In this document: one piece after another, positions 1 to 53,833 of the stretch
Position numbering within the stretch: position 1 is the first letter of the stretch
Layout: every line of letters begins with the position of its first letter
Virus record (IMG/VR): IMGVR_UViG_3300029787_000065
Span: 1 to 53,833 of that record
Length of the DNA: 53,833 nt
Origin: a virus
Reading direction: 5' to 3' (one strand)
Translations under genes and position numbers: made by a program
Notes under the pieces: model-generated
Database searches by the model: none
Told to the model about the DNA's origin: nothing
Seen by the model: the letters and a program-made list of their open reading frames with translations, nothing else

Positions 1-12
1 GCGTAAACAATA

Positions 13-44
13 GGGGCGGGTGTAACAACCTGCCCCAACTTTTT
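13..44 (+). terminator. Rho-independent terminator at the window start
   Basis: GGGGCGGGT (13-21) pairs with ACCTGCCCC (28-36) as a 9-bp stem with one G-U pair and the loop GTAACA, followed by AAC and five T (40-44). It stops + strand transcription entering from upstream. If the window ends join, the last G of the in-frame TAG (11-13) of the DUF932 gene is the first base of the stem. Confidence 0.75.
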
Positions 45-67
45 AACAATCTTTGAGGTATATTATT

Positions 68-274
68 ATGGCTAAAGTAGATTTCCATGACGTGATTTCA
101 GTAAAAGCAGTTCACACACACAAGTATAAACGCCCTGATGGTCATTGGTGGGCGATCACGCTGCAGCTTGCCGATACGAAAGAGCAGTATAACCAAGTCT
201 GCATCTACACCGAAAAAGCAGAGGTAATTGAGCATATTGACAACCTCAAGCTTGTTATTGATGAGGTGGCATAA
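68..274 (+). CDS. Small hypothetical early protein (68 aa)
   Basis: I do not recognise a family. The frame opens at a TTG at 53, but the ATG at 68 is preferred because GAGG at 55-58 sits at ribosome-binding distance from it. The product is short, soluble and mixed in charge, with an aromatic patch (GHWWAITLQL) suggesting a small beta-rich fold and a helical C-terminus. It follows the terminator at 13-44 and precedes a 25-codon ORF, so it is the first gene of a short early transcript whose GC-richer codon use matches the DUF932 gene at the other end of the window. Function unknown. Confidence 0.75.
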   Translation: MAKVDFHDVISVKAVHTHKYKRPDGHWWAITLQLADTKEQYNQVCIYTEKAEVIEHIDNLKLVIDEVA

Positions 275-276
275 CG

Positions 277-354
277 ATGTTTGACAAAGATGGCAATTAC
301 TACCCTAACGATGATGAATTAAACGAGTTTGAAGAATCTCAGGAGACTGAATAA
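277..354 (+). CDS. 25-aa acidic microprotein
   Basis: ATG at 277, two bases after the previous stop. The 25 residues (MFDKDGNYYPNDDELNEFEE then SQETE) are very acidic. Its stop TAA (352-354) shares a base with the ATG of the next gene (TAATG), the tight coupling used by several real genes here. The next gene's Shine-Dalgarno (AGGAG near 341) lies inside this ORF. It could be a translated microprotein or only a spacer that couples translation; no family recognised. Confidence 0.45.
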   Translation: MFDKDGNYYPNDDELNEFEESQETE

Positions 355-794
355 TGCAAATCAATAGGCTCTATTGCTCCAATGAACACTTTACCAACGA
401 TGAAGGGGAAGATATGACCCACGAAATAACCAACTTCGGAGGCCGTCTATTGACGGTGAAACAAGGGGACTTCTACTACCTTGACGCTTGGCATAATTTC
501 CTCGCCAAGGTGGTTCCCGATCTAGATCCCGCCAAGCTAGTGGATGCTAAGATCACTCTCACCGTTGTAGCAGCCCGTTACAATCAACAAGAGGTGAACG
601 AGAAAACCGTAGACTTTGTGCTTGATGACCTCAAGACATCGCTCCAAGGCACGCTCGACCAGCAGGACGCCAACGCTTTAGAGCTTGCTGCTACCCGTGC
701 ATTGATGGCCAAGGCTAAGAGGAAGCAAGAGGCCATTGACGATGCAAAGGAAGCTAAACAAATCTTCAATGAGATTGCATACGATGCAGAATAA
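354..794 (+). CDS. Hypothetical early protein (146 aa)
   Basis: ATG at 354 with AGGAG about 10 bases upstream. An N-terminal part with beta-like character (GGRLLTVKQGDFYYLDAW) is followed from about residue 95 by an Ala/Lys/Glu-rich helix likely to form a coiled coil. No family recognised. Codon use is GC-richer than in the late genes, like the DUF932 gene, which suggests both belong to one early module. It overlaps a small membrane-peptide ORF at its 3' end (784-882). Cytoplasmic, function unknown. Confidence 0.8.
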   Translation: MQINRLYCSNEHFTNDEGEDMTHEITNFGGRLLTVKQGDFYYLDAWHNFLAKVVPDLDPAKLVDAKITLTVVAARYNQQEVNEKTVDFVLDDLKTSLQGTLDQQDANALELAATRALMAKAKRKQEAIDDAKEAKQIFNEIAYDAE

Positions 795-882
795 ACTTTT
801 TTATTCATTGATCACGCTTTGTCTGGCAGGGGTGGTCATCAGCATAATTACAGCAACCAACAACGTGATATTCGCCCTCTAA
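784..882 (+). CDS. 32-aa single-helix membrane peptide
   Basis: ATG at 784 overlaps the last 11 bases of the 146-aa gene in another frame. The 32 residues are almost entirely one hydrophobic helix (LFYSLITLCLAGVVISIITA), ending in a short polar turn. Residues 5-24 would span a membrane. It is the last ORF before the terminator at 910-941, which supports it being the final cistron of this transcript. No strong Shine-Dalgarno is visible; coupling to the upstream gene is likely. It could be a small inner-membrane effector, such as a holin-like or host-modulating peptide, or an accidental ORF. Confidence 0.45.
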   Translation: MQNKLFYSLITLCLAGVVISIITATNNVIFAL

Positions 883-909
883 CGTTACCAAATACCTCCC
901 TGAAACTTG

Positions 910-941
910 ACCCCATAGTTCACGCTATGGGGTTCTTTTTT
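910..941 (+). terminator. Strong rho-independent terminator ending the early transcript
   Basis: ACCCCATAG (910-918) and CTATGGGGT (925-933) form a perfect 9-bp stem with loop TTCACG, followed by TC and six T (936-941). It closes the early module just after the 32-aa membrane peptide. Confidence 0.9.
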
Positions 942-1290
942 GGGAGTGCGTGTACTGGTGGCAATAACCAGCTAAGAGATTGAATGGCCAGGGGAGTATG
1001 GTTATTGGCATGGTTGCAAATGTACCGCCCCCCTGCCCTCAACAGATCAATTTAGTAACTATTTTGTCAGTTAGAGATAATCACGGGTGCGCGTCACGCA
1101 GGAAATATAACCCAATGCAGGTGCTTGGTGTTTCCTTACACAGCTATGCTGTTTTCTTGTCATCGGCGAAAGTGCGCGGGCGATTTCGGTGCATCCCGCC
1201 CGCATGGGCCACTACTCCCCCCCGTACCACTATATACACTGCCGCTATATTTTTTATATTTTTTTACTAATATTGGCTTTGTTAACCTAT
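942..1290. other. GC-rich non-coding stretch between early and late modules
   Basis: No convincing gene: the open frames here overlap one another, lack ribosome-binding sites and have unlikely compositions. The stretch carries small hairpins (CTGGT 955-959 with ACCAG 967-971; GCGGGCG 1176-1182 with CGCCCGC 1197-1203) and a run of C near 1216. Composition switches from GC-rich to very AT-rich at about 1240, just before the late promoters. It could hold a packaging or replication site; nothing in the sequence proves that. Confidence 0.5.
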
Positions 1291-1293
1291 TTC

Positions 1294-1322
1294 TTGACAA
1301 TAAACAATATAGTCTATATACA
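1294..1322 (+). promoter_or_regulatory. Sigma-70-type promoter candidate (upstream late promoter)
   Basis: TTGACA at 1294-1299 is followed after 17 bases by TATACA (1317-1322). The -35 is perfect and the -10 matches 4 of 6. It sits in AT-rich DNA about 100 bases before a better promoter. Confidence 0.5.
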
Positions 1323-1392
1323 TAGTACTACACCGCCCAGAGGTGTTACCACCATTATAATGCTCCAGAGCAATCTGTCAAGCATTTTTTTC

Positions 1393-1420
1393 TTGACAAA
1401 CTCGTATACAGCGTTATAAT
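1393..1420 (+). promoter_or_regulatory. Near-perfect sigma-70 promoter of the late operon
   Basis: TTGACA (1393-1398), a 16-base spacer and TATAAT (1415-1420) both match consensus. The predicted start is near 1427. It directs transcription into the structured leader and the terminase-to-tail gene block. Its strength and the absence of a phage RNA polymerase gene suggest host RNA polymerase transcribes the late genes. Confidence 0.85.
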
Positions 1421-1426
1421 GTTATA

Positions 1427-1640
1427 CATGGTGGATAAATTCATAATCAACCAAGTATAATTATTATTAATATTATTGTGCTGACTACTGGAAATAACAT
1501 CCACCAACATTTAGTGTTTTGCGCGGATAGTGATGTAGTTTTCTTCTTATGTTATTGTTGAGATCGCGGCTCGTAAGACGAAACTCCACTAGCGTATAAA
1601 GACGTACTCACTGTCCGCGCAAATTCTATTAAAGATATAA
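1427..1640 (+). ncRNA. Structured 5' leader RNA of the late operon
   Basis: The predicted late transcript begins near 1427 and the first gene starts at 1643. Helix A pairs TGGTGGAT (1429-1436) with ATCCACCA (1499-1506), 8 bp perfect. Helix B pairs 1518-1533 with 1608-1623, 16 bp with a single G-U pair, closing a 74-base inner domain that includes a small TCGT/ACGA hairpin (1572-1581). A 10-codon ORF (ATG 1428 to TAA 1460) begins at the predicted transcript start and covers the left arm of helix A. I recognise no known RNA family. It could be a regulatory leader, a stability element or a separate small RNA. Confidence 0.6.
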
Positions 1641-1642
1641 GT

Positions 1643-2062
1643 ATGAGTCTACCAGCTACAACAAAGCGTAAGCTAACAGATAAACAAGAAAGGTTTCTTG
1701 ACGAGTTACTATCTAACGGTGGTCATGTTAAGAACGCTGTTGCTGCTGCTGGATACAAAGAACAATCTAGGTCTTGGTTAACAAGATCACTGCGTGACGA
1801 GATTATAGAGCGTACTCGTAGTATGCTTGCAACAAACTCTGTTAAGGCTGCTAATCGTATTATAGAGGGACTAGACGCAGACGGCACCATTCCGTTAAAC
1901 CAAATGGACATGCGCCTTAAAACTGCAGAGTCCGTTCTTGACAGAGTTGGCCTTGGCAAGAAACAACAGTTAGAAGTAGAAGGACAGGTCATGCACGGTA
2001 TTGTCATGCTACCTTCTAAGGACAAACCTAAAGAGATTATAATCGAACAGGAAGCAGAGTGA
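1643..2062 (+). CDS. terS: Terminase small subunit
   Basis: The 139-aa protein opens with LTDKQERFLDELLSNGG followed by VKNAVAAAGYKE, the helix-turn-helix pattern of phage small terminases that recognise DNA for packaging. A longer helix follows (about residues 60-105), probably for oligomerisation, then a basic-to-acidic tail. It is the first gene after the late promoter and leader and lies 1.5 kb before the large terminase, as expected for a packaging module. The ribosome-binding site is weak (AAAGA), so translation may depend on the structured leader. It would assemble as a ring at the packaging site. Its stop overlaps the next ATG. Confidence 0.8.
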   Translation: MSLPATTKRKLTDKQERFLDELLSNGGHVKNAVAAAGYKEQSRSWLTRSLRDEIIERTRSMLATNSVKAANRIIEGLDADGTIPLNQMDMRLKTAESVLDRVGLGKKQQLEVEGQVMHGIVMLPSKDKPKEIIIEQEAE

Positions 2063-2388
2063 TGTCAAAACGTGTTATTGATGATGAAGCAGAATCACTA
2101 GAAGCTGACAGGACATCGGGAAGACCTGAAGACCCCGTTAGTCAGAAAGCAGCAATTATTCAGGCAATGGAAGACAAAAATATTCCTGTGCCTAACAATG
2201 CTAACAAGCTTACTGTTGGAGAGCTACAGCAAAAATTTAACGAAGCAATGTTTCGTCGGGAACGTAGAATAGAAGATCAATTAGTGAGAGAACCTGAATT
2301 AGTCGATGACGACATGTATAGTGGCGGCTATGTAAAACAATATGCAGCAGGTGGTGGTGTACGGAAATCAAAATTTATGGATGATTAA
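2062..2388 (+). CDS. Hypothetical late protein with C-terminal GGxV tag
   Basis: ATG at 2062 overlaps the previous stop (TGATG); a GTG at 2059 is the alternative. The 108-aa product is acidic and helical (KLTVGELQQKFNEAMFRRER) and ends in YAAGGGVRKSKFMDD. That tail resembles tails of several other late proteins in this window. No enzyme motif is seen. Its place between the terminase subunits fits a packaging accessory or minor virion component; this is inference from position only. Confidence 0.75.
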   Translation: MSKRVIDDEAESLEADRTSGRPEDPVSQKAAIIQAMEDKNIPVPNNANKLTVGELQQKFNEAMFRRERRIEDQLVREPELVDDDMYSGGYVKQYAAGGGVRKSKFMDD

Positions 2389-2390
2389 AT

Positions 2391-3077
2391 TTGACATACC
2401 TCGCTTCTAACATCCCACATTTTAAATGTTGGGTACGAAAAGAATTTACAAACAACCACCAAGAATATCACGGAGAATACTTACACGCACTAGCAATAGC
2501 CGTAAACACAATACCAGACAGGTGTTTAAGTTTTAACGTTGTGTTTACAGGTTGTGACGAAGAAGAGAATGTACACGGTGGCGCAATGTGGGCCAGGATG
2601 CCAATCACTGCAATGGTAGCAGATACCGTGTTAGATGAGTGGCCTGAGTTGATGCCCACACACTTAGCCCAGCCTTGGGACTGCTCTTCTAGAAATCACG
2701 CTATTGTTGTTATGGACAGAGTGTCATCTAGTCCTTGGCTGTGTAAGATAGACGGAGAGTTTTATACAGGAAGATATATGTTTACGGTGGACTACACCGA
2801 CAGCTACATATCTGACGACCCAGCACAGCACAAACAATCTCATGTGTTAGAACTAATAGACGCTGGACCGTTCACAGGCAACATCATAGCACTTCCTAAT
2901 AACAGAGTACGAGTTACGAATCCCGCACTGTGGGTTACTGGAGAGGGCGCACCTGACTTTGCACCAAGTCAGTACATACATTCGGCAGAAATAGACAACA
3001 GTTATATGAATCCGAATATTACTTTTAATAATCTTTATTCAAAGGATGAAGAAGATGGCGGCAAGAAAGAAAAGTAA
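2391..3077 (+). CDS. Conserved hypothetical phage protein (228 aa)
   Basis: The frame starts at TTG (2391); the nearest in-frame ATG would remove the first 60-odd residues, including the ordered-looking NIPHFKCWVRKEFT segment, so TTG is kept, with GGA (2379-2381) nine bases upstream as a weak ribosome site. The protein is rich in Trp, Cys and His, has no membrane segment, and reads like a compact enzyme-like or structural domain (CLSFNVVFTGCDEEENVHGG). I have a memory of similar proteins next to terminases in marine phages but cannot name a function. Its C-terminus is Lys/Asp-rich and overlaps the next gene by 23 bases. Confidence 0.8.
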   Translation: MTYLASNIPHFKCWVRKEFTNNHQEYHGEYLHALAIAVNTIPDRCLSFNVVFTGCDEEENVHGGAMWARMPITAMVADTVLDEWPELMPTHLAQPWDCSSRNHAIVVMDRVSSSPWLCKIDGEFYTGRYMFTVDYTDSYISDDPAQHKQSHVLELIDAGPFTGNIIALPNNRVRVTNPALWVTGEGAPDFAPSQYIHSAEIDNSYMNPNITFNNLYSKDEEDGGKKEK

Positions 3078-3402
3078 GTATATGGCAAAGGGCGGCACCG
3101 TGCCTAAGAAGAAAAGCAAGGGCATGGCCCGTGGTGGAGCTGTAGCTGGTAAGAAGAAAAGCACAAAGTATATGTCCAAGGGCGGCGTAGCCAAGAAGGC
3201 TACGAAGTATATGTCCAAGGGCGGCGGTGTTAAAGGTAAGCCTGGATTATATGCCAACATTCAAGCTAAACGTAAGCGTATCGCTGCAGGAAGCGGAGAG
3301 AAGATGCGTAAGCCTGGAAGTCCTGGTGCGCCTAAACCTAAAAACTTTAGAGACGCAGCAAAGACTGCCAAGAAACGTAAAGCTCCTCGTAGAAGATCAT
3401 GA
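3055..3402 (+). CDS. Very basic repeat protein with KGG tags
   Basis: The ATG at 3055 is preferred because AAAGGA (3041-3046) lies eight bases upstream; an ATG at 3046 is in frame. The 115-aa product is extremely Lys/Arg-rich. Its first half has four imperfect copies of a unit like KYMAKGG or KYMSKGG, encoded by near-identical DNA, followed by a basic helix and tail (AKKRKAPRRRS). It is probably a nucleic-acid-binding protein, perhaps packaged with the DNA or neutralising its charge. The overlap with the upstream and downstream genes indicates co-translation. No homologous family named. Confidence 0.75.
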   Translation: MAARKKSKYMAKGGTVPKKKSKGMARGGAVAGKKKSTKYMSKGGVAKKATKYMSKGGGVKGKPGLYANIQAKRKRIAAGSGEKMRKPGSPGAPKPKNFRDAAKTAKKRKAPRRRS

Positions 3403-3533
3403 TTAAGAAGGCAAAGAGTAAGAAGGGAATTAAGAGTGTTCCCGCTGAACTACGTAAAGCCAGCCGTCTGCATGCTAGTCAGGCTAAACGTGTTGCAAAG
3501 TATCTGAAGAGTGCGAAGAAAACTAAAAAGTAA
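3399..3533 (+). CDS. 44-aa basic microprotein
   Basis: The ATG (3399-3401) overlaps the previous TGA (ATGA), and the TAA (3531-3533) overlaps the ATG of the large terminase (TAATG). The 44 residues start MIKKAKSKKGIKSVPAELRK and end KSAKKTKK, with an amphipathic basic middle. The perfect tiling between two genes and the composition shared with the upstream protein support a real gene. Likely a nucleic-acid-binding or DNA-condensing small protein; function unproven. Confidence 0.7.
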   Translation: MIKKAKSKKGIKSVPAELRKASRLHASQAKRVAKYLKSAKKTKK

Positions 3534-5176
3534 TGGCAAGACCCAAGCTAAAGCCAGGAGAAAAAGGCCGTTATAACGTATCCCGTGTACGCAAAAAGAA
3601 ACAAGAAGCACAGCGTAAGCTACGAGATACAAAGAGACAACAGGAAGCCTTAGAGAAAAAGGTAGAAAAACTACAACAAACCAAAACTAAGCAGGTAAAT
3701 GGGCAGAAACTAGCTAGTACTGGCGGGACAACAACACAAGAATTTATAAAATCACTGCCTAAAGACATACGAGAGTCAATTCAGGAGAACACAGAGGTTG
3801 TTTTCAGCCCTAACAAGGGGCCACAAGTTGACTTTCTAGCCGCACCAGAGAAAGAAGTACTGTATGGTGGGGCTGCAGGTGGCGGTAAATCGTTTGCAAT
3901 GTTGGTAGACCTCTTACGTTACGCCTCAAACGGCAACCACAGAGCGTTATTACTAAGACGGACACTGGCAGAGCTAACAGAATTAATAGATCAATCAAGA
4001 AAACTGTATCCAAAGGCGTTTCCAGGGGCAGTTTTCAGAGAATCTAAGAATACATGGTCCTTTCCTAGCGGTGCTACGGCTCTTTTTAGTTATGTTGACA
4101 AGGATAATGACGTTACACGCTACCAAGGACAGAGTTTTACGTGGATTGGTGTAGATGAACTGGGTCAATACCCTACACCATACGTTTGGAACTACCTTCG
4201 CTCTCGTTTACGTACCACAGACCCAGAGATACAGACGTATATGAGAGCTTCTGCTAACCCTGGAGGTGTAGGCGGGTGGTGGTTAAAGAAAATGTTCGTA
4301 GACCCAGCGGTTCCTAATGATCCATTTTGGGCTACGGACATAGATAGTGGTAATATTCTACGTTACGGGCCAAATCACCCGATAAATGCAGATAAACCAC
4401 TATATCAGAGACGGTTTATACCTGCGAGACTAACAGATAACCCATTTCTGATGGAGAGCGGCGAATACGAGGCAATGTTGCTGTCTCTTCCTGAAGTAGA
4501 GCGCAGAAGACTGCTAGAAGGAGACTGGGATGTTGCGGATGGGGCTGCTTTCTCAGAGTTTGACAGGTCAAAACACGTTGTTGACCCGTTTGAGGTTCCA
4601 TACAACTGGCCTAGACTACGAGCAGCCGACTATGGTTATAGCAGTCCTAGTTGCGTACTTTGGGGTGCTGTAGATTGGGATGGAAACATTTGGATTTACA
4701 GAGAACTGTACGACAAAGGCTACACAGGAGAGACATTGGCACGGATAGTTAACGCATTAGAGGAACATGATCCCCTCATGCAGATTTCTGTGTTAGATGG
4801 AGCTTGTTGGTCAAAGCACGGTACAGGGCCAAGCATAGCTGAGACTATGATACGTAACGGAACACGCTGGATTCCAGCAGATAAGAATAGAATACCAGGA
4901 AAGATAGAACTACATCGACGGTTAGCAGTAGACGAGAGAACAGACGAACCAAAACTAAAGATATTCTCAACGTGTACCAACCTCATACGGACTCTACCTA
5001 CTATACCGTTGTCTAAGACTAACAGTGAAGATGTAGATACGAAGGCAGATGACCACGCTTACGATGCTCTGAGGTATATGTGTATGACACGTCCTACAGG
5101 CTTACCACAGAACAGTATATTTAATCAAATTAAGAAAGATTCGTTTCAACCCGCAGATAGTGTATTTGGTTACTGA
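3533..5176 (+). CDS. terL: Terminase large subunit (ATPase-nuclease)
   Basis: This is the motor that pumps DNA through the portal and cuts concatemers. The 547-aa protein has a basic coiled-coil N-terminus (about 14-55), then the ATPase: Walker A YGGAAGGGKS (111-120), Walker B WIGVDEL (204-210) and the coupling motif SANPGG (240-245). The RNase H-like nuclease follows, with acidic residues in AADYGY (D366), VLDGACW (D422) and DDHAYDALRY (D506/507). Length and motif order are normal for the family. The N-terminal extension of about 90 residues before the ATPase is longer than in many homologues and may contact the small subunit. It overlaps both neighbours, so it is co-translated. Confidence 0.97.
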   Translation: MARPKLKPGEKGRYNVSRVRKKKQEAQRKLRDTKRQQEALEKKVEKLQQTKTKQVNGQKLASTGGTTTQEFIKSLPKDIRESIQENTEVVFSPNKGPQVDFLAAPEKEVLYGGAAGGGKSFAMLVDLLRYASNGNHRALLLRRTLAELTELIDQSRKLYPKAFPGAVFRESKNTWSFPSGATALFSYVDKDNDVTRYQGQSFTWIGVDELGQYPTPYVWNYLRSRLRTTDPEIQTYMRASANPGGVGGWWLKKMFVDPAVPNDPFWATDIDSGNILRYGPNHPINADKPLYQRRFIPARLTDNPFLMESGEYEAMLLSLPEVERRRLLEGDWDVADGAAFSEFDRSKHVVDPFEVPYNWPRLRAADYGYSSPSCVLWGAVDWDGNIWIYRELYDKGYTGETLARIVNALEEHDPLMQISVLDGACWSKHGTGPSIAETMIRNGTRWIPADKNRIPGKIELHRRLAVDERTDEPKLKIFSTCTNLIRTLPTIPLSKTNSEDVDTKADDHAYDALRYMCMTRPTGLPQNSIFNQIKKDSFQPADSVFGY

Positions 5177-7581
5177 TGGAAGCTAATTTAAAACAATTAG
5201 AAAAGATTAAAAAAATTCTTTTCACGGATGCTCAGATAGAGAGTGGAAACTTAGAGATTCCCTCTAGAGAATCTTTGCTATCTATCGACCCTAATGATCT
5301 AACCGTAAGACAAAGTAATATTTTAAGACTCCATGATACTGGTATTAATATAGATGGCGCACAAATTAAAACTGAATTTGGTGCCATGCTTCAAGAAGCT
5401 TTTCCGTTTCAAAAAGATACAAAAGGAATGGCGCATAAGTCATCGCCTTCTGTTATCGCTGTAAATAAATTAAATGGAATTGTAAATAAGTTAAAAAAAA
5501 CAGGTTTTACTCAGGGATTTGAAACTCCTCTATCTATTCTTACAAAAGAAGTACAAACTAAAGGTTTTAATTCATTAGGTATTTCACCCAGTCAGGCAAG
5601 AGACTTTAGGTATGTTTTAAACAGAACTGTAAATCAACTTGAACTTTCTGGAAAAGAAACTACATTTTTAAGAAGTTTACAAAAAAATTTAGAAAAGTCT
5701 CAATCTACTAAATCAAAACCAGATAAGTTATTTGCTTATCCAACAGCAGAACAATTCTATACGAGACACGCTAAAATTATACGAAATATAGAGGTAGATT
5801 TAAGAGGAACAGAGAAAAAACCAAAAAAACCTAGTGCAAAAGAAATATTTAAAGCTGACTCACAAAAAGCAGCAGTATACCTATGGGGATTTACAGGTGA
5901 AAGGTTAGTACAGTTTACATCTACTTTATTATATGTTCCTACAGCATGGCAAGATAAAGGCGGTTTAGAAGGATTTTTAGAATATGCTAAAGGAACTGGA
6001 AGAGAACCTGGATACATAGACGCAAGTAATCCAGTAGCTATCATACCTATTAATCCGTTTCCTGGTCAAGCTAAAGGCTACACGCCCATACCTTTAATTC
6101 CTCCTCTTCAAGCTTTTATGAAAGATAGAATAAGAAAATCTTTAGGGGGATTAAAAGCTGGATACATAAAAGACCCATCTGGTGCGGGGGCTATTCCTTT
6201 ATTTCCAGGTGTAGAAACAGGACCTCAATTAAATACAGCTTTAAACAGAGGACAGTATAAAGAAGTTTTTGCAGACTTAGAAAAGTCTACATATGCACAA
6301 GATGGAACTGAACTGCCAGGAATGGGTCGTCCTATAGAGGCTAAAGATAACAGAAAAATATTACCCTCAATGATGCTAACTCAAGCTGGTATGTCTCCTG
6401 TGCAATCTGCTCAAGTAATTGAAAGTATGCACGGGAAACAAAAAGAAACTCTTGCATTTGCAGAAGGTATTTTAGATAAAGTATCAAGAGAAAGTTATGT
6501 AGGTGCTAGAGTAATTGGTGAGAAATTAACTAACGAAACTGTTGGACAAGCATTTTTATTAAGGCAACAAGCTAAAGCGTTAGGTGTACAGACACTTAAT
6601 GAGATACCTGCAAGATTGGGTTTGGGTCTTATTCCTGAATTAACAGATGAAGGTGTTACAAGGTTTAGTATAGATTTAGCAGAAGATACTGATCCAGACG
6701 TTCCTGAAACAACTAAGACTGTTTCAAAAACAGATAATGAAACTTTTGTTAAAAGTGCAGAACTATCTGAAGCAGAAACAGAAGAAGCTATTACTGCATC
6801 TGAATTAAGATCAGAGAAAAATAAACTAGAAACAGAACGAGTAAAACAAGAAAGAATAGCGCAATTTGGTGAAGAACCAACAACATCTGCACGAACTTCT
6901 TCTGATCCTAGAACAGTAGTTCAACAAACTGATGAGTTAATTGATCAACCAAAACCTGTTGTTCAAAAGTTTGCGTTTGGTGAAGCACTAAGAATTGGTG
7001 CGATTACTCCAGAAGAAGTAGAAATGGCTGAACAAGCTAAAGCAAATGGAGACATGGATACGTACAACGAGGTACGTAGAGACTCTTTCAGTAAAATAAG
7101 ACAGATACTAAAAGATAACATTAAAAAAGGTATAAAAACAGCTTTGCCCATCATGGCTGGTGGCGCACTAGGTGCAGTATCTATAGCTGCAGAGGTTGCT
7201 GCAGAGGCTGCAGATGCTAGTCCTATAGGCACACCTCCTGAAGATGTACCTCCTGAAGAATTACTCAAATCTCTGCAAACAGGAATGGCAGGACGAACTG
7301 GGCGTGGAGAACGTTTTACAAATGTTCCCAAAATAGAAAAAGAAGTAGAAAGTAGAATAGCTACAGAAACAGCAGTTCGTTCTGAAGATGCTGCACAAAA
7401 TGCAGCATTAGAACGTTTAAGAGCAATGGGTACAATTGGTAGAAAACCAAAAGACCTTCTTCCTAAAAATGTTGAAGGACAATTAGGATTTATAGAACAG
7501 CAACGAAAAGATATGGTTAACAGACCTTCCATGTTACAACAAGAGTATGAAGGATACTTAAATCAACAAAGGAGAAAGTAA
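5176..7581 (+). CDS. 801-aa protein with a degenerate tyrosine-recombinase-like region
   Basis: Residues about 90-175 look like a helical core-binding domain and about 225-430 follow the layout of a tyrosine recombinase: FTGERLVQF (R243), a hairpin-like GQAKGYTPIPLIPP (K300), LFPG, then KDNRK (R393) followed by MMLTQAGMSP, and MHGKQKETLAF (H419). The position of the nucleophilic Tyr (H+9) is Phe428, and the His of the usual HxxR is Lys390. So both Arg, a Lys and a His can be placed but not the Tyr. From about 500 the protein is acidic and helical, with a hydrophobic stretch at 655-677. It starts on the terminase stop (TGATGG) and precedes the portal, in AT-richer DNA than its neighbours. The fold call is mine, by eye. 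A DNA-binding virion or packaging protein is the best guess. Confidence 0.55.
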   Translation: MEANLKQLEKIKKILFTDAQIESGNLEIPSRESLLSIDPNDLTVRQSNILRLHDTGINIDGAQIKTEFGAMLQEAFPFQKDTKGMAHKSSPSVIAVNKLNGIVNKLKKTGFTQGFETPLSILTKEVQTKGFNSLGISPSQARDFRYVLNRTVNQLELSGKETTFLRSLQKNLEKSQSTKSKPDKLFAYPTAEQFYTRHAKIIRNIEVDLRGTEKKPKKPSAKEIFKADSQKAAVYLWGFTGERLVQFTSTLLYVPTAWQDKGGLEGFLEYAKGTGREPGYIDASNPVAIIPINPFPGQAKGYTPIPLIPPLQAFMKDRIRKSLGGLKAGYIKDPSGAGAIPLFPGVETGPQLNTALNRGQYKEVFADLEKSTYAQDGTELPGMGRPIEAKDNRKILPSMMLTQAGMSPVQSAQVIESMHGKQKETLAFAEGILDKVSRESYVGARVIGEKLTNETVGQAFLLRQQAKALGVQTLNEIPARLGLGLIPELTDEGVTRFSIDLAEDTDPDVPETTKTVSKTDNETFVKSAELSEAETEEAITASELRSEKNKLETERVKQERIAQFGEEPTTSARTSSDPRTVVQQTDELIDQPKPVVQKFAFGEALRIGAITPEEVEMAEQAKANGDMDTYNEVRRDSFSKIRQILKDNIKKGIKTALPIMAGGALGAVSIAAEVAAEAADASPIGTPPEDVPPEELLKSLQTGMAGRTGRGERFTNVPKIEKEVESRIATETAVRSEDAAQNAALERLRAMGTIGRKPKDLLPKNVEGQLGFIEQQRKDMVNRPSMLQQEYEGYLNQQRRK

Positions 7582-7582
7582 A

Positions 7583-7816
7583 ATGCCACAAGGTAATCCA
7601 CAAGCATACAAGGCTGGCTACATCATGGGCCAGATGAGCAAACAAGGCGAAATGTCTGACGCAAACGAGGCATCACTATATCGTGAGCCGCTAGAGTTCA
7701 ACACTACAATTAACGTAGGCAAGCTCACAGAAGATGTACCTTCGGAAGCTGGTAACAAGCACATGGGTCAAGCCTCCATGATTATGGCTTCTGATAAGCA
7801 AGGCATCTACAGCTAA
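7583..7816 (+). CDS. Small hypothetical protein upstream of portal (77 aa)
   Basis: ATG at 7583 with a good AAGGAG site. The 77-aa product has an N-terminal helix (NPQAYKAGYIMGQMSKQG) and a polar, probably extended remainder ending QGIYS. Its DNA is GC-richer than the preceding 801-aa gene. Position between terminase and portal suggests a minor head-assembly protein, but no family or motif is recognised. Confidence 0.75.
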   Translation: MPQGNPQAYKAGYIMGQMSKQGEMSDANEASLYREPLEFNTTINVGKLTEDVPSEAGNKHMGQASMIMASDKQGIYS

Positions 7817-7830
7817 AAGAAAGAGTTACA

Positions 7831-9966
7831 ATGGCTGACGAATCTTTTCTAGACGACGAAGAGACAGAAGGGCTAATAGACCTTGGTGAGAACCGTGAAG
7901 ACTTTAACAGTATTATTGGTACTGTTAAGGCACGGTTTTCAGATGCAGAGACAGGACGTAGAAACGACGAAGATCGGTGGCTAAAAGCCTACAAGAACTA
8001 TCGTGGTATCTACGACTCTACTACGCAGTATCGTGATAACGAGCGTAGCCAAGTTTTTGTAAAGATAACAAAGACTAAAGTTCTTGCTGCGTATGGTCAA
8101 ATTATTGACATACTATTTGCTAACAGCAAGTTTCCTATCTCTGTTGAATCTACACCCATACCAGAGGGTATCGACAAGTTTGCCCACTTGTCTCAAGTTC
8201 CGATAGAAGAAAGACAGCCAGAACAAACTGATCTTTTTGGTTTTGAAGGTGACGGTAGAGAACTTCTTCCAGGTGCCACACAAGCTACAGAGATGCAGCA
8301 AGGTCCACAAGGACCAACAGCAGCAATGCTTAGTGGTCTTGAAGAGAAGTATGCTGGTGCCAACTTAGCTTCTGGTCCTTCTCGCGCAGGAGAACCACAA
8401 ATTAGTCCTGCAGCAGAAACAGCACGTAACATGGAAACGTGCATACAGGACCAGCTACTAGATACCAACGCCGTTACTGTACTACGTCACGCTATTTTTG
8501 AATGTGCGCTTCTTGGCACAGGAATTATAAAAGGTCCATTTAATTACAACAAAACAGTACACAATTGGCAGAGCGGTGAATACTCTCCCGAAAACAAAGT
8601 TGTGCCTCGCGTAGAAGCAGTAAGTTGTTGGGACTTTTATCCTGACCCAAGTGCTACAAGTTTAGGAGATGCAGATTACGTCATTCAACGGCACCGTATG
8701 AATAGAGAACAGATACGTGATCTAGGTAATCGCCCCTTCTTTAACGAAGAAGCAATAGAAAATGTTTTACAAGGTGGACCTAACTATGAAGAAAAATATT
8801 ATGAAAGCACTCTCTATGCTAGTGACGATGATCCTAACTATCAAGGACGCCGTTTTGAAGTATACGAGTATTGGGGTGCGATGGACGCTAAGTTTGCTGA
8901 AGAGCTTGGTATCGAAGCTCCGAAAGAAATTCAGCAAGGCGATGCCGTCCAAGTAAACATATGGATATCTGGTAACGAGATACTACGGTTCGTAGCCAAT
9001 CCGTTTATACCTGCACGTATACCCTTCCAAGCTTTCCCGTATGAACTTAACCCCTATCAGTTGTTTGGTGTAGGCGTAGCAGAGAACATGGAAGATAGCC
9101 AGATGCTGATGAATGGTCACATTCGTATGGCTATCGACAACCTCGCATTGGCAGGTAATCTTGTGTTTGACATAGACGAAACACAGCTTGTTCCTGGTCA
9201 AACAATGGACGTATATCCAGGCAAGATATTTAGGCGGCAGTCTGGTGTTACAGGAACAGCCGTGAACGGCATTAAGTTTCCCAGCACTGCAGTAGAGAAC
9301 GTGCAGATGTTTGACAAGGCAAGGCAACTTGCTGACGAGCAGACAGGCATACCATCTATTATACATGGTCAGACTGGTGTTACAGGAACAGGACGAACTG
9401 CTGCTGGACTAAGCATGTTGATGTCTAGTGCAGGACTTAGCGTAAAGACTGTTATCAAGAACATTGATGACTTTCTTCTTAAACCACTAGGAGAAGCTTT
9501 CTTTCAGTGGAACATGCAGTTTAACGACAAGACACCAGAGATGATTGGTGATCTAGAAATTAAACCAAAAGGAACCAGCGCAGTAATACAAAAGGAAGTA
9601 CGCACCCAACGATTAACAGCTTTGCTCCAGACAGTTGCGAATCCGATGCTGGCACCGTTTATAAAAATACCAAACCTGATTCGAGAGCTTGCAATAAGTC
9701 AAGATATCGAACCAGACTTACTAGTAAACGATATAAACGATGCTGCAATTTTTGCAGAAGTATTAAAAGGACTCATGCCTAATGATCAACAAGGAGCAAG
9801 CCCAGAAGCTGCTGCCTCTGGCCAACAGCAACCTGGAATGGCAGGGGCTGGAAAGTTACCTCAAGGAAATGGCCCAAATGATGACACGGCAGTTGGTGGT
9901 GGTGGAATCGGAATTGGAACTGCGCCGTCTCCAGGGCAAGCTGGATTTACTGGGAACCTTAATTAA
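7831..9966 (+). CDS. Portal protein
   Basis: The 711-aa protein forms the dodecameric ring through which DNA enters and leaves the head. Supporting segments are the N-terminal helical region (RRNDEDRWLKAYKNYRGIYD), FVKITKTKVLAAYGQIIDIL, the central EYSPENKVVPRVEAVSCWDFYPDP with DPSAT, and the C-terminal QTGVTGTGRTAAGLSMLMSS followed by a long helix, a pattern typical of podovirus portals. Length is at the upper end of the family. About 70 residues near position 105-195 form a Pro/Gln-rich insert. The last 60 residues are low-complexity Gly/Gln/Pro, exactly where a second gene overlaps in another frame. AAGAG precedes the start. Confidence 0.9.
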   Translation: MADESFLDDEETEGLIDLGENREDFNSIIGTVKARFSDAETGRRNDEDRWLKAYKNYRGIYDSTTQYRDNERSQVFVKITKTKVLAAYGQIIDILFANSKFPISVESTPIPEGIDKFAHLSQVPIEERQPEQTDLFGFEGDGRELLPGATQATEMQQGPQGPTAAMLSGLEEKYAGANLASGPSRAGEPQISPAAETARNMETCIQDQLLDTNAVTVLRHAIFECALLGTGIIKGPFNYNKTVHNWQSGEYSPENKVVPRVEAVSCWDFYPDPSATSLGDADYVIQRHRMNREQIRDLGNRPFFNEEAIENVLQGGPNYEEKYYESTLYASDDDPNYQGRRFEVYEYWGAMDAKFAEELGIEAPKEIQQGDAVQVNIWISGNEILRFVANPFIPARIPFQAFPYELNPYQLFGVGVAENMEDSQMLMNGHIRMAIDNLALAGNLVFDIDETQLVPGQTMDVYPGKIFRRQSGVTGTAVNGIKFPSTAVENVQMFDKARQLADEQTGIPSIIHGQTGVTGTGRTAAGLSMLMSSAGLSVKTVIKNIDDFLLKPLGEAFFQWNMQFNDKTPEMIGDLEIKPKGTSAVIQKEVRTQRLTALLQTVANPMLAPFIKIPNLIRELAISQDIEPDLLVNDINDAAIFAEVLKGLMPNDQQGASPEAAASGQQQPGMAGAGKLPQGNGPNDDTAVGGGGIGIGTAPSPGQAGFTGNLN

Positions 9967-10042
9967 CCTAAAGGATGCTACACAAGCTACCATAAAGGCA
10001 CATAAAGATGGCAACACTAGAGGAAATCGCTCAACAATTTGA
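9782..10042 (+). CDS. 86-aa helical protein overlapping portal out of frame
   Basis: ATG at 9782, with AAAAGGA about 12 bases upstream, opens a frame that overlaps the last 185 bases of the portal and the first 35 of the next gene. The product has the look of a real small phage protein: WQGLESYLKEM, RQLVVVESELELRRLQGKLD, LLGTLINLKDA. This 'yl...lE......lQG.l..l..ll.l' pattern recurs in small proteins near portals of other phages (from memory). The overlapping portal tail is low-complexity, as expected where one frame constrains the other. It fills the only gap between portal and the next gene. Function unknown, probably head assembly. Confidence 0.7.
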   Translation: MINKEQAQKLLPLANSNLEWQGLESYLKEMAQMMTRQLVVVESELELRRLQGKLDLLGTLINLKDATQATIKAHKDGNTRGNRSTI

Positions 10043-12893
10043 AGACGCACTAGGAGAGTCTACAGGTACAACTATTGAACCTGGAACAATAACTCCACAA
10101 GGTATTATGTCTCCTGTTTCTAGTAAGAAAAAACTTTCTTGGCCTGAAATTGTTGAAAAAATAAATGAAGGAGTAGGCGTTCGCCAGAACGAACTATTGC
10201 CTGAAGTTCCTAAAGGTGTTTCCGCACAAAAATTTTATCGCACTGCAGCACAAGCAGGTTTGTTACCCAGCGGTGTTAACACATTTACATCTGCTCCATT
10301 TGGTTCGTTTCAAGGACGTATGAATACAGTAACGGGAGAAACAACGCCATCAGAAGAGTCTTCTTTGTCTGCTCCTGAATCTGTAATAGAAACACAATAT
10401 AGAAGAAGGGCAGAAAGTTCTTCCGATGATTATGAGGGTGTCATTGACCCAGGAGAGTATCTTGATCCGTTAGTTAACCCTAATTTTAATTTTGGTACTA
10501 TTCTTGGATTAATTACATCTCCTGTTTCAACAATGATAGGTTTACACAATTCTCCAAATACTTTTGATAGTTTAGGAACATACAATCAAGACCAAATAAA
10601 TAGAATGGTATCAGAGGGCAGAATAACCTCACAACAAGTAGCACAATTAAATAGAGGTATCACTCACACAACTGCTGATGGAAGACCTAGAGATTCAAAG
10701 ACAGGGAAACCGATATCAGTAGCAGAATATTATAAACAACAACAAGAAAGAAATAAAGATAGCCTTATCAATAAAGTTCTTAATTTATTTACTAATGGTG
10801 ACAAATCAGAAGAACCAGGGACAAATATGTTTGGTCAAACTGCTCTTACGCAAAATCAAGTAAATGAAATACAGTCACGTTATCAAGCACTGACAGAAGC
10901 AGATTACCCTGGTACACAAACAGACACAGCACCTGCTGATACTCCTGCACCAGATACAAGAACTGATGAACAAAAAGGTCAAGACCAAGTGTATGGTGGC
11001 GGTGACGGCGGCACTAGCGACGACAGTGCCGAAGATACCTTTAGCGATGACGGCCTGGGTTGGGGATTTCAAGAAGGCGGTCAAGTACCACAGGGTGCAG
11101 AAGCCGATATGTCCAACCTTGGCATGATCAACGAACAGGCAGCGCAGCCACAACAAGGCGGTGCAGTATCTGTGAAGGACGACATACCACGCGAAGCTGA
11201 TGAGGGTGACTACATTCTGCCCTACGAAACAGTATTACTAGTTGGTCTAAAAGACCTTAACCGTTACGCTAAAGAAGCTATTGATCTAGCAATGAAGAAC
11301 GGTGTTAATCTTAAAGGCACAGACCTAGACCCTAGCGATGATGTACCAATTAAAGTAAGTAACTATGAATACCACATTCCTAAAATTCTTGTACCGTTCT
11401 TTGGCGGCGGCAAAAAATATCTTGATAAAATTAGGCAAGAAGGTCTTGATCTACGCACACGCCTTGAAGAAGAAAAGCAACCATCTATGCAGGAGCAGCA
11501 GCCTATGGCTGAAGCAGTACCTGCACCAGCACCAGAACAAGCGGCTCCAGCACCCCAAGCACCAATGATGCAACAAGGCGGGTTTGTAGATGATCCGCAA
11601 AAGAAACAAATGCAAACAAGTGCCGCAGTGTTAGAAGCTGATGCGTCACAACAATCACCTTCTGCTTACAATCAGATGCAAGCTCTTGAGCGCACACGTA
11701 GGCAAGCACAACAACCGCCAATGGTTGACCCAATGGGCCGTGTTGTACAACAAGGTTTTGCTGCACCACAGGGGTACGCTGATGGAGATGAAGTAAAACA
11801 AGAAACAATGCCACCTTGGGCTAGTCGTGCGTTAGACCCTAAAACTCCTGTTCTTAGAGATGAAGCTACAGGTGATATTAAAACTGTTCGCACAATGAGT
11901 ATTAATTATAAAGGAAAAGAAATTTTATTTCCAACAATAAGAATGAAAGGTAAAGAATTAGTACAACTGAGCGAAGACGAAGCTTTTGCAGAGGCACTAA
12001 AGAAAAAAGATTATATGTCTTTTGACACACCCGATCAAGCAACAAAATGGTCTAAAAACTTTTCTCAAACTGTCAATAATTTAAGAGGTGTGCAACAAGG
12101 TTTTGCAAACGGAACTGAGCCAGGAGGAATGAAGCTAGTTAAGCCGTTTGAACTTGAACAATCAATACTAGACGCTTCTAAAAAAAAAGACACTAGTCTA
12201 CCAGAAGAACCAGAGGTAGATGAATCAGGATTTGCTTCTAAAAGCGTACCCGCTCCTATCGAAGAACCAGAGGATGAAACAGTAATAGAAACTTCGGAAG
12301 TTACTTTTGATCCTAGCATGTTTCAAGTTAATCAAACAAAAAAATCTTCTCCTGGTAAAGGACCATTAACAGACGAAGAATTTATTTCTTTAAAAGAAGA
12401 CGTTTCTAAATTACAACAATATTCTACTTTAGAATTACTAGCTCTTGCAGGTATGGCTGAAGCAAGAGGAGATAAAAGAGATGGTATCCGAGGTGCAATG
12501 AATGTCATTAATAATAGGCTAAAACATCCTAAACGTTTCGGTAAAACTCTTAGAGAAATAATATTTAAAAGATATCAGTTTGAGGCTATTCCTAATACAA
12601 CTAGTAAAGATCAAGTTAGCAGAGCTATCTACAATAATTTTAAAAATGTCATTAATATAAAACAAGGTGATAAAACTTTTTTACAATCATTAAAAGATGG
12701 TAGAGATATCTTGTTAAAGAGAGCAAAAGACAACACTTTTGGAGCAGTCTACTTTGCAAATCTTAGTAAATTAAAAACAATTCCAAAACATTTAAAAGGT
12801 AGAGAACCTACAGTAAAAATTGGAAGCACTTCATTCTTTGGTATCGAACCAATTGAAAAGAATGATGGTGGTTTTGTAGATAGGGCAGCGTAA
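10008..12893 (+). CDS. 961-aa multidomain virion protein with SleB-like hydrolase end
   Basis: No membrane helix or signal. The N-terminal third (to about residue 310) is polar and disordered. The middle (about 340-560) has two related segments, DDIPREADEGDYILPYETV and DDVPIKVSNYEYHIPKI, plus several GGxV tags. About 600-690 matches a domain seen in many phage virion proteins: TVRTMSINYKGKEILFPT and FDTPDQATKW. Residues about 805-945 look like a SleB-type cell-wall hydrolase: LALAGMAEARGDKRDGIRGA with putative catalytic E818, then VINNRLKHPKRFGKT and YQFEAI. DNA composition changes along the gene (AT-rich ends, GC-richer centre), suggesting domain assembly. Likely a virion-carried wall-degrading protein; it starts with AAAGG and overlaps the upstream gene. 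Confidence 0.7.
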   Translation: MATLEEIAQQFEDALGESTGTTIEPGTITPQGIMSPVSSKKKLSWPEIVEKINEGVGVRQNELLPEVPKGVSAQKFYRTAAQAGLLPSGVNTFTSAPFGSFQGRMNTVTGETTPSEESSLSAPESVIETQYRRRAESSSDDYEGVIDPGEYLDPLVNPNFNFGTILGLITSPVSTMIGLHNSPNTFDSLGTYNQDQINRMVSEGRITSQQVAQLNRGITHTTADGRPRDSKTGKPISVAEYYKQQQERNKDSLINKVLNLFTNGDKSEEPGTNMFGQTALTQNQVNEIQSRYQALTEADYPGTQTDTAPADTPAPDTRTDEQKGQDQVYGGGDGGTSDDSAEDTFSDDGLGWGFQEGGQVPQGAEADMSNLGMINEQAAQPQQGGAVSVKDDIPREADEGDYILPYETVLLVGLKDLNRYAKEAIDLAMKNGVNLKGTDLDPSDDVPIKVSNYEYHIPKILVPFFGGGKKYLDKIRQEGLDLRTRLEEEKQPSMQEQQPMAEAVPAPAPEQAAPAPQAPMMQQGGFVDDPQKKQMQTSAAVLEADASQQSPSAYNQMQALERTRRQAQQPPMVDPMGRVVQQGFAAPQGYADGDEVKQETMPPWASRALDPKTPVLRDEATGDIKTVRTMSINYKGKEILFPTIRMKGKELVQLSEDEAFAEALKKKDYMSFDTPDQATKWSKNFSQTVNNLRGVQQGFANGTEPGGMKLVKPFELEQSILDASKKKDTSLPEEPEVDESGFASKSVPAPIEEPEDETVIETSEVTFDPSMFQVNQTKKSSPGKGPLTDEEFISLKEDVSKLQQYSTLELLALAGMAEARGDKRDGIRGAMNVINNRLKHPKRFGKTLREIIFKRYQFEAIPNTTSKDQVSRAIYNNFKNVINIKQGDKTFLQSLKDGRDILLKRAKDNTFGAVYFANLSKLKTIPKHLKGREPTVKIGSTSFFGIEPIEKNDGGFVDRAA

Positions 12894-13375
12894 TGGAAAT
12901 ACGTGGACAGTTCATAGAATACATTAAATGTGTTGAAAACGGCGGTAAAGCTGGTTTTCAAGATGGTACATGGTATCCACACAAATCACCAGAAGGCGGT
13001 AACGATACTATTGGTTACGGACACAAACTACTTGATAGCGAAACTTGGATGCAAGAAGGCGTTAGTGACGACGAAATAGAGAAGCTACTAATACACGATA
13101 TATTAAATGCTTGCGATGGAGCTAGTAAGGTTATCTCTGAATATGCCAGTGATAACTTTGACAGCCTTCCGCAAGCCTGTAAAGAAATGTTTACTGATTT
13201 TGTTTTTAACCTTGGTGCAAATGGACTGCGTAAGTTTCCTAAGTTTGTAGCTGCAGTTATAGATAACGACACGGAAACAATGCACAAGGAATATAAGAGA
13301 TACTATCGCAATGGTTATGGCGAAGTAAAAGAATTGGAACATCGTAATTCTGAATTTTATCAGATGTTCCTTTAA
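12893..13375 (+). CDS. Phage lysozyme-like endolysin (GH24-like)
   Basis: The 160-aa protein carries the T4-lysozyme-type triad layout: E15 in CVENGGKAG, D24 in FQDGTW, and T39 in NDTIGYGHKL, the strongest signature. The rest matches the helical C-lobe (CKEMFTDFVFNLGANGLRKF). It should cleave the glycan strand of peptidoglycan. There is no signal peptide, so it would need a holin (one is at 38942) or be carried in the virion. It directly follows the SleB-like gene, its start overlapping that stop (TAATGG), so two wall-degrading activities sit side by side within the structural operon, away from the holin. Confidence 0.85.
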   Translation: MEIRGQFIEYIKCVENGGKAGFQDGTWYPHKSPEGGNDTIGYGHKLLDSETWMQEGVSDDEIEKLLIHDILNACDGASKVISEYASDNFDSLPQACKEMFTDFVFNLGANGLRKFPKFVAAVIDNDTETMHKEYKRYYRNGYGEVKELEHRNSEFYQMFL

Positions 13376-13514
13376 ACCAATGGCTACCCAATTAACAAGG
13401 TGTTGTTTGGCCCCATTGCTAACCTACCGTAGGCTACCCGTATGCTAGTAACTTTTTGGATGAACTTTTTTAATTTATCCTGGTTCAGTACGGCCCCACG
13501 AAAGAGAGGTAAAG
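13376..13514. other. Intergenic segment before scaffold gene
   Basis: This 139-base gap holds a direct repeat GGCTACCC (13382-13389 and 13432-13439), a CAATGG/CCATTG inverted pair (near 13379 and 13413), and a CCTA-CCG-TAGG hairpin (13423-13433), but no gene, clear promoter or terminator. It ends with AGAGAGG, the ribosome site of the scaffold gene. A processing or attenuation site between lysozyme and the highly expressed head genes is possible. Confidence 0.4.
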
Positions 13515-14420
13515 ATGACTGTACGTAATGATGATATAGCTTTAGAAGAGGAGTACAACGAAGAACTTGAGCCTACCCCATACGAGAATCAGTATAGGAA
13601 TAGCTTAGATGAACCAGACGATGACGAGGTGGAAGACCCAATTGATATGGCTACTCCGAAACCTAAAAAGCAGGGTCTGGTAGATAGACAAGGTAATGCT
13701 GAAAATGAACATGACTATAAAAAACGTTATGGTGATTTAAAGAAGCATTACGACAACAAACTAAACGAATGGAAACAGCAACAAGAACTTCTTGAAGCCC
13801 AACTTTCGATGGCAGAAAAATCTAATGAATTACCAGTGCTGCCCAAGACAGAGGAAGAGTTGACAGAGTTCCGTGAAAAGTATCCAGATGTTTACGATGT
13901 TGTTGAAACTATCTCAGCTTTGAAGGCAAGTGATCGAGTCAAAGATATTGAGTCACGCTTAGAAGACCTTAAAATTAAAGAGCAAGAAGCTGTTGTGCAA
14001 ACTGCAGAACAAGAACTTCTAACAATGCACTCTGATTTTGGTAATCTAAAAGGTAGTGATGATTTTCTTAACTGGCTTGACGAACAACCTTCTACTATTT
14101 CAGATGGTATCTATAAAAATAATACTGATGCTAAATGGGCCGCAAGAGTTATTGACTTGTACAAAGCGGATAAAGGTATTTCCTCTAAAACGAGGTCAAA
14201 GAGGAGAGCTACTACAAAGAGTAATCAACAACAGCCTAAACGTAGTGCGGCTGAAGCAGTTACAAAAACGCAGCAACGGCGTTATATTGAAGAACTGCAA
14301 GACGACACAAAAGTTTGGACTATTGATGAAATCTCTAAACTAAAACCCCATGAATATGCTGCTCTTGAAAAGGACATAGACAAAGCAGCTAAAGATGGGC
14401 GAGTAGTAGATTCTCTATAA
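13515..14420 (+). CDS. Capsid scaffold protein
   Basis: The 301-aa product sits directly before the capsid gene. Its composition is typical of scaffolds: very acidic N-terminus (EEEYNEELEPTPYENQY), a long coiled coil (about 65-105 and 135-180), and a basic, helical C-terminus (SKTRSKRRATTKSNQQQPKR then KLKPHEYAALEKDID) that would touch the coat protein. It guides capsid shell assembly and leaves before or during DNA packing. No protease motif is visible, so exit rather than cleavage is likely. The AGAGAGG site indicates strong translation. Confidence 0.85.
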   Translation: MTVRNDDIALEEEYNEELEPTPYENQYRNSLDEPDDDEVEDPIDMATPKPKKQGLVDRQGNAENEHDYKKRYGDLKKHYDNKLNEWKQQQELLEAQLSMAEKSNELPVLPKTEEELTEFREKYPDVYDVVETISALKASDRVKDIESRLEDLKIKEQEAVVQTAEQELLTMHSDFGNLKGSDDFLNWLDEQPSTISDGIYKNNTDAKWAARVIDLYKADKGISSKTRSKRRATTKSNQQQPKRSAAEAVTKTQQRRYIEELQDDTKVWTIDEISKLKPHEYAALEKDIDKAAKDGRVVDSL

Positions 14421-14454
14421 TAAACTAAAACCTTTTGTAAAAGGAGTATAAGCA

Positions 14455-15426
14455 ATGGCTTATGCAAGTGCTGCAGGATACGCAAACTTACCGTCAGGTA
14501 ATTTCGTACCTGTTATTTACAGTCAAAAGGTACTCAAATACTTTCGTAGGTCTTCGGTAGCGGAAGCTATTACCAACACCGATTACTCAGGAGAGATTGA
14601 GAACTTTGGTGACACCGTGAATATCATTAAAGAGCCGACCATTTCGGTTTCTTCGTATACTCGCGGTTCCACAGTTAACACGCAAGATTTGGCAGATGAC
14701 CAAATCCAGCTTGTAGTGGATCAGGGCAACTACTTTGCCTTTAAGGTAGATGACATTGAAGAGCGTCATTCTCACCTTAACTTTGAGTCACTGGCGACTT
14801 CTTCTGGTGCGTACACTCTGAAGAAGGCGTTTGACTTCAACATTCTTAACAACATTTACAGCAATGCTGCTACTAGCGCAGGTGACACGGGTACGGATTC
14901 GTCTCCTATCACTGGTTCTGGTACTGGTTCTGCTTGCACGGGTAACGAACTTGCCAATGCAATTAGTAGTGCTGCAAAGGTTATGGATGAAAACGATGTC
15001 CCTTATGAAAACCGTTGGTTGGTTGCCGACCCTGAGTTCTATGAAGTTCTGCGTCAAGCTGATGCAAAACTGATGGATTCCAGTGTTACTGGAGAAGCAG
15101 GTTCTGCGCTAATGAATGGTCTGGTAACGGATCGAATCATTCACGGCTTTAAACTGTATCAGACTAACGCTATCGTTAACGGTGGTGCTGGTGCAGCAGC
15201 GAGTCATACATTTTCATCGACCAATGGTGGTGAACACATCTTCCTGTATGGACACATGAGTGCTGTTGCTACGGCTTCTCACATTGCCAAAACGGAAGTT
15301 ATTCGTGACCCTGACAGCTTTGCTGATATTGTTCGTGGTCTTCATGTCTTCGGACGTAAAGTTCTGCGCGGTAGCGGCGACGGCTATAAGGGTGTGTTCT
15401 CTGGCGTTGTTGATCTTGGCTCGTAA
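14455..15426 (+). CDS. Major capsid protein (HK97-like)
   Basis: The 323-aa protein follows the scaffold and has an excellent AAAAGGAG ribosome site. It reads as an HK97-fold coat: N-terminal arm (FVPVIYSQKVLKYFRRSSVA), DTVNIIKEPTISVSSY leading to an extended E-loop, VDDIEERHSHLNFESLATSS (spine helix region), VPYENRWLVADPEFYEVLRQ (typical of A-domain of coat proteins), HGFKLYQTNAIV, and a C-terminal RDPDSFADIVRGLHVFGRKV. Codons are GC-richer and more regular than neighbours, as expected for the most expressed protein. It builds the icosahedral shell. A short Gly/Ser-rich insert (about 139-162) may be surface-exposed. Confidence 0.92.
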   Translation: MAYASAAGYANLPSGNFVPVIYSQKVLKYFRRSSVAEAITNTDYSGEIENFGDTVNIIKEPTISVSSYTRGSTVNTQDLADDQIQLVVDQGNYFAFKVDDIEERHSHLNFESLATSSGAYTLKKAFDFNILNNIYSNAATSAGDTGTDSSPITGSGTGSACTGNELANAISSAAKVMDENDVPYENRWLVADPEFYEVLRQADAKLMDSSVTGEAGSALMNGLVTDRIIHGFKLYQTNAIVNGGAGAAASHTFSSTNGGEHIFLYGHMSAVATASHIAKTEVIRDPDSFADIVRGLHVFGRKVLRGSGDGYKGVFSGVVDLGS

Positions 15427-15439
15427 GGGGGAATAAATC

Positions 15440-15916
15440 ATGGCTACTTATGATAGAACAGTTACTGGTGGTGGAACGGTAGGACATCCTTCCAGTGCCT
15501 CAGTACCTTATGTGATTACTTCTCCTGTATGGGACACTGCTGATGGTGGTGCAGGTGGGGACGTTATACAGTTAATCGACGTTCCTGCAGACAGCATGAT
15601 TGTTGCAGGTTGCCTAGAAGTCCTAGAAGCTAGGGGTAACGGCCAGATTACTATGGATATTGGTTTTACTGGCGGTGATGTAGACTGTTTTCTTGACGGT
15701 TCTGCTTGCGCTGCTGGTTTCTCACCATTCCTAGAAGCTGCTGTTGGAGCCTCTGGTTCTAATGCTCGTATGTTAACAAGTGCTGACACTATTGATGCTC
15801 TCATCCTAGATGGTGGTTCAAGTGGTGAATCTGCACTACGTTTTCGTATTCACGTAGTATTAGCAGATGTTTCTAGGAACCCTGTAGAATCAGCTACAGT
15901 TTCCTCTGGAACATAA
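15440..15916 (+). CDS. Probable capsid decoration/head protein (158 aa)
   Basis: Strong GGGGGAA site 8 bases before the ATG and 13 bases after the capsid gene. The sequence is Gly/Ala/Ser-rich and beta-like (DVIQLIDVPADSMIVAGCLE, GNGQITMDIGFTGG), without charged helices, and ends in a short Ser/Thr tail. This position and style fit a head decoration protein or a head-fibre base, but I recognise no family. A hairpin follows at 15933-15957, so it ends the capsid expression unit. Confidence 0.7.
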   Translation: MATYDRTVTGGGTVGHPSSASVPYVITSPVWDTADGGAGGDVIQLIDVPADSMIVAGCLEVLEARGNGQITMDIGFTGGDVDCFLDGSACAAGFSPFLEAAVGASGSNARMLTSADTIDALILDGGSSGESALRFRIHVVLADVSRNPVESATVSSGT

Positions 15917-15932
15917 TAACACATAACAGTTT

Positions 15933-15957
15933 TGTGGGGTTCTGTAAAAATCCCACA
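15933..15957 (+). terminator. Weak terminator or attenuator after the head genes
   Basis: TGTGGGGT (15933-15940) pairs with ATCCCACA (15950-15957) as an 8-bp stem with one G-U pair, followed by CCTTT, a weak U-run. It may reduce read-through from the heavily expressed coat region. Confidence 0.4.
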
Positions 15958-15998
15958 CCTTTCTTGCTGTGTTCAATTATTTGTGAAAGGGTCATATT

Positions 15999-16637
15999 AT
16001 GTTTATACAGCTACTCAATAAAGAAGAAGCAGACTTCTGCTACAATAAAATTACTAAAGATACTTTTGGTGACGGTAACGAAACACAACCACTATCAGGT
16101 ATCAAAAAAAACAAAGAATCACAGAGTGTACCAGATGAAGTACGCAAACTGATTATTTCTAAAATGTACGACACACACTATATTGATACAGTGTATTGTC
16201 CCAACAGAGTTTCAGTAAATTATTACAATAAATACGAAGAAGGAGACTACTACAATCTTCATGTTGACAATTTTAAAGCAAGTCCAAAGTCCAATAATAT
16301 CTTCTTTGACTATGGTTTTTCTATTAATTTGGATGACAACTATGAGGGTGGAGAGATATTCTTTGAAACAGAGTTGGGCGTTATTTCTAGAAAATTGGAA
16401 ATGGGGCAAGCAGCTATTTTTCCTATTACGTATCCCCACGGTGTTACAAAAGTAACCTCTGGAGTCAGAACAAACATACTAGGTTGGATGTCTTCTAACA
16501 TTTCGTATCAACAATATTTTATACTAAAAAATTTATATGAAGTAAATCAATTTTTATCACAGAATAAAGAAGCACCGCAAATTTTTACCAAATCTGTTCT
16601 TGTACAGAATTACCTGAAGAAAGAATGGGGTAAATAG
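15999..16637 (+). CDS. 2-oxoglutarate/Fe(II)-dependent oxygenase (prolyl-hydroxylase type)
   Basis: The 212-aa enzyme has the iron-binding facial triad: H88 and D90 in YYNLHVDNF, and distal H147 in ITYPHGVTKVTSGVR, with R157 placed to bind 2-oxoglutarate. NYEGGEIFF (residues 114-122) is the usual strand between them. This is the PKHD/P4H type that hydroxylates protein side chains or small molecules using O2 and 2-oxoglutarate. AAAGGG precedes the ATG. It is unusual to find it inside the head-gene block between two beta-rich virion genes: a virion protein or host factor could be the substrate. Length is normal for the short viral form. Confidence 0.88.
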   Translation: MFIQLLNKEEADFCYNKITKDTFGDGNETQPLSGIKKNKESQSVPDEVRKLIISKMYDTHYIDTVYCPNRVSVNYYNKYEEGDYYNLHVDNFKASPKSNNIFFDYGFSINLDDNYEGGEIFFETELGVISRKLEMGQAAIFPITYPHGVTKVTSGVRTNILGWMSSNISYQQYFILKNLYEVNQFLSQNKEAPQIFTKSVLVQNYLKKEWGK

Positions 16638-16659
16638 TTTTTAAAACGGAGAAATTATA

Positions 16660-17151
16660 ATGGCTACTTTAAGCCTGATTACACATTTTACTGTAGATAT
16701 ACCAGATGATGACTCGCACACCATCACTGGTGGCAGCACTACAGCAACAGATTCAATTACAATAACACATTACTTTGACAAGCGTTATTCTATTACTAAC
16801 AGCACTCTAGTAGAGGTATGGAATGACACTATGTTAGATGATTTTGATTTCTTGTGGGTTGAGTCAGATCAGGTTGTAGAGATACAGCTTATGTGTAATG
16901 AGGGCGGCACCGTTGCTGGCAGTAACCTAGAGAACGCATGGGTCGTTAAGTTACAAGCGGGTATTCCGTTCTGTCTTGCAGATGATCTTAGCCGTAACAG
17001 AGGTGACGTTGCTGGATCATTTAGTGAAGCAAACTATCTTGCAGAACAAGATACGTGGGAAACAAACTGGACTGCAGATACCATTGATCGCATTGAATGT
17101 TATAACTCTTCAGGTAGCACCGCTAACGTGCGTGTGTTTGCAGCAACATAA
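16660..17151 (+). CDS. Beta-rich hypothetical virion protein (163 aa)
   Basis: ATG at 16660 with CGGAG. The protein begins with MATLSLITHFTVDIPDDDSH and is rich in beta-branched and acidic residues without a helix or membrane segment, ending NVRVFAAT. It lies after the oxygenase and before the small basic genes, and is probably a decoration or neck component. It resembles the 15440 product in style but I cannot align the two convincingly. No family recognised. Confidence 0.7.
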   Translation: MATLSLITHFTVDIPDDDSHTITGGSTTATDSITITHYFDKRYSITNSTLVEVWNDTMLDDFDFLWVESDQVVEIQLMCNEGGTVAGSNLENAWVVKLQAGIPFCLADDLSRNRGDVAGSFSEANYLAEQDTWETNWTADTIDRIECYNSSGSTANVRVFAAT

Positions 17152-17163
17152 AGGAATCTAACA

Positions 17164-17379
17164 ATGGCTATGAGTGAGAAGAATAAAAAACTTGCAAAGT
17201 TTGCTCCACCTTTTGATAAAATTACTCAAGCAGATATTATTACTGCAAAAACTGGTAAAGAGCAAAAAGCTATGGGCGGCGGCATGATCAAACCCAAGAA
17301 GATGATGGGCGGCGGCATGATGTATCGTGGACGTAAATATGCCTACGGGGGCAGGGTATCTAAATACGGTAAGGATTGA
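17164..17379 (+). CDS. Small basic protein with repeated GGG tags
   Basis: ATG at 17164 with AAAGGA upstream. The 71-aa product has a helical N-terminus and a Gly/Met/Lys tail with GGGMIKPKK, MMGGGMMYRG and AYGGRVSKYGKD, the last being another GGxV-type tag. It is very basic, with TGA overlapping the next ATG (TGATG). Likely a minor virion or DNA-associated protein; no family recognised. Confidence 0.7.
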   Translation: MAMSEKNKKLAKFAPPFDKITQADIITAKTGKEQKAMGGGMIKPKKMMGGGMMYRGRKYAYGGRVSKYGKD

Positions 17380-17678
17380 TGGCACGTAAACCTCAAAAAG
17401 CAATACCTAAAACTACTAGAGGTAAAGGAGCAAACTATCGCCCAACTAAAAAGGGTGCTGGTATGACAAAGAAAGGTATTGCTGCACACCGTAGAGCTAA
17501 TCCAGGGTCCAAGCTAAAAGGTGCTGTTACTGGTAAAGTTAAAGCAGGAAGTAAAGCAGCCAAGCGTAGAAAGAGTTATTGCGCTAGGTCTGCAGGTCAA
17601 CTGAAACGTAGCTCTGCTAAAACTAGAAATGATCCTAACTCTCGCATCAGGCAAGCTAGGCGAAGGTGGAAGTGTTAA
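17379..17678 (+). CDS. Basic protein of the SYCARSxGQ...RRRWxC family
   Basis: ATG at 17379 overlaps the upstream TGA. The 99-aa protein is Lys/Arg-rich with a distinctive C-terminus, KRRKSYCARSAGQLKRSS then NDPNSRIRQARRRWKC. From memory this signature recurs in small basic proteins of marine phages. The paired Cys (CARS and WKC) may bind metal or form a link. Probably DNA-binding, perhaps packaged with the genome. The TAATG junction with the next small gene shows tight coupling. Confidence 0.75.
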   Translation: MARKPQKAIPKTTRGKGANYRPTKKGAGMTKKGIAAHRRANPGSKLKGAVTGKVKAGSKAAKRRKSYCARSAGQLKRSSAKTRNDPNSRIRQARRRWKC

Positions 17679-17836
17679 TGGCTAATTGTAAGAACTGCGG
17701 ATATGACTCTCATTGTGGCAATAGACTTACTAAAAATTTGGACAACATCCGATCTTTTAGAACTCATAGTGATAACACTGGAAGCCAGCAAATAGAGGTT
17801 TGCAAAAATTGTCGTTGTGATGATTGTGAGGAATAA
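17678..17836 (+). CDS. 52-aa cysteine-rich zinc-ribbon-like microprotein
   Basis: The ATG (17678) and stop (17836) each share a base with the neighbouring genes (TAATG on both sides). The 52 residues contain CKNCGYDSHCG at residues 4-14 and VCKNCRCDDCEE at the end, with a 28-residue linker, giving eight Cys/His ligands consistent with one or two zinc sites. No similar family named. The exact tiling and motif make it a real gene. It may assist the adjacent adaptor or act on nucleic acid. Confidence 0.7.
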   Translation: MANCKNCGYDSHCGNRLTKNLDNIRSFRTHSDNTGSQQIEVCKNCRCDDCEE

Positions 17837-18927
17837 TGAATTACCTTACTCTTGTAAATAATGTTCTTAATGAACTAAATGAAATAGAGCTTACCTCTAC
17901 AACATTTGGTTCGTCAAGGGGCGTACAAACAACAGTAAAAAATGTTGTAAATAAAGCTATCAACGATATCTATAATGCAGAGATTGAGTGGCCTTATTTA
18001 ATTGCAAATAGAACTGACGATATAGTTGCTGGTACGCAAGAATACTTGCTGCCCTCTGACTTTCGTAAGATTGATTGGGACACATTTATGTTGCGTCCTA
18101 AAAATTTAATTACTAACGGAACATTTAACACCAACATACTTAACTGGACTGTAGTATCAGGATCACCGATAAAAGTTGAAACTACAAACTCAGGTGCTTC
18201 TATAGCTGGAGCTTTACGGCTATCAAGCGCAGAGGTGACACAAACTATTCAAACTATCATTAATAAAGAGTATGTTATTAGAACACGTACATTTTCTAAT
18301 GATGTAACATTAAAAGTAGGCACATCTTCTGGAGGAACACAGAATCTTAGTGCTACACTAAGTGTTACAGATGCTGGAGATGGTGAGTGGCAAGTTAATA
18401 GGTTTACAGCTACAGCTACAACAACATATGTTGGTCTTGCTGAGTCGAGCGGTAGTGAAGCAGAGATAGATACAATAGAGGCCGTTGAGAACGAGCAACC
18501 ACACAAATTACGTTACATATCTCACGATGAGTGGTTTGAAACTTTTTCAGAAACAGACCTAGATCAAACATCTGCTAACCAGTTTGCTTTACCACATTAC
18601 GTTTATAAAACAAACGATGATAAGTATGGTTTGTCTCCTATTCCTAATCGTGTGTTAAGTGTATCTTATCAATACTATCAAACACACAGCGATTTATCTG
18701 CATACACAGATATTCCTACATTACCTGTTAGGTTTCACGACATTATTGTTAACAGGGCAAAGTATTATACGTACATGATGAGAGCCAACGTAGCTGGTAA
18801 GGACGCAGCAGAACGAGATTACCTAGAAGGTATCAAACGTATGCGTGTAGAGCTTCTAAACAGAAAGAACTACATGTACGCACGGGGTCTACGTTCCGCT
18901 GGTAAACTTATTAAGGTAAACACATAG
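17836..18927 (+). CDS. Head-tail adaptor protein with inserted jelly-roll-like domain
   Basis: The 363-aa protein has the adaptor pattern of podoviruses: an N-terminal helical bundle (NYLTLVNNVLNELNEIE, KNVVNKAINDIYNAEIEWPY) and the C-terminal VRFHDIIVNRAKYYTYMMRA plus helix that would seat on the portal. Between them, about residues 88-219 form an insertion that begins NLITNGTFNTNILNWTVVSG, the opening of carbohydrate-binding-like beta-sandwich modules. The core continues after it at KLRYISHDEWFE. So the adaptor joins portal to the tail and carries an extra outward domain. It is followed by the nozzle-like gene, as in other short-tailed phages. Confidence 0.75.
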   Translation: MNYLTLVNNVLNELNEIELTSTTFGSSRGVQTTVKNVVNKAINDIYNAEIEWPYLIANRTDDIVAGTQEYLLPSDFRKIDWDTFMLRPKNLITNGTFNTNILNWTVVSGSPIKVETTNSGASIAGALRLSSAEVTQTIQTIINKEYVIRTRTFSNDVTLKVGTSSGGTQNLSATLSVTDAGDGEWQVNRFTATATTTYVGLAESSGSEAEIDTIEAVENEQPHKLRYISHDEWFETFSETDLDQTSANQFALPHYVYKTNDDKYGLSPIPNRVLSVSYQYYQTHSDLSAYTDIPTLPVRFHDIIVNRAKYYTYMMRANVAGKDAAERDYLEGIKRMRVELLNRKNYMYARGLRSAGKLIKVNT

Positions 18928-19049
18928 TGGCTAAAGTTCAGAACAAGAGAGGTAAATACTCTCACAGTGCAACAAAACAAGAGCGTGATCCAGAGCTTGT
19001 TAAGATGTGGATGGCTAGGCAAGAGAGATTAAAAGAGAAGGGCAAGTAA
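18927..19049 (+). CDS. 40-aa basic microprotein (GTG start)
   Basis: GTG at 18927 overlaps the previous TAG, with AAGG about 13 bases upstream, and TAA at 19047-19049 precedes the next ATG by one base. The 40 residues are basic and helical: KYSHSATKQERDPELVKMWM then ARQERLKEKGK. The tiling without gaps is the main support. Function unknown. Confidence 0.5.
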   Translation: MAKVQNKRGKYSHSATKQERDPELVKMWMARQERLKEKGK

Positions 19050-19050
19050 A

Positions 19051-19578
19051 ATGGCGGTTCAATTTATTCCAGTTGTGCTAGGTGCTGCACGTACCATTTA
19101 TAATATTTCTAGGCCTCTGTACAATAGATACAAATCACAGTTAACAAAAGCTAGTGAAAAAGCTGTAGACGAAGCAAAAAATATAAAAAGATTAGGCTCC
19201 AATCAACTTATAAAAAAATTAGGTGGTGAACAAACAACTAAAGCATCTTTATCTCAAAAAGGTGTAAAAAAAGTTGTTAAAAAAGGAGCGGCAGGAGTTG
19301 CAGCAGGTGCAGGAGTTACAGGATATCTTTTAGGTAAAGATAAAAAAGAAGATAAAAAGAAATCTAAATTAGCTACCACACCAGGACGTAAACCTAAAAG
19401 AGCTAAATTAGCTGTTAAGCCAGGGCGTAAGCCTCCTCCTCCTTTGCCTAAAGCAAAAGAAGTTAAGCCTCGTTCCAAACCGCCTGAAGGTATGAAAAAC
19501 CCTATGACAATGAAATCAGGCACTAAAAAATATGCTAATGGCGGCAACGTAAGAAAACCTAAAGGCATGTTAAACTAA
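19051..19578 (+). CDS. Basic protein with hydrophobic segment and YANGGNV tail
   Basis: The 175-aa product starts with a hydrophobic N-terminus (MAVQFIPVVLGAARTIYNIS), has a possible membrane or Ala-rich helix (GAAGVAAGAGVTGYLLG, about 79-95), then a strongly basic Lys/Pro tail. Repeats of PGRKPK, PGRKPP and the end KKYANGGNVRKPKGMLN resemble the GGxV tags elsewhere. A basic, membrane-active profile fits an internal virion protein ejected with the DNA. No family recognised. Confidence 0.65.
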   Translation: MAVQFIPVVLGAARTIYNISRPLYNRYKSQLTKASEKAVDEAKNIKRLGSNQLIKKLGGEQTTKASLSQKGVKKVVKKGAAGVAAGAGVTGYLLGKDKKEDKKKSKLATTPGRKPKRAKLAVKPGRKPPPPLPKAKEVKPRSKPPEGMKNPMTMKSGTKKYANGGNVRKPKGMLN

Positions 19579-21090
19579 ATGGCACAAATAACCGCACCTG
19601 AGTATATATCACCCTACGTTGTTACAACGTCAGGAGGTCTTGTTCTAGACCGTGATGTGTACACAATGCCTGTGGGTGCTGCTAGTATACTACAAAATTA
19701 CGAGCCATCTGTCAAGGGTGGCTACAGACGTATAGACGGAACAACTAAGTTTGCCTCTGGTCAAGTTAACGGGAGTAATAAGGTTACGGGCGTAGCTGTG
19801 TTTAACAGCGGTGTTATAGCAATTTCTGGCACAGCGGTTAAGTTTGGAACGGGAAGTGCTTGGTCTTCTATTGGTACTCAAACTAACACACCTAGTAGAC
19901 CACGCTTTGAAAAATATAACTTTAACGGAACGGACTCTATTATATGGATTGATGGTGCTAACACACCAGCAAGGTACACTACTGGTGGTACGCTAACTGC
20001 TCTAAATGCTTCAGGCGCACCAGCTAACGCTACATCAGTAGCAGCTTTTAAAAATCATATCTTCTACGCTGGTGCCTCTGCTGCAAAACAACAGGTTCAG
20101 TTTACAGTACCATTTGATGAAGCTGATTATACAGGGACTGGTTCTGGCAGTGTAAAAGTAGATACAGAAGTTGTTGCTCTTAAATCGTTTCGTGAGTCAC
20201 TTATAATCTTTGGTAAAGACAGAATATTTAAACTAACAGGTAGTTCTAGTTCTGACTTTGCAATTGCACCAGTGTCTCGTAACATTGGTTGTAGCGATGG
20301 CAACAGTGTGCAGGAGATAGGCGGTGACTTAATCTTTCTAGCACCAGACGGTCTACGCACAATTGCTGGTACTGCTAGAATTGGTGACGTAGAACTTGGA
20401 ACTGTATCGAAACAAATACAGCAACGTATTAATGAGATTGGTTTTGATAATGTATGCTCTACCGTTATTAGAACAAAAAGTCAGTACCGACTGTTTTATC
20501 CAACTGTAGGTGGTTCAGAAGCTAGTGCACAAGGTATTATAGGTGTTATCAAATCAAACCCACAAGGACAGATAGGGTGGGAGTATGCAGATTTAAAAGG
20601 TATTAAAGCAGCTTCTGCTGACTCTGATTTTATAGGAACCAATGAAACAGTAGTGCATGGTAGTTTTGATGGATATGTTTTTAGACAAGAACTAGGTAAT
20701 GACTTTGACGGCACAAACATAAGAGCAATATATCGCTCTCCTGACCTTACTATGGGAGATGCAGGTATACGTAAAAGTATGCAACGTATCAATCTTAACT
20801 TTGATACAGAGGGAAGCGTTAACGCATCTTTATTTGTAAAGTATGACTTTGAAGATGCAAGTTCTCCGCAACCTGCAGCTTATACTTTAACAACACAAAG
20901 CACAGCCGCTGTATACGGAACAGGAACCTACGATACGTCCGTATACGGTGCAACAGGAATACCCATTGTTCGACAAAGCGTAGAAGGCAGTGGGTTTACA
21001 GTAGTTATAAGGGTAGAGGACGAATCAGGTAATCCTCCTATAACACTAAAAGGATTTGAACTAGAATTTACTCCAGGGGCTAGAATGTAA
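19579..21090 (+). CDS. Tail nozzle/hub-like protein
   Basis: The 503-aa product directly follows the adaptor region. It is beta-rich with repeated blade-like units: RFEKYNFNGTDSIIWIDGAN, VAAFKNHIFYAGAS, ALKSFRESLIIFGKDRIFKL, GGDLIFLAPDGLRTIAGT. This is the usual pattern of the podovirus tail tubular/nozzle protein, with a beta-propeller-like core and C-terminal beta-sandwich (INLNFDTEGSVNASLFVKYD). It would plug or extend the tail tube below the adaptor. Start is an ATG directly after the previous stop. No cysteine or enzyme motif of note. Confidence 0.75.
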   Translation: MAQITAPEYISPYVVTTSGGLVLDRDVYTMPVGAASILQNYEPSVKGGYRRIDGTTKFASGQVNGSNKVTGVAVFNSGVIAISGTAVKFGTGSAWSSIGTQTNTPSRPRFEKYNFNGTDSIIWIDGANTPARYTTGGTLTALNASGAPANATSVAAFKNHIFYAGASAAKQQVQFTVPFDEADYTGTGSGSVKVDTEVVALKSFRESLIIFGKDRIFKLTGSSSSDFAIAPVSRNIGCSDGNSVQEIGGDLIFLAPDGLRTIAGTARIGDVELGTVSKQIQQRINEIGFDNVCSTVIRTKSQYRLFYPTVGGSEASAQGIIGVIKSNPQGQIGWEYADLKGIKAASADSDFIGTNETVVHGSFDGYVFRQELGNDFDGTNIRAIYRSPDLTMGDAGIRKSMQRINLNFDTEGSVNASLFVKYDFEDASSPQPAAYTLTTQSTAAVYGTGTYDTSVYGATGIPIVRQSVEGSGFTVVIRVEDESGNPPITLKGFELEFTPGARM

Positions 21091-23474
21091 TGGCGGGATA
21101 CTCATCACGACAAAGCACGTATACAACTGGCGATACAATTAATGCGTCTGACTCTAATAACGAGTTTGATGCAATTGTAACAGCCTTTGGTACGAGCGGT
21201 CACACACACGATGGAACAGCAGGTAATGGTGGTGGACTATCAAAGTTAGCAGGTAGTAACGCTATTACGATAGGCGCAGGAACTGCAGGAACAGATATTA
21301 CCGTAACGTTTGACGGAGAAACTAATGACGGTGTTTTAACATGGCTAGAAGATGAGGACATGTTTAAATACTCTGACGATGTTATGATCGCAGATGATGA
21401 AAAACTTATCTTCGGAACTGGTTCAGAATGGACAATAGAATACGATGAAGATGGCGATGATGATCTTGTATTAACAGGATCAGATATAGCTATTGAGAGT
21501 TCAACCTCTGCTAAACCTGTTCTAACGTTGTTTAACAGTAATGCAGATGCTAACAGTGCAACACTTAAATTTAAAAAAGACGGAAGCAGCCCAGCAACAA
21601 GCGATGTAATTGGCAACATAGACTTTTTGAGTGAAGATGCAGGAAACGCTGCTACAACATACGGACGCATACAATCTACCATTGTAGATGTTACTGCTGG
21701 TGGTGAACAAGGCGGCATAGATTTCTTTGTTGCAGAAAATGATGGCACTCTTACTAAAGGTCTTTCAATATTAGGTGCAGGTACTGATACTGATATCACA
21801 GTAGATATTAGCACACATGATGGTGCAGCGGGTGGTCTTAAACTAGGAGGCACTCTTGTTACGTCTACTGCTACAGAGTTGAACCTTCTAGATGGTTTAA
21901 GTTCCGTCTGTAGTCTTACTGGAAGCACTGACAATACGCTAGTTACAGTTACTGGTAGTAACGCTATAGCAGGTGAAGATCACCTTACCTTTGATGGTTC
22001 TGATCTTAAAATTTTAGAAGACGTAAATGATGGTAGTCCATCTATATCTATAGGTGGTGCAGACGCTGAGAAAGGAATGATACAAGCTGTATTTGATTCC
22101 AGCGCACAAACACTTAACTACTTAGAAATATCAACAGCAACCGCTGATGCTGGTGGAGATGCTGGTAAGATACTTTTTGATGTAGACGGCACAGATATTG
22201 TACAGATAGACGATGGTGGTGTAACGTTTACCAACGGAGCTAACTGGGAAGTTGGCGTTGATTCCACTACGGGAACTACTGCAGGTAAAAACCTAACAGT
22301 TGCTGCTGGTTCTAGTGCTACAGGTTCTAATAACGTAAACGGTGGTAATCTTACACTGTCTTCAGGAGGTGGTGACGGAACTGGCACATCTTCTATTGAT
22401 TTTAAAACAAAAGCTGCCAACACTGATACTCCTGCTTCTAAGATGCAATTATCTGGTGCGGGTGTTCTTACACTAAGCGCAGGTGGTCTTGTCATACCCG
22501 ATGATGGTAATATTGGCTCCGCTAGTGATGCAGATTCTATGGCTATTGATTCTAGCGGCAATGTATCTATGTCACAGAATCTTACAGTAACAGGTAATTT
22601 TACTGTTAACGGCACAACTACAACACTTGACACAACAACACTGGCCGTTGTTGATCCTATTATTCATCTACAAACAGCATCTGATGGGGGTGCGCTAGGA
22701 GCAGATACCAACAAAGATGTAGGTATTGCAATGCAATATCATACAGGTAGTGCAGCAAAAACTGCATTTCTTGGTATTGATGATAACGACTCTTATAAAC
22801 TTAAATTTATACCTGATGCAAGTATATCTAGTGAAGTCGTTAGTGGTTCTGTAGGAACAATTAATGCAGTATTTGAAGGAGACTTAACTGGTAACGTAAC
22901 TGGTAACGTCAGTGGTACAGCAGCTACTGTTACAGGTTCTGCTCAAAGTAACATTACTTCGGTAGGTACTCTTACTACTCTTACTGTAGACAGCATTATT
23001 ATTAACGGAACAAACATTGGGCATACGAGTGACACAGATGCAATCGCTATAGCATCTGACGGTGTAGTTACATTTAGTCAAGTTCCTGTGCTTCCTGCTG
23101 ATACAATTGAAACAGCGGATATTCAAGATAACGCTGTAACTCCTGCTAAAATAGCTGGTGCAGTTAACGCTCAAACAGGAACATCGTATACGTTAGTTAT
23201 TGGTGATGCGTTTAAAACTGTAACAATGACTAATGCTAGTGCTAACACGCTTACCATACCACCTAACTCTAGTGTAGCTTTTGCAGTAGGTGATCGTATT
23301 GATGTGGTCATGTTGGGTGCTGGAACAACTACTGTTACAGGCGGTAGCGGTGTAACCGTAAACGGTGTAAGCACGGGGTCAGGCGCAATAGCTGCACAGT
23401 ATGCTTCAGCATCTTGTTTAAAAATAGCTACTAACACGTGGCTTCTTATAGGTAATCATGGTGGCGTAAGTTAA
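21090..23474 (+). CDS. Tail fibre protein (794 aa)
   Basis: Starts MAGYSSRQSTYTTGDTINAS with a short conserved-looking anchor (about 1-50) ending SGHTHDGTAGNGG. The shaft is Gly/Thr/Asp-rich and repetitive (IEYDEDGDDDLVLTGSDIAI, GNVTGNVSGTAATVTGSAQS). The C-terminus LTIPPNSSVAFAVGDRIDVV with ITGGSGVTVNG-like and QYASASCLKIATNTWLLIG matches a capping domain known from phage fibres. It reads as a trimeric fibre mounted on the short tail. The TAATGG start overlaps the nozzle stop. Confidence 0.85.
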   Translation: MAGYSSRQSTYTTGDTINASDSNNEFDAIVTAFGTSGHTHDGTAGNGGGLSKLAGSNAITIGAGTAGTDITVTFDGETNDGVLTWLEDEDMFKYSDDVMIADDEKLIFGTGSEWTIEYDEDGDDDLVLTGSDIAIESSTSAKPVLTLFNSNADANSATLKFKKDGSSPATSDVIGNIDFLSEDAGNAATTYGRIQSTIVDVTAGGEQGGIDFFVAENDGTLTKGLSILGAGTDTDITVDISTHDGAAGGLKLGGTLVTSTATELNLLDGLSSVCSLTGSTDNTLVTVTGSNAIAGEDHLTFDGSDLKILEDVNDGSPSISIGGADAEKGMIQAVFDSSAQTLNYLEISTATADAGGDAGKILFDVDGTDIVQIDDGGVTFTNGANWEVGVDSTTGTTAGKNLTVAAGSSATGSNNVNGGNLTLSSGGGDGTGTSSIDFKTKAANTDTPASKMQLSGAGVLTLSAGGLVIPDDGNIGSASDADSMAIDSSGNVSMSQNLTVTGNFTVNGTTTTLDTTTLAVVDPIIHLQTASDGGALGADTNKDVGIAMQYHTGSAAKTAFLGIDDNDSYKLKFIPDASISSEVVSGSVGTINAVFEGDLTGNVTGNVSGTAATVTGSAQSNITSVGTLTTLTVDSIIINGTNIGHTSDTDAIAIASDGVVTFSQVPVLPADTIETADIQDNAVTPAKIAGAVNAQTGTSYTLVIGDAFKTVTMTNASANTLTIPPNSSVAFAVGDRIDVVMLGAGTTTVTGGSGVTVNGVSTGSGAIAAQYASASCLKIATNTWLLIGNHGGVS

Positions 23475-26400
23475 ATGCTTCACTCTATTCCTCTTGGTAT
23501 TTTATCTTTTTCTTCTGGCGGCTATGCTGTTGATAACAGTGCTGTGTTTAACGACGACGACTCAGAGTATTTGACCTTTCTACCCGCGCAAGCACCAACC
23601 AGTGATAGAATTTGCACGTTAAGTTTTTGGGTCAAACGAGGTTCAATTGGAAACGCACAGAAGATTATTACCCAAGGACAAGAGTCGGGCGGCGTAGCTG
23701 AAAGTATTCACATCTACTTTCATTCAGATGACCGATTTATTGTTCTATGCGAAACCGCAGCGGGTGCCGCGACAATTAACCGAACGACTACCCAAGTATT
23801 TCGTGACCCTCATGCGTGGTATCATTTTTGTATTCGCATAAATGGCTACAGTTCTGGTGACAGTGCTTGCATTATCGAAGTAAACGGAGCAACTATTACA
23901 GCTTTTGATACTAAAACTAATCCTAGTAGTTCAACGGACCTTGGAACATTTAATAATGTTGAACCGATACAGATTGGAAGGCTAGATCGTTCTCCAAGTG
24001 GAACGTATGCTGATTTCTATCTTGCACAATTTATAGGAATTGATGGTGGTTCTTATGATGCAACAAAGTTTGGTGAATATGATGACAACGGAGTTTGGCG
24101 TCCTATAGACCCAACAGACAATTTTACTGTAAGTTCAACAGCCGAAGCGATAGCTAATTCTGCAAGTGCTACAAACTCAAGCGGGTTGACAACTTACACC
24201 TACAGTGGCGTAGCATTAGGAACAGCATCCTCTACTCGTGCTGTTTATGTTTTTGCAACAGGGCAAGGACCAGCATCTTCTAACTTCGATGTAAGTTCAA
24301 TGACGGTTGGTGGTGTGTCTGCTACTAGAGTAGCGGATGTAACTAACTCTGCTGAAGCACAATATGTGTCTGAACTTTGGAGGGCTGATGTTCCATCAGG
24401 TACAACTGGAGATATTGTTGTCGTATGGAACTCCGCAATGTCTCAATGCGGAGTTATTGCTTGGGCAGTAACGGGTGATCACAATTTATTTGATTTACAA
24501 ACAACATCTGATTCAACGGCTTCCTTTACTTTATCAGATATACCAGATGGTAGTGTTATTCTTGCTGGGCGTGGTGGTACTGGTAGTCGTACACATACTT
24601 GGTCTAGTGATGTTACAGAAAATGTTGATGAGGTAATTGGAAGCGGTGTAGTGCAGTCTGGGGCATCTTCAGCAAAGTCAACTGGTGGTGACTTTACCGT
24701 AACTTGTACACCTTCAACAAGCGATACTCGTGCTAGAACCGTTTCTATTGTTTTAAGTCCCACTCAAGGTGCAGGTATAAACGGTTTTTACCTACCGTTC
24801 TCGGCGGGGACAGGCGCAGCCCTCGGTAGCAACAGCGCAGGGTCAAACACATTTACACCAGCAGCGGCAAACTACACATACAATTCTACATATACGACGA
24901 TTGGCAGCGGCACTATTGACAACAATGGCGCACCTGGCGTTAGTGGTCGTTTAAACAATCCATTTAGTGGCGACTTCACCTTTAGCTTTACGGCCACCGC
25001 AATAGCTGGATCGATCTTCGGCTGTTTTGACGCCGACGAACTTAGCACATTTGCGACAGGTACGGACGACGGCGGTCTGGATAGCATGACTAAAAGTTGG
25101 TGGTACGATGACGGTGGAAACGGCTCCGGCGGTGCTGGCAGCGTTGGTGCTGGTAAGATCATGTACGGCAACGCCACGCAAGCCTCGTCAGCCATTGCAG
25201 CTGGATCAGCCGTGACGATTACTCGCACGGGTTCGACCATTAAAATTACCGACGACGGGTCTGACCTTCACAGCTTTAGCCAAACACACGCAGGTCCAGT
25301 CTATATCATGATTGGTCATCGCAACATCACTTCAAAGTCGATGAATTTTGACAGCGTAAGTATGGCTGGGTCTGAGGCGTTTGCAGCAGTTAATTCACCC
25401 ACGCAGACCACTGACAGCCCGACTACCAACTTTGCAACTCTCTCTAGCGTTACTGAAGTTTTGGGCGCAGCGGTCACGCTAAGTGATGGAAATTTAAGTG
25501 CCGCTGGCACTGCCGCAACAGTATGGAACCGAAATCCTGCGAGTATTTCGTTACAGACTGCCGCTGGTGGCAAATACATATGGGCGGTAAAACCTAATGC
25601 TGTTGGCGGTGGTCGAGGCGACCCCTGGATAACTAACGAGAGTTATGGCGGCGGTAACAATCCACAAACTCAATCTAATGCGTGGACAGCAACTATTGAT
25701 ACATCTTCAGCTTTTATTGAATCAGATGCTGGAACAACTACGACTCATTCAATTTCACCTGTAGCAGCAACAGGTGATTACATTCTTTGTGCTATTGATT
25801 TGGACAACAATAAAGTTTGGTGGGGTCTTTATGACGTATCGGCAGACACTACCAAGTGGGCCGATAACTCCACTGGTTTTAGCGGCGATCCAACAGATGG
25901 CGGTACAACAGCAAATGCCACTTTAACTGGCGATACACTTTCATTTGGTATCAGCGTTTACACGGGCCGTTCTTGTGAAGTTGACTTTGGGCAAGGCGTT
26001 CATGATCTCCTGTCGAACATCACAATTCCAACGGGATATAAATTTATAAACGCAGCTAATTTATTTGAAGCATCTGCACCCACTATTGGAAACCCTGATG
26101 ACCACTTTAAAGAAGTTATTGTTGACCATGATGGTAGCAGTACAAACTTTACGATTCCGTGGTCAACGTATAATGGGACAAGTGGAACCTATGACACTTT
26201 ATTTTCAATTAAAAGATTAGCAGATGAAAAATGGTTTGTGATTGATAGTATCAGGGGTCTAAATAAATACTTCTCGTGGAACGCTACAACATCTCAAACA
26301 ACTGACGCTAATGTATTATCTGTAAGCGGCACTACTGGAACACTTGGTTCAACACTTGCAGATGATAACTATCTGGTTCAGATGTACCGTTTAAATGCAC

Positions 26401-27143
26401 AATCAAGTCGTGATACAAGCAATAGTGAAGGTTCAATTACGGGTGGTTCTAATAGTTTAATAATCAGTGCTAATGCAACAGCAGGTTGGTCAGTGTGTAC
26501 CTACACTGGAACAGGTGCTAATGGTACATTTGGACATGGATTAAGTCAAGCTCCTGAATGGATTAGATGGTACAATACAGTTAGTGCTGATGGTCAAACT
26601 GTATATCATGCTTTTAATTCTTCTACTCCTAAAGATCATTACGGCAATTTTGATAGCGCACCTACAACATTAACTAATGATGACTCGACTAAATTTAATG
26701 ACACTGCTCCTACCGCAGATGTTAATTCCGTAGGCTCTGCTGATTCAACTAATGGTTCGTCTGATGCAATGTGGTGTTTTTCTGTTCATTCGGTAAATTC
26801 ATTTAGTAAAGTTGGAGCTTTTGTTGGAAATGGTGGTGCTGATGGTCCTTTTGCAGAAGCATCTATAAGTCCAAAATCTGTTGTGCTTAAAAACGCAAAT
26901 GGAAACGCAACTGGTGATGATTGGATTTTAGTTACCGATACTCGTTTTCTTTATAATGCTGATGCATCAACCTTAGCTTTCAATTTAACTGCAACTGAAC
27001 AAGCCACAAATTTATTTGATATATTATCTAATGGTATAAAACTACGCACAACGAATGCGGCTGTTAATGAAAATAATAATACTATAGTTTATCACATGAT
27101 TGGAAGTCCATTCGCAGGAACAACGCCAGCTACGGCACGATAA
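23475..27143 (+). CDS. Large receptor-binding fibre with LamG-like and SPRY-like domains
   Basis: 1222 residues, starting right after the previous stop. About 25-205 is a LamG/concanavalin A-like module (TLSFWVKRGSIGNAQKIITQ, EPIQIGRLDRSPSG, FYLAQFIGIDGG). A sandwich domain follows (about 215-430). About 435-640 lies in GC-richer DNA than its flanks, suggesting an exchanged module. Residues about 695-865 look SPRY-like (ILCAIDLDNNKVWWGLYD, SFGISVYTGRSCEVDFGQ). The end has GWSVCTYTGTGANGTFGHGL, a domain I associate with marine phage fibre proteins. Multiple sugar-binding-type folds point to host recognition. Confidence 0.8.
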   Translation: MLHSIPLGILSFSSGGYAVDNSAVFNDDDSEYLTFLPAQAPTSDRICTLSFWVKRGSIGNAQKIITQGQESGGVAESIHIYFHSDDRFIVLCETAAGAATINRTTTQVFRDPHAWYHFCIRINGYSSGDSACIIEVNGATITAFDTKTNPSSSTDLGTFNNVEPIQIGRLDRSPSGTYADFYLAQFIGIDGGSYDATKFGEYDDNGVWRPIDPTDNFTVSSTAEAIANSASATNSSGLTTYTYSGVALGTASSTRAVYVFATGQGPASSNFDVSSMTVGGVSATRVADVTNSAEAQYVSELWRADVPSGTTGDIVVVWNSAMSQCGVIAWAVTGDHNLFDLQTTSDSTASFTLSDIPDGSVILAGRGGTGSRTHTWSSDVTENVDEVIGSGVVQSGASSAKSTGGDFTVTCTPSTSDTRARTVSIVLSPTQGAGINGFYLPFSAGTGAALGSNSAGSNTFTPAAANYTYNSTYTTIGSGTIDNNGAPGVSGRLNNPFSGDFTFSFTATAIAGSIFGCFDADELSTFATGTDDGGLDSMTKSWWYDDGGNGSGGAGSVGAGKIMYGNATQASSAIAAGSAVTITRTGSTIKITDDGSDLHSFSQTHAGPVYIMIGHRNITSKSMNFDSVSMAGSEAFAAVNSPTQTTDSPTTNFATLSSVTEVLGAAVTLSDGNLSAAGTAATVWNRNPASISLQTAAGGKYIWAVKPNAVGGGRGDPWITNESYGGGNNPQTQSNAWTATIDTSSAFIESDAGTTTTHSISPVAATGDYILCAIDLDNNKVWWGLYDVSADTTKWADNSTGFSGDPTDGGTTANATLTGDTLSFGISVYTGRSCEVDFGQGVHDLLSNITIPTGYKFINAANLFEASAPTIGNPDDHFKEVIVDHDGSSTNFTIPWSTYNGTSGTYDTLFSIKRLADEKWFVIDSIRGLNKYFSWNATTSQTTDANVLSVSGTTGTLGSTLADDNYLVQMYRLNAQSSRDTSNSEGSITGGSNSLIISANATAGWSVCTYTGTGANGTFGHGLSQAPEWIRWYNTVSADGQTVYHAFNSSTPKDHYGNFDSAPTTLTNDDSTKFNDTAPTADVNSVGSADSTNGSSDAMWCFSVHSVNSFSKVGAFVGNGGADGPFAEASISPKSVVLKNANGNATGDDWILVTDTRFLYNADASTLAFNLTATEQATNLFDILSNGIKLRTTNAAVNENNNTIVYHMIGSPFAGTTPATAR

Positions 27144-27499
27144 TGCTAGAGCTTGGAACAAAAGAGTTAATTACTTTAGGTACAGTATTAGCAGGTCTTG
27201 CTGCAACATACGGCGTTATTAAATCTACAATTAAAACAATTACAGAGCAACTAGCAGAAGAGAAAGACGAGTTAGCAAGTTTAAATACAAGGCTAGACAA
27301 AGTAGAAGCAGTACAAGCTGTAGCTACAAGCTCAATAAATACTATGGCAAAAGATATCTTGTCTCCACAAATATTAAAAGAACGTAGTGAACGAGATGGT
27401 AGGATAGAGCAACGACTAGATTCTATTGAAAGAGAACTAGATAACTTTCATAAAATGCACAATGGTTCTCACCCTCCTGTTAAAGATAGAGAAACATGA
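27143..27499 (+). CDS. Membrane-anchored coiled-coil protein (spanin- or holin-like)
   Basis: The 118-aa product has one N-terminal membrane helix (ELITLGTVLAGLAATYGVIK, about residues 8-27) followed by a Glu/Lys coiled coil (EQLAEEKDELASLNTRLDKV and later ERDGRIEQRLDSIERELDNF). Its start overlaps the fibre stop (TAATG) and its end overlaps the lipoprotein gene (ATGA). A helix-plus-coiled-coil next to a lipoprotein is the layout of two-component spanins, although the length and order are not diagnostic. Alternatives are a small holin accessory protein. Confidence 0.6.
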   Translation: MLELGTKELITLGTVLAGLAATYGVIKSTIKTITEQLAEEKDELASLNTRLDKVEAVQAVATSSINTMAKDILSPQILKERSERDGRIEQRLDSIERELDNFHKMHNGSHPPVKDRET

Positions 27500-27918
27500 T
27501 AACTTTAAGACATTATATACTTTTATTCTTGACTTTTGTGTTAATAAGTTGTACAATACCAGAAGATAGGTTTGACGCAAACAAAGAATACGAAATAGCT
27601 AAGATTACTCAATTGTGTATGACATTAGAAACACAACAAATAATTTATAATAAATATAAAGAAAGTTTTGAAAAAGGAATACAAGAATACTATCAAAGAA
27701 TCTTTGATGAAGAATGTATTATGTTTCCTCAACCCGTACTCGCTAAATTTATTAAGCTAGAGTTTAAGGGTCCATTGTTTGACAATTCAGAAATAGAAAT
27801 ATGGAAGATTATTCTTGATGAGAAACCTGACGATGGTAAAGAAATAACATACTTTTGGGCAGCTATTCAAAGAGAAAGACAATCTGAACCTGAAAAAGTA
27901 AAAGATACTGAGGTATAA
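27496..27918 (+). CDS. Lipoprotein (140 aa), possible outer-membrane partner
   Basis: The N-terminus is a lipoprotein signal: MITLRHYILLFLTFVLISC, with a lipobox LISC and lipidated Cys19. The remaining 120 residues are polar and Glu-rich, with helical FEKGIQEYYQRIFDEE. It overlaps the preceding coiled-coil gene by four bases (ATGA), so the two are made together. It is longer than typical o-spanins and not Pro-rich, so a superinfection-blocking lipoprotein is also plausible. Export to the periplasm or outer membrane is well supported, and it implies a Gram-negative host. Confidence 0.75.
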   Translation: MITLRHYILLFLTFVLISCTIPEDRFDANKEYEIAKITQLCMTLETQQIIYNKYKESFEKGIQEYYQRIFDEECIMFPQPVLAKFIKLEFKGPLFDNSEIEIWKIILDEKPDDGKEITYFWAAIQRERQSEPEKVKDTEV

Positions 27919-27922
27919 TAGT

Positions 27923-29416
27923 ATGGCAGATGAAGCAATCGAAGAAGAAGTTGAAACAGAAGTAGCAGAGCCTGAACGAGAGCTTACTACTGAGGAGGCT
28001 TTTAAGCCTGTTCGTGATATTGTTGGCGAACAAGCGACAGGTGTTGTTGATCTTGGCGATGCTAAATACACACCAGAAGAACAACAAGTTCAAGATAATG
28101 AACTGTTAAGCACAACAACTGAAGGTGTTACTCTAGATGCAACTGGAGCAGCAATACCTTCAGCTAGTGTTCTTACAAGTCAAGATGTAGCCGCTCCTAC
28201 TGCAGAAGAGGGTCTTGGACAGGTAGACTCTATAGAACGTAATCTGTCTAACATGCCTACAGATGTTGTAGGTGCAGAAGTTGAGTTATCACCAGGAGCA
28301 ATTATTGATTCTGCAAATGTAGTAGATGAACGCACAAAAACAGAGATGTTTGAACGTGGTTCTTTAGCAGAAGCAAAAACACAAACTCTTGCTGCAGAAG
28401 CTACTGTTCAATATCAGATAGGTTCGTTATACGAATCACTTGAAGAAGGCAAACCACTTCCTGCTTGGGCATCTAAGAATGTCAAAAAAGTAAATGACAT
28501 TATGCTGGCTAGAGGTTTTGGTGTATCTACTGTTGCATCTGCAGCAATGGTAACTGCTATTGCAGAAAGTGCATTACCTATTGCAATACAAGATGCTAAT
28601 AAGTATGCTACAATACAACTACAAAACTTAACTAACGAACAGCAAACTGCACTAGCTAATGCTGCTACTATTGCTGCTATGGACAGGCAGAATCTTGACA
28701 ATAAAATGAAAGCTGCTGTTAAGAACGCTGATACGTTTTTAGCTATAGATGTTAAAAATGCAGACCTAGAACAACAAGCTAATTTGTTAAATTATCAAAC
28801 TCAAGCACAGGCTTTATTTACGGATACCGCTGCTGAAAATGCTAGACTTAATTTAAATGCAAAAACAGAAGTTGAAGTAGCAAAGTTTTACGATACGCTT
28901 GGAACAACTGTAGCTACTAATAATGCTAATCGTGCTGCAGCTATGGATCAATATAATGAAGACCAAGCTAACTCTGTAAATAAATACAATGCTAAAATAC
29001 AAGATGCAAGAGAACAATTTAACGCTACAATGATATCTGCAATAGAACAATCAAATGCTTTGTGGAGACGTTCTATTAATACAGCTAACACGGCTGAACA
29101 AAATTCAGCAAACAGGCTCAATGCAGCAGCAGTGTTAGGAATAACTACTTCAGCTTTAGATGCAGTGTGGCAAGAGTATAGAGATGAAGTATCTTTTGCA
29201 TTTACAGCTTCAGAAAATACTTTAGCACGTAATCAACAATTAGCAATAACAGCTATTGCTAACCAGTTTGCGATGGATATGTTTGAAGCACAAGTAGATG
29301 CAGATGCTCAAGTTTCAATGGGCGCACTTGTGGGTAACTTAGTGCAAACTGTATTTAGTTCTGCTGTAAATGAAACGGGTATTTTTGGTGATGATGATGA
29401 TTCTGAAGAAACTTAA
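27923..29416 (+). CDS. Helical internal virion protein (497 aa)
   Basis: The first 20 residues are strongly acidic (MADEAIEEEVETEVAEPERE). The bulk after residue 120 is Ala/Asn/Gln-rich long helix (QTALANAATIAAMDRQNLDN, ARLNLNAKTEVEVAKFYDTL) with a possible hydrophobic segment around residues 200-220 (GVSTVASAAMVTAIAESALP). Such Ala-rich coiled proteins are common among core/ejection proteins of podoviruses. It starts the run of internal proteins. No enzyme motif seen. Confidence 0.7.
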   Translation: MADEAIEEEVETEVAEPERELTTEEAFKPVRDIVGEQATGVVDLGDAKYTPEEQQVQDNELLSTTTEGVTLDATGAAIPSASVLTSQDVAAPTAEEGLGQVDSIERNLSNMPTDVVGAEVELSPGAIIDSANVVDERTKTEMFERGSLAEAKTQTLAAEATVQYQIGSLYESLEEGKPLPAWASKNVKKVNDIMLARGFGVSTVASAAMVTAIAESALPIAIQDANKYATIQLQNLTNEQQTALANAATIAAMDRQNLDNKMKAAVKNADTFLAIDVKNADLEQQANLLNYQTQAQALFTDTAAENARLNLNAKTEVEVAKFYDTLGTTVATNNANRAAAMDQYNEDQANSVNKYNAKIQDAREQFNATMISAIEQSNALWRRSINTANTAEQNSANRLNAAAVLGITTSALDAVWQEYRDEVSFAFTASENTLARNQQLAITAIANQFAMDMFEAQVDADAQVSMGALVGNLVQTVFSSAVNETGIFGDDDDSEET

Positions 29417-29428
29417 TGGAAAATAAAA

Positions 29429-29881
29429 ATGTTTAATGTTAATCTTGGAAGTTTAGTCTCAACTGCTGCTGCTAAAGTTGGTGGGAGCTTGTTATCAAAT
29501 ATTGTTGGTGGTGGAGGTGGAACAGGTTCTGGTTCTTCTGCTCAACTAGCTGCTATTATGAAACAAGACAGCTATCGTAGAAAACAAGGTTTTGTTGCTG
29601 ATCAAGTTGAACGGGCTGCTGCAAGAGCAGACCCTAGATATAGAAAAAGAGCAGCACAAGAAGGTCCAGCAAAAGATGTTAAGTATAAAGAAGAAATAAT
29701 GTCTTTGTACTCTTCCATACCTCAAACAAGAGTTCGTGAAGCTATAGTTAAACAAGCAGAACGGCAAGGAAACATGAGTGCTACTATCAAAAAAATGAGG
29801 TATGATCTTTTTGAGAAAAAAGAAGAAGACCCTAGAACAAAACCTTTACAGTTAGAAAAAAGTAACACAATGGTAAGTTAA
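29429..29881 (+). CDS. Hypothetical protein with Gly-rich hydrophobic N-terminus (150 aa)
   Basis: The first 33 residues are small and hydrophobic (MFNVNLGSLVSTAAAKVGGS, then NIVGGGGGTG), probably able to insert in a membrane. A basic helical remainder follows (RRKQGFVADQVERAAARADP, VREAIVKQAERQGNMSATIK). It may be another ejected virion protein. ATG at 29429 with no strong Shine-Dalgarno; it lies between genes that read as one cassette. Confidence 0.65.
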   Translation: MFNVNLGSLVSTAAAKVGGSLLSNIVGGGGGTGSGSSAQLAAIMKQDSYRRKQGFVADQVERAAARADPRYRKRAAQEGPAKDVKYKEEIMSLYSSIPQTRVREAIVKQAERQGNMSATIKKMRYDLFEKKEEDPRTKPLQLEKSNTMVS

Positions 29882-29882
29882 A

Positions 29883-30437
29883 ATGGCACAAGCTACATTT
29901 AATCCACAAGATTTAGACCCACTTGCAAGAGCTATTCCAGGGCAATCTTTAACAGATACACCTGGACAGTGGCCTTTTGAAAAACCTCCTCAAATTGTTT
30001 CTCCGCAAGAAGCATTTGATAGAGTTGTTAACTCTATTAATCAAGATGCCGCTTCAGAAGATATAATTAAACTACTAGATGTAGGTATATCAGCAGAAAC
30101 TCTTGCATCATCTATTACATTAAAGATGTTTTCAGAGGGGGTGTTTACGCCTGATATTGCAGAAATAATTAAACCACCTCTAGTAGCGTATATAACAGAT
30201 ATGGGTGTAGAAGCAGGTGTAGAAGATATAAATGTAGTGAATGAACTTCCAGCACCATCAGTCAGCGATGAAGATCATTTTAATTTAATGCAAAAAGTTA
30301 GTCCTCAAAAATTTGAAAGAAAAGCACAAGAGGCTATTCAACAAGAAGAATTTGATGAAATGCTTTTAAATATGGATATACCAGAAGAACCAATGCAAAG
30401 TCCTAAAGAAAGCTTTTTAGATATGGAGGTAGAGTAA
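29883..30437 (+). CDS. Conserved small structural-type protein (184 aa)
   Basis: Begins MAQATFNPQDLDPLARAIPG then QSLTDTPGQWPFEKPP. I recall this PGxSLT...W.xExPP opening from proteins in the internal-protein cassettes of other marine podoviruses, but no function is known to me. The rest is helical and acidic (EDIIKLLDVGISAETLASSI). ATG follows the previous TAA by one base. It may chaperone or link the large proteins that follow. Confidence 0.7.
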   Translation: MAQATFNPQDLDPLARAIPGQSLTDTPGQWPFEKPPQIVSPQEAFDRVVNSINQDAASEDIIKLLDVGISAETLASSITLKMFSEGVFTPDIAEIIKPPLVAYITDMGVEAGVEDINVVNELPAPSVSDEDHFNLMQKVSPQKFERKAQEAIQQEEFDEMLLNMDIPEEPMQSPKESFLDMEVE

Positions 30438-30438
30438 C

Positions 30439-33400
30439 ATGGCGAGTGCATTTGCAGGTGGATTTGCAAAGGGATTTTTGCAAGCAAAGTTAGCCTCAGA
30501 AGATGCTGCTGCTAAAAGGGCTGAAACAGAAGAAACGCGCAAACGTTTTCTAGCTCAACAAAAAGAAGCACAGCGAAAAAATGATATACAAATTGCAAGG
30601 CATGTGCACACAACTATGCTGCCTATAGTTGCTAATAATCCTCGCACAGATTTGCGTAAGGTGTATGGACAAGCCTCAATTGACGCTTATAATAGAAGCG
30701 GTTTAGGAAATATTAATGCTAATGGGATATTTGCTCATGGAGATGCAATCTATGACGCTAATTTAGCTAAAACACAACAAGAGTTTCAGATAGAAACAGC
30801 TAAAGGTATTCTTAGTGGACAAAATAATCCATCAATTATGGAGGATCAAGTTGAGTTGATGGGACAAGTAAGTCGTCTATCAGGTTTAACAGGTAGTAAA
30901 CTTAAAAATAAAATAACTGTTTTACAAACTAATTATAATACAAAAACAAATACAACAGCTAGAAATGAACATGCAAAAGCTTTTCCTAATGATCCACCTC
31001 CGATAGAATACAATACAGGTAGTGGTATTATATCTTTTATGCGGCGTCCTGCTAAAAATGACGTAAGCAATTTAGGTTTTGACGATGTAAAAGGAGTCAA
31101 TAATTTACCTGATGAACAAAGAGCTGCTTTTTATAATGGAAATTCAGGCCTTTTAAGGTATAGTAATCTTTTTCAAGCAGAAAAACTTTTACAAAATCTT
31201 AAAATGGAAACTAACGAATATGAACCTAACAAAATACCTACAAATCTTAAAAACAAAAAAAACGCAATAGAACGTTTTATTGTTAAAAATTATAAACAAG
31301 ACTTTTTTAATACTCATAATGATCTACAACGTAACAATGGATTTTTAAATGTATACGCAATAAGAGATAAAAAAGTAGCTACTATTCCTACGCTATATAA
31401 CGTTGGTTCAGCAGATGACGCTTTTCCCGTATTGTCTAAAGTGTTAAGAGACGGAGGAAATGTTGATAAACTTATAGGTACATCCTCTGCTAGAAAAATA
31501 AAAAATGACCTGTCTACTCCAGAAAAAGTAGCAGAAACTGTAAGTAAGCAATTAGATATATCTAAACAAGACGCTTTAGATGCACAACGACTAGATCAAA
31601 TTATAGTTCGTAGAGAACAACAAGCAAAAGATGATCCTGGTAGAACTATCAGTCCTAATAATCCAAAGGTTGTTCAAAACTCAAACAGACAGGTTACAAG
31701 TATTACCGTTAACCCTGAAGCTTTAACTCAAAATTCAAATGTTACACAATTACCCGTTAATGTTGAACCACCTCTACGTTCAGTAAATTCAGATGGTGAT
31801 GAAAAGTTTGTTATAGATGTATCATTACAATCTAAAAATAGAATAGATGCTGATTTAAATTTACTATTTAGCGCAGACAGAATGACAAAAAATGATAGAC
31901 AGGTATTGTTTACAAGTCAGCCTAGGTTAGTAAATTATTATAATACAATGAAGTCTATGAATTTTTTCAAAGATTTAAGTAACTACGTTTCTTCAACTCA
32001 GCAAGGCGGCGAATCGGGGTACAAAAATTTAGAAACTAAAGTAAAACAACTTTTTGATATTGAACGAAATGAAACAGATGTAGATGATATTGATTCTATA
32101 CAAGATGTAATTAGACGTTTATCTATAAAACTTATAGACCAAACTATTCAAGGTCCACCAAAAACTACTTATTCAGGAAATAGAAAAATTTCTGTGTTAC
32201 CTAGAATAAAAGAACGAAGCGATACAAAACAAGTTGCAAAAGAACTAAAAAAAATAGACGAAGCTATAGATAAAACAAGAGATGCTAAAAACAATGCTGT
32301 AGCTTTTAGAGGCAACATGGCTCAAATGGGTATTGTCGATAAAATTAGAAAAGGTAACTTTGCTCCACAAGATAAAATAAGGATGATTAAAGCACTAAGA
32401 ATCAATAAAACTTTTAATGAAGATATTGCACAAGGTCGGCTTCCAGCAATGTTTCAAAATTTAGGAACTCTGGAGGATTTGACAAAAATAGGTTTTGATA
32501 GAGGAAGCACAACTTCTGAAGCAGTATCTTCTGGTCTTCAATTTGTTGAAGATTTAGGACAATCCTTTGGCGTATTTACAAGTAGATTTGTAGATATGGC
32601 TAGAAGAGGTCTTAAAAGAGAAGATGAAAGTTTTTTATCGTCTGCAACTTTTAATACAAATGAGGGTATTGATAGAGGTCCAAATTCTGAAAAAACTGTA
32701 GGTTTATTAAAACAAGTAGAAAGATTTTCTGAAATATCTTCTGAAAAATATGGCACAGCAATACAAGACAATCTAGAGAAAGCAACAGCTGCATACAAAA
32801 ACAAAGATTTATTAGCAGCCGCAGAATATGAAGCTTTAGCACATGAGCAATATTTGTTAGCTCAAAATGCTATGACTAAAGTTACTTTAACTTATACGTT
32901 TGCTGGAATGATTCAAGGAGAGTCAGGAGGTCGCGCTATATCTAACGAAGACTTTGCTATCATATTTCAAGCTTTGTGGGGTGGTGCTTCTGGTGAAACA
33001 GGTAGAGGTTCTTTTGAAAGATTAGAAGAAGTTTTAGCAGATATAGCTTTAAGAAATAAAAATTTAAAAAGATATATACCTCTTGAGGGTGGTCGAGAGG
33101 CAGCAGGTTTAATGTTAAAAGTTGAGCAAAATCTATTACGAAATAAACATGCTGACTTGTATGAAAAATCTCAAGACTTTGATTTATTAGCACATACAAA
33201 AGTAGCAGAACCAGTTGCTAAAATTAGAGATATGTTAAATATAGCATATCCTAAAGATGTCTTAGATACCATACGTGATGACAATAATTCTTATAATTAT
33301 AATATAATATTAAATCCTGGCGCTAAACTTGTATATCAAAGGAGATTTAATAACTTTGTTGTATCACCTATGTTAAAAGACATTCCTATATCAGGTAAAA

Positions 33401-33720
33401 CATTTTATCAAAAAAGTGAATCTCAACAGCAAAAAATATTTGTTAAATCTTTAAACAATTTAAGTGCGTACATGTACGATGAAAATCAACAACTTAATCC
33501 ACAAGTTGCTACATTACTTAAAACTTTTGGAAATCAAAATACAACTTTGCTAGATTCTCTTGAAGCTTATTACAAACAAGATGATTTAATGGATGCACTA
33601 GCTACTGATACATCTGGTGAAGTAGCTGCACAAATAAATAATAACAGACAAAGGTATGAAGAAGCTTATGTATTTCTAGAAAGAATTATTGCTAACGTAT
33701 ACGATTCTTCTTTAAGTTAA
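30439..33720 (+). CDS. Large internal virion protein (1093 aa)
   Basis: N-terminal amphipathic/hydrophobic start (MASAFAGGFAKGFLQAKLAS) followed by a charged coiled coil (about 20-50), then long mainly helical AT-rich-coded sequence. Segments such as MIQGESGGRAISNEDFAIIF (about residues 824-843) suggest a conserved C-terminal domain; I do not see a confident lysozyme active site. Size, position before the tail end of the late operon and pairing with a 1734-aa protein fit T7 gp15/gp16-like internal core proteins that leave the virion with the DNA. DNA is clearly AT-richer than the head genes. Confidence 0.65.
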   Translation: MASAFAGGFAKGFLQAKLASEDAAAKRAETEETRKRFLAQQKEAQRKNDIQIARHVHTTMLPIVANNPRTDLRKVYGQASIDAYNRSGLGNINANGIFAHGDAIYDANLAKTQQEFQIETAKGILSGQNNPSIMEDQVELMGQVSRLSGLTGSKLKNKITVLQTNYNTKTNTTARNEHAKAFPNDPPPIEYNTGSGIISFMRRPAKNDVSNLGFDDVKGVNNLPDEQRAAFYNGNSGLLRYSNLFQAEKLLQNLKMETNEYEPNKIPTNLKNKKNAIERFIVKNYKQDFFNTHNDLQRNNGFLNVYAIRDKKVATIPTLYNVGSADDAFPVLSKVLRDGGNVDKLIGTSSARKIKNDLSTPEKVAETVSKQLDISKQDALDAQRLDQIIVRREQQAKDDPGRTISPNNPKVVQNSNRQVTSITVNPEALTQNSNVTQLPVNVEPPLRSVNSDGDEKFVIDVSLQSKNRIDADLNLLFSADRMTKNDRQVLFTSQPRLVNYYNTMKSMNFFKDLSNYVSSTQQGGESGYKNLETKVKQLFDIERNETDVDDIDSIQDVIRRLSIKLIDQTIQGPPKTTYSGNRKISVLPRIKERSDTKQVAKELKKIDEAIDKTRDAKNNAVAFRGNMAQMGIVDKIRKGNFAPQDKIRMIKALRINKTFNEDIAQGRLPAMFQNLGTLEDLTKIGFDRGSTTSEAVSSGLQFVEDLGQSFGVFTSRFVDMARRGLKREDESFLSSATFNTNEGIDRGPNSEKTVGLLKQVERFSEISSEKYGTAIQDNLEKATAAYKNKDLLAAAEYEALAHEQYLLAQNAMTKVTLTYTFAGMIQGESGGRAISNEDFAIIFQALWGGASGETGRGSFERLEEVLADIALRNKNLKRYIPLEGGREAAGLMLKVEQNLLRNKHADLYEKSQDFDLLAHTKVAEPVAKIRDMLNIAYPKDVLDTIRDDNNSYNYNIILNPGAKLVYQRRFNNFVVSPMLKDIPISGKTFYQKSESQQQKIFVKSLNNLSAYMYDENQQLNPQVATLLKTFGNQNTTLLDSLEAYYKQDDLMDALATDTSGEVAAQINNNRQRYEEAYVFLERIIANVYDSSLS

Positions 33721-33737
33721 AATTAAGGTTTAATTAA

Positions 33738-36700
33738 ATGGTAAAATATCTCACTCCTTTTGATAAAGCTATTGCACAAGGTTATAATTATCTTTTTAAC
33801 GACGAAGAAGAAGATAAGAAAAAAACAATACCTGAATTAAAAAGTACTGTTAAGAAAGAGGATATCAGCGGTCCTGTCCTGCGTCCTGACGGCACTCCTG
33901 AGTTACCTGGGTTTGACACGCAGGGACAACCTTTAAAAGTTCGTACTCAGGCAGAAAGAGATCAAGAAATAATTCAAGATAGTATGGGAGAAATTTTTAT
34001 TCTTCCTGATGGACAAGCATCTTCTCCATCTGATAATCCTGCTATCTTAGAAAAAGTTAAAATACTAAACCATCCTTCTCGTTTAATGGCTCGTAGAATA
34101 GAAGCAGAGATGGACGGAACTCCTATGACAGGTGGTCTTGTTAAGCCACCCGAAATTGGACCTATTGAAAAAGCAGTTTTAGGTGATGCTCCTATGACGG
34201 GTACGCCTACTTTAGAACGTATTGGTAGAAAAGCTATATATCAAGCAGGGTTTGCTCCCAGAACTGTAGCAGCAGGTCTGACTAGAGGTGTGGGAGGAAT
34301 TATGCAACTTCCTCAAGTTATGACTGCCTATGGCATGGGGGCTGTAGAACAACTTTTAAGAAGTCAAGGTATGTACGGAGAAGGCACTGTAGATTGGGAT
34401 AAACTAGATTCTGCCAATACGTCTGCAAAATTATTATCTGAAGAAATGGAAAAGCTTGTTAAAGTGAGTGATGACATCTTTAGAGTAGACGATATGAGTT
34501 TCATGCCAAAAACAGCTATGTTTACAGTTGATTTTTATACTCCTATGAATTTTCTTGCTGTTCCAGCTAAATTTCTTAAAACGGCAGCTGATGTAACACA
34601 AGATGCGTATAGAATGGTAAGAGGTCTGCCAAAAAGACCAGTACCTAAAGATGAAATTATTCTTCAAACATTAAGAGAAATGCAAACACCCATTAGAAGT
34701 GCTAAAGAAGCAACAAGGCAAGCTGATTTAGCAAAGGCATTTGCTGATGCTAAAAAAAATAATCCACAACTTGAATTAGATGATTTTGAATTATATTCAG
34801 ATTTTGGAAAAAAGATAATGGAAGATAGGGCTAAACTATTCAAGAAAGCCCTTAAAGATATCAATGTTGATTATGGTGCAAAACCTAATGTTGTAGAAAG
34901 AGTTAAAGAAAGACTTAAATATCCTGGCGGCAGACAAAAAGCAGTTTTAGCTGCAGACTATAGACGTGATGCTGCCCCTAAAGCTGAAGGTGGAACTTTT
35001 GTTCCTAATCCTGAATTAGAAAAAGTTCTTATAACAAAATTAACACCGACTTACGAGGAACTTTTAAATCAAAAAACTTTCCGTAAAGTTATGGATGGTC
35101 AAGCTATATTTTCTGCTGGAGCATTAGCTGCAGCATGGGATGAGTATTTTAAAGGTACAGAATATCAAGATTTCGCATATGCTGCAGGATTTGCAGGTAT
35201 ATTTATTAACCCTACAACTACCATGAAGGTGATGGATAATATTTTTGGTGGAAGAGTTAATCTGCAAAATTGGGGTGTTCCAAAAAATCTTACAAAAAGA
35301 CTTCCTTTTATAAAAGATATGGATATAGTTAAGACTGTTGATAATACAAACGGTCAGATTGTGTACCGTCCTCTTAACCTTCCATTTGCTCTTCATATAA
35401 TGGGTAAATTTTTAGCTGAACAAACACAAGACTTAGATATTCCATCTGTTAAAGTTGGACCTATCTCCACACCCGCCATACAAGGTGGTGATCCTGAAAC
35501 ATTTGTGGATAGTCGTTGGAATAAAAAACTAATAGCAATGGCTCAAGGAACTCCTTGGTATAAAGCCATGCTTTTAAATGATAAGGATAGAATAGAAGCT
35601 TTAAATGGAATGACAGAACTTGATCTTAATATTAGATTAAGCACTGAAGAATTAAGAGCTTCACAGGATTTTGCTAGAAATGTAATTCCTCTTTTACCCA
35701 AAGAATATTTAAATTCCTATACAAAATTAGCTAGACATGGTGAAAAGTTAGTTAATGAAATAAACAATTCAGATTATGGAGATAAAACTGCAGAATTTTA
35801 TTTAACTATGGAACAGATAATGCAGGGTATTCAGATGACAGCTTTCACTGGTATCCTTAAACATGTTACTTCTGATCCTCAGTTTAAAGACCTTAGTAAA
35901 GATGTTAATGCAATATTGTTAATGTTTAGAACTCATCAGCAAGAACTTCAAGATCAAATTGGATATATTAATAGTGCTTTAAAAAATTTAACGGGCGGTA
36001 ATGCTCAAGCCGAGGCAGATTTTAAAAAGTTAAAAGATGGTGCTAATAGAGTTATAACTAAATTAGAACAGAACCGTGCTACTGTAATGGAAGCTGCAGA
36101 GGGTCTAGAAGCTAAAGCTGGTCTTGTTACTAAAAGAGATAGTCTTCTTACAAATCAGTTAATAGAAGAATCGGTAGAAAATGGCGGTATGGGTTTATCT
36201 CCAGAACGTTTATCTGTAGAGGGTCGAGAAAAGTTTGCAAACGATATTGATGAGTTGTTTAGGTCTACTTTTAACGCAGATTTAAAAAGAGATAGAGAAG
36301 AGTTTGCTAAATTACGTGAAAGTTTAGAAGGTAGAACTCTCGACATAGATGATTATGTTTTTAATTTACGAGATATGCAAAAGAGAGAACTAGATGATTT
36401 TGGAGATGTAGCAAATATTTTAAAAAATCCAGGTAACTTTATGGCTTTTGCAAGAGTATCTATAAAAGGGCCAGTTGATTCTAGTCTATCTTATAGAAAT
36501 AGCATAGATGTATTTATTAGAAATGCACGTTATCGTGGTTTAGAAGCAGACCCAGATTTAACCGTAAAAGATTTAAAAGACAGAATAGGATATCTTAAAG
36601 ACTCATATTCAGATTTAAAGTTTGGTGGAAATAACCAGTATATTAAATATAATGGAATTGAAGAAGGTTTAGTAGATTTTGATGCCACACTTGCAAATGC

Positions 36701-38942
36701 TGAAGATTTAGCTAAAAAATCTACAGATGGAGATGGTAATCCTCTAACCACAAAAGAATATTTAATGAGTTTTATGTCTCAACTTCGTTCTTCTCAGAAC
36801 GGTTTTGATGCAAATTTTGTGCATATGGCTGATGCTACAGATATGCACAATTTAAGAGTATCTCATTCACAGTGGGCTTGGGACAATAGAAATAGAAAAC
36901 CAACAGCTTCCAAGGCTACCGTTAACAATATGAAAAATATTGATGGACTTTTTGATAAGCAAGACATTCCAGGTCTAGCTGCGTACAATAAAAATCATAC
37001 TAATTTTAAAGAAAAGTGGTTTGAAAGTTTTCTTCAAAAGAAAGCGTTGAAAAGTGGATTTTACAAGCCTAATGAAAATCCTGCAGAAAACGATTTTATG
37101 TTTACTAAAGTAGATTTTATCACTGATTTTCTTAAAGCTGGTGATTCTAAACAAGCTAAACAATTGCTAGAATCTTTATTTGAAAATTACACGGATGCAG
37201 AGGGAATAGACATATTAAGAAAAGATACTAAATTAAAAGAATTTCAAAAACTTGCAGATAGTTTTCTTTTTGATGGAATGGTATATGGAAACATTTTTGA
37301 TGGTCTAAATGAAAATTTACTTAAACGAAAACTAGATGATTTAGTAGCTGGTGGTTTAATATCTAAAAGTGCAAGAGAAAAAGTTATAGCTTTTCAAACA
37401 ATGACAGGTAAAACAACAGAAGGATTTTTAGCTAAAGAATTTGAATCTATAAATGCTAAAGTTGTAGATAAATTAAGTAGAGCTGTTAAAGCAAAACAAG
37501 GTGAAGAACGGTCCTCTATAGTACAAGACCTTGCAGGAATTAACACTGCGTCTGATCTTCTAGACTATTTTGTTCCTAATAAAGGCACACCTACTTGGGC
37601 TAGAGGTTCAGAGTTAACTCAAGATGTTAATGTGGATCGACTACAAGAATTGGTAGAAAAACAGGCAGAACTTATTGAAACTTCTAAAAATGCTGGTCCT
37701 GAATTTAAAAAAGCTGCTCAATTAGAATTAAACGACATTACAAAAGAATTAGAAAATTATAAACAAGTTAACATAGAAAATATAAGCGGTAACAGATTTG
37801 AAGTATATTTAAATGGAATTTTAAAAGTTAAGAAAACAGATAGAGCAAAAGATATAGATAAAGAAACAAAAGCTGACTTAGCTGCTTTAAGGGATTCGCT
37901 TGTTAGTGAGATGATACGAGCATCTATAAATAAAACAAGCGCGAGAAAAGCATACTTAAATCCCTCTACTGATGGTGGTTTTTTTAGTAAAACACTTGAT
38001 GCTGTTCCTAGATATTTACAGAATCAATTAACTAGAGAGGGAACTTTTAGTGTGCCATCTAGTGCGTTTGAGTTAGATTTTGATTTTAATCTTGTTAATC
38101 TTGGAGAAACGTATGACGCTTTAAAACCTGCGTTGCTTAGAATAGATGAACTCACTAATGACAAACCAGAGTTTGTTAAAGACTTAGATAATTTATTTAA
38201 AGGGTTAGTAGCTTTGAAGGGCGAAGTACCTGATGAACTTGCTACTGGAGATTTTGGAAACATTCCAACAGCTTTGTCAACTTCAGCAGCTTTGTCTAGA
38301 ATTTACTCTGGTGTTAGAGGAGTTGTAAGCTGGCGGTATCTTGCAACAGAACAAATTGTTAGGGAACATCAACGATCAAAACATATGATGTTTCATAAAA
38401 TGTTGACTGATCCTAAATTTTTAGAAAATGTAAAATTAATAATGGATTCTGATAAGATAACTGAAAAATTAGCAGACACTTTTGTTAAATCATTTTTGCC
38501 TATTATGAAAACAGCAGGAGCAAGAACTGTTATATATAATCCTGTAGAAGGAGAAGAAGGAACAGGTGCTAAATATAACCCAAGTAACAAAGAACTTGTA
38601 GAAGCAATTAAAAAAATGTGGTTAGTACCAGATATTTTAGAAGATGTTCGTGGTATACTTCCACAACCTAAACCGTTAGCTACAGGAGATATTGAAGTTA
38701 AGTTTGATCCTCCTAAAAGTTTAAAAGATATAGCTAGATCACCTGTTAGGTTTAGAAGAGGTTTAGAAAAAAACGATGCTGATCGTTTAAAGACTATGCC
38801 TAGATTGAATCGTAAAAGGACAACTTCTAATGTTTCTAAAGAACGAGAGAGGGCTATGCGTTTACTAGAAACTATGCCTAGATTAAATCGTAGACCATTA
38901 GTTGTAGATATTCCTGGTCCTAAAACTGGTGAGAAAAAATAA
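33738..38942 (+). CDS. Giant internal virion protein (1734 aa)
   Basis: The longest gene here, with AAGG before the ATG. It is mostly helical, with a hydrophobic region FSAGALAAAWDEYFKG and FAYAAGFAGIFINPT (about residues 455-493), and long coiled-coil parts (about 700-900). Near the C-terminus KTMPRLNRKR and ETMPRLNRRP form a short duplicated basic motif. No nuclease, polymerase or peptidase motif stands out. As the biggest ejection-type protein it may extend the tail across the envelope, like T7 gp16, although a muramidase motif was not found. It overlaps the holin gene (TAATG). Confidence 0.65.
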   Translation: MVKYLTPFDKAIAQGYNYLFNDEEEDKKKTIPELKSTVKKEDISGPVLRPDGTPELPGFDTQGQPLKVRTQAERDQEIIQDSMGEIFILPDGQASSPSDNPAILEKVKILNHPSRLMARRIEAEMDGTPMTGGLVKPPEIGPIEKAVLGDAPMTGTPTLERIGRKAIYQAGFAPRTVAAGLTRGVGGIMQLPQVMTAYGMGAVEQLLRSQGMYGEGTVDWDKLDSANTSAKLLSEEMEKLVKVSDDIFRVDDMSFMPKTAMFTVDFYTPMNFLAVPAKFLKTAADVTQDAYRMVRGLPKRPVPKDEIILQTLREMQTPIRSAKEATRQADLAKAFADAKKNNPQLELDDFELYSDFGKKIMEDRAKLFKKALKDINVDYGAKPNVVERVKERLKYPGGRQKAVLAADYRRDAAPKAEGGTFVPNPELEKVLITKLTPTYEELLNQKTFRKVMDGQAIFSAGALAAAWDEYFKGTEYQDFAYAAGFAGIFINPTTTMKVMDNIFGGRVNLQNWGVPKNLTKRLPFIKDMDIVKTVDNTNGQIVYRPLNLPFALHIMGKFLAEQTQDLDIPSVKVGPISTPAIQGGDPETFVDSRWNKKLIAMAQGTPWYKAMLLNDKDRIEALNGMTELDLNIRLSTEELRASQDFARNVIPLLPKEYLNSYTKLARHGEKLVNEINNSDYGDKTAEFYLTMEQIMQGIQMTAFTGILKHVTSDPQFKDLSKDVNAILLMFRTHQQELQDQIGYINSALKNLTGGNAQAEADFKKLKDGANRVITKLEQNRATVMEAAEGLEAKAGLVTKRDSLLTNQLIEESVENGGMGLSPERLSVEGREKFANDIDELFRSTFNADLKRDREEFAKLRESLEGRTLDIDDYVFNLRDMQKRELDDFGDVANILKNPGNFMAFARVSIKGPVDSSLSYRNSIDVFIRNARYRGLEADPDLTVKDLKDRIGYLKDSYSDLKFGGNNQYIKYNGIEEGLVDFDATLANAEDLAKKSTDGDGNPLTTKEYLMSFMSQLRSSQNGFDANFVHMADATDMHNLRVSHSQWAWDNRNRKPTASKATVNNMKNIDGLFDKQDIPGLAAYNKNHTNFKEKWFESFLQKKALKSGFYKPNENPAENDFMFTKVDFITDFLKAGDSKQAKQLLESLFENYTDAEGIDILRKDTKLKEFQKLADSFLFDGMVYGNIFDGLNENLLKRKLDDLVAGGLISKSAREKVIAFQTMTGKTTEGFLAKEFESINAKVVDKLSRAVKAKQGEERSSIVQDLAGINTASDLLDYFVPNKGTPTWARGSELTQDVNVDRLQELVEKQAELIETSKNAGPEFKKAAQLELNDITKELENYKQVNIENISGNRFEVYLNGILKVKKTDRAKDIDKETKADLAALRDSLVSEMIRASINKTSARKAYLNPSTDGGFFSKTLDAVPRYLQNQLTREGTFSVPSSAFELDFDFNLVNLGETYDALKPALLRIDELTNDKPEFVKDLDNLFKGLVALKGEVPDELATGDFGNIPTALSTSAALSRIYSGVRGVVSWRYLATEQIVREHQRSKHMMFHKMLTDPKFLENVKLIMDSDKITEKLADTFVKSFLPIMKTAGARTVIYNPVEGEEGTGAKYNPSNKELVEAIKKMWLVPDILEDVRGILPQPKPLATGDIEVKFDPPKSLKDIARSPVRFRRGLEKNDADRLKTMPRLNRKRTTSNVSKERERAMRLLETMPRLNRRPLVVDIPGPKTGEKK

Positions 38943-39349
38943 TGTTAGGATTAGCAGATTCAGTTATAGGCGTAGCAGGTAAAGTTCTTGACAAGTTTGT
39001 TGAGGACAAAGACCTAAAGACTAAACTTAATGCTGAACTAAAACAACAGATGGTGTCTCTTGATCTAGCACAAGCACAAGCAAACATAGAACAAGCTAAG
39101 TCACCCTCTATCTTCGTTGCTGGTGCTAGACCAGCTATCATGTGGATATGCGCCTTTGGTCTAGCTTGGCAGTTTGTGCTGCAGCCTGTAGCAGTGTGGG
39201 GTATTGCTCTTAGTGGTGCAGATATCGTGCTGCCATACATAGAAACAGAAGGTCTTATGTCATTAACACTCGCTCTCTTGGGACTTGGCGGTATGCGTAC
39301 TGCAGAGAAGTGGAAGGGTGTGCAACGTAATAACATGAAGAAGAAGTAA
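38942..39349 (+). CDS. Holin with C-terminal membrane helices (three-TM type)
   Basis: The 135-aa protein has an N-terminal amphipathic coil (about 1-55, KTKLNAELKQQMVSLDLAQA), then hydrophobic helices: SIFVAGARPAIMWICAFGLA, WQFVLQPVAVWGIALSG, and MSLTLALLGLGGMRTAEKW, ending in a basic tail VQRNNMKKK. ARPAIMW then W.....P is the look of the GTA-type three-helix holin family. It would make lesions in the inner membrane that let the endolysin reach the wall. The stop of the giant virion gene overlaps its ATG (TAATG). The lysozyme that it would serve is at 12893, so lysis genes are split. Confidence 0.88.
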   Translation: MLGLADSVIGVAGKVLDKFVEDKDLKTKLNAELKQQMVSLDLAQAQANIEQAKSPSIFVAGARPAIMWICAFGLAWQFVLQPVAVWGIALSGADIVLPYIETEGLMSLTLALLGLGGMRTAEKWKGVQRNNMKKK

Positions 39350-39350
39350 C

Positions 39351-39959
39351 ATGGACCCATTAACACTAGCTGCGATTACTGGGGGCTTTGCTGCTGTAAA
39401 GACGGCAGTTCAAGGAGTGCGTAGTGCATTGCAAACTGCTGATGATGTAGGTGCCATTGCTAGTCAGATCGACAGGTTATTTACAACACATGGCGAAGCA
39501 TCTAAACGAGTGCAGTCGGCTAGAAAGAAAAAACTACCAAACAACAAGTGGGCAAAGATTTTAAAGTTTAGATTAAAAGATGACAGTGATGATGAAACAT
39601 CTCTAGCTAACATAGCTGCAGCTAAACTTGCTGAGAAACAACAAGAAGAAGAAATAAGAAAACTAGCTATAGAGATTAACAGGAGGTTTGGTGCAAGTAC
39701 GTGGGCTGAGATACTAGAAGCACAAGAAGAAGCTAAACAGAAGAAAGCTGAACGTATAAAAAGAAATAAAAAACGTAGAGATGAAGAGGCTGCTAGAAAA
39801 GCACTCAATCAAAAAGGATTATTAGAAAAGATATTTTTAGAATTTGGTAAAGGTATCATTGTCATCGCTGTAGTTATCGGAATAGTAGTTACACTAGTAT
39901 ATTTAAAGAAAAATAAAGTAACTGTTTTTGAAAACACCCCCATATCTAGGCCAGGATGA
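39351..39959 (+). CDS. C-terminally anchored membrane protein (202 aa)
   Basis: Opens MDPLTLAAITGGFAAVKTAV, a hydrophobic helix, then QTADDVGAIASQIDRLFTTH, followed by a basic coiled coil (about 55-145), and a strong membrane helix near the C-terminus (GIIVIAVVIGIVVTLVYLKK, about 168-187). It is the last + strand gene of the late operon, one base after the holin stop. A coiled coil tethered at one end fits a lysis partner (spanin-like) or a membrane-bound assembly protein. I recall similar proteins near phage holins but cannot name the family. Confidence 0.65.
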   Translation: MDPLTLAAITGGFAAVKTAVQGVRSALQTADDVGAIASQIDRLFTTHGEASKRVQSARKKKLPNNKWAKILKFRLKDDSDDETSLANIAAAKLAEKQQEEEIRKLAIEINRRFGASTWAEILEAQEEAKQKKAERIKRNKKRRDEEAARKALNQKGLLEKIFLEFGKGIIVIAVVIGIVVTLVYLKKNKVTVFENTPISRPG

Positions 39960-40014
39960 CCAAGTACAACAGTATATAACCCAATATAGCCAACATACCC
40001 TAATTCCTCTGTAT

Positions 40015-40052
40015 GGCGCTTAAAACGCCGTGTGTGGCAAATCGCCTTTTTT
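40015..40052 (+). terminator. Terminator between the converging late and replication operons
   Basis: GGCG (40015-40018) can pair with CGCC at 40026-40029 or, enclosing more sequence, with CGCC at 40043-40046, which is followed by six T (40047-40052). It lies where the + strand late operon meets the - strand operon ending at 40051. Confidence 0.5.
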
Positions 40053-40266
40053 ATAGTGTTTTATTAATGTCATCCACATATTTTTCTGTTATGTTCTCCA
40101 GACGCTTCATAAAACTATAAATAAGTTCAGTATTAGCATAATGAGGAAGACTAGTTTCCATGACTTCCTTAAACTCTTCAGCGGCAACATTGTTGTGTGT
40201 AACTTCAATGTTGCCGTCTCTTTGTAAAAATACTGATACTTGTGATAATGTTGCTTTTGTACTCAT
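40051..40266 (-). CDS. Hypothetical protein after the RNR gene (71 aa)
   Basis: Last gene of the - strand operon. Its start overlaps the RNR stop by four bases (ATGA). The 71 residues, MSTKATLSQVSVFLQRDGNI then helices HYANTELIYSFMKRLENITE, show no catalytic motif. Small acidic/helical, cytoplasmic, function unknown. Could be a regulator or partner of the reductase by position only. Confidence 0.75.
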   Translation of the reverse strand: MSTKATLSQVSVFLQRDGNIEVTHNNVAAEEFKEVMETSLPHYANTELIYSFMKRLENITEKYVDDINKTL

Positions 40267-42176
40267 ATATCTACTACTTCACACACCTCTCCTGTACAAG
40301 CTAATTCTTGTGACGCTTTAGTGTTGTCCTCTTTCTCATAAGTGTTAAACTTTTTCCAATCAATAGCTGTTGGCATTTCAGCTACAAGCTTCTTGTATTC
40401 TTTCTCATCACAATCTTGGTAGGGTGCTTGTCTATAACTGTGATCGGAGAAGGGTAGGAAACTGATGCCACTCAGTTCATCAAAGTTTTCGTAGCACCAG
40501 TTCCCTACTTCCATCCATTCATGCTCTTTAACGCTTACCGTTATAGAAGGTTTATGTTCGCACCAGTGTTCACTAAAATGCTTCCACAGGTGCAGTTGCT
40601 CCAGAGCCTTCATATCAGTCCGACAGATGGCAGCATTAGGTGATTTGAAAGGAAAGGAAAAAACCACCGTATTGCTTGGACTGTTAAAGTCAGGTTCATT
40701 AGGGATGTTACTGTCCATTAGGAACCTAGTTAATGGGTCTTTAACATCCCCACGCACCGTCCTGACATAATACGGAGCGTGTCGAGCATGAATACCACTA
40801 GCAGCGTTAGTAAGTTGACTAACAGTGCCAGATGGTTTCACACAAGTTGTGGCCGTAGACTGAGGTATGCCTAACTTTTCAGACCACTTCTTGTTAGTAT
40901 GTACTACAATGTCTCTTAACTTAGTTAGACGATCAGGATGTGATGCAACATTAATATATTTGCAATCCATGATGCCTGTAAGAGATACGCCTAGTAAACG
41001 TTCTTCTTCTGTATTGTTTTTCCAACGTGTACGCAGATACTTAAAGTCTGTAAGGGTAGACTGCAATGTTCCAAGAATAGCAGCAAGCTCTGCCTTACGT
41101 TCTAGTGACTTTGCAGTATCATCTGATCTGCATACAACTTCAGATAGGTTACAGAATTGATTAGGTCGTAGAATAATCTCGCTGCACGGGTTCGTGCCAA
41201 AGTCAGCTTCTTGCCTACGTCCGTTAGCTATGGCCTTGCCTTGAGCAGCCGTCCTGTTAAATATACCGCGCTCTCCAGACTTGCTTTCATATAACGAAAG
41301 CCATTCTCTCATAAACGCAGACGGGTCAGGAGTTTGTGTGTAAGCGACAGAATTGTTTGCCAAAGCCCTATGAGGATTAATAGACCACCAATTACCAGAC
41401 TTAGCAGACCGCATCCTATCATCACTAAGATTACTAAGAGATAAAAGAGCGGAACGCCTAACACCACCCACAACCACCACCTCACCTGTCTTACACACAA
41501 TATCATGACATTCGATGGAGGATAGTTTACGTCCTTTAGCATCTTGAAACACCCTTATCGTAAAGTCAAATAAGTCTTGTAATGGCTCTGGACCTGAAGC
41601 TCTGCCACCAAATGTTTTCAACCTTGCACCTGCAGGACGTATCTTAGACATATCAATCTTAGGTATCCTGTTAGTATACAAGTAGCCTATCAAGTCACGG
41701 AAACTTCTTGCCCAACCTTCTTTTGAGTCAGCTACGCTGATAACGTCCTCTGTCTCTTCAAACTGAACATCAGGTATGGTAGGCAGGTTCTCAATGTATG
41801 TACGTTCTACAGAGAAACCTACGCCAGTGCCGTTCATAAGAATATATAAAACTTCGTCAAATGATCTAGGATTATCAATAGGAATATACGAACAGTTGTA
41901 CCCTGCAATGTTCTCACGTTTTAACGCTGGGCCTGCAGTCATAAGGGATCGCATAGATGGCATGATCTCTAGGTTTAATATGGCTGACTTTACAGCTTTC
42001 ATATGGGACCACTGTGACATATCAACATCACACACAAGCTTGATATGCTCTATCATATAGTCGGTAAACCGTGTTACAGTTTCTTCCCATGTTTCTCTAC
42101 GTTGTTCATCTTCAAGCCATCGTGCATAGCGGCTCTTATGTATGAACATCTGATAATCAGTTGGTAGATTTTGCAT
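40263..42176 (-). CDS. nrdJ: Adenosylcobalamin-dependent ribonucleotide reductase (class II)
   Basis: The 637-aa enzyme converts ribonucleotides to deoxyribonucleotides for phage DNA using vitamin B12 and no second subunit. Diagnostic motifs are TNPCSEI (residues 328-334) with the thiyl radical Cys331 and Glu333, the disulphide pair C95 (GYNCSY) and C342 (NQFCNLSEVV), and a C-terminal reducing pair in ELACTGEVCEVVDI (C627, C632). GTGVGFSVE (117-124) is the phosphate-binding region. Length is that of the monomeric RTPR type. It depends on the host's B12 or a scavenged form, so it tells about the host. It overlaps both neighbouring genes. Confidence 0.96.
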   Translation of the reverse strand: MQNLPTDYQMFIHKSRYARWLEDEQRRETWEETVTRFTDYMIEHIKLVCDVDMSQWSHMKAVKSAILNLEIMPSMRSLMTAGPALKRENIAGYNCSYIPIDNPRSFDEVLYILMNGTGVGFSVERTYIENLPTIPDVQFEETEDVISVADSKEGWARSFRDLIGYLYTNRIPKIDMSKIRPAGARLKTFGGRASGPEPLQDLFDFTIRVFQDAKGRKLSSIECHDIVCKTGEVVVVGGVRRSALLSLSNLSDDRMRSAKSGNWWSINPHRALANNSVAYTQTPDPSAFMREWLSLYESKSGERGIFNRTAAQGKAIANGRRQEADFGTNPCSEIILRPNQFCNLSEVVCRSDDTAKSLERKAELAAILGTLQSTLTDFKYLRTRWKNNTEEERLLGVSLTGIMDCKYINVASHPDRLTKLRDIVVHTNKKWSEKLGIPQSTATTCVKPSGTVSQLTNAASGIHARHAPYYVRTVRGDVKDPLTRFLMDSNIPNEPDFNSPSNTVVFSFPFKSPNAAICRTDMKALEQLHLWKHFSEHWCEHKPSITVSVKEHEWMEVGNWCYENFDELSGISFLPFSDHSYRQAPYQDCDEKEYKKLVAEMPTAIDWKKFNTYEKEDNTKASQELACTGEVCEVVDI

Positions 42177-42402
42177 CTTCTACTTTATCCTTTAATCTCG
42201 TAAGATACCATAAACACTTTCCTAAGTCCTCTGCGGCTTTACCTTTGTGCCTGTATCTAATTATATATTTTAACACGTTACCTTTTAAGTATCCAAGAAA
42301 CTCATTGCTTGTCATAGACATTTCTATCAGGTCTATAGCCTCAACGTCAAGCTTATTGTAATGCTCTGGGCTGTTGACGGGATCATGCCCCTTTGTCGTC
42401 AT
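42157..42402 (-). CDS. DUF3310-type protein
   Basis: 81 residues with HDPVNSPEHYNKLDVEAIDL then NEFLGYLKGNVLKYIIRYRH and KGKAAEDLGKCLWYLTRL, the complete DUF3310 signature. This family is known in many phages, sometimes called a nucleotide kinase-like protein, though its activity is not established. The ATG at 42402 is preferred over 42408 because GAGG lies six bases upstream. It overlaps the RNR start by 20 bases, in an operon for nucleotide supply and replication. Confidence 0.9.
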   Translation of the reverse strand: MTTKGHDPVNSPEHYNKLDVEAIDLIEMSMTSNEFLGYLKGNVLKYIIRYRHKGKAAEDLGKCLWYLTRLKDKVEDAKSTN

Positions 42403-42787
42403 CTTCATCCTCTAACGTCACCGTAACTGTCAGGTGTTCCCTGTCTTTCTCTGTAAACAAGTTCAGAGTATGCTCTTGATTTCGATAAGAGTCAAGTGAA
42501 ATTATGTTACTTTCTGAATATTCTTCTTCTTCCATAAGTCTTTCACCAAGACTATACACTTCTTCTGCACTGTTCTGTAGTATGTGTACTAAACCTTTAG
42601 CAAGAACTTGACACATATTTGCAGGACCGTCATCGTTATTTGTTTTATCTAAACAAAACATAAAGAACTGATCTTCCTCATCATCTGTGTTCTCCATGAC
42701 AAGATAAACACGGTTATCTTTTAGTTCTTTCTTCTCTGTTTCAATAATAGCTTTCATTTTAGCTAAGTCATCGTGCATATCATCCAT
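42383..42787 (-). CDS. Acidic hypothetical protein (134 aa)
   Basis: MDDMHDDLAKMKAIIETEKK opens a helical N-terminus, then VYLVMENTDDEEDQFFMFCL and a C-terminal run TVTLEDEDDDKGA. Very acidic, perhaps DNA-mimicking, but no family recognised. It overlaps the resolvase end by eight bases and the DUF3310 start by 20. Confidence 0.75.
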   Translation of the reverse strand: MDDMHDDLAKMKAIIETEKKELKDNRVYLVMENTDDEEDQFFMFCLDKTNNDDGPANMCQVLAKGLVHILQNSAEEVYSLGERLMEEEEYSESNIISLDSYRNQEHTLNLFTEKDREHLTVTVTLEDEDDDKGA

Positions 42788-43151
42788 AATTTTTCATCCA
42801 TCCTATGGGTATAACGCCTTTTGCATACTTAAAATTATTTTTATTGCACCAGTCAGCATATGTTGTTTTTGATTTCTTACTTAACTTTACCTTATCGTTC
42901 TGAAACACGAAACGTAAATCAAGATCAGGATATTGCTCTGCTATAAGTTTATGTTTTGATCTATCAGAACCAACAAACTGTCCTTTAGTCTCTATAAACA
43001 TATCATGTTCAGGCAGATAGAAGTCTGGTGTGTACGTTCTATGCTTTGGAACATAAGTAAATTTGTGTTGCTCATACTCAAACTTTATGTTGTTGTTTTC
43101 TAGATATGTCGCAAAGTCAAACTCAAATCTAGACCTGTAACGTTCTGTCAT
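42780..43151 (-). CDS. Endonuclease I-like Holliday junction resolvase
   Basis: The 123-aa product resembles T7 gp3: RSRFEFDFATYLENNNIKF, YTPDFYLPEHDMFIETKGQF with D43 and E54/K56 as the PD-(D/E)XK core, then a helix (SDRSKHKLIAEQYPDLDLRF). In T7 the dimer cuts branched DNA and helps degrade host DNA. Length is like T7's 149 aa but shorter, so the domain-swap arm may be reduced. It begins with an ATG overlapping its upstream neighbour and lies between replication genes, as expected for removing junctions before packaging. Confidence 0.88.
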   Translation of the reverse strand: MTERYRSRFEFDFATYLENNNIKFEYEQHKFTYVPKHRTYTPDFYLPEHDMFIETKGQFVGSDRSKHKLIAEQYPDLDLRFVFQNDKVKLSKKSKTTYADWCNKNNFKYAKGVIPIGWMKNYG

Positions 43152-43546
43152 TTGTATCTTTTCAATAAATTAGTCATGTGTTTTTCTATGTAGTCATGAA
43201 CTTTAGTAGAGTGTTTCTTTATATTTATCATACTGAAGTCTTGGTTATCTACTGACTCACGACAAAGAATGACAACACCACCCTCTGTTAAATAATTGTT
43301 TACTACTGACCAAGACTTATCAAACTCTTCTTTAAATATATGAAACTCATTGTCTTTGTAGTAAGACTCTGGCTCTCTACCACTAAACTTCTTTACAAGA
43401 ATAGGTGTAGTATTATTGCCATCTCTTAAAATAATATTTACAAGAGGATCACCTTTTCGTTTACTGTGATCCATGTATGCAAATAAACAATTTCTATTAT
43501 CAAGAACATCATGACTATACACTGTGTGCATTACAATTAATGGCAT
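43148..43546 (-). CDS. Hypothetical replication-operon protein (132 aa)
   Basis: Sequence starts MPLIVMHTVYSHDVLDNRNC then LFAYMDHSKRKGDPLVNIIL. A central FHIFKEEFDKSWSVVNNYLT and VVILCRESVDN suggest a compact alpha/beta domain with no visible catalytic triad. The ATG overlaps the primase stop (TAATG), and the gene ends inside the resolvase start. Function unknown. Confidence 0.75.
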   Translation of the reverse strand: MPLIVMHTVYSHDVLDNRNCLFAYMDHSKRKGDPLVNIILRDGNNTTPILVKKFSGREPESYYKDNEFHIFKEEFDKSWSVVNNYLTEGGVVILCRESVDNQDFSMINIKKHSTKVHDYIEKHMTNLLKRYK

Positions 43547-45144
43547 TAATCATCATCCTCAAAATCTAAACTCTTCTCTCGTATACGTCCATCTGTAAAG
43601 TCGTAGTACAGTTTAGCGCATAGCCCTGTTAAACCTGTAAATCTGTTCTTAATAATACGAACATACGTTGTGTGACGTTCTATAGGATCATCTGCTTGTC
43701 CATTACGTTCCAAACCTATTACAATATCACTAAGTTGTCCTATACTCGCAGAACCTCGTAGATCAGACAACGACGTATTTAGACCCTCTTCATGAGAACC
43801 CTGCATTGGTCTGCGAAGATGTGAGACAACTACTAGTGATATGTTTAGCTCTTGCACCAACGTTCTTAGTTTAGTCATGCACTCATCTATCGTTCTTCTC
43901 TCATCAAACGAGTGTTCTTGAGAGCTAACGAGTATGCTGATATGATCTAGTATAATATACTTACACTTGGCTGCTTTTGCAAAGTATCTCACACGAGCCA
44001 AAACATTATCAATGGTGTTTGATCCAAAGTGATCAAAGAAAAAGTATCTTCCTGATCCTACAGTGTCCTCGTAGGACTGCTTGTACTCTTCCTCTGTGTA
44101 CACAGTATCTGGTAGATGTAGCTGCTTACCTAACTCTAAGCTCATCATAGATTCAGCGGTGCTTCTAACGCTCTCTTCCATGAACATCATACCTATGTTG
44201 TCTTCCGTATTATCGTAGATATACTTTACAATCTCTTTTAGAAAACTACTCTTACCCATACCAGTGCCAGCACACACTGTAATAAGCTCTCCCATACGTA
44301 TGCCATAAGTCATTCTATTCATACCCTCGTATGGGTAATCTATGGCAGTCTTAGCTGGTCCTTCCTTCAATGTGTCCCATAACTGTGTACCTGCAATGAT
44401 ACCATCAGGAGTGTAGCTGTCAGCGTTCCACCATGCCTTTATAAATTCCTCTGAATCCTTTGCTACAAGATACTCGTTGGGATCTTTTCTGTTAAGCCTT
44501 ATAATTTTAGCTTTGGGTGATAACAACTCTGCAGCTTTCTTGGCAGCTTTCTTTCCAGGTTTATCGTTATCAAAGCATATGATAATATTGTCATAGGACA
44601 TAAGATATTCAAAGGATTTTTCAATATCGTTAACGACACCAGAAGCTCCGTTGCGTATGGATAACACAGGCCACGTAGAACCCATCATTTGGTAAGTTGA
44701 CAACGCATCAAGCTCACCCTCACACAACGTTACGTACTTACCCCTTGCTGGAAACTTATTCTGTCCGAATAGAGTGGCTTGTTTCCAGTCACCTGTAGTC
44801 TGGAATGTTTTATCACCGTTGAACGACTTGCCACGGATTTTATTTGCAATCCAATCTCCGTCCTCGTTATAAAACGGATAGTATTGTTGTGTTCCTTCTA
44901 CTGTAACACTGTAAGCTTTACATGTTTCTTTTGTTATGCCTCTATCTGGTATTGGTAAAGTCTTACCAGAGGATAGATACTTAGCGTTCATTGGCGTGTT
45001 TGTCATGGGTTCCTCTATCAATTCATCTTCAGGCTTTGTGTGTCTGTCACACGCAAAACAGTATGTGCTACCATCCTCGTTTATTGCCAGCGCATCACTG
45101 CTGCTACAGTTAGGGCAGGGCTGGTGTGTTTTCTGATAATTCAT
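43546..45144 (-). CDS. Primase-helicase (T7 gp4-like)
   Basis: 532 residues: an N-terminal zinc-binding Cys4 (C10, C13, C29, C32; CPNCSSSD and CFACDR), TOPRIM primase with CEGELDA (141-147) and FDND (191-194), then the hexameric helicase with Walker A GTGMGKSS (293-300), Walker B YIILDH (396-401; D400), VVVSHLRRP and KNRFTG (R501, arginine-finger type). It unwinds the fork and lays primers for PolA. Length is normal for this family. Its start overlaps the small membrane gene. Confidence 0.95.
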   Translation of the reverse strand: MNYQKTHQPCPNCSSSDALAINEDGSTYCFACDRHTKPEDELIEEPMTNTPMNAKYLSSGKTLPIPDRGITKETCKAYSVTVEGTQQYYPFYNEDGDWIANKIRGKSFNGDKTFQTTGDWKQATLFGQNKFPARGKYVTLCEGELDALSTYQMMGSTWPVLSIRNGASGVVNDIEKSFEYLMSYDNIIICFDNDKPGKKAAKKAAELLSPKAKIIRLNRKDPNEYLVAKDSEEFIKAWWNADSYTPDGIIAGTQLWDTLKEGPAKTAIDYPYEGMNRMTYGIRMGELITVCAGTGMGKSSFLKEIVKYIYDNTEDNIGMMFMEESVRSTAESMMSLELGKQLHLPDTVYTEEEYKQSYEDTVGSGRYFFFDHFGSNTIDNVLARVRYFAKAAKCKYIILDHISILVSSQEHSFDERRTIDECMTKLRTLVQELNISLVVVSHLRRPMQGSHEEGLNTSLSDLRGSASIGQLSDIVIGLERNGQADDPIERHTTYVRIIKNRFTGLTGLCAKLYYDFTDGRIREKSLDFEDDD

Positions 45145-45386
45145 TTATCAAACAAAGTAGCTAATATTCCGTTAAGAAAGATAGATAATGCAACGCTGTT
45201 AACTACAATAAGCGCACGATCATTCCATACAATAGACACATATACCCAACCGATTATTCCTATTGTATGCAAGTAAAGATTATAAGGGAATATATTCTGA
45301 GCAGTAAATATCATTCCTGTCATCAAAACAATAGACGATGACCATTTCACATACCATACTTTATTCTTTACTTTCCTATCTTTCAT
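45141..45386 (-). CDS. Small three-helix membrane protein
   Basis: The 81-aa product has three hydrophobic stretches: SSIVLMTGMIFTAQNIF, LHTIGIIGWVYVSIVW and LIVVNSVALSIFLNGILATL. It starts MKDRKVKNKVWYVKW, basic at the N-terminus. Overlaps both neighbours (four bases with primase, one with the exonuclease, TAATG), so it is co-translated with replication genes. From memory it resembles short cyanophage membrane proteins (YLHTIGIIGWVYVSIVWNDR). A membrane anchor for the replication machinery is one possibility. Confidence 0.75.
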   Translation of the reverse strand: MKDRKVKNKVWYVKWSSSIVLMTGMIFTAQNIFPYNLYLHTIGIIGWVYVSIVWNDRALIVVNSVALSIFLNGILATLFDK

Positions 45387-46228
45387 TACAAAACCTCGTC
45401 TACTTTAGGCTCCTTCTCTATATGAGTAAAGTATGTCAATCCACTAGCATAACGAAATACTCTAAGTCCTTGACCCTCGTTAGCCTCTTCCCAACATTCA
45501 TATTTATAATCACAGTACGTGCAGTTCTTGTCAAGTATCCTGTTACCCTGTTTGCCTTCTGCCTTATCCTCGTAACATTTGCTAGGAACAGTGTCCTCTT
45601 TCATTGTTTTTTTTAATTCAATGATACGCTCTTTAGCATCAATCATAGATAGTTCATCAATCTCAACCAACGCCATCTCTGCATTGTTTTTGTTGTATGC
45701 TAGAAAGTAACCTACGTCACCACCCTCTGCTTGAACATATCCACTTATCTGACCTATGTATCCGAAAGGATCATCATGTTCTAAGTCATTAAATTTAAAT
45801 TTTCTAAAACCAAAGTCAGATGCTGATTTAACGTCCACAAGAACACCGTCTATCTTTGCATCAATGTGTCCTTTGACGCCCTCTACTACAACTTCTTTCT
45901 GTCTATCTGTAACTTTATGACCAGCTTCCTGCGCTAAGAATAAAAGAAATGCTTCAACTAAGTTACCAAAAAATAATTTAAGTTTGGTCTGTCCATCTAA
46001 CTTAGAAGGTGTCTTATCTCTGAACTCGTACCATAACTTTCTTGAGTGTTTACCGATAGAAGACATTCTAAGACTACCGTGTCTTACTCTTTCTTCTGGT
46101 GATAAAAAGTTTTCAATGTCCTCACGTAGAGCTTTATAGAACTCTTGTAAGTTTCTTTCACTGAAACCTTGCTTACCATCCTCTAACATACTGTGTATGT
46201 CTGTTATTAATGTATTGATATTAGCCAT
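45386..46228 (-). CDS. PD-(D/E)XK exonuclease, Cas4/RecB-like
   Basis: 280 residues. The nuclease core is GHIDAKIDGVLVDVKSAS (Asp, Asp-x-Lys) after the helix FFGNLVEAFLLFLAQEAGHK. GYIGQISGYVQ supplies the conserved Gln helix, and three Cys sit near the C-terminus (KNCTYCDYKYECW), the layout of Cas4-type nucleases with an iron-sulphur cluster, here possibly incomplete. It is likely the phage recombination exonuclease of the T7 gp6 role. It starts right after the terminator-like hairpin at 46241-46280. Confidence 0.85.
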   Translation of the reverse strand: MANINTLITDIHSMLEDGKQGFSERNLQEFYKALREDIENFLSPEERVRHGSLRMSSIGKHSRKLWYEFRDKTPSKLDGQTKLKLFFGNLVEAFLLFLAQEAGHKVTDRQKEVVVEGVKGHIDAKIDGVLVDVKSASDFGFRKFKFNDLEHDDPFGYIGQISGYVQAEGGDVGYFLAYNKNNAEMALVEIDELSMIDAKERIIELKKTMKEDTVPSKCYEDKAEGKQGNRILDKNCTYCDYKYECWEEANEGQGLRVFRYASGLTYFTHIEKEPKVDEVL

Positions 46229-46240
46229 GATACTCCCAGT

Positions 46241-46280
46241 AAAAATAAAATATTAGTAGCCCCGCCCCTCGCTCTAATAT
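46241..46280 (-). terminator. Attenuator hairpin between SSB and exonuclease (- strand)
   Basis: On the - strand ATATTAGAGC pairs with GCT-A-CTAATAT (46250-46280; 10 bp with one bulged A), loop GAGGGGCGGG, followed by TTTTATTTTT (46241-46250). A second hairpin, GACAAC (46282-46287) with GTTGTC (46296-46301), lies just upstream. Together they likely stop most transcripts after SSB, so SSB is made at a higher level than the nuclease and helicase. Confidence 0.65.
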
Positions 46281-46332
46281 CGACAACCACCTAAAGTTGT
46301 CCCTACCTACCATTAGAAAGCGACTCTACCTA

Positions 46333-46776
46333 CTACTCCAAGTCGTCATCATCCTCCCCTGTATCGAAAGGAATATCGTCATCGTCTTCAGCTTCTAGTT
46401 CATCATCGTTATCATAAGCAACTAAAGATAGTACCATAAGACTGCTAAGTCCTGGGCTTACACCTGACTTACCTTTGAAAGTCCATTCATATGGTTTAAT
46501 AGAAGCTTTAATCTCCGAACCGTTACCAATAGCAGTATCTTCATCCCACTTATTTTTTTTACGGTCCATAACATTAGGCTTATATTTACCTGACTTTGCT
46601 GTAATAAAGTCACCCTTATCAGCTTTATCACCTTCGCCTTTCTTAACGTCGATGCCAACTGCTTTAAGGTTCTTAATGGTCATCTTATCAAGCTGACAAA
46701 TATCAACCTGATACTTTCCACTAAGATTGTTAGGCTCAAATACTGATGCCCACTGCGCTGTTCCTCTCACTATCAT
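46333..46776 (-). CDS. Single-stranded DNA-binding protein (T7 gp2.5-like)
   Basis: 147 residues. The ATG at 46776 is chosen because AAAGGAG lies just upstream and because an in-frame ATG at 46821 falls inside the -10 region of the promoter and cannot be in the transcript. MIVRGTAQWASVFEPNNLSG opens an OB-fold pattern, WTFKGKSGVSPGLSSLMVLS is the typical central strand, and the end is a run of Asp/Glu (ELEAEDDDDIPFDTGEDDDD), the acidic tail that contacts polymerase and helicase. It is set apart in the operon, with its own promoter upstream and an attenuator downstream. Confidence 0.9.
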   Translation of the reverse strand: MIVRGTAQWASVFEPNNLSGKYQVDICQLDKMTIKNLKAVGIDVKKGEGDKADKGDFITAKSGKYKPNVMDRKKNKWDEDTAIGNGSEIKASIKPYEWTFKGKSGVSPGLSSLMVLSLVAYDNDDELEAEDDDDIPFDTGEDDDDLE

Positions 46777-46812
46777 AATAAGCTCCTTTGCGATGAGAGT
46801 TAAGATATGTAC

Positions 46813-46840
46813 ATTATACACACATTTATGTGTTAGTCAA
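46813..46840 (-). promoter_or_regulatory. SSB promoter with a palindromic operator in its spacer (- strand)
   Basis: Reading the - strand: TTGACT (46840-46835), 16 bases, TATAAT (46818-46813). The 16-base spacer contains the perfect inverted repeat ACACAT-AA-ATGTGT (46820-46833 on the + strand). The -35 overlaps the last codons and stop of the upstream nuclease gene. A repressor or activator dimer binding between -35 and -10 would control SSB. Confidence 0.8.
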
Positions 46841-47348
46841 CGACCTTTTTCCAAATATCTACATTATCTGTTGTGTAAAGTTCGTGAAGAACATCATCAA
46901 GTTTAACTAAAGTAATAACATCTTTTCTATTTGGTCTTTGGTATTTTTTATATAACGCTTCTCTACTTGTACTTACGAATACTTCACTAACTTTTTGCTC
47001 ACAGAAATGTTGTAACATCGCACGATCTACTAACACAAAATCTTTCTCGCGTTCAAAAACAATTTTGTCAGCTTTACCATACAACCATCCATTATTACCT
47101 CTTACATTTTTAAATTCTATCCATGTAAGATCATCATTGTACTCACTGTCTCGTCTAGAAAGTTTCTTACGAGATTTTACATCAACTGAAATAACATGCT
47201 CATGTTGTGTTAGGTACAAGTCGATATGCTTGTGTATGTTAGCATCTTTAGTTGCATTTAAAACTTCATAACCTTTTTTATTTGCAACATTAACAAAAGA
47301 AATCTCTGCTTTAAGTCCAGCGTTTAATTCTAATGTGTTTCTGCCCAT
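46833..47348 (-). CDS. PD-(D/E)XK-type nuclease-like protein
   Basis: 171 residues with the motif HIDLYLTQHEHVISVDVKSR (Asp...Asp-Val-Lys), a short PD-(D/E)XK core, then WIEFKNVRGNNGWLYG. It would bind metal and cut DNA. It starts within the 3' end of the polymerase gene (18 bases overlap) and ends where the SSB promoter begins. Function in replication or restriction of host DNA is inferred from motif and position only. Confidence 0.7.
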   Translation of the reverse strand: MGRNTLELNAGLKAEISFVNVANKKGYEVLNATKDANIHKHIDLYLTQHEHVISVDVKSRKKLSRRDSEYNDDLTWIEFKNVRGNNGWLYGKADKIVFEREKDFVLVDRAMLQHFCEQKVSEVFVSTSREALYKKYQRPNRKDVITLVKLDDVLHELYTTDNVDIWKKVVD

Positions 47349-49057
47349 GTCCTGCCTACCTTTGCATCTGCATTTAAGGGTAATCTTACACCAAGAATCT
47401 GACCAGCTTGGCGTATGGTTTCGTCAGCACCTTTAACCATTGCTTGTACATCATCATTGTGTACCTCGTATTGTAACTCATCATGTATGGTATTGACAAG
47501 TCTTGATTTTAAATTATTCCTTTTAATGTATTTGTGCATACAGATAGACCATTGTTTACAAGCTATAGCACCTGCACCTTGTAACAGTGTATTCAACGCT
47601 GCATGTTGGTGTCTTACTAAAATACGTCTGCCATCTAGTCCTTTGATATCTCCTTTCTCAGCAACTCTCTGAACCCTCACTATCAACCTGTTTAAGGCTG
47701 GCATGTTGTTAAGAAAATCCCTTTTTAGTATTGCACCGTCTCGCGCTGTGCCGCCTACTACACTGCCTAGTTTCTCTGCGCCAGCCCCATACAAAAACGC
47801 ATAAATAAATGTTTTGCTTTGCGCTCTAGTTGATAGTCCTGCAGCTTTCTGATTAACAGTGTGCGGATCACCATACAATACCTCTTCTATGTAGTCCTCA
47901 TCACGCATGTAATGTGCTAACATCCTTAGTTCTAGACCCTTCGCGTCCATACCTACAATACTAAAATTGTCAGCATCTTCCACCGTAAAACATTCCCTAC
48001 ATTCTCTGCCATATGGTTTCTCAGACGAAACAACGTTAGCCATGTTTGGTGCAGCGTGTGTCATCCTACCCGTCACAGCCCCCATTGGTATAACCTTACC
48101 ATGCACACGGTTGTCTGACTCACAAGCTTCTAACCAACTTTCTACAGTCTTCCAACGAGATTCTAACATCTTCCACTCTGCTAACTTCTTAGCAGCTAGT
48201 GGTGCATCGTTAGATATTGTTTCTAAATTCTGTTCGCATATTTTAGGTGAACCTTTAGGTGTAAACACAGTGGGACTCCACCCACAATGATCTAGCCTTG
48301 CAATAATTTGTTTAGGACTAGCTAGGTTGAAAGGTTCAAGCTTAAAATATGAGAAGGGACCGCCTACCGTTTTGTCAGCTTCAGGTATGTCACGTAACCC
48401 AACAAGAGACATAGAACCATCTTTTTTTATTCTAGGTGTAACCTCACGAATAAACTTAGGTATAGGCTTGAAGTCTTGTTTTATTTCTTCCTCTATCTTC
48501 TTAGCTTTGTTGTATGTTTCTTGGTATAAACTGTTTGCTTTTTTAACATCTAGATAAAAACCATTCTTACTTTGTTGGTTGATAACATGTGCTATGTTAT
48601 GTTCTAGTTGTATAGACTGTTCTGAAAACTCTTTGCCTTCTTGCAGTAAATGTAGATATATTTTTTCTGTAACTGCAACATCACGTTTGCAATAATCTAT
48701 CATCTTATCAGTTAGCCTATCAAACTCATGGAACTCCATTTTGTTGTATGCTAAACGTTTACCCCAAGCATTTAATGAATGACCATCGTCTCTATTAGGA
48801 TTAAATAGTCTAGACATAACAAGAGTATCTCTAACTTGTTTTATTTTAATATTAGTATTCCATAATTTATTTAAAACAGGAATATCGAACTCAATGCCAT
48901 TATGTGTTATTATAATATCATCATTATTAAACACAGGCATATTGTCTTTTGTTGTAATAACTTTAACATTGTTTGTTTTTAATTCTTGTATTACAACACA
49001 CCATATTTGAGATGCTGTAAGACTGTCTGTTTCTATATCTAAAACAAATATACTCAT
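47330..49057 (-). CDS. DNA polymerase, family A with 3'-5' exonuclease
   Basis: 575 residues from ATG 49057; a frame to 49105 adds 16 residues without a site and begins with MNKKSYQLY, which is not polymerase-like. The exonuclease has FVLDIET (D7, E9), FDIP (D58) and CKRDVAVT (D126). Polymerase motif A is VGMDAKGLELRML (D371), motif B RAQSKTFIYAFLYG (R411, K415, Y419) and motif C NTIHDELQ (H525-D526-E527). The E. coli F762-equivalent is Tyr419, as in T7 polymerase. It replicates the phage genome with the gp4-like helicase. No thioredoxin-loop insert can be judged. Confidence 0.96.
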   Translation of the reverse strand: MSIFVLDIETDSLTASQIWCVVIQELKTNNVKVITTKDNMPVFNNDDIIITHNGIEFDIPVLNKLWNTNIKIKQVRDTLVMSRLFNPNRDDGHSLNAWGKRLAYNKMEFHEFDRLTDKMIDYCKRDVAVTEKIYLHLLQEGKEFSEQSIQLEHNIAHVINQQSKNGFYLDVKKANSLYQETYNKAKKIEEEIKQDFKPIPKFIREVTPRIKKDGSMSLVGLRDIPEADKTVGGPFSYFKLEPFNLASPKQIIARLDHCGWSPTVFTPKGSPKICEQNLETISNDAPLAAKKLAEWKMLESRWKTVESWLEACESDNRVHGKVIPMGAVTGRMTHAAPNMANVVSSEKPYGRECRECFTVEDADNFSIVGMDAKGLELRMLAHYMRDEDYIEEVLYGDPHTVNQKAAGLSTRAQSKTFIYAFLYGAGAEKLGSVVGGTARDGAILKRDFLNNMPALNRLIVRVQRVAEKGDIKGLDGRRILVRHQHAALNTLLQGAGAIACKQWSICMHKYIKRNNLKSRLVNTIHDELQYEVHNDDVQAMVKGADETIRQAGQILGVRLPLNADAKVGRTWAETH

Positions 49058-49112
49058 ACTACATAGACCTTGGGTGAGGTATAACTGGTAAGATTTTTTA
49101 TTCAATTAGTGC

Positions 49113-49146
49113 TTGACAGTAGTTTAAAGAGAGATTAAGGTATCCT
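49113..49146 (+). promoter_or_regulatory. + strand early promoter candidate
   Basis: TTGACA at 49113-49118 with the flank AGTGCTTGACAG, shared with the promoter at 50511. The best -10 candidates are TAAGGT (49136-49141; 17-base spacer, 3 of 6) and TATCCT (49141-49146; 22-base spacer). It would start the SH3-lipoprotein gene's transcript. Confidence 0.5.
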
Positions 49147-49160
49147 TGAATGAATGTCAA
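49132..49160 (-). promoter_or_regulatory. - strand promoter candidate for the polymerase operon
   Basis: Reading the - strand: TTGACA (49160-49155), 17 bases, TAATCT (49137-49132). The -35 is perfect, the -10 matches 3 of 6. It overlaps the + strand promoter, giving a divergent control point. The leader to the polymerase ATG is about 70 bases. Confidence 0.4.
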
Positions 49161-49187
49161 CAACTTTTTTTAGGAAAGGAAAAAGTC

Positions 49188-49751
49188 ATGTTTATTCAAA
49201 GGTTTAGAGAGCTTGTAGGTGGTCAATTCTTCACCGTTAAATTCGTCAAAAAGGACGGAACAGATCGAATCATGACCTGCCGCCTTGGTGTTAAAAAATA
49301 CTCCAATGGAAGACCGCAAACCGCAGACCCAGACAAGTACATTGTTGGATGGGAACCTGCTACAAAACAATATCGTAATATCAACATTGATACATTGCAG
49401 TGGGTAAAATGCAAAGGTATTTCCGTTAACCTTATGAAAGAACCAGAGATGCACTTAGTTAAACGTAATGGACTATGGAGTTCATTAGGTTTATTCTTAA
49501 TGGTTGTAACTCTAGCTGCTTGTTCTCCTGGGCAGATAGTTGCTAACAATGGTGCAGTGAGTAGTGACATTGGAGCTACAAGCTATGCTTGGGTAGGATG
49601 TCACAGAGTAGTGGAGAACCCGAGTCCTACGGGTGAGTATGCTGTTAGCATATATGCTGGTGATCTACCAGTAGGAGCTAAATTTTATCTTAAACAAGTT
49701 AGTAAGGATGGAACGGTTGGCCCCGTTACCACTGGTGAACCCTGTGAGTAA
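49188..49751 (+). CDS. SH3/Sm-like domain (WYL_2-type) joined to a lipobox segment
   Basis: ATG at 49188 with AGGAAAGGA; a start at 49146 is in frame but has no site. Residues 1-80 match a small beta-barrel phage domain: RFRELVGGQFFTVKFVKKDG, DPDKYIVGWEPATKQYRNIN. After it comes VNLMKEPEMHLVKRNG, then a hydrophobic helix and lipobox SSLGLFLMVVTLAAC (98-112), then 75 polar residues. A cytosolic barrel before an export signal is odd. A second initiation at the Met of NLMKEP (residue 83) or MHLVK (88) would give a normal lipoprotein, so the gene may make two products or be a recent fusion. Confidence 0.75.
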   Translation: MFIQRFRELVGGQFFTVKFVKKDGTDRIMTCRLGVKKYSNGRPQTADPDKYIVGWEPATKQYRNINIDTLQWVKCKGISVNLMKEPEMHLVKRNGLWSSLGLFLMVVTLAACSPGQIVANNGAVSSDIGATSYAWVGCHRVVENPSPTGEYAVSIYAGDLPVGAKFYLKQVSKDGTVGPVTTGEPCE

Positions 49752-49980
49752 TGTTGTTGATACTGAGATTCTACGTAGTAAAATAACTTCGTTAGAACAT
49801 AAGATTAAATCTTTAGAGTGTTTTATACTAGATACGTATATCGCTGATTTTAATCAAACAACTGTTAGTGATGTGTTAAAATATGAAAGCATAGAAGATA
49901 TTATAGAACACGTTGTTACAAGCAAAATAGAAATACATGTAAGTAATCAAGCAATAAGTTTGGTTAAGAAATATGACTGA
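49744..49980 (+). CDS. Small coiled-coil hypothetical protein (78 aa)
   Basis: GTG at 49744 is chosen because it overlaps the previous stop by eight bases; an ATG at 49708 would extend far into that gene. The product has VDTEILRSKITSLEHKIKSL, a leucine-heptad coil, then acidic helices (YESIEDIIEHVVTSK). No family recognised. Overlaps the next gene by eight bases, so co-translated in an early cassette. Confidence 0.6.
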   Translation: MSNVVDTEILRSKITSLEHKIKSLECFILDTYIADFNQTTVSDVLKYESIEDIIEHVVTSKIEIHVSNQAISLVKKYD

Positions 49981-50233
49981 TGCTGATAGAAAAAATTTAC
50001 TAAAGATAAGTTATCGTGTTGTAGATGAAGTTCTAGACGATTTGTTAAATGATGAGGAAGGTGAAACAACTGTTTTGTTATTGAGTGGTGCTTTACACGC
50101 TGTATTTGAAAAAATAGAAACTACATACGGTAGTGGATTACATTCTACTGAGTTTATTGTTGCAACTTTACAAAATTGTTTAGAGAATCAGATTAGATTG
50201 TTAGAACCTAACGATGATGATGTAATACATTAG
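49973..50233 (+). CDS. Hypothetical early protein (86 aa)
   Basis: ATG at 49973 overlaps the previous gene. All-helical acidic product (RKNLLKISYRVVDEVLDDLL, EEGETTVLLLSGALHAVFEK) without motif. Possibly a small host-takeover protein. No family recognised. Confidence 0.7.
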   Translation: MTDADRKNLLKISYRVVDEVLDDLLNDEEGETTVLLLSGALHAVFEKIETTYGSGLHSTEFIVATLQNCLENQIRLLEPNDDDVIH

Positions 50234-50248
50234 CCATAAGGATATGCT

Positions 50249-50485
50249 ATGAAAATTGTCAGCCTCATAAAGAATTTTGTCAGCCGCATAAAACAAATTG
50301 TCAGCCCTAAAAAACAAATTGTCAGCCCTGAAAAGAAAATTGTCAGCCAGTCTGACTATGATGAGTTGCGTGTCTTGCGTGATAACGTTTACGGTCTTCA
50401 GCGTGACTTGCAAGAAGCTTACAGAAGAATTAAAAAATTAAACGATAACCTACAACGTATTGCAACAAAAGAAGGTAAGAAGTAG
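50249..50485 (+). CDS. 78-aa protein built on a 21-bp repeat
   Basis: ATG at 50249 with AAGGA upstream. The first 34 residues repeat a 7-residue unit: KIVSLIK, NFVSRIK, QIVSPKK, QIVSPEK, KIVSQSD. The DNA repeat is AATTGTCAGCC at an exact 21-bp period. The rest is a coiled coil (YDELRVLRDNVYGLQRDLQE then AYRRIKKLNDNLQ). The N-terminal repeat is basic and amphipathic. It may be a real protein in which the DNA repeat also serves as a protein-binding array, or a site array that happens to be open. Confidence 0.6.
   Translation: MKIVSLIKNFVSRIKQIVSPKKQIVSPEKKIVSQSDYDELRVLRDNVYGLQRDLQEAYRRIKKLNDNLQRIATKEGKK
50254..50348. repeat. Five-copy AATTGTCAGCC array with 21-bp period
   Basis: Copies at 50254-50264, 50275-50285 (TTTTGTCAGCC), 50296-50306, 50317-50327 and 50338-50348. 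Starts are exactly 21 bp apart, two helical turns, so bound proteins would face one side of the DNA. The same word recurs at 52501-52554. The array is inside a gene, so it is both coding and possibly a binding site (iteron- or operator-like). Confidence 0.85.
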
Positions 50486-50510
50486 TAATGTAATGTTGCA
50501 ATAAAAGTGC

Positions 50511-50538
50511 TTGACAGGGTATTTATAGTGTGCATAAT
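50511..50538 (+). promoter_or_regulatory. Strong early promoter upstream of the CDKHVV gene
   Basis: TTGACA (50511-50516), 16 bases, CATAAT (50533-50538), 11 of 12 consensus bases. Flank AGTGCTTGACAG is shared with 49113. It lies in the 108-base gap after 50485 and leads to the gene at 50594. Confidence 0.8.
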
Positions 50539-50593
50539 CGAATTGCTTAGTTGATCTATTCTTATAATGTAACAATGCAAAGGAAACAATGTT

Positions 50594-51310
50594 ATGAATA
50601 TCTTCTTTCTTTCAACTAACCCAGAGCTTGCAGTATTAGATCACTGTGATAAGCATGTGGTCAAGATGGTTCTTGAAACAACACAAATGATGTGTACCGC
50701 TCACCGATTATTAGATGGTGATGTTGCAGCAGATGCAATGGGACTTTACAAGACAGCTTATGCCAACCACCCTATGACAAAATGGGTTCGTGAAAATCAA
50801 TTCAATTATGCTTGGACGTACCGCCTGTTAAAAGAACTCTGCAGCGAGTACACCTACCGTTACGACAGAGTACACGCCACTCAATCTAAAGGTATCTTAG
50901 ATGCTTTGCAAAAAGTGCCTGAGAATATTTGTCTTGGTACAGAGACAGGACGAACTGTGCCGCCTATGTGTATGCCTGATAAATATAAGAACAGGTTTAC
51001 AGGTAAAACTACGTTTACAGATGTAGTTGATGCCTACCGCAGATACTACATAACCATCCATCATTACCTCTTACTTGGAGAGAAAAAAGATTTTGCACGT
51101 TGGACTAACAGACCACAACCTAAGTGGTGGCCTGTATCTGCTAAGACATATGATTGCAGTCTTTGCAAAGAAACGTTTAAAGGTTACGGTAACAATCCTT
51201 GGCCTCTTGCAGAAGGTCGCTGCTGCGATGATTGCAATGTTGATGTGTTAGTTGCTAGGGTTGCAGGGTTACAGGAGAGACAAAATGCTAGAACAAGCAA
51301 AGATACTTAG
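50594..51310 (+). CDS. Conserved phage protein with C-terminal zinc ribbon
   Basis: 238 residues starting MNIFFLSTNPELAVLDHCDK then HVVKMVLETTQMMCTAHRLL, a signature I recall from hypothetical proteins of many marine phages. HPMTKWVRENQFNYAWTYRL and FARWTNRPQPKWWPV follow. The C-terminus is a zinc ribbon: CSLCKETFKGYGNNPWPLAE then GRCCDDCNVDVLVARV, an element that also appears alone in small phage proteins (from memory). No catalytic residues are known to me. AAAGGAAAC precedes the ATG. Probably early, host- or DNA-directed. Confidence 0.8.
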   Translation: MNIFFLSTNPELAVLDHCDKHVVKMVLETTQMMCTAHRLLDGDVAADAMGLYKTAYANHPMTKWVRENQFNYAWTYRLLKELCSEYTYRYDRVHATQSKGILDALQKVPENICLGTETGRTVPPMCMPDKYKNRFTGKTTFTDVVDAYRRYYITIHHYLLLGEKKDFARWTNRPQPKWWPVSAKTYDCSLCKETFKGYGNNPWPLAEGRCCDDCNVDVLVARVAGLQERQNARTSKDT

Positions 51311-51557
51311 ACAAGCCACTAGAAGAAAACGTCTTTGGAACGAACACGTTAGTGCAATGAAAGAAGTTAGTATAAAGCCGCTATCTTGGGAAGACTTCAA
51401 ACGTGTTTACAGAAATGAGACAACGGACATGAGGTTGTTACAAAAAGCTGTACAACTTGTAGCTAAGAAGTCATACGATCAGTCTGTTGATTCATTACGT
51501 GTTAAGGATGAGTTGCAACAATTTAAACTACCTAGGAAAGGAAAGTACAGTGCTTGA
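51285..51557 (+). CDS. Basic helical hypothetical protein (90 aa)
   Basis: ATG at 51285 is chosen because AGGAG lies eight bases upstream; an in-frame ATG at 51252 lies inside the previous gene. Product: MLEQAKILRQATRRKRLWNE, then SWEDFKRVYRNETTDMRLLQ. Basic and helical, possibly DNA-binding. No family recognised. Confidence 0.7.
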   Translation: MLEQAKILRQATRRKRLWNEHVSAMKEVSIKPLSWEDFKRVYRNETTDMRLLQKAVQLVAKKSYDQSVDSLRVKDELQQFKLPRKGKYSA

Positions 51558-51834
51558 AGATAAGATTACAGAAGAACAGACACACATTGACATACAACAA
51601 CGTAAGTACGACCAGCAGTTTATTGTGTGGGAACGCATGTATTGCTGGAAAGCTGGCGATAATACCTATGTTCCAGAAACTGAAGACGATAGGATACCGC
51701 CTTATGCCCTACACAAACGGTGGGTTCCTGTAACAGTGTGTCGTAAGAAGTCGGAAGCAGTAGACTATTGCCGTGATAGGTTTGGTAGGAATTGCTTTAA
51801 AGATAACGACAAGGTAAAGGTCGCCTTCACATGA
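51550..51834 (+). CDS. Hypothetical early protein with GTG start (94 aa)
   Basis: GTG at 51550 is preferred: AAAGGAAA is upstream and it overlaps the previous stop by eight bases. A longer frame from 51487 has an unlikely N-terminus. Product has VLEDKITEEQTHIDIQQRKY, WERMYCWKAGDNTYV and KKSEAVDYCRDRFGRNCF. It looks like a small soluble alpha/beta domain. Function unknown. Confidence 0.65.
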   Translation: MLEDKITEEQTHIDIQQRKYDQQFIVWERMYCWKAGDNTYVPETEDDRIPPYALHKRWVPVTVCRKKSEAVDYCRDRFGRNCFKDNDKVKVAFT

Positions 51835-52052
51835 AGTGGACTATTGAATTGAAATGTGGTAACTGTGAGGATGGCCTAGTAGCTTATCTCATTGCAGACG
51901 GACCTGATGACAATGTAACAGAAGGTTTCGAGTGCTTAGATTGTAATGGTAAAGGCTACACCGAACACACAGTACTATATGAGAGTGCAGATGATCTACA
52001 TGCTGACTACAACAAAGATGACATCATTAGCTACTGTTTACACGTTCTTTAA
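51831..52052 (+). CDS. Small zinc-finger protein (DnaJ-type CxxC pairs)
   Basis: 73 residues: KCGNCEDGLVAYLIADGP and FECLDCNGKGYTEHTVLY, two CxxC pairs (C9/C12, C35/C38), the second followed by GKG as in DnaJ zinc fingers. ATG overlaps the previous stop by four bases (ATGA). Likely a small zinc protein binding nucleic acid or protein; it resembles DnaJ-like modules in marine phages, from memory. Confidence 0.75.
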   Translation: MKWTIELKCGNCEDGLVAYLIADGPDDNVTEGFECLDCNGKGYTEHTVLYESADDLHADYNKDDIISYCLHVL

Positions 52053-52064
52053 AAGGAAAGAATA

Positions 52065-52229
52065 ATGCAGAAACAACCGATACGACTAATATCTAAAGTT
52101 AGTAAAAACAAATGGAAAGTGCAACATAGTGATGGTGCAGTAACTTTTCATAGAACCAAGAAAGCAGCCAAAGAGTACAAACACACCGTTGTAGTCTTTG
52201 ATCCTTTTGTGGGCATCTACAGTGATTAA
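52065..52229 (+). CDS. 54-aa basic protein
   Basis: ATG at 52065 with AAAAGGAAAG, the same ribosome site style as its neighbours, and TAA at 52227-52229 just before the next site AAGGAG. Product MQKQPIRLISKVSKNKWKVQ then HSDGAVTFHRTKKAAKEYKH and TVVVFDPFVGIYSD looks like a small beta-strand plus helix domain. Function unknown. Confidence 0.7.
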   Translation: MQKQPIRLISKVSKNKWKVQHSDGAVTFHRTKKAAKEYKHTVVVFDPFVGIYSD

Positions 52230-52240
52230 GGAGACTAACA

Positions 52241-52501
52241 ATGGAACATAGCAGTAATCTAATTCACAGCACCTACAGAGGAATGACTGTTTCTATCTGC
52301 CATCATACCTCTAACGTTCACAGCACGATGGAACGAAACTCTGATAATCTCAAGAAACTCCACGAGACTAGAGAGGTTGCCGTAATACGTAATGTGGCAA
52401 GCCAGCAAGAGATTGAGGTTATAGATAGGTGGTATGATTTTGAATCATTACAAGATGCGCTAGAAGAAGCTAGACGCTGGATTGATGCAAAGCTGGACTA
52501 A
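52241..52501 (+). CDS. Hypothetical early protein (86 aa)
   Basis: ATG at 52241 with AAGGAG. Product opens MEHSSNLIHSTYRGMTVSIC, rich in His, and ends in a helical YDFESLQDALEEARRWIDAK. No family recognised. It ends where the second AATTGTCAGCC array begins (its stop overlaps the first base). Confidence 0.75.
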   Translation: MEHSSNLIHSTYRGMTVSICHHTSNVHSTMERNSDNLKKLHETREVAVIRNVASQQEIEVIDRWYDFESLQDALEEARRWIDAKLD

Positions 52502-52554
52502 ATTGTCAGCCTATTGCACAATAATATTGTCAGCCTAATACAAAATTGTCAGCC
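52501..52554. repeat. Three-copy (A/T)ATTGTCAGCC array
   Basis: Copies at 52501-52511, 52525-52535 (TATTGTCAGCC) and 52544-52554, with starts 24 and 19 bp apart. Between the first two, TATTGCACAATA and CAATAATATTG are short inverted repeats. Same word as the 50254 array, here outside a clear gene. Confidence 0.75.
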
Positions 52555-52566
52555 TATTACTTTATT

Positions 52567-52800
52567 ATGGGGCGGGGCGTAACACAGAACGATGCCGTAG
52601 TCGGGTCGGTTGGTGCTGCGCTCCGTCGCCGCTTCGCGGTCGCCGCCGCCGCCTCGCTCTCGCTTCGCTTGCAACACGATAAGCCAAGCCTAGAACGTAA
52701 CGCGAAAAGCCTAGAACGTAACAATCTAATAAAATTTATTGACAAGGATTCTCCAGCCATTAAATTGGTTGCTGGCAATCATGCCGTTACCGACATATGA
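52567..52800 (+). CDS. Doubtful ORF over a GC-rich palindromic stretch
   Basis: An ATG at 52567 opens 77 codons but has no ribosome site, and the composition is unlike neighbours: Ala/Arg-rich GSVGAALRRRFAVAAAASLS then SLERNAKSLERN from a direct DNA repeat. Probably not a gene, or a very young one. Kept with low confidence because it fills most of a 240-base gap. Confidence 0.2.
   Translation: MGRGVTQNDAVVGSVGAALRRRFAVAAAASLSLRLQHDKPSLERNAKSLERNNLIKFIDKDSPAIKLVAGNHAVTDI
52569..52675. other. GC-rich palindromic island
   Basis: GGGGCGGGG at the start, then CCGTCGCCGCTTCGCGGTCG with a CCGC-TTC-GCGG hairpin (near 52629-52639), and CTCGCTCTCGCTTCGCTTGC. Composition is far more GC-rich than the flanks. 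It resembles short palindromic intergenic elements of bacterial genomes, but no match can be tested here. Confidence 0.6.
52686..52722. repeat. Two-copy AAGCCTAGAACGTAAC repeat, 21-bp period
   Basis: Copies at 52686-52701 and 52707-52722; starts 21 bp apart, the same period as the 50254 array. They lie just before the promoter candidate at 52739, and could be binding sites for a regulator. Confidence 0.7.
52739..52766 (+). promoter_or_regulatory. Promoter candidate for the DUF932 gene
   Basis: TTGACA (52739-52744), 16 bases, TAAATT (52761-52766; 4 of 6). It leads to the gene at 52812, which has GAAAGGAAAG before its ATG. The repeats at 52686-52722 lie immediately upstream. Confidence 0.5.
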
Positions 52801-52811
52801 AAGGAAAGAAT

Positions 52812-53833
52812 ATGTCACATGAAGTTGAGAATATGGCCTTCGCCAACGAAGTGCCTTGGCACGGTTTAGGGCAGCAAGTCAGCAATGATATGACCCCTGC
52901 AGAGATGATGGCAGCAGCGGGATGTGATTGGGAGGTGGCATTGACACAAAACCACTACCCGCCCACCCACGAACATCACCCTAGTGAGCCGATTGAGAAC
53001 AGCCATTTTATTGAGAGGTTATCTGACGGTGCAATCTTGGGAGAATATGTTGCTGGTGATTATAAGCCAGTGCAGAACACCGAATTGTTCGATTTCTTCC
53101 AGAGCTTCATTGATGATGGTTCCATGTATTTACATACGGCGGGCAGCTTGTTTGGTGGCCGTAAAGTGTGGTGCATGGCCACGACTAAAGAGGGCTTCAT
53201 GCTCGGCAAGGATGACGAGGTGGTAAACAATTTGTTGTTCACAATCTCGCACACTGGCAAGAACAGTAACAGCGCATTGAATACACCTGTTCGCGTTGTC
53301 TGTGCCAATACCATGCGGTTGGCCATGTCACAGGCTGACGACATTGTCACCCATAACCATCGCGCCGTGTTTGATGCAGAAGCATTGAAGGTCGCGCTTG
53401 GTGTTAGCTCACAAAACTTCGGAGAGTTTGAGGAACTAGCCAAGGCGATGGCTAAGAAGGTTCTGTCAGGCGAGGAGGAAATAGACTTCTTCCGCTCCGT
53501 CTTTGGTGGCAAGGAACGCACCGACAGCAGCGGCAAGGTTATACACTCTGAAGGTGTCAGGAAAGCAATGGCATATTTCCGTGGCCAGGAGTTCAACCCA
53601 ACCGCCAGCAAGCGTAAAGAGACTAAAGATGTCACCATTGCCAAACTACAGGAACAAGTGGAGGCATTGATGGCAGGTAAAAGCCTAGAAGAGATCGAGG
53701 TCGATCCCGAATTGATCGAGGCACCCTCCGCTGCGGTCAACTATGGCTGGGATATGAAGAGTGCCAAAGGGACGCTTTGGGGTGCTTTCAATACCGTTAC
53801 CTACATGACTGACCACAAACCAGTGCGTGATCA
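52812..53833 (+). CDS. DUF932/phage-plasmid-like protein, 3' end cut by the window
   Basis: 340 codons are present with no stop before the edge. The family signature is clear: MAFANEVPWHGLGQQVSNDM, GDYKPVQNTELFDFFQSFID, RVVCANTMRLAMSQ and KGTLWGAFNTVTYMTDHKPV. Such proteins are widespread on plasmids and phages but without known activity; some lie with recombination genes. ATG 52812 has GAAAGGAAAG. If the window ends are joined, the frame reaches a TAG at 11-13 after four more codons (QRKQ), which would shorten the usual C-terminus. Codons are GC-richer than in the late genes. Confidence 0.85.
   Translation, partial: MSHEVENMAFANEVPWHGLGQQVSNDMTPAEMMAAAGCDWEVALTQNHYPPTHEHHPSEPIENSHFIERLSDGAILGEYVAGDYKPVQNTELFDFFQSFIDDGSMYLHTAGSLFGGRKVWCMATTKEGFMLGKDDEVVNNLLFTISHTGKNSNSALNTPVRVVCANTMRLAMSQADDIVTHNHRAVFDAEALKVALGVSSQNFGEFEELAKAMAKKVLSGEEEIDFFRSVFGGKERTDSSGKVIHSEGVRKAMAYFRGQEFNPTASKRKETKDVTIAKLQEQVEALMAGKSLEEIEVDPELIEAPSAAVNYGWDMKSAKGTLWGAFNTVTYMTDHKPVRD

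Follow-up and report, generated by a model that had tools for sequence, protein, structure and literature searches.

Iterons, the direct repeats of theta-replicating plasmids and of the phage lambda origin, occur in AT-rich DNA and may lie in coding sequence. Chi sites, which are recognised by the RecBCD or AddAB enzyme of the host, are short, asymmetric, strand-biased and independent of the reading frame, and they differ by clade.

The stoperators of phage L5 are asymmetric sites oriented with transcription, present in 24 copies in L5 and 34 in Bxb1; their sequence is clade-specific, that of L5 being GGTGGMTGTCAAG (PMC3029335, PMC6550527, PMC9283540). They are proposed to act through a phage-encoded HTH repressor whose binding halts elongating RNA polymerase in one orientation. 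T7 primase primes at (G/T)2GTC sites and its primers include ACAA (PMC12839067).

The stretch of DNA analyzed here in full (the window) is a 53,833-bp record of an uncultured virus related to the HMO-2011-type phages, a dominant and widely distributed marine group (PMC9038755). A search of that article's text gave no match for promoters or repressors, and its matches to "repeat" concern other things. A short word, repeated in two arrays of the window, shares properties with each of the systems above and differs from each of them, as described below.

Gene layout and the two arrays of the window

The terminase of the window phage is 48-55% identical to those of HMO-2011, Roseobacter CRP and Pelagibacter HTVC phages, and its polymerase A is 42-44% identical to that of HTVC103P/104P/115P. 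The structural genes include an SU10-type portal and adaptor; the replication and metabolism genes code for a T7 gp4-like primase-helicase, a Cas4-type exonuclease and a B12-type ribonucleotide reductase. The late genes extend rightward from the terminase as far as about 40 kb; the replication genes are read leftward, between 49 and 40 kb; the early genes are read rightward from 49.2 kb, through both arrays and up to the terminase. GC skew tracks gene orientation.

Two replication modules were observed within one structural clade (40263-49105 in the window; also L016, L248 and L250): a T7-type fused primase-helicase or an HMO-type split primase and helicase, the latter accompanied by a polymerase that has a DnaJ-like domain. 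A phrog_3704 protein (annotated as ferredoxin), encoded at 2391-3077, is found in few relatives. The 171-aa protein gene overlaps the end of the polymerase gene and shows a weak match to the NCBIfam model PRK14689; it is missing from several relatives, including several array-bearing genomes.

The sequence-only reading had described eight copies of an 11-bp word in two arrays. All eight were found (Table 1), both arrays being reported by Tandem Repeats Finder as well, but the 11-mer was exact in only six of the eight; what all eight share is the word TTGTCAGCC. The deviating copies, the second of array 1 (TTTTGTCAGCC) and the second of array 2 (TATTGTCAGCC), depart from the 11-mer in its first base or first two bases. 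The exact 21-bp period described for array 1 was confirmed, its copies starting at 50254, 50275, 50296, 50317 and 50338; the copies of array 2 start at 52501, 52525 and 52544 (steps of 24 and 19 bp). Word and 21-bp spacing of array 1 are retained in L005, L007 and L018.

Table 1. Features of the early region of the window and its surroundings
Feature	Position	Strand	Remarks
171-aa gene	46833..47348	-	antisense words as in polA; left edge of polar zone
Polar zone	46833..52560	+	W-TTGTCA-R-C enriched (~2-2.8 per kb in relatives); spans divergent early promoters
Dispersed word TTGTCAGCT	47065..47073	+	antisense in leftward 171-aa gene
DNA polymerase A gene (polA)	47330..48985	-	carries antisense words; 33 homologs compared
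Dispersed word TTGTCAGCA	47967..47975	+	antisense in DNA polymerase gene
Dispersed word TTGTCAGCT	48372..48380	+	antisense in DNA polymerase gene
First rightward early gene	49188..49751	+	N-terminal WYL_2-like SH3 domain (sub-threshold Pfam match in a homolog)
78-aa ORF	50249..50485	+	first 33 residues = array 1
Array 1	50254..50348	+	five TTGTCAGCC words, 21-bp period, inside 78-aa ORF
Putative early promoter CAATAAAAGTGCTTGACA-16-CATAAT	50499..50538	+	~150 bp after array 1; consensus match, context shared with relatives
Array 2	52501..52554	+	three TTGTCAGCC words; starts at stop codon of preceding gene
Putative early promoter (TTGACA at 52739)	52732..52766	+	between array 2 and DUF932
DUF932 / TIGR03299 gene	52812..53833	+	cut by contig end; landmark 3' of array 2

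Translation of the reading frame confirmed that array 1 also encodes 7-residue protein repeats (MKIVSLIKNFVSRIKQIVSPKKQIVSPEKKIVSQ..., of the KIVSxxK type) at the start of the ORF. No Pfam or PHROG match was obtained for this 78-aa ORF, and among the genomes compared a homolog was found only in G001. Approximately 270 bp separate array 2 from the DUF932 gene that follows it.

In the window, a putative promoter of the TTGACA-16 type lies 150-250 bp downstream from each array, in a AATAAAAGTnCTTGA-like context also present in relatives. Matches of the TTGACA-16 type alone occur at chance frequency, so only the shared context counts.

A GC-rich stretch (52575-52690, beginning GGGGCGGGGCG) lies directly 3' of array 2, reaching 0.71 in 100-bp windows in a phage that is otherwise AT-rich. 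It is common to G001 and L018; G005 has other GC-rich, terminator-like DNA instead. This G-rich stretch was considered as part of an R-loop origin and rejected, being missing in most relatives.

Conservation and strand polarity of the word in the clade

Matches with up to two mismatches were at chance level (17 vs 15.5 expected). Exact words were not: in the 15.5 kb that precede the terminase gene, TTGTCAGC was found 11 times vs 0.3 expected. When 2.9 million viral contigs were scanned for three spaced TTGTCAGCC words, 22 stretches were obtained, most of them relatives by shared proteins; the remaining ones (L002, L003, L009, L017 and L021) resemble Ala-Asp-Lys type coding repeats. The consensus for the clade was W-TTGTCA-R-C, with the tail GCC or AAC depending on the subclade. 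In an unbiased count of clustered 8-mers over 1.8 Mb of the clade TTGTCAGC ranked first, and the second tail, TTTTGTCAAC, was seen in other subclades. A literature search for the word with phage and repeat returned no relevant paper.

The arrays have AT-rich spacers. Those of relatives occupy different genes, different frames and intergenic gaps; arrays follow a stop codon directly or lie at the start of an ORF, near the ends of early genes. Array 1 of the window is read in frame 1 (KIVS). The array of L011/L014/L022 is read in frame 0 (KLSA), except for a copy that is shifted 16 bp into frame 1. The word is thus kept in another frame (KLSALKT vs KIVSPKK), in intergenic gaps and in unrelated genes, as expected from the earlier proposal that the array has a DNA role beyond its protein; selection at the peptide level is ruled out by the frame changes and the intergenic copies. 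The repeat is a DNA-level signal, and a larger one than was first seen.

Conservation of the word in related phages had been envisaged together with conservation of its spacing. The word is kept clade-wide even when the protein differs, but the phase of the spacing is not constant: the spacings between neighbouring words, 132 distinct ones across the clade, showed a 3-bp periodicity, which follows the reading frame, and no 10.5-bp periodicity (p ~0.19). This contradicts the phasing by two helical turns that had been proposed for array 1.

An iteron origin or upstream activator was weighed against these data. In such a system an initiator or regulator would bind duplex DNA at both arrays and, more weakly, at the dispersed copies. 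The arrays are, like iterons, direct repeats in AT-rich DNA for which a coding location is possible. A pair of arrays separated by about 2 kb is found in many genomes, and array 2 is nearly fixed before DUF932: it was found ~225-360 bp upstream, its end lying ~225-320 bp from the gene, in most DUF932-bearing relatives with enough flank, and not at this position in G004 or L137. The gap before DUF932, roughly 300 bp, is unusually long for so gene-dense a phage, and the DNA between array 2 and DUF932 differs among relatives. Iterons differ from this element in their constant spacing and phasing; here several arrays and dispersed copies extend over 7 kb with strict polarity, and the words in polA vary in position but not in orientation, a constraint that would be needless for a non-polar site. 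Neither a compact iteron origin nor a promoter operator by itself accounts for the ~7-kb dispersal on a single strand, including the antisense copies in polA. We consider this explanation improbable.

The polarity was apparent in whole records, where close TTGTCA pairs lay nearly all on one strand per record; the reversed control word gave at most one close pair in any record. TTGTCA occurred 18-41 times per record on the + strand, concentrated in the early zone and strongly strand-biased there. Counts of TTGTCAG per 2.5-kb bin of the zone were 24/13/15/5 for the + strand and 1/1/4/1 for the - strand. For 42 non-redundant loci, the + strand density of TTGTCA was ~1.6-2.8 per kb between approximately -2.3 and +4.5 kb from the polymerase start, that of the opposite strand in the same interval was 0.2-0.35 per kb and at most 0.95, and beyond -2.3 kb the word was found at ~0.5-0.9 per kb.

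The zone runs unbroken across the divergent promoters, so that polarity is a property of the DNA strand and not of the gene. In G006, whose early region has shifted far away from polA, the words go with the early region. W-TTGTCA-R-C is kept on one strand of the early region, over ~5-7 kb, independently of reading frame and gene direction.

A motif acting in the RNA sense on the mRNA of each gene was ruled out, the polA words being antisense.

Overprinting of genes under codon control

For codon-controlled enrichment, synonymous codons were permuted within each gene; such shuffles leave codon-pair bias in and the loci are related, which inflates the z-scores, and control genes are the main guard. 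In the early + genes, with codons fixed, TTGTCA was the top of the 4096 hexamers (57 vs 21.6 expected) and its reverse complement was at expectation (40 vs 38). In the leftward genes the top three hexamers, CTGACA, GCTGAC and TGACAA, are the same word on the + strand. With codons again fixed, TGACAA was observed 110 times in the 33 polA homologs (32.9 expected) and 28 times in the 171-aa gene (7.5 expected). No antisense enrichment was detected in the genes for SSB, exonuclease, primase and RNR, and in the distal leftward genes the word, counted in the sense of each gene, slightly exceeded expectation (45 vs 28.9). For the window by itself the codon test was weak (17 vs 10.9), and the case rests on the clade.

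The other TTGTCAGC copies of the window, which are the dispersed words of Table 1, had been set aside as mere isolated Ala-Asp-Lys codons. They belong to this codon-independent, strand-specific enrichment of the clade. The polA words are spread over 49 alignment columns at shifting positions, all in one orientation, and some positions are shared by many homologs. When polA was combined with the 171-aa gene, the word was found 137 times vs 39 expected, flanked by A/T before and by A/G then C after; its one-base variants were all near background, the strongest with z ~3.

These results bear on a neutral origin, in which micro-repeats would have slipped in fast-evolving small genes and the polA enrichment would reflect conserved Ala-Asp-Lys codons. 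The preference of array spacings for multiples of three and the recurrent polA positions would fit. The spacers, however, diverge while the words persist, the shifting polA words are far above codon shuffles, neighbouring genes show none, and single-base variants of the word stay near background. The codon test of polA and the variant test already contradict this origin, which we hold to be very improbable.

Relatives with the HMO-type module provide an independent replicate: here the overprinted gene is the primase, which adjoins the divergence, and not the distal polymerase; in G012 the helicase is overprinted as well as the primase. Overprinting of the primase in these relatives indicates that position matters and not gene identity.

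In 265 non-redundant late genes, sense TTGTCA was found 11 times vs 28.9 expected, none of 300 shuffles being as low, and its reverse complement was normal (136 vs 144.8). This depletion is not unique, a lower z being obtained for 231 of 4032 non-palindromic hexamers, and is thus supportive, not decisive.

The strongest rival to the polar block proposed below is a replication-origin zone, in which the words would be single-strand sites for a T7-type primase on the strand that a rightward fork displaces or uses as lagging template, and the arrays would give the first lagging-strand primers. The word shares with the 5'-(G/T)2GTC-3' sites of T7 gp4 primase a TTGTC core, strand specificity and lack of phasing; TTGTC yields the primer ACAA, which is among those of T7 primase (PMC12839067). 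The window phage encodes a T7 gp4-like primase-helicase, with the primase at 43546-45144. Toprim primases are present in those relatives that carry the other module, and one of these primases gives a weak zinc-ribbon match; strand polarity, missing helical phasing and frame independence would all be accommodated. Strong pppACAA primers would be predicted on TTGTCAGCC but not on TTGTCTGCC templates. The word differs from T7 primase sites, however, in its need for the A after TTGTC and for the W and R flanks: other members of the site class (TTGTCC, TTGTCG, TTGTCT and TGGTCA) showed no enrichment. It is also clustered in one zone and not spread along the lagging strand or over the remainder of either strand, HTVC115P and HTVC103P have a homologous primase-helicase but no arrays, and the late-gene depletion is not predicted. 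On balance we regard a primase code as unlikely.

A possible polar block of rightward RNA polymerase

All words of the zone face a rightward polymerase, so that a polar block or factor-dependent terminator of this polymerase is their most likely function. We propose, with a probability of about 0.4, that the word is a polar site for a phage-specified factor which would block rightward RNA polymerase in the manner of L5 stoperators. The factor would bind the word, a putative binding site, and the bound words would act as a polar block or factor-dependent terminator. Rightward early genes might be switched off in this way, and also insulated from rightward read-through arriving antisense through the polymerase gene. 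Alternatively, the factor may recognise the word as nascent RNA and not as duplex DNA, and the same pattern would be expected. A single rule, that the word affects a rightward polymerase, would account for the choice of strand, the zone, the position of arrays close to gene ends and the under-representation in late genes.

Like the word described here, the stoperators of Cluster A mycobacteriophages are asymmetric, number 20-34 copies per genome in one orientation relative to transcription, often occupy short intergenic gaps, and vary in consensus by subcluster. Their core, TGTCAA(G), resembles TGTCA(A/G)C of the word, a short similarity which may be due to chance. Unlike them, the word forms tandem arrays, is limited to the early zone, and is also found antisense in leftward genes. 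Stoperators are not known to form tight tandem arrays, which weighs against the polar block.

Orientation with the gene, as in stoperators, was found in the early + genes but not in polA and the 171-aa gene. In these two the words oppose transcription of the gene, so that the model needs rightward antisense transcription there, itself hypothetical. The window phage also belongs to a different lineage, and no L5-type repressor or lysogeny gene was found. Since the polA words oppose their gene and no repressor was found, we suggest that the word works like a stoperator, not that it is one.

No arrays were found in the records, several of them covered in part, of six isolates (HMO-2011, HTVC033P, CRP-1, CRP-3, HTVC115P and HTVC103P), and TTGTCA was unremarkable in the zones of the four isolates tested. 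A scan of bacterial genomes yielded only ten short repeats, apparently unrelated to phages. The element looks clade-specific, which suggests a phage-encoded reader.

One strand of L252 (HTVC033P) contains 42 copies of GGTGGTGG/CCACCACC, probably glycine-rich coding sequence. Direct repeats of the type AATTGTCAGCCTGAGC... and the 21-bp AATTGTCAGCCTCAAAAGCTC were seen in the bacterial sequences L264, L258 (Bacteroidota) and L260 (cyanobacterium), apparently unrelated to the phage word.

The distribution bears as well on a recombination signal that would, like Chi, limit a helicase-nuclease entering from the right. The word is, as Chi sites are, short, asymmetric, strand-polar and frame-independent, with no spacing rule and a sequence that varies with the clade, and the phage encodes a Cas4-type exonuclease. 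Unlike Chi sites, it is local and in tandem, limited to one zone and not spread over the remaining genome; isolates with the same exonuclease have no arrays. Such a role seems to us distinctly improbable.

With respect to a reader for the polar block, the proteins tested yielded no L5-like repressor, no integrase and no other trans factor, and no cognate repressor with an HTH domain was found among the window proteins scanned, which included part of the small ORFs. The WYL_2-like early gene, shared by 8 of the 10 array genomes and by none of the six isolates, codes for a weak candidate for the reader. A universal role of the T7-like fused primase is weakened by relatives with split primase and helicase that also have the word; the 171-aa protein is ruled out as universal reader, several array genomes being without the gene.

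It comes close to an even chance that the element represents an undescribed polar nucleic-acid code: a strand-specific hexamer written over the gene bordering the early divergence, both in arrays and dispersed, which would control one-way traffic of RNA polymerase or replisome and whose reader would diverge together with the word from one subclade to the next.

The overprinting of a conserved polymerase gene with a strand-polar word shows a regulatory layer missed by gene annotation. If the roadblock system is true, the stoperator principle would extend to a clade in which no lysogeny gene has been detected so far; if instead the word is a primase or origin code, replication starts would be locatable from sequence alone.
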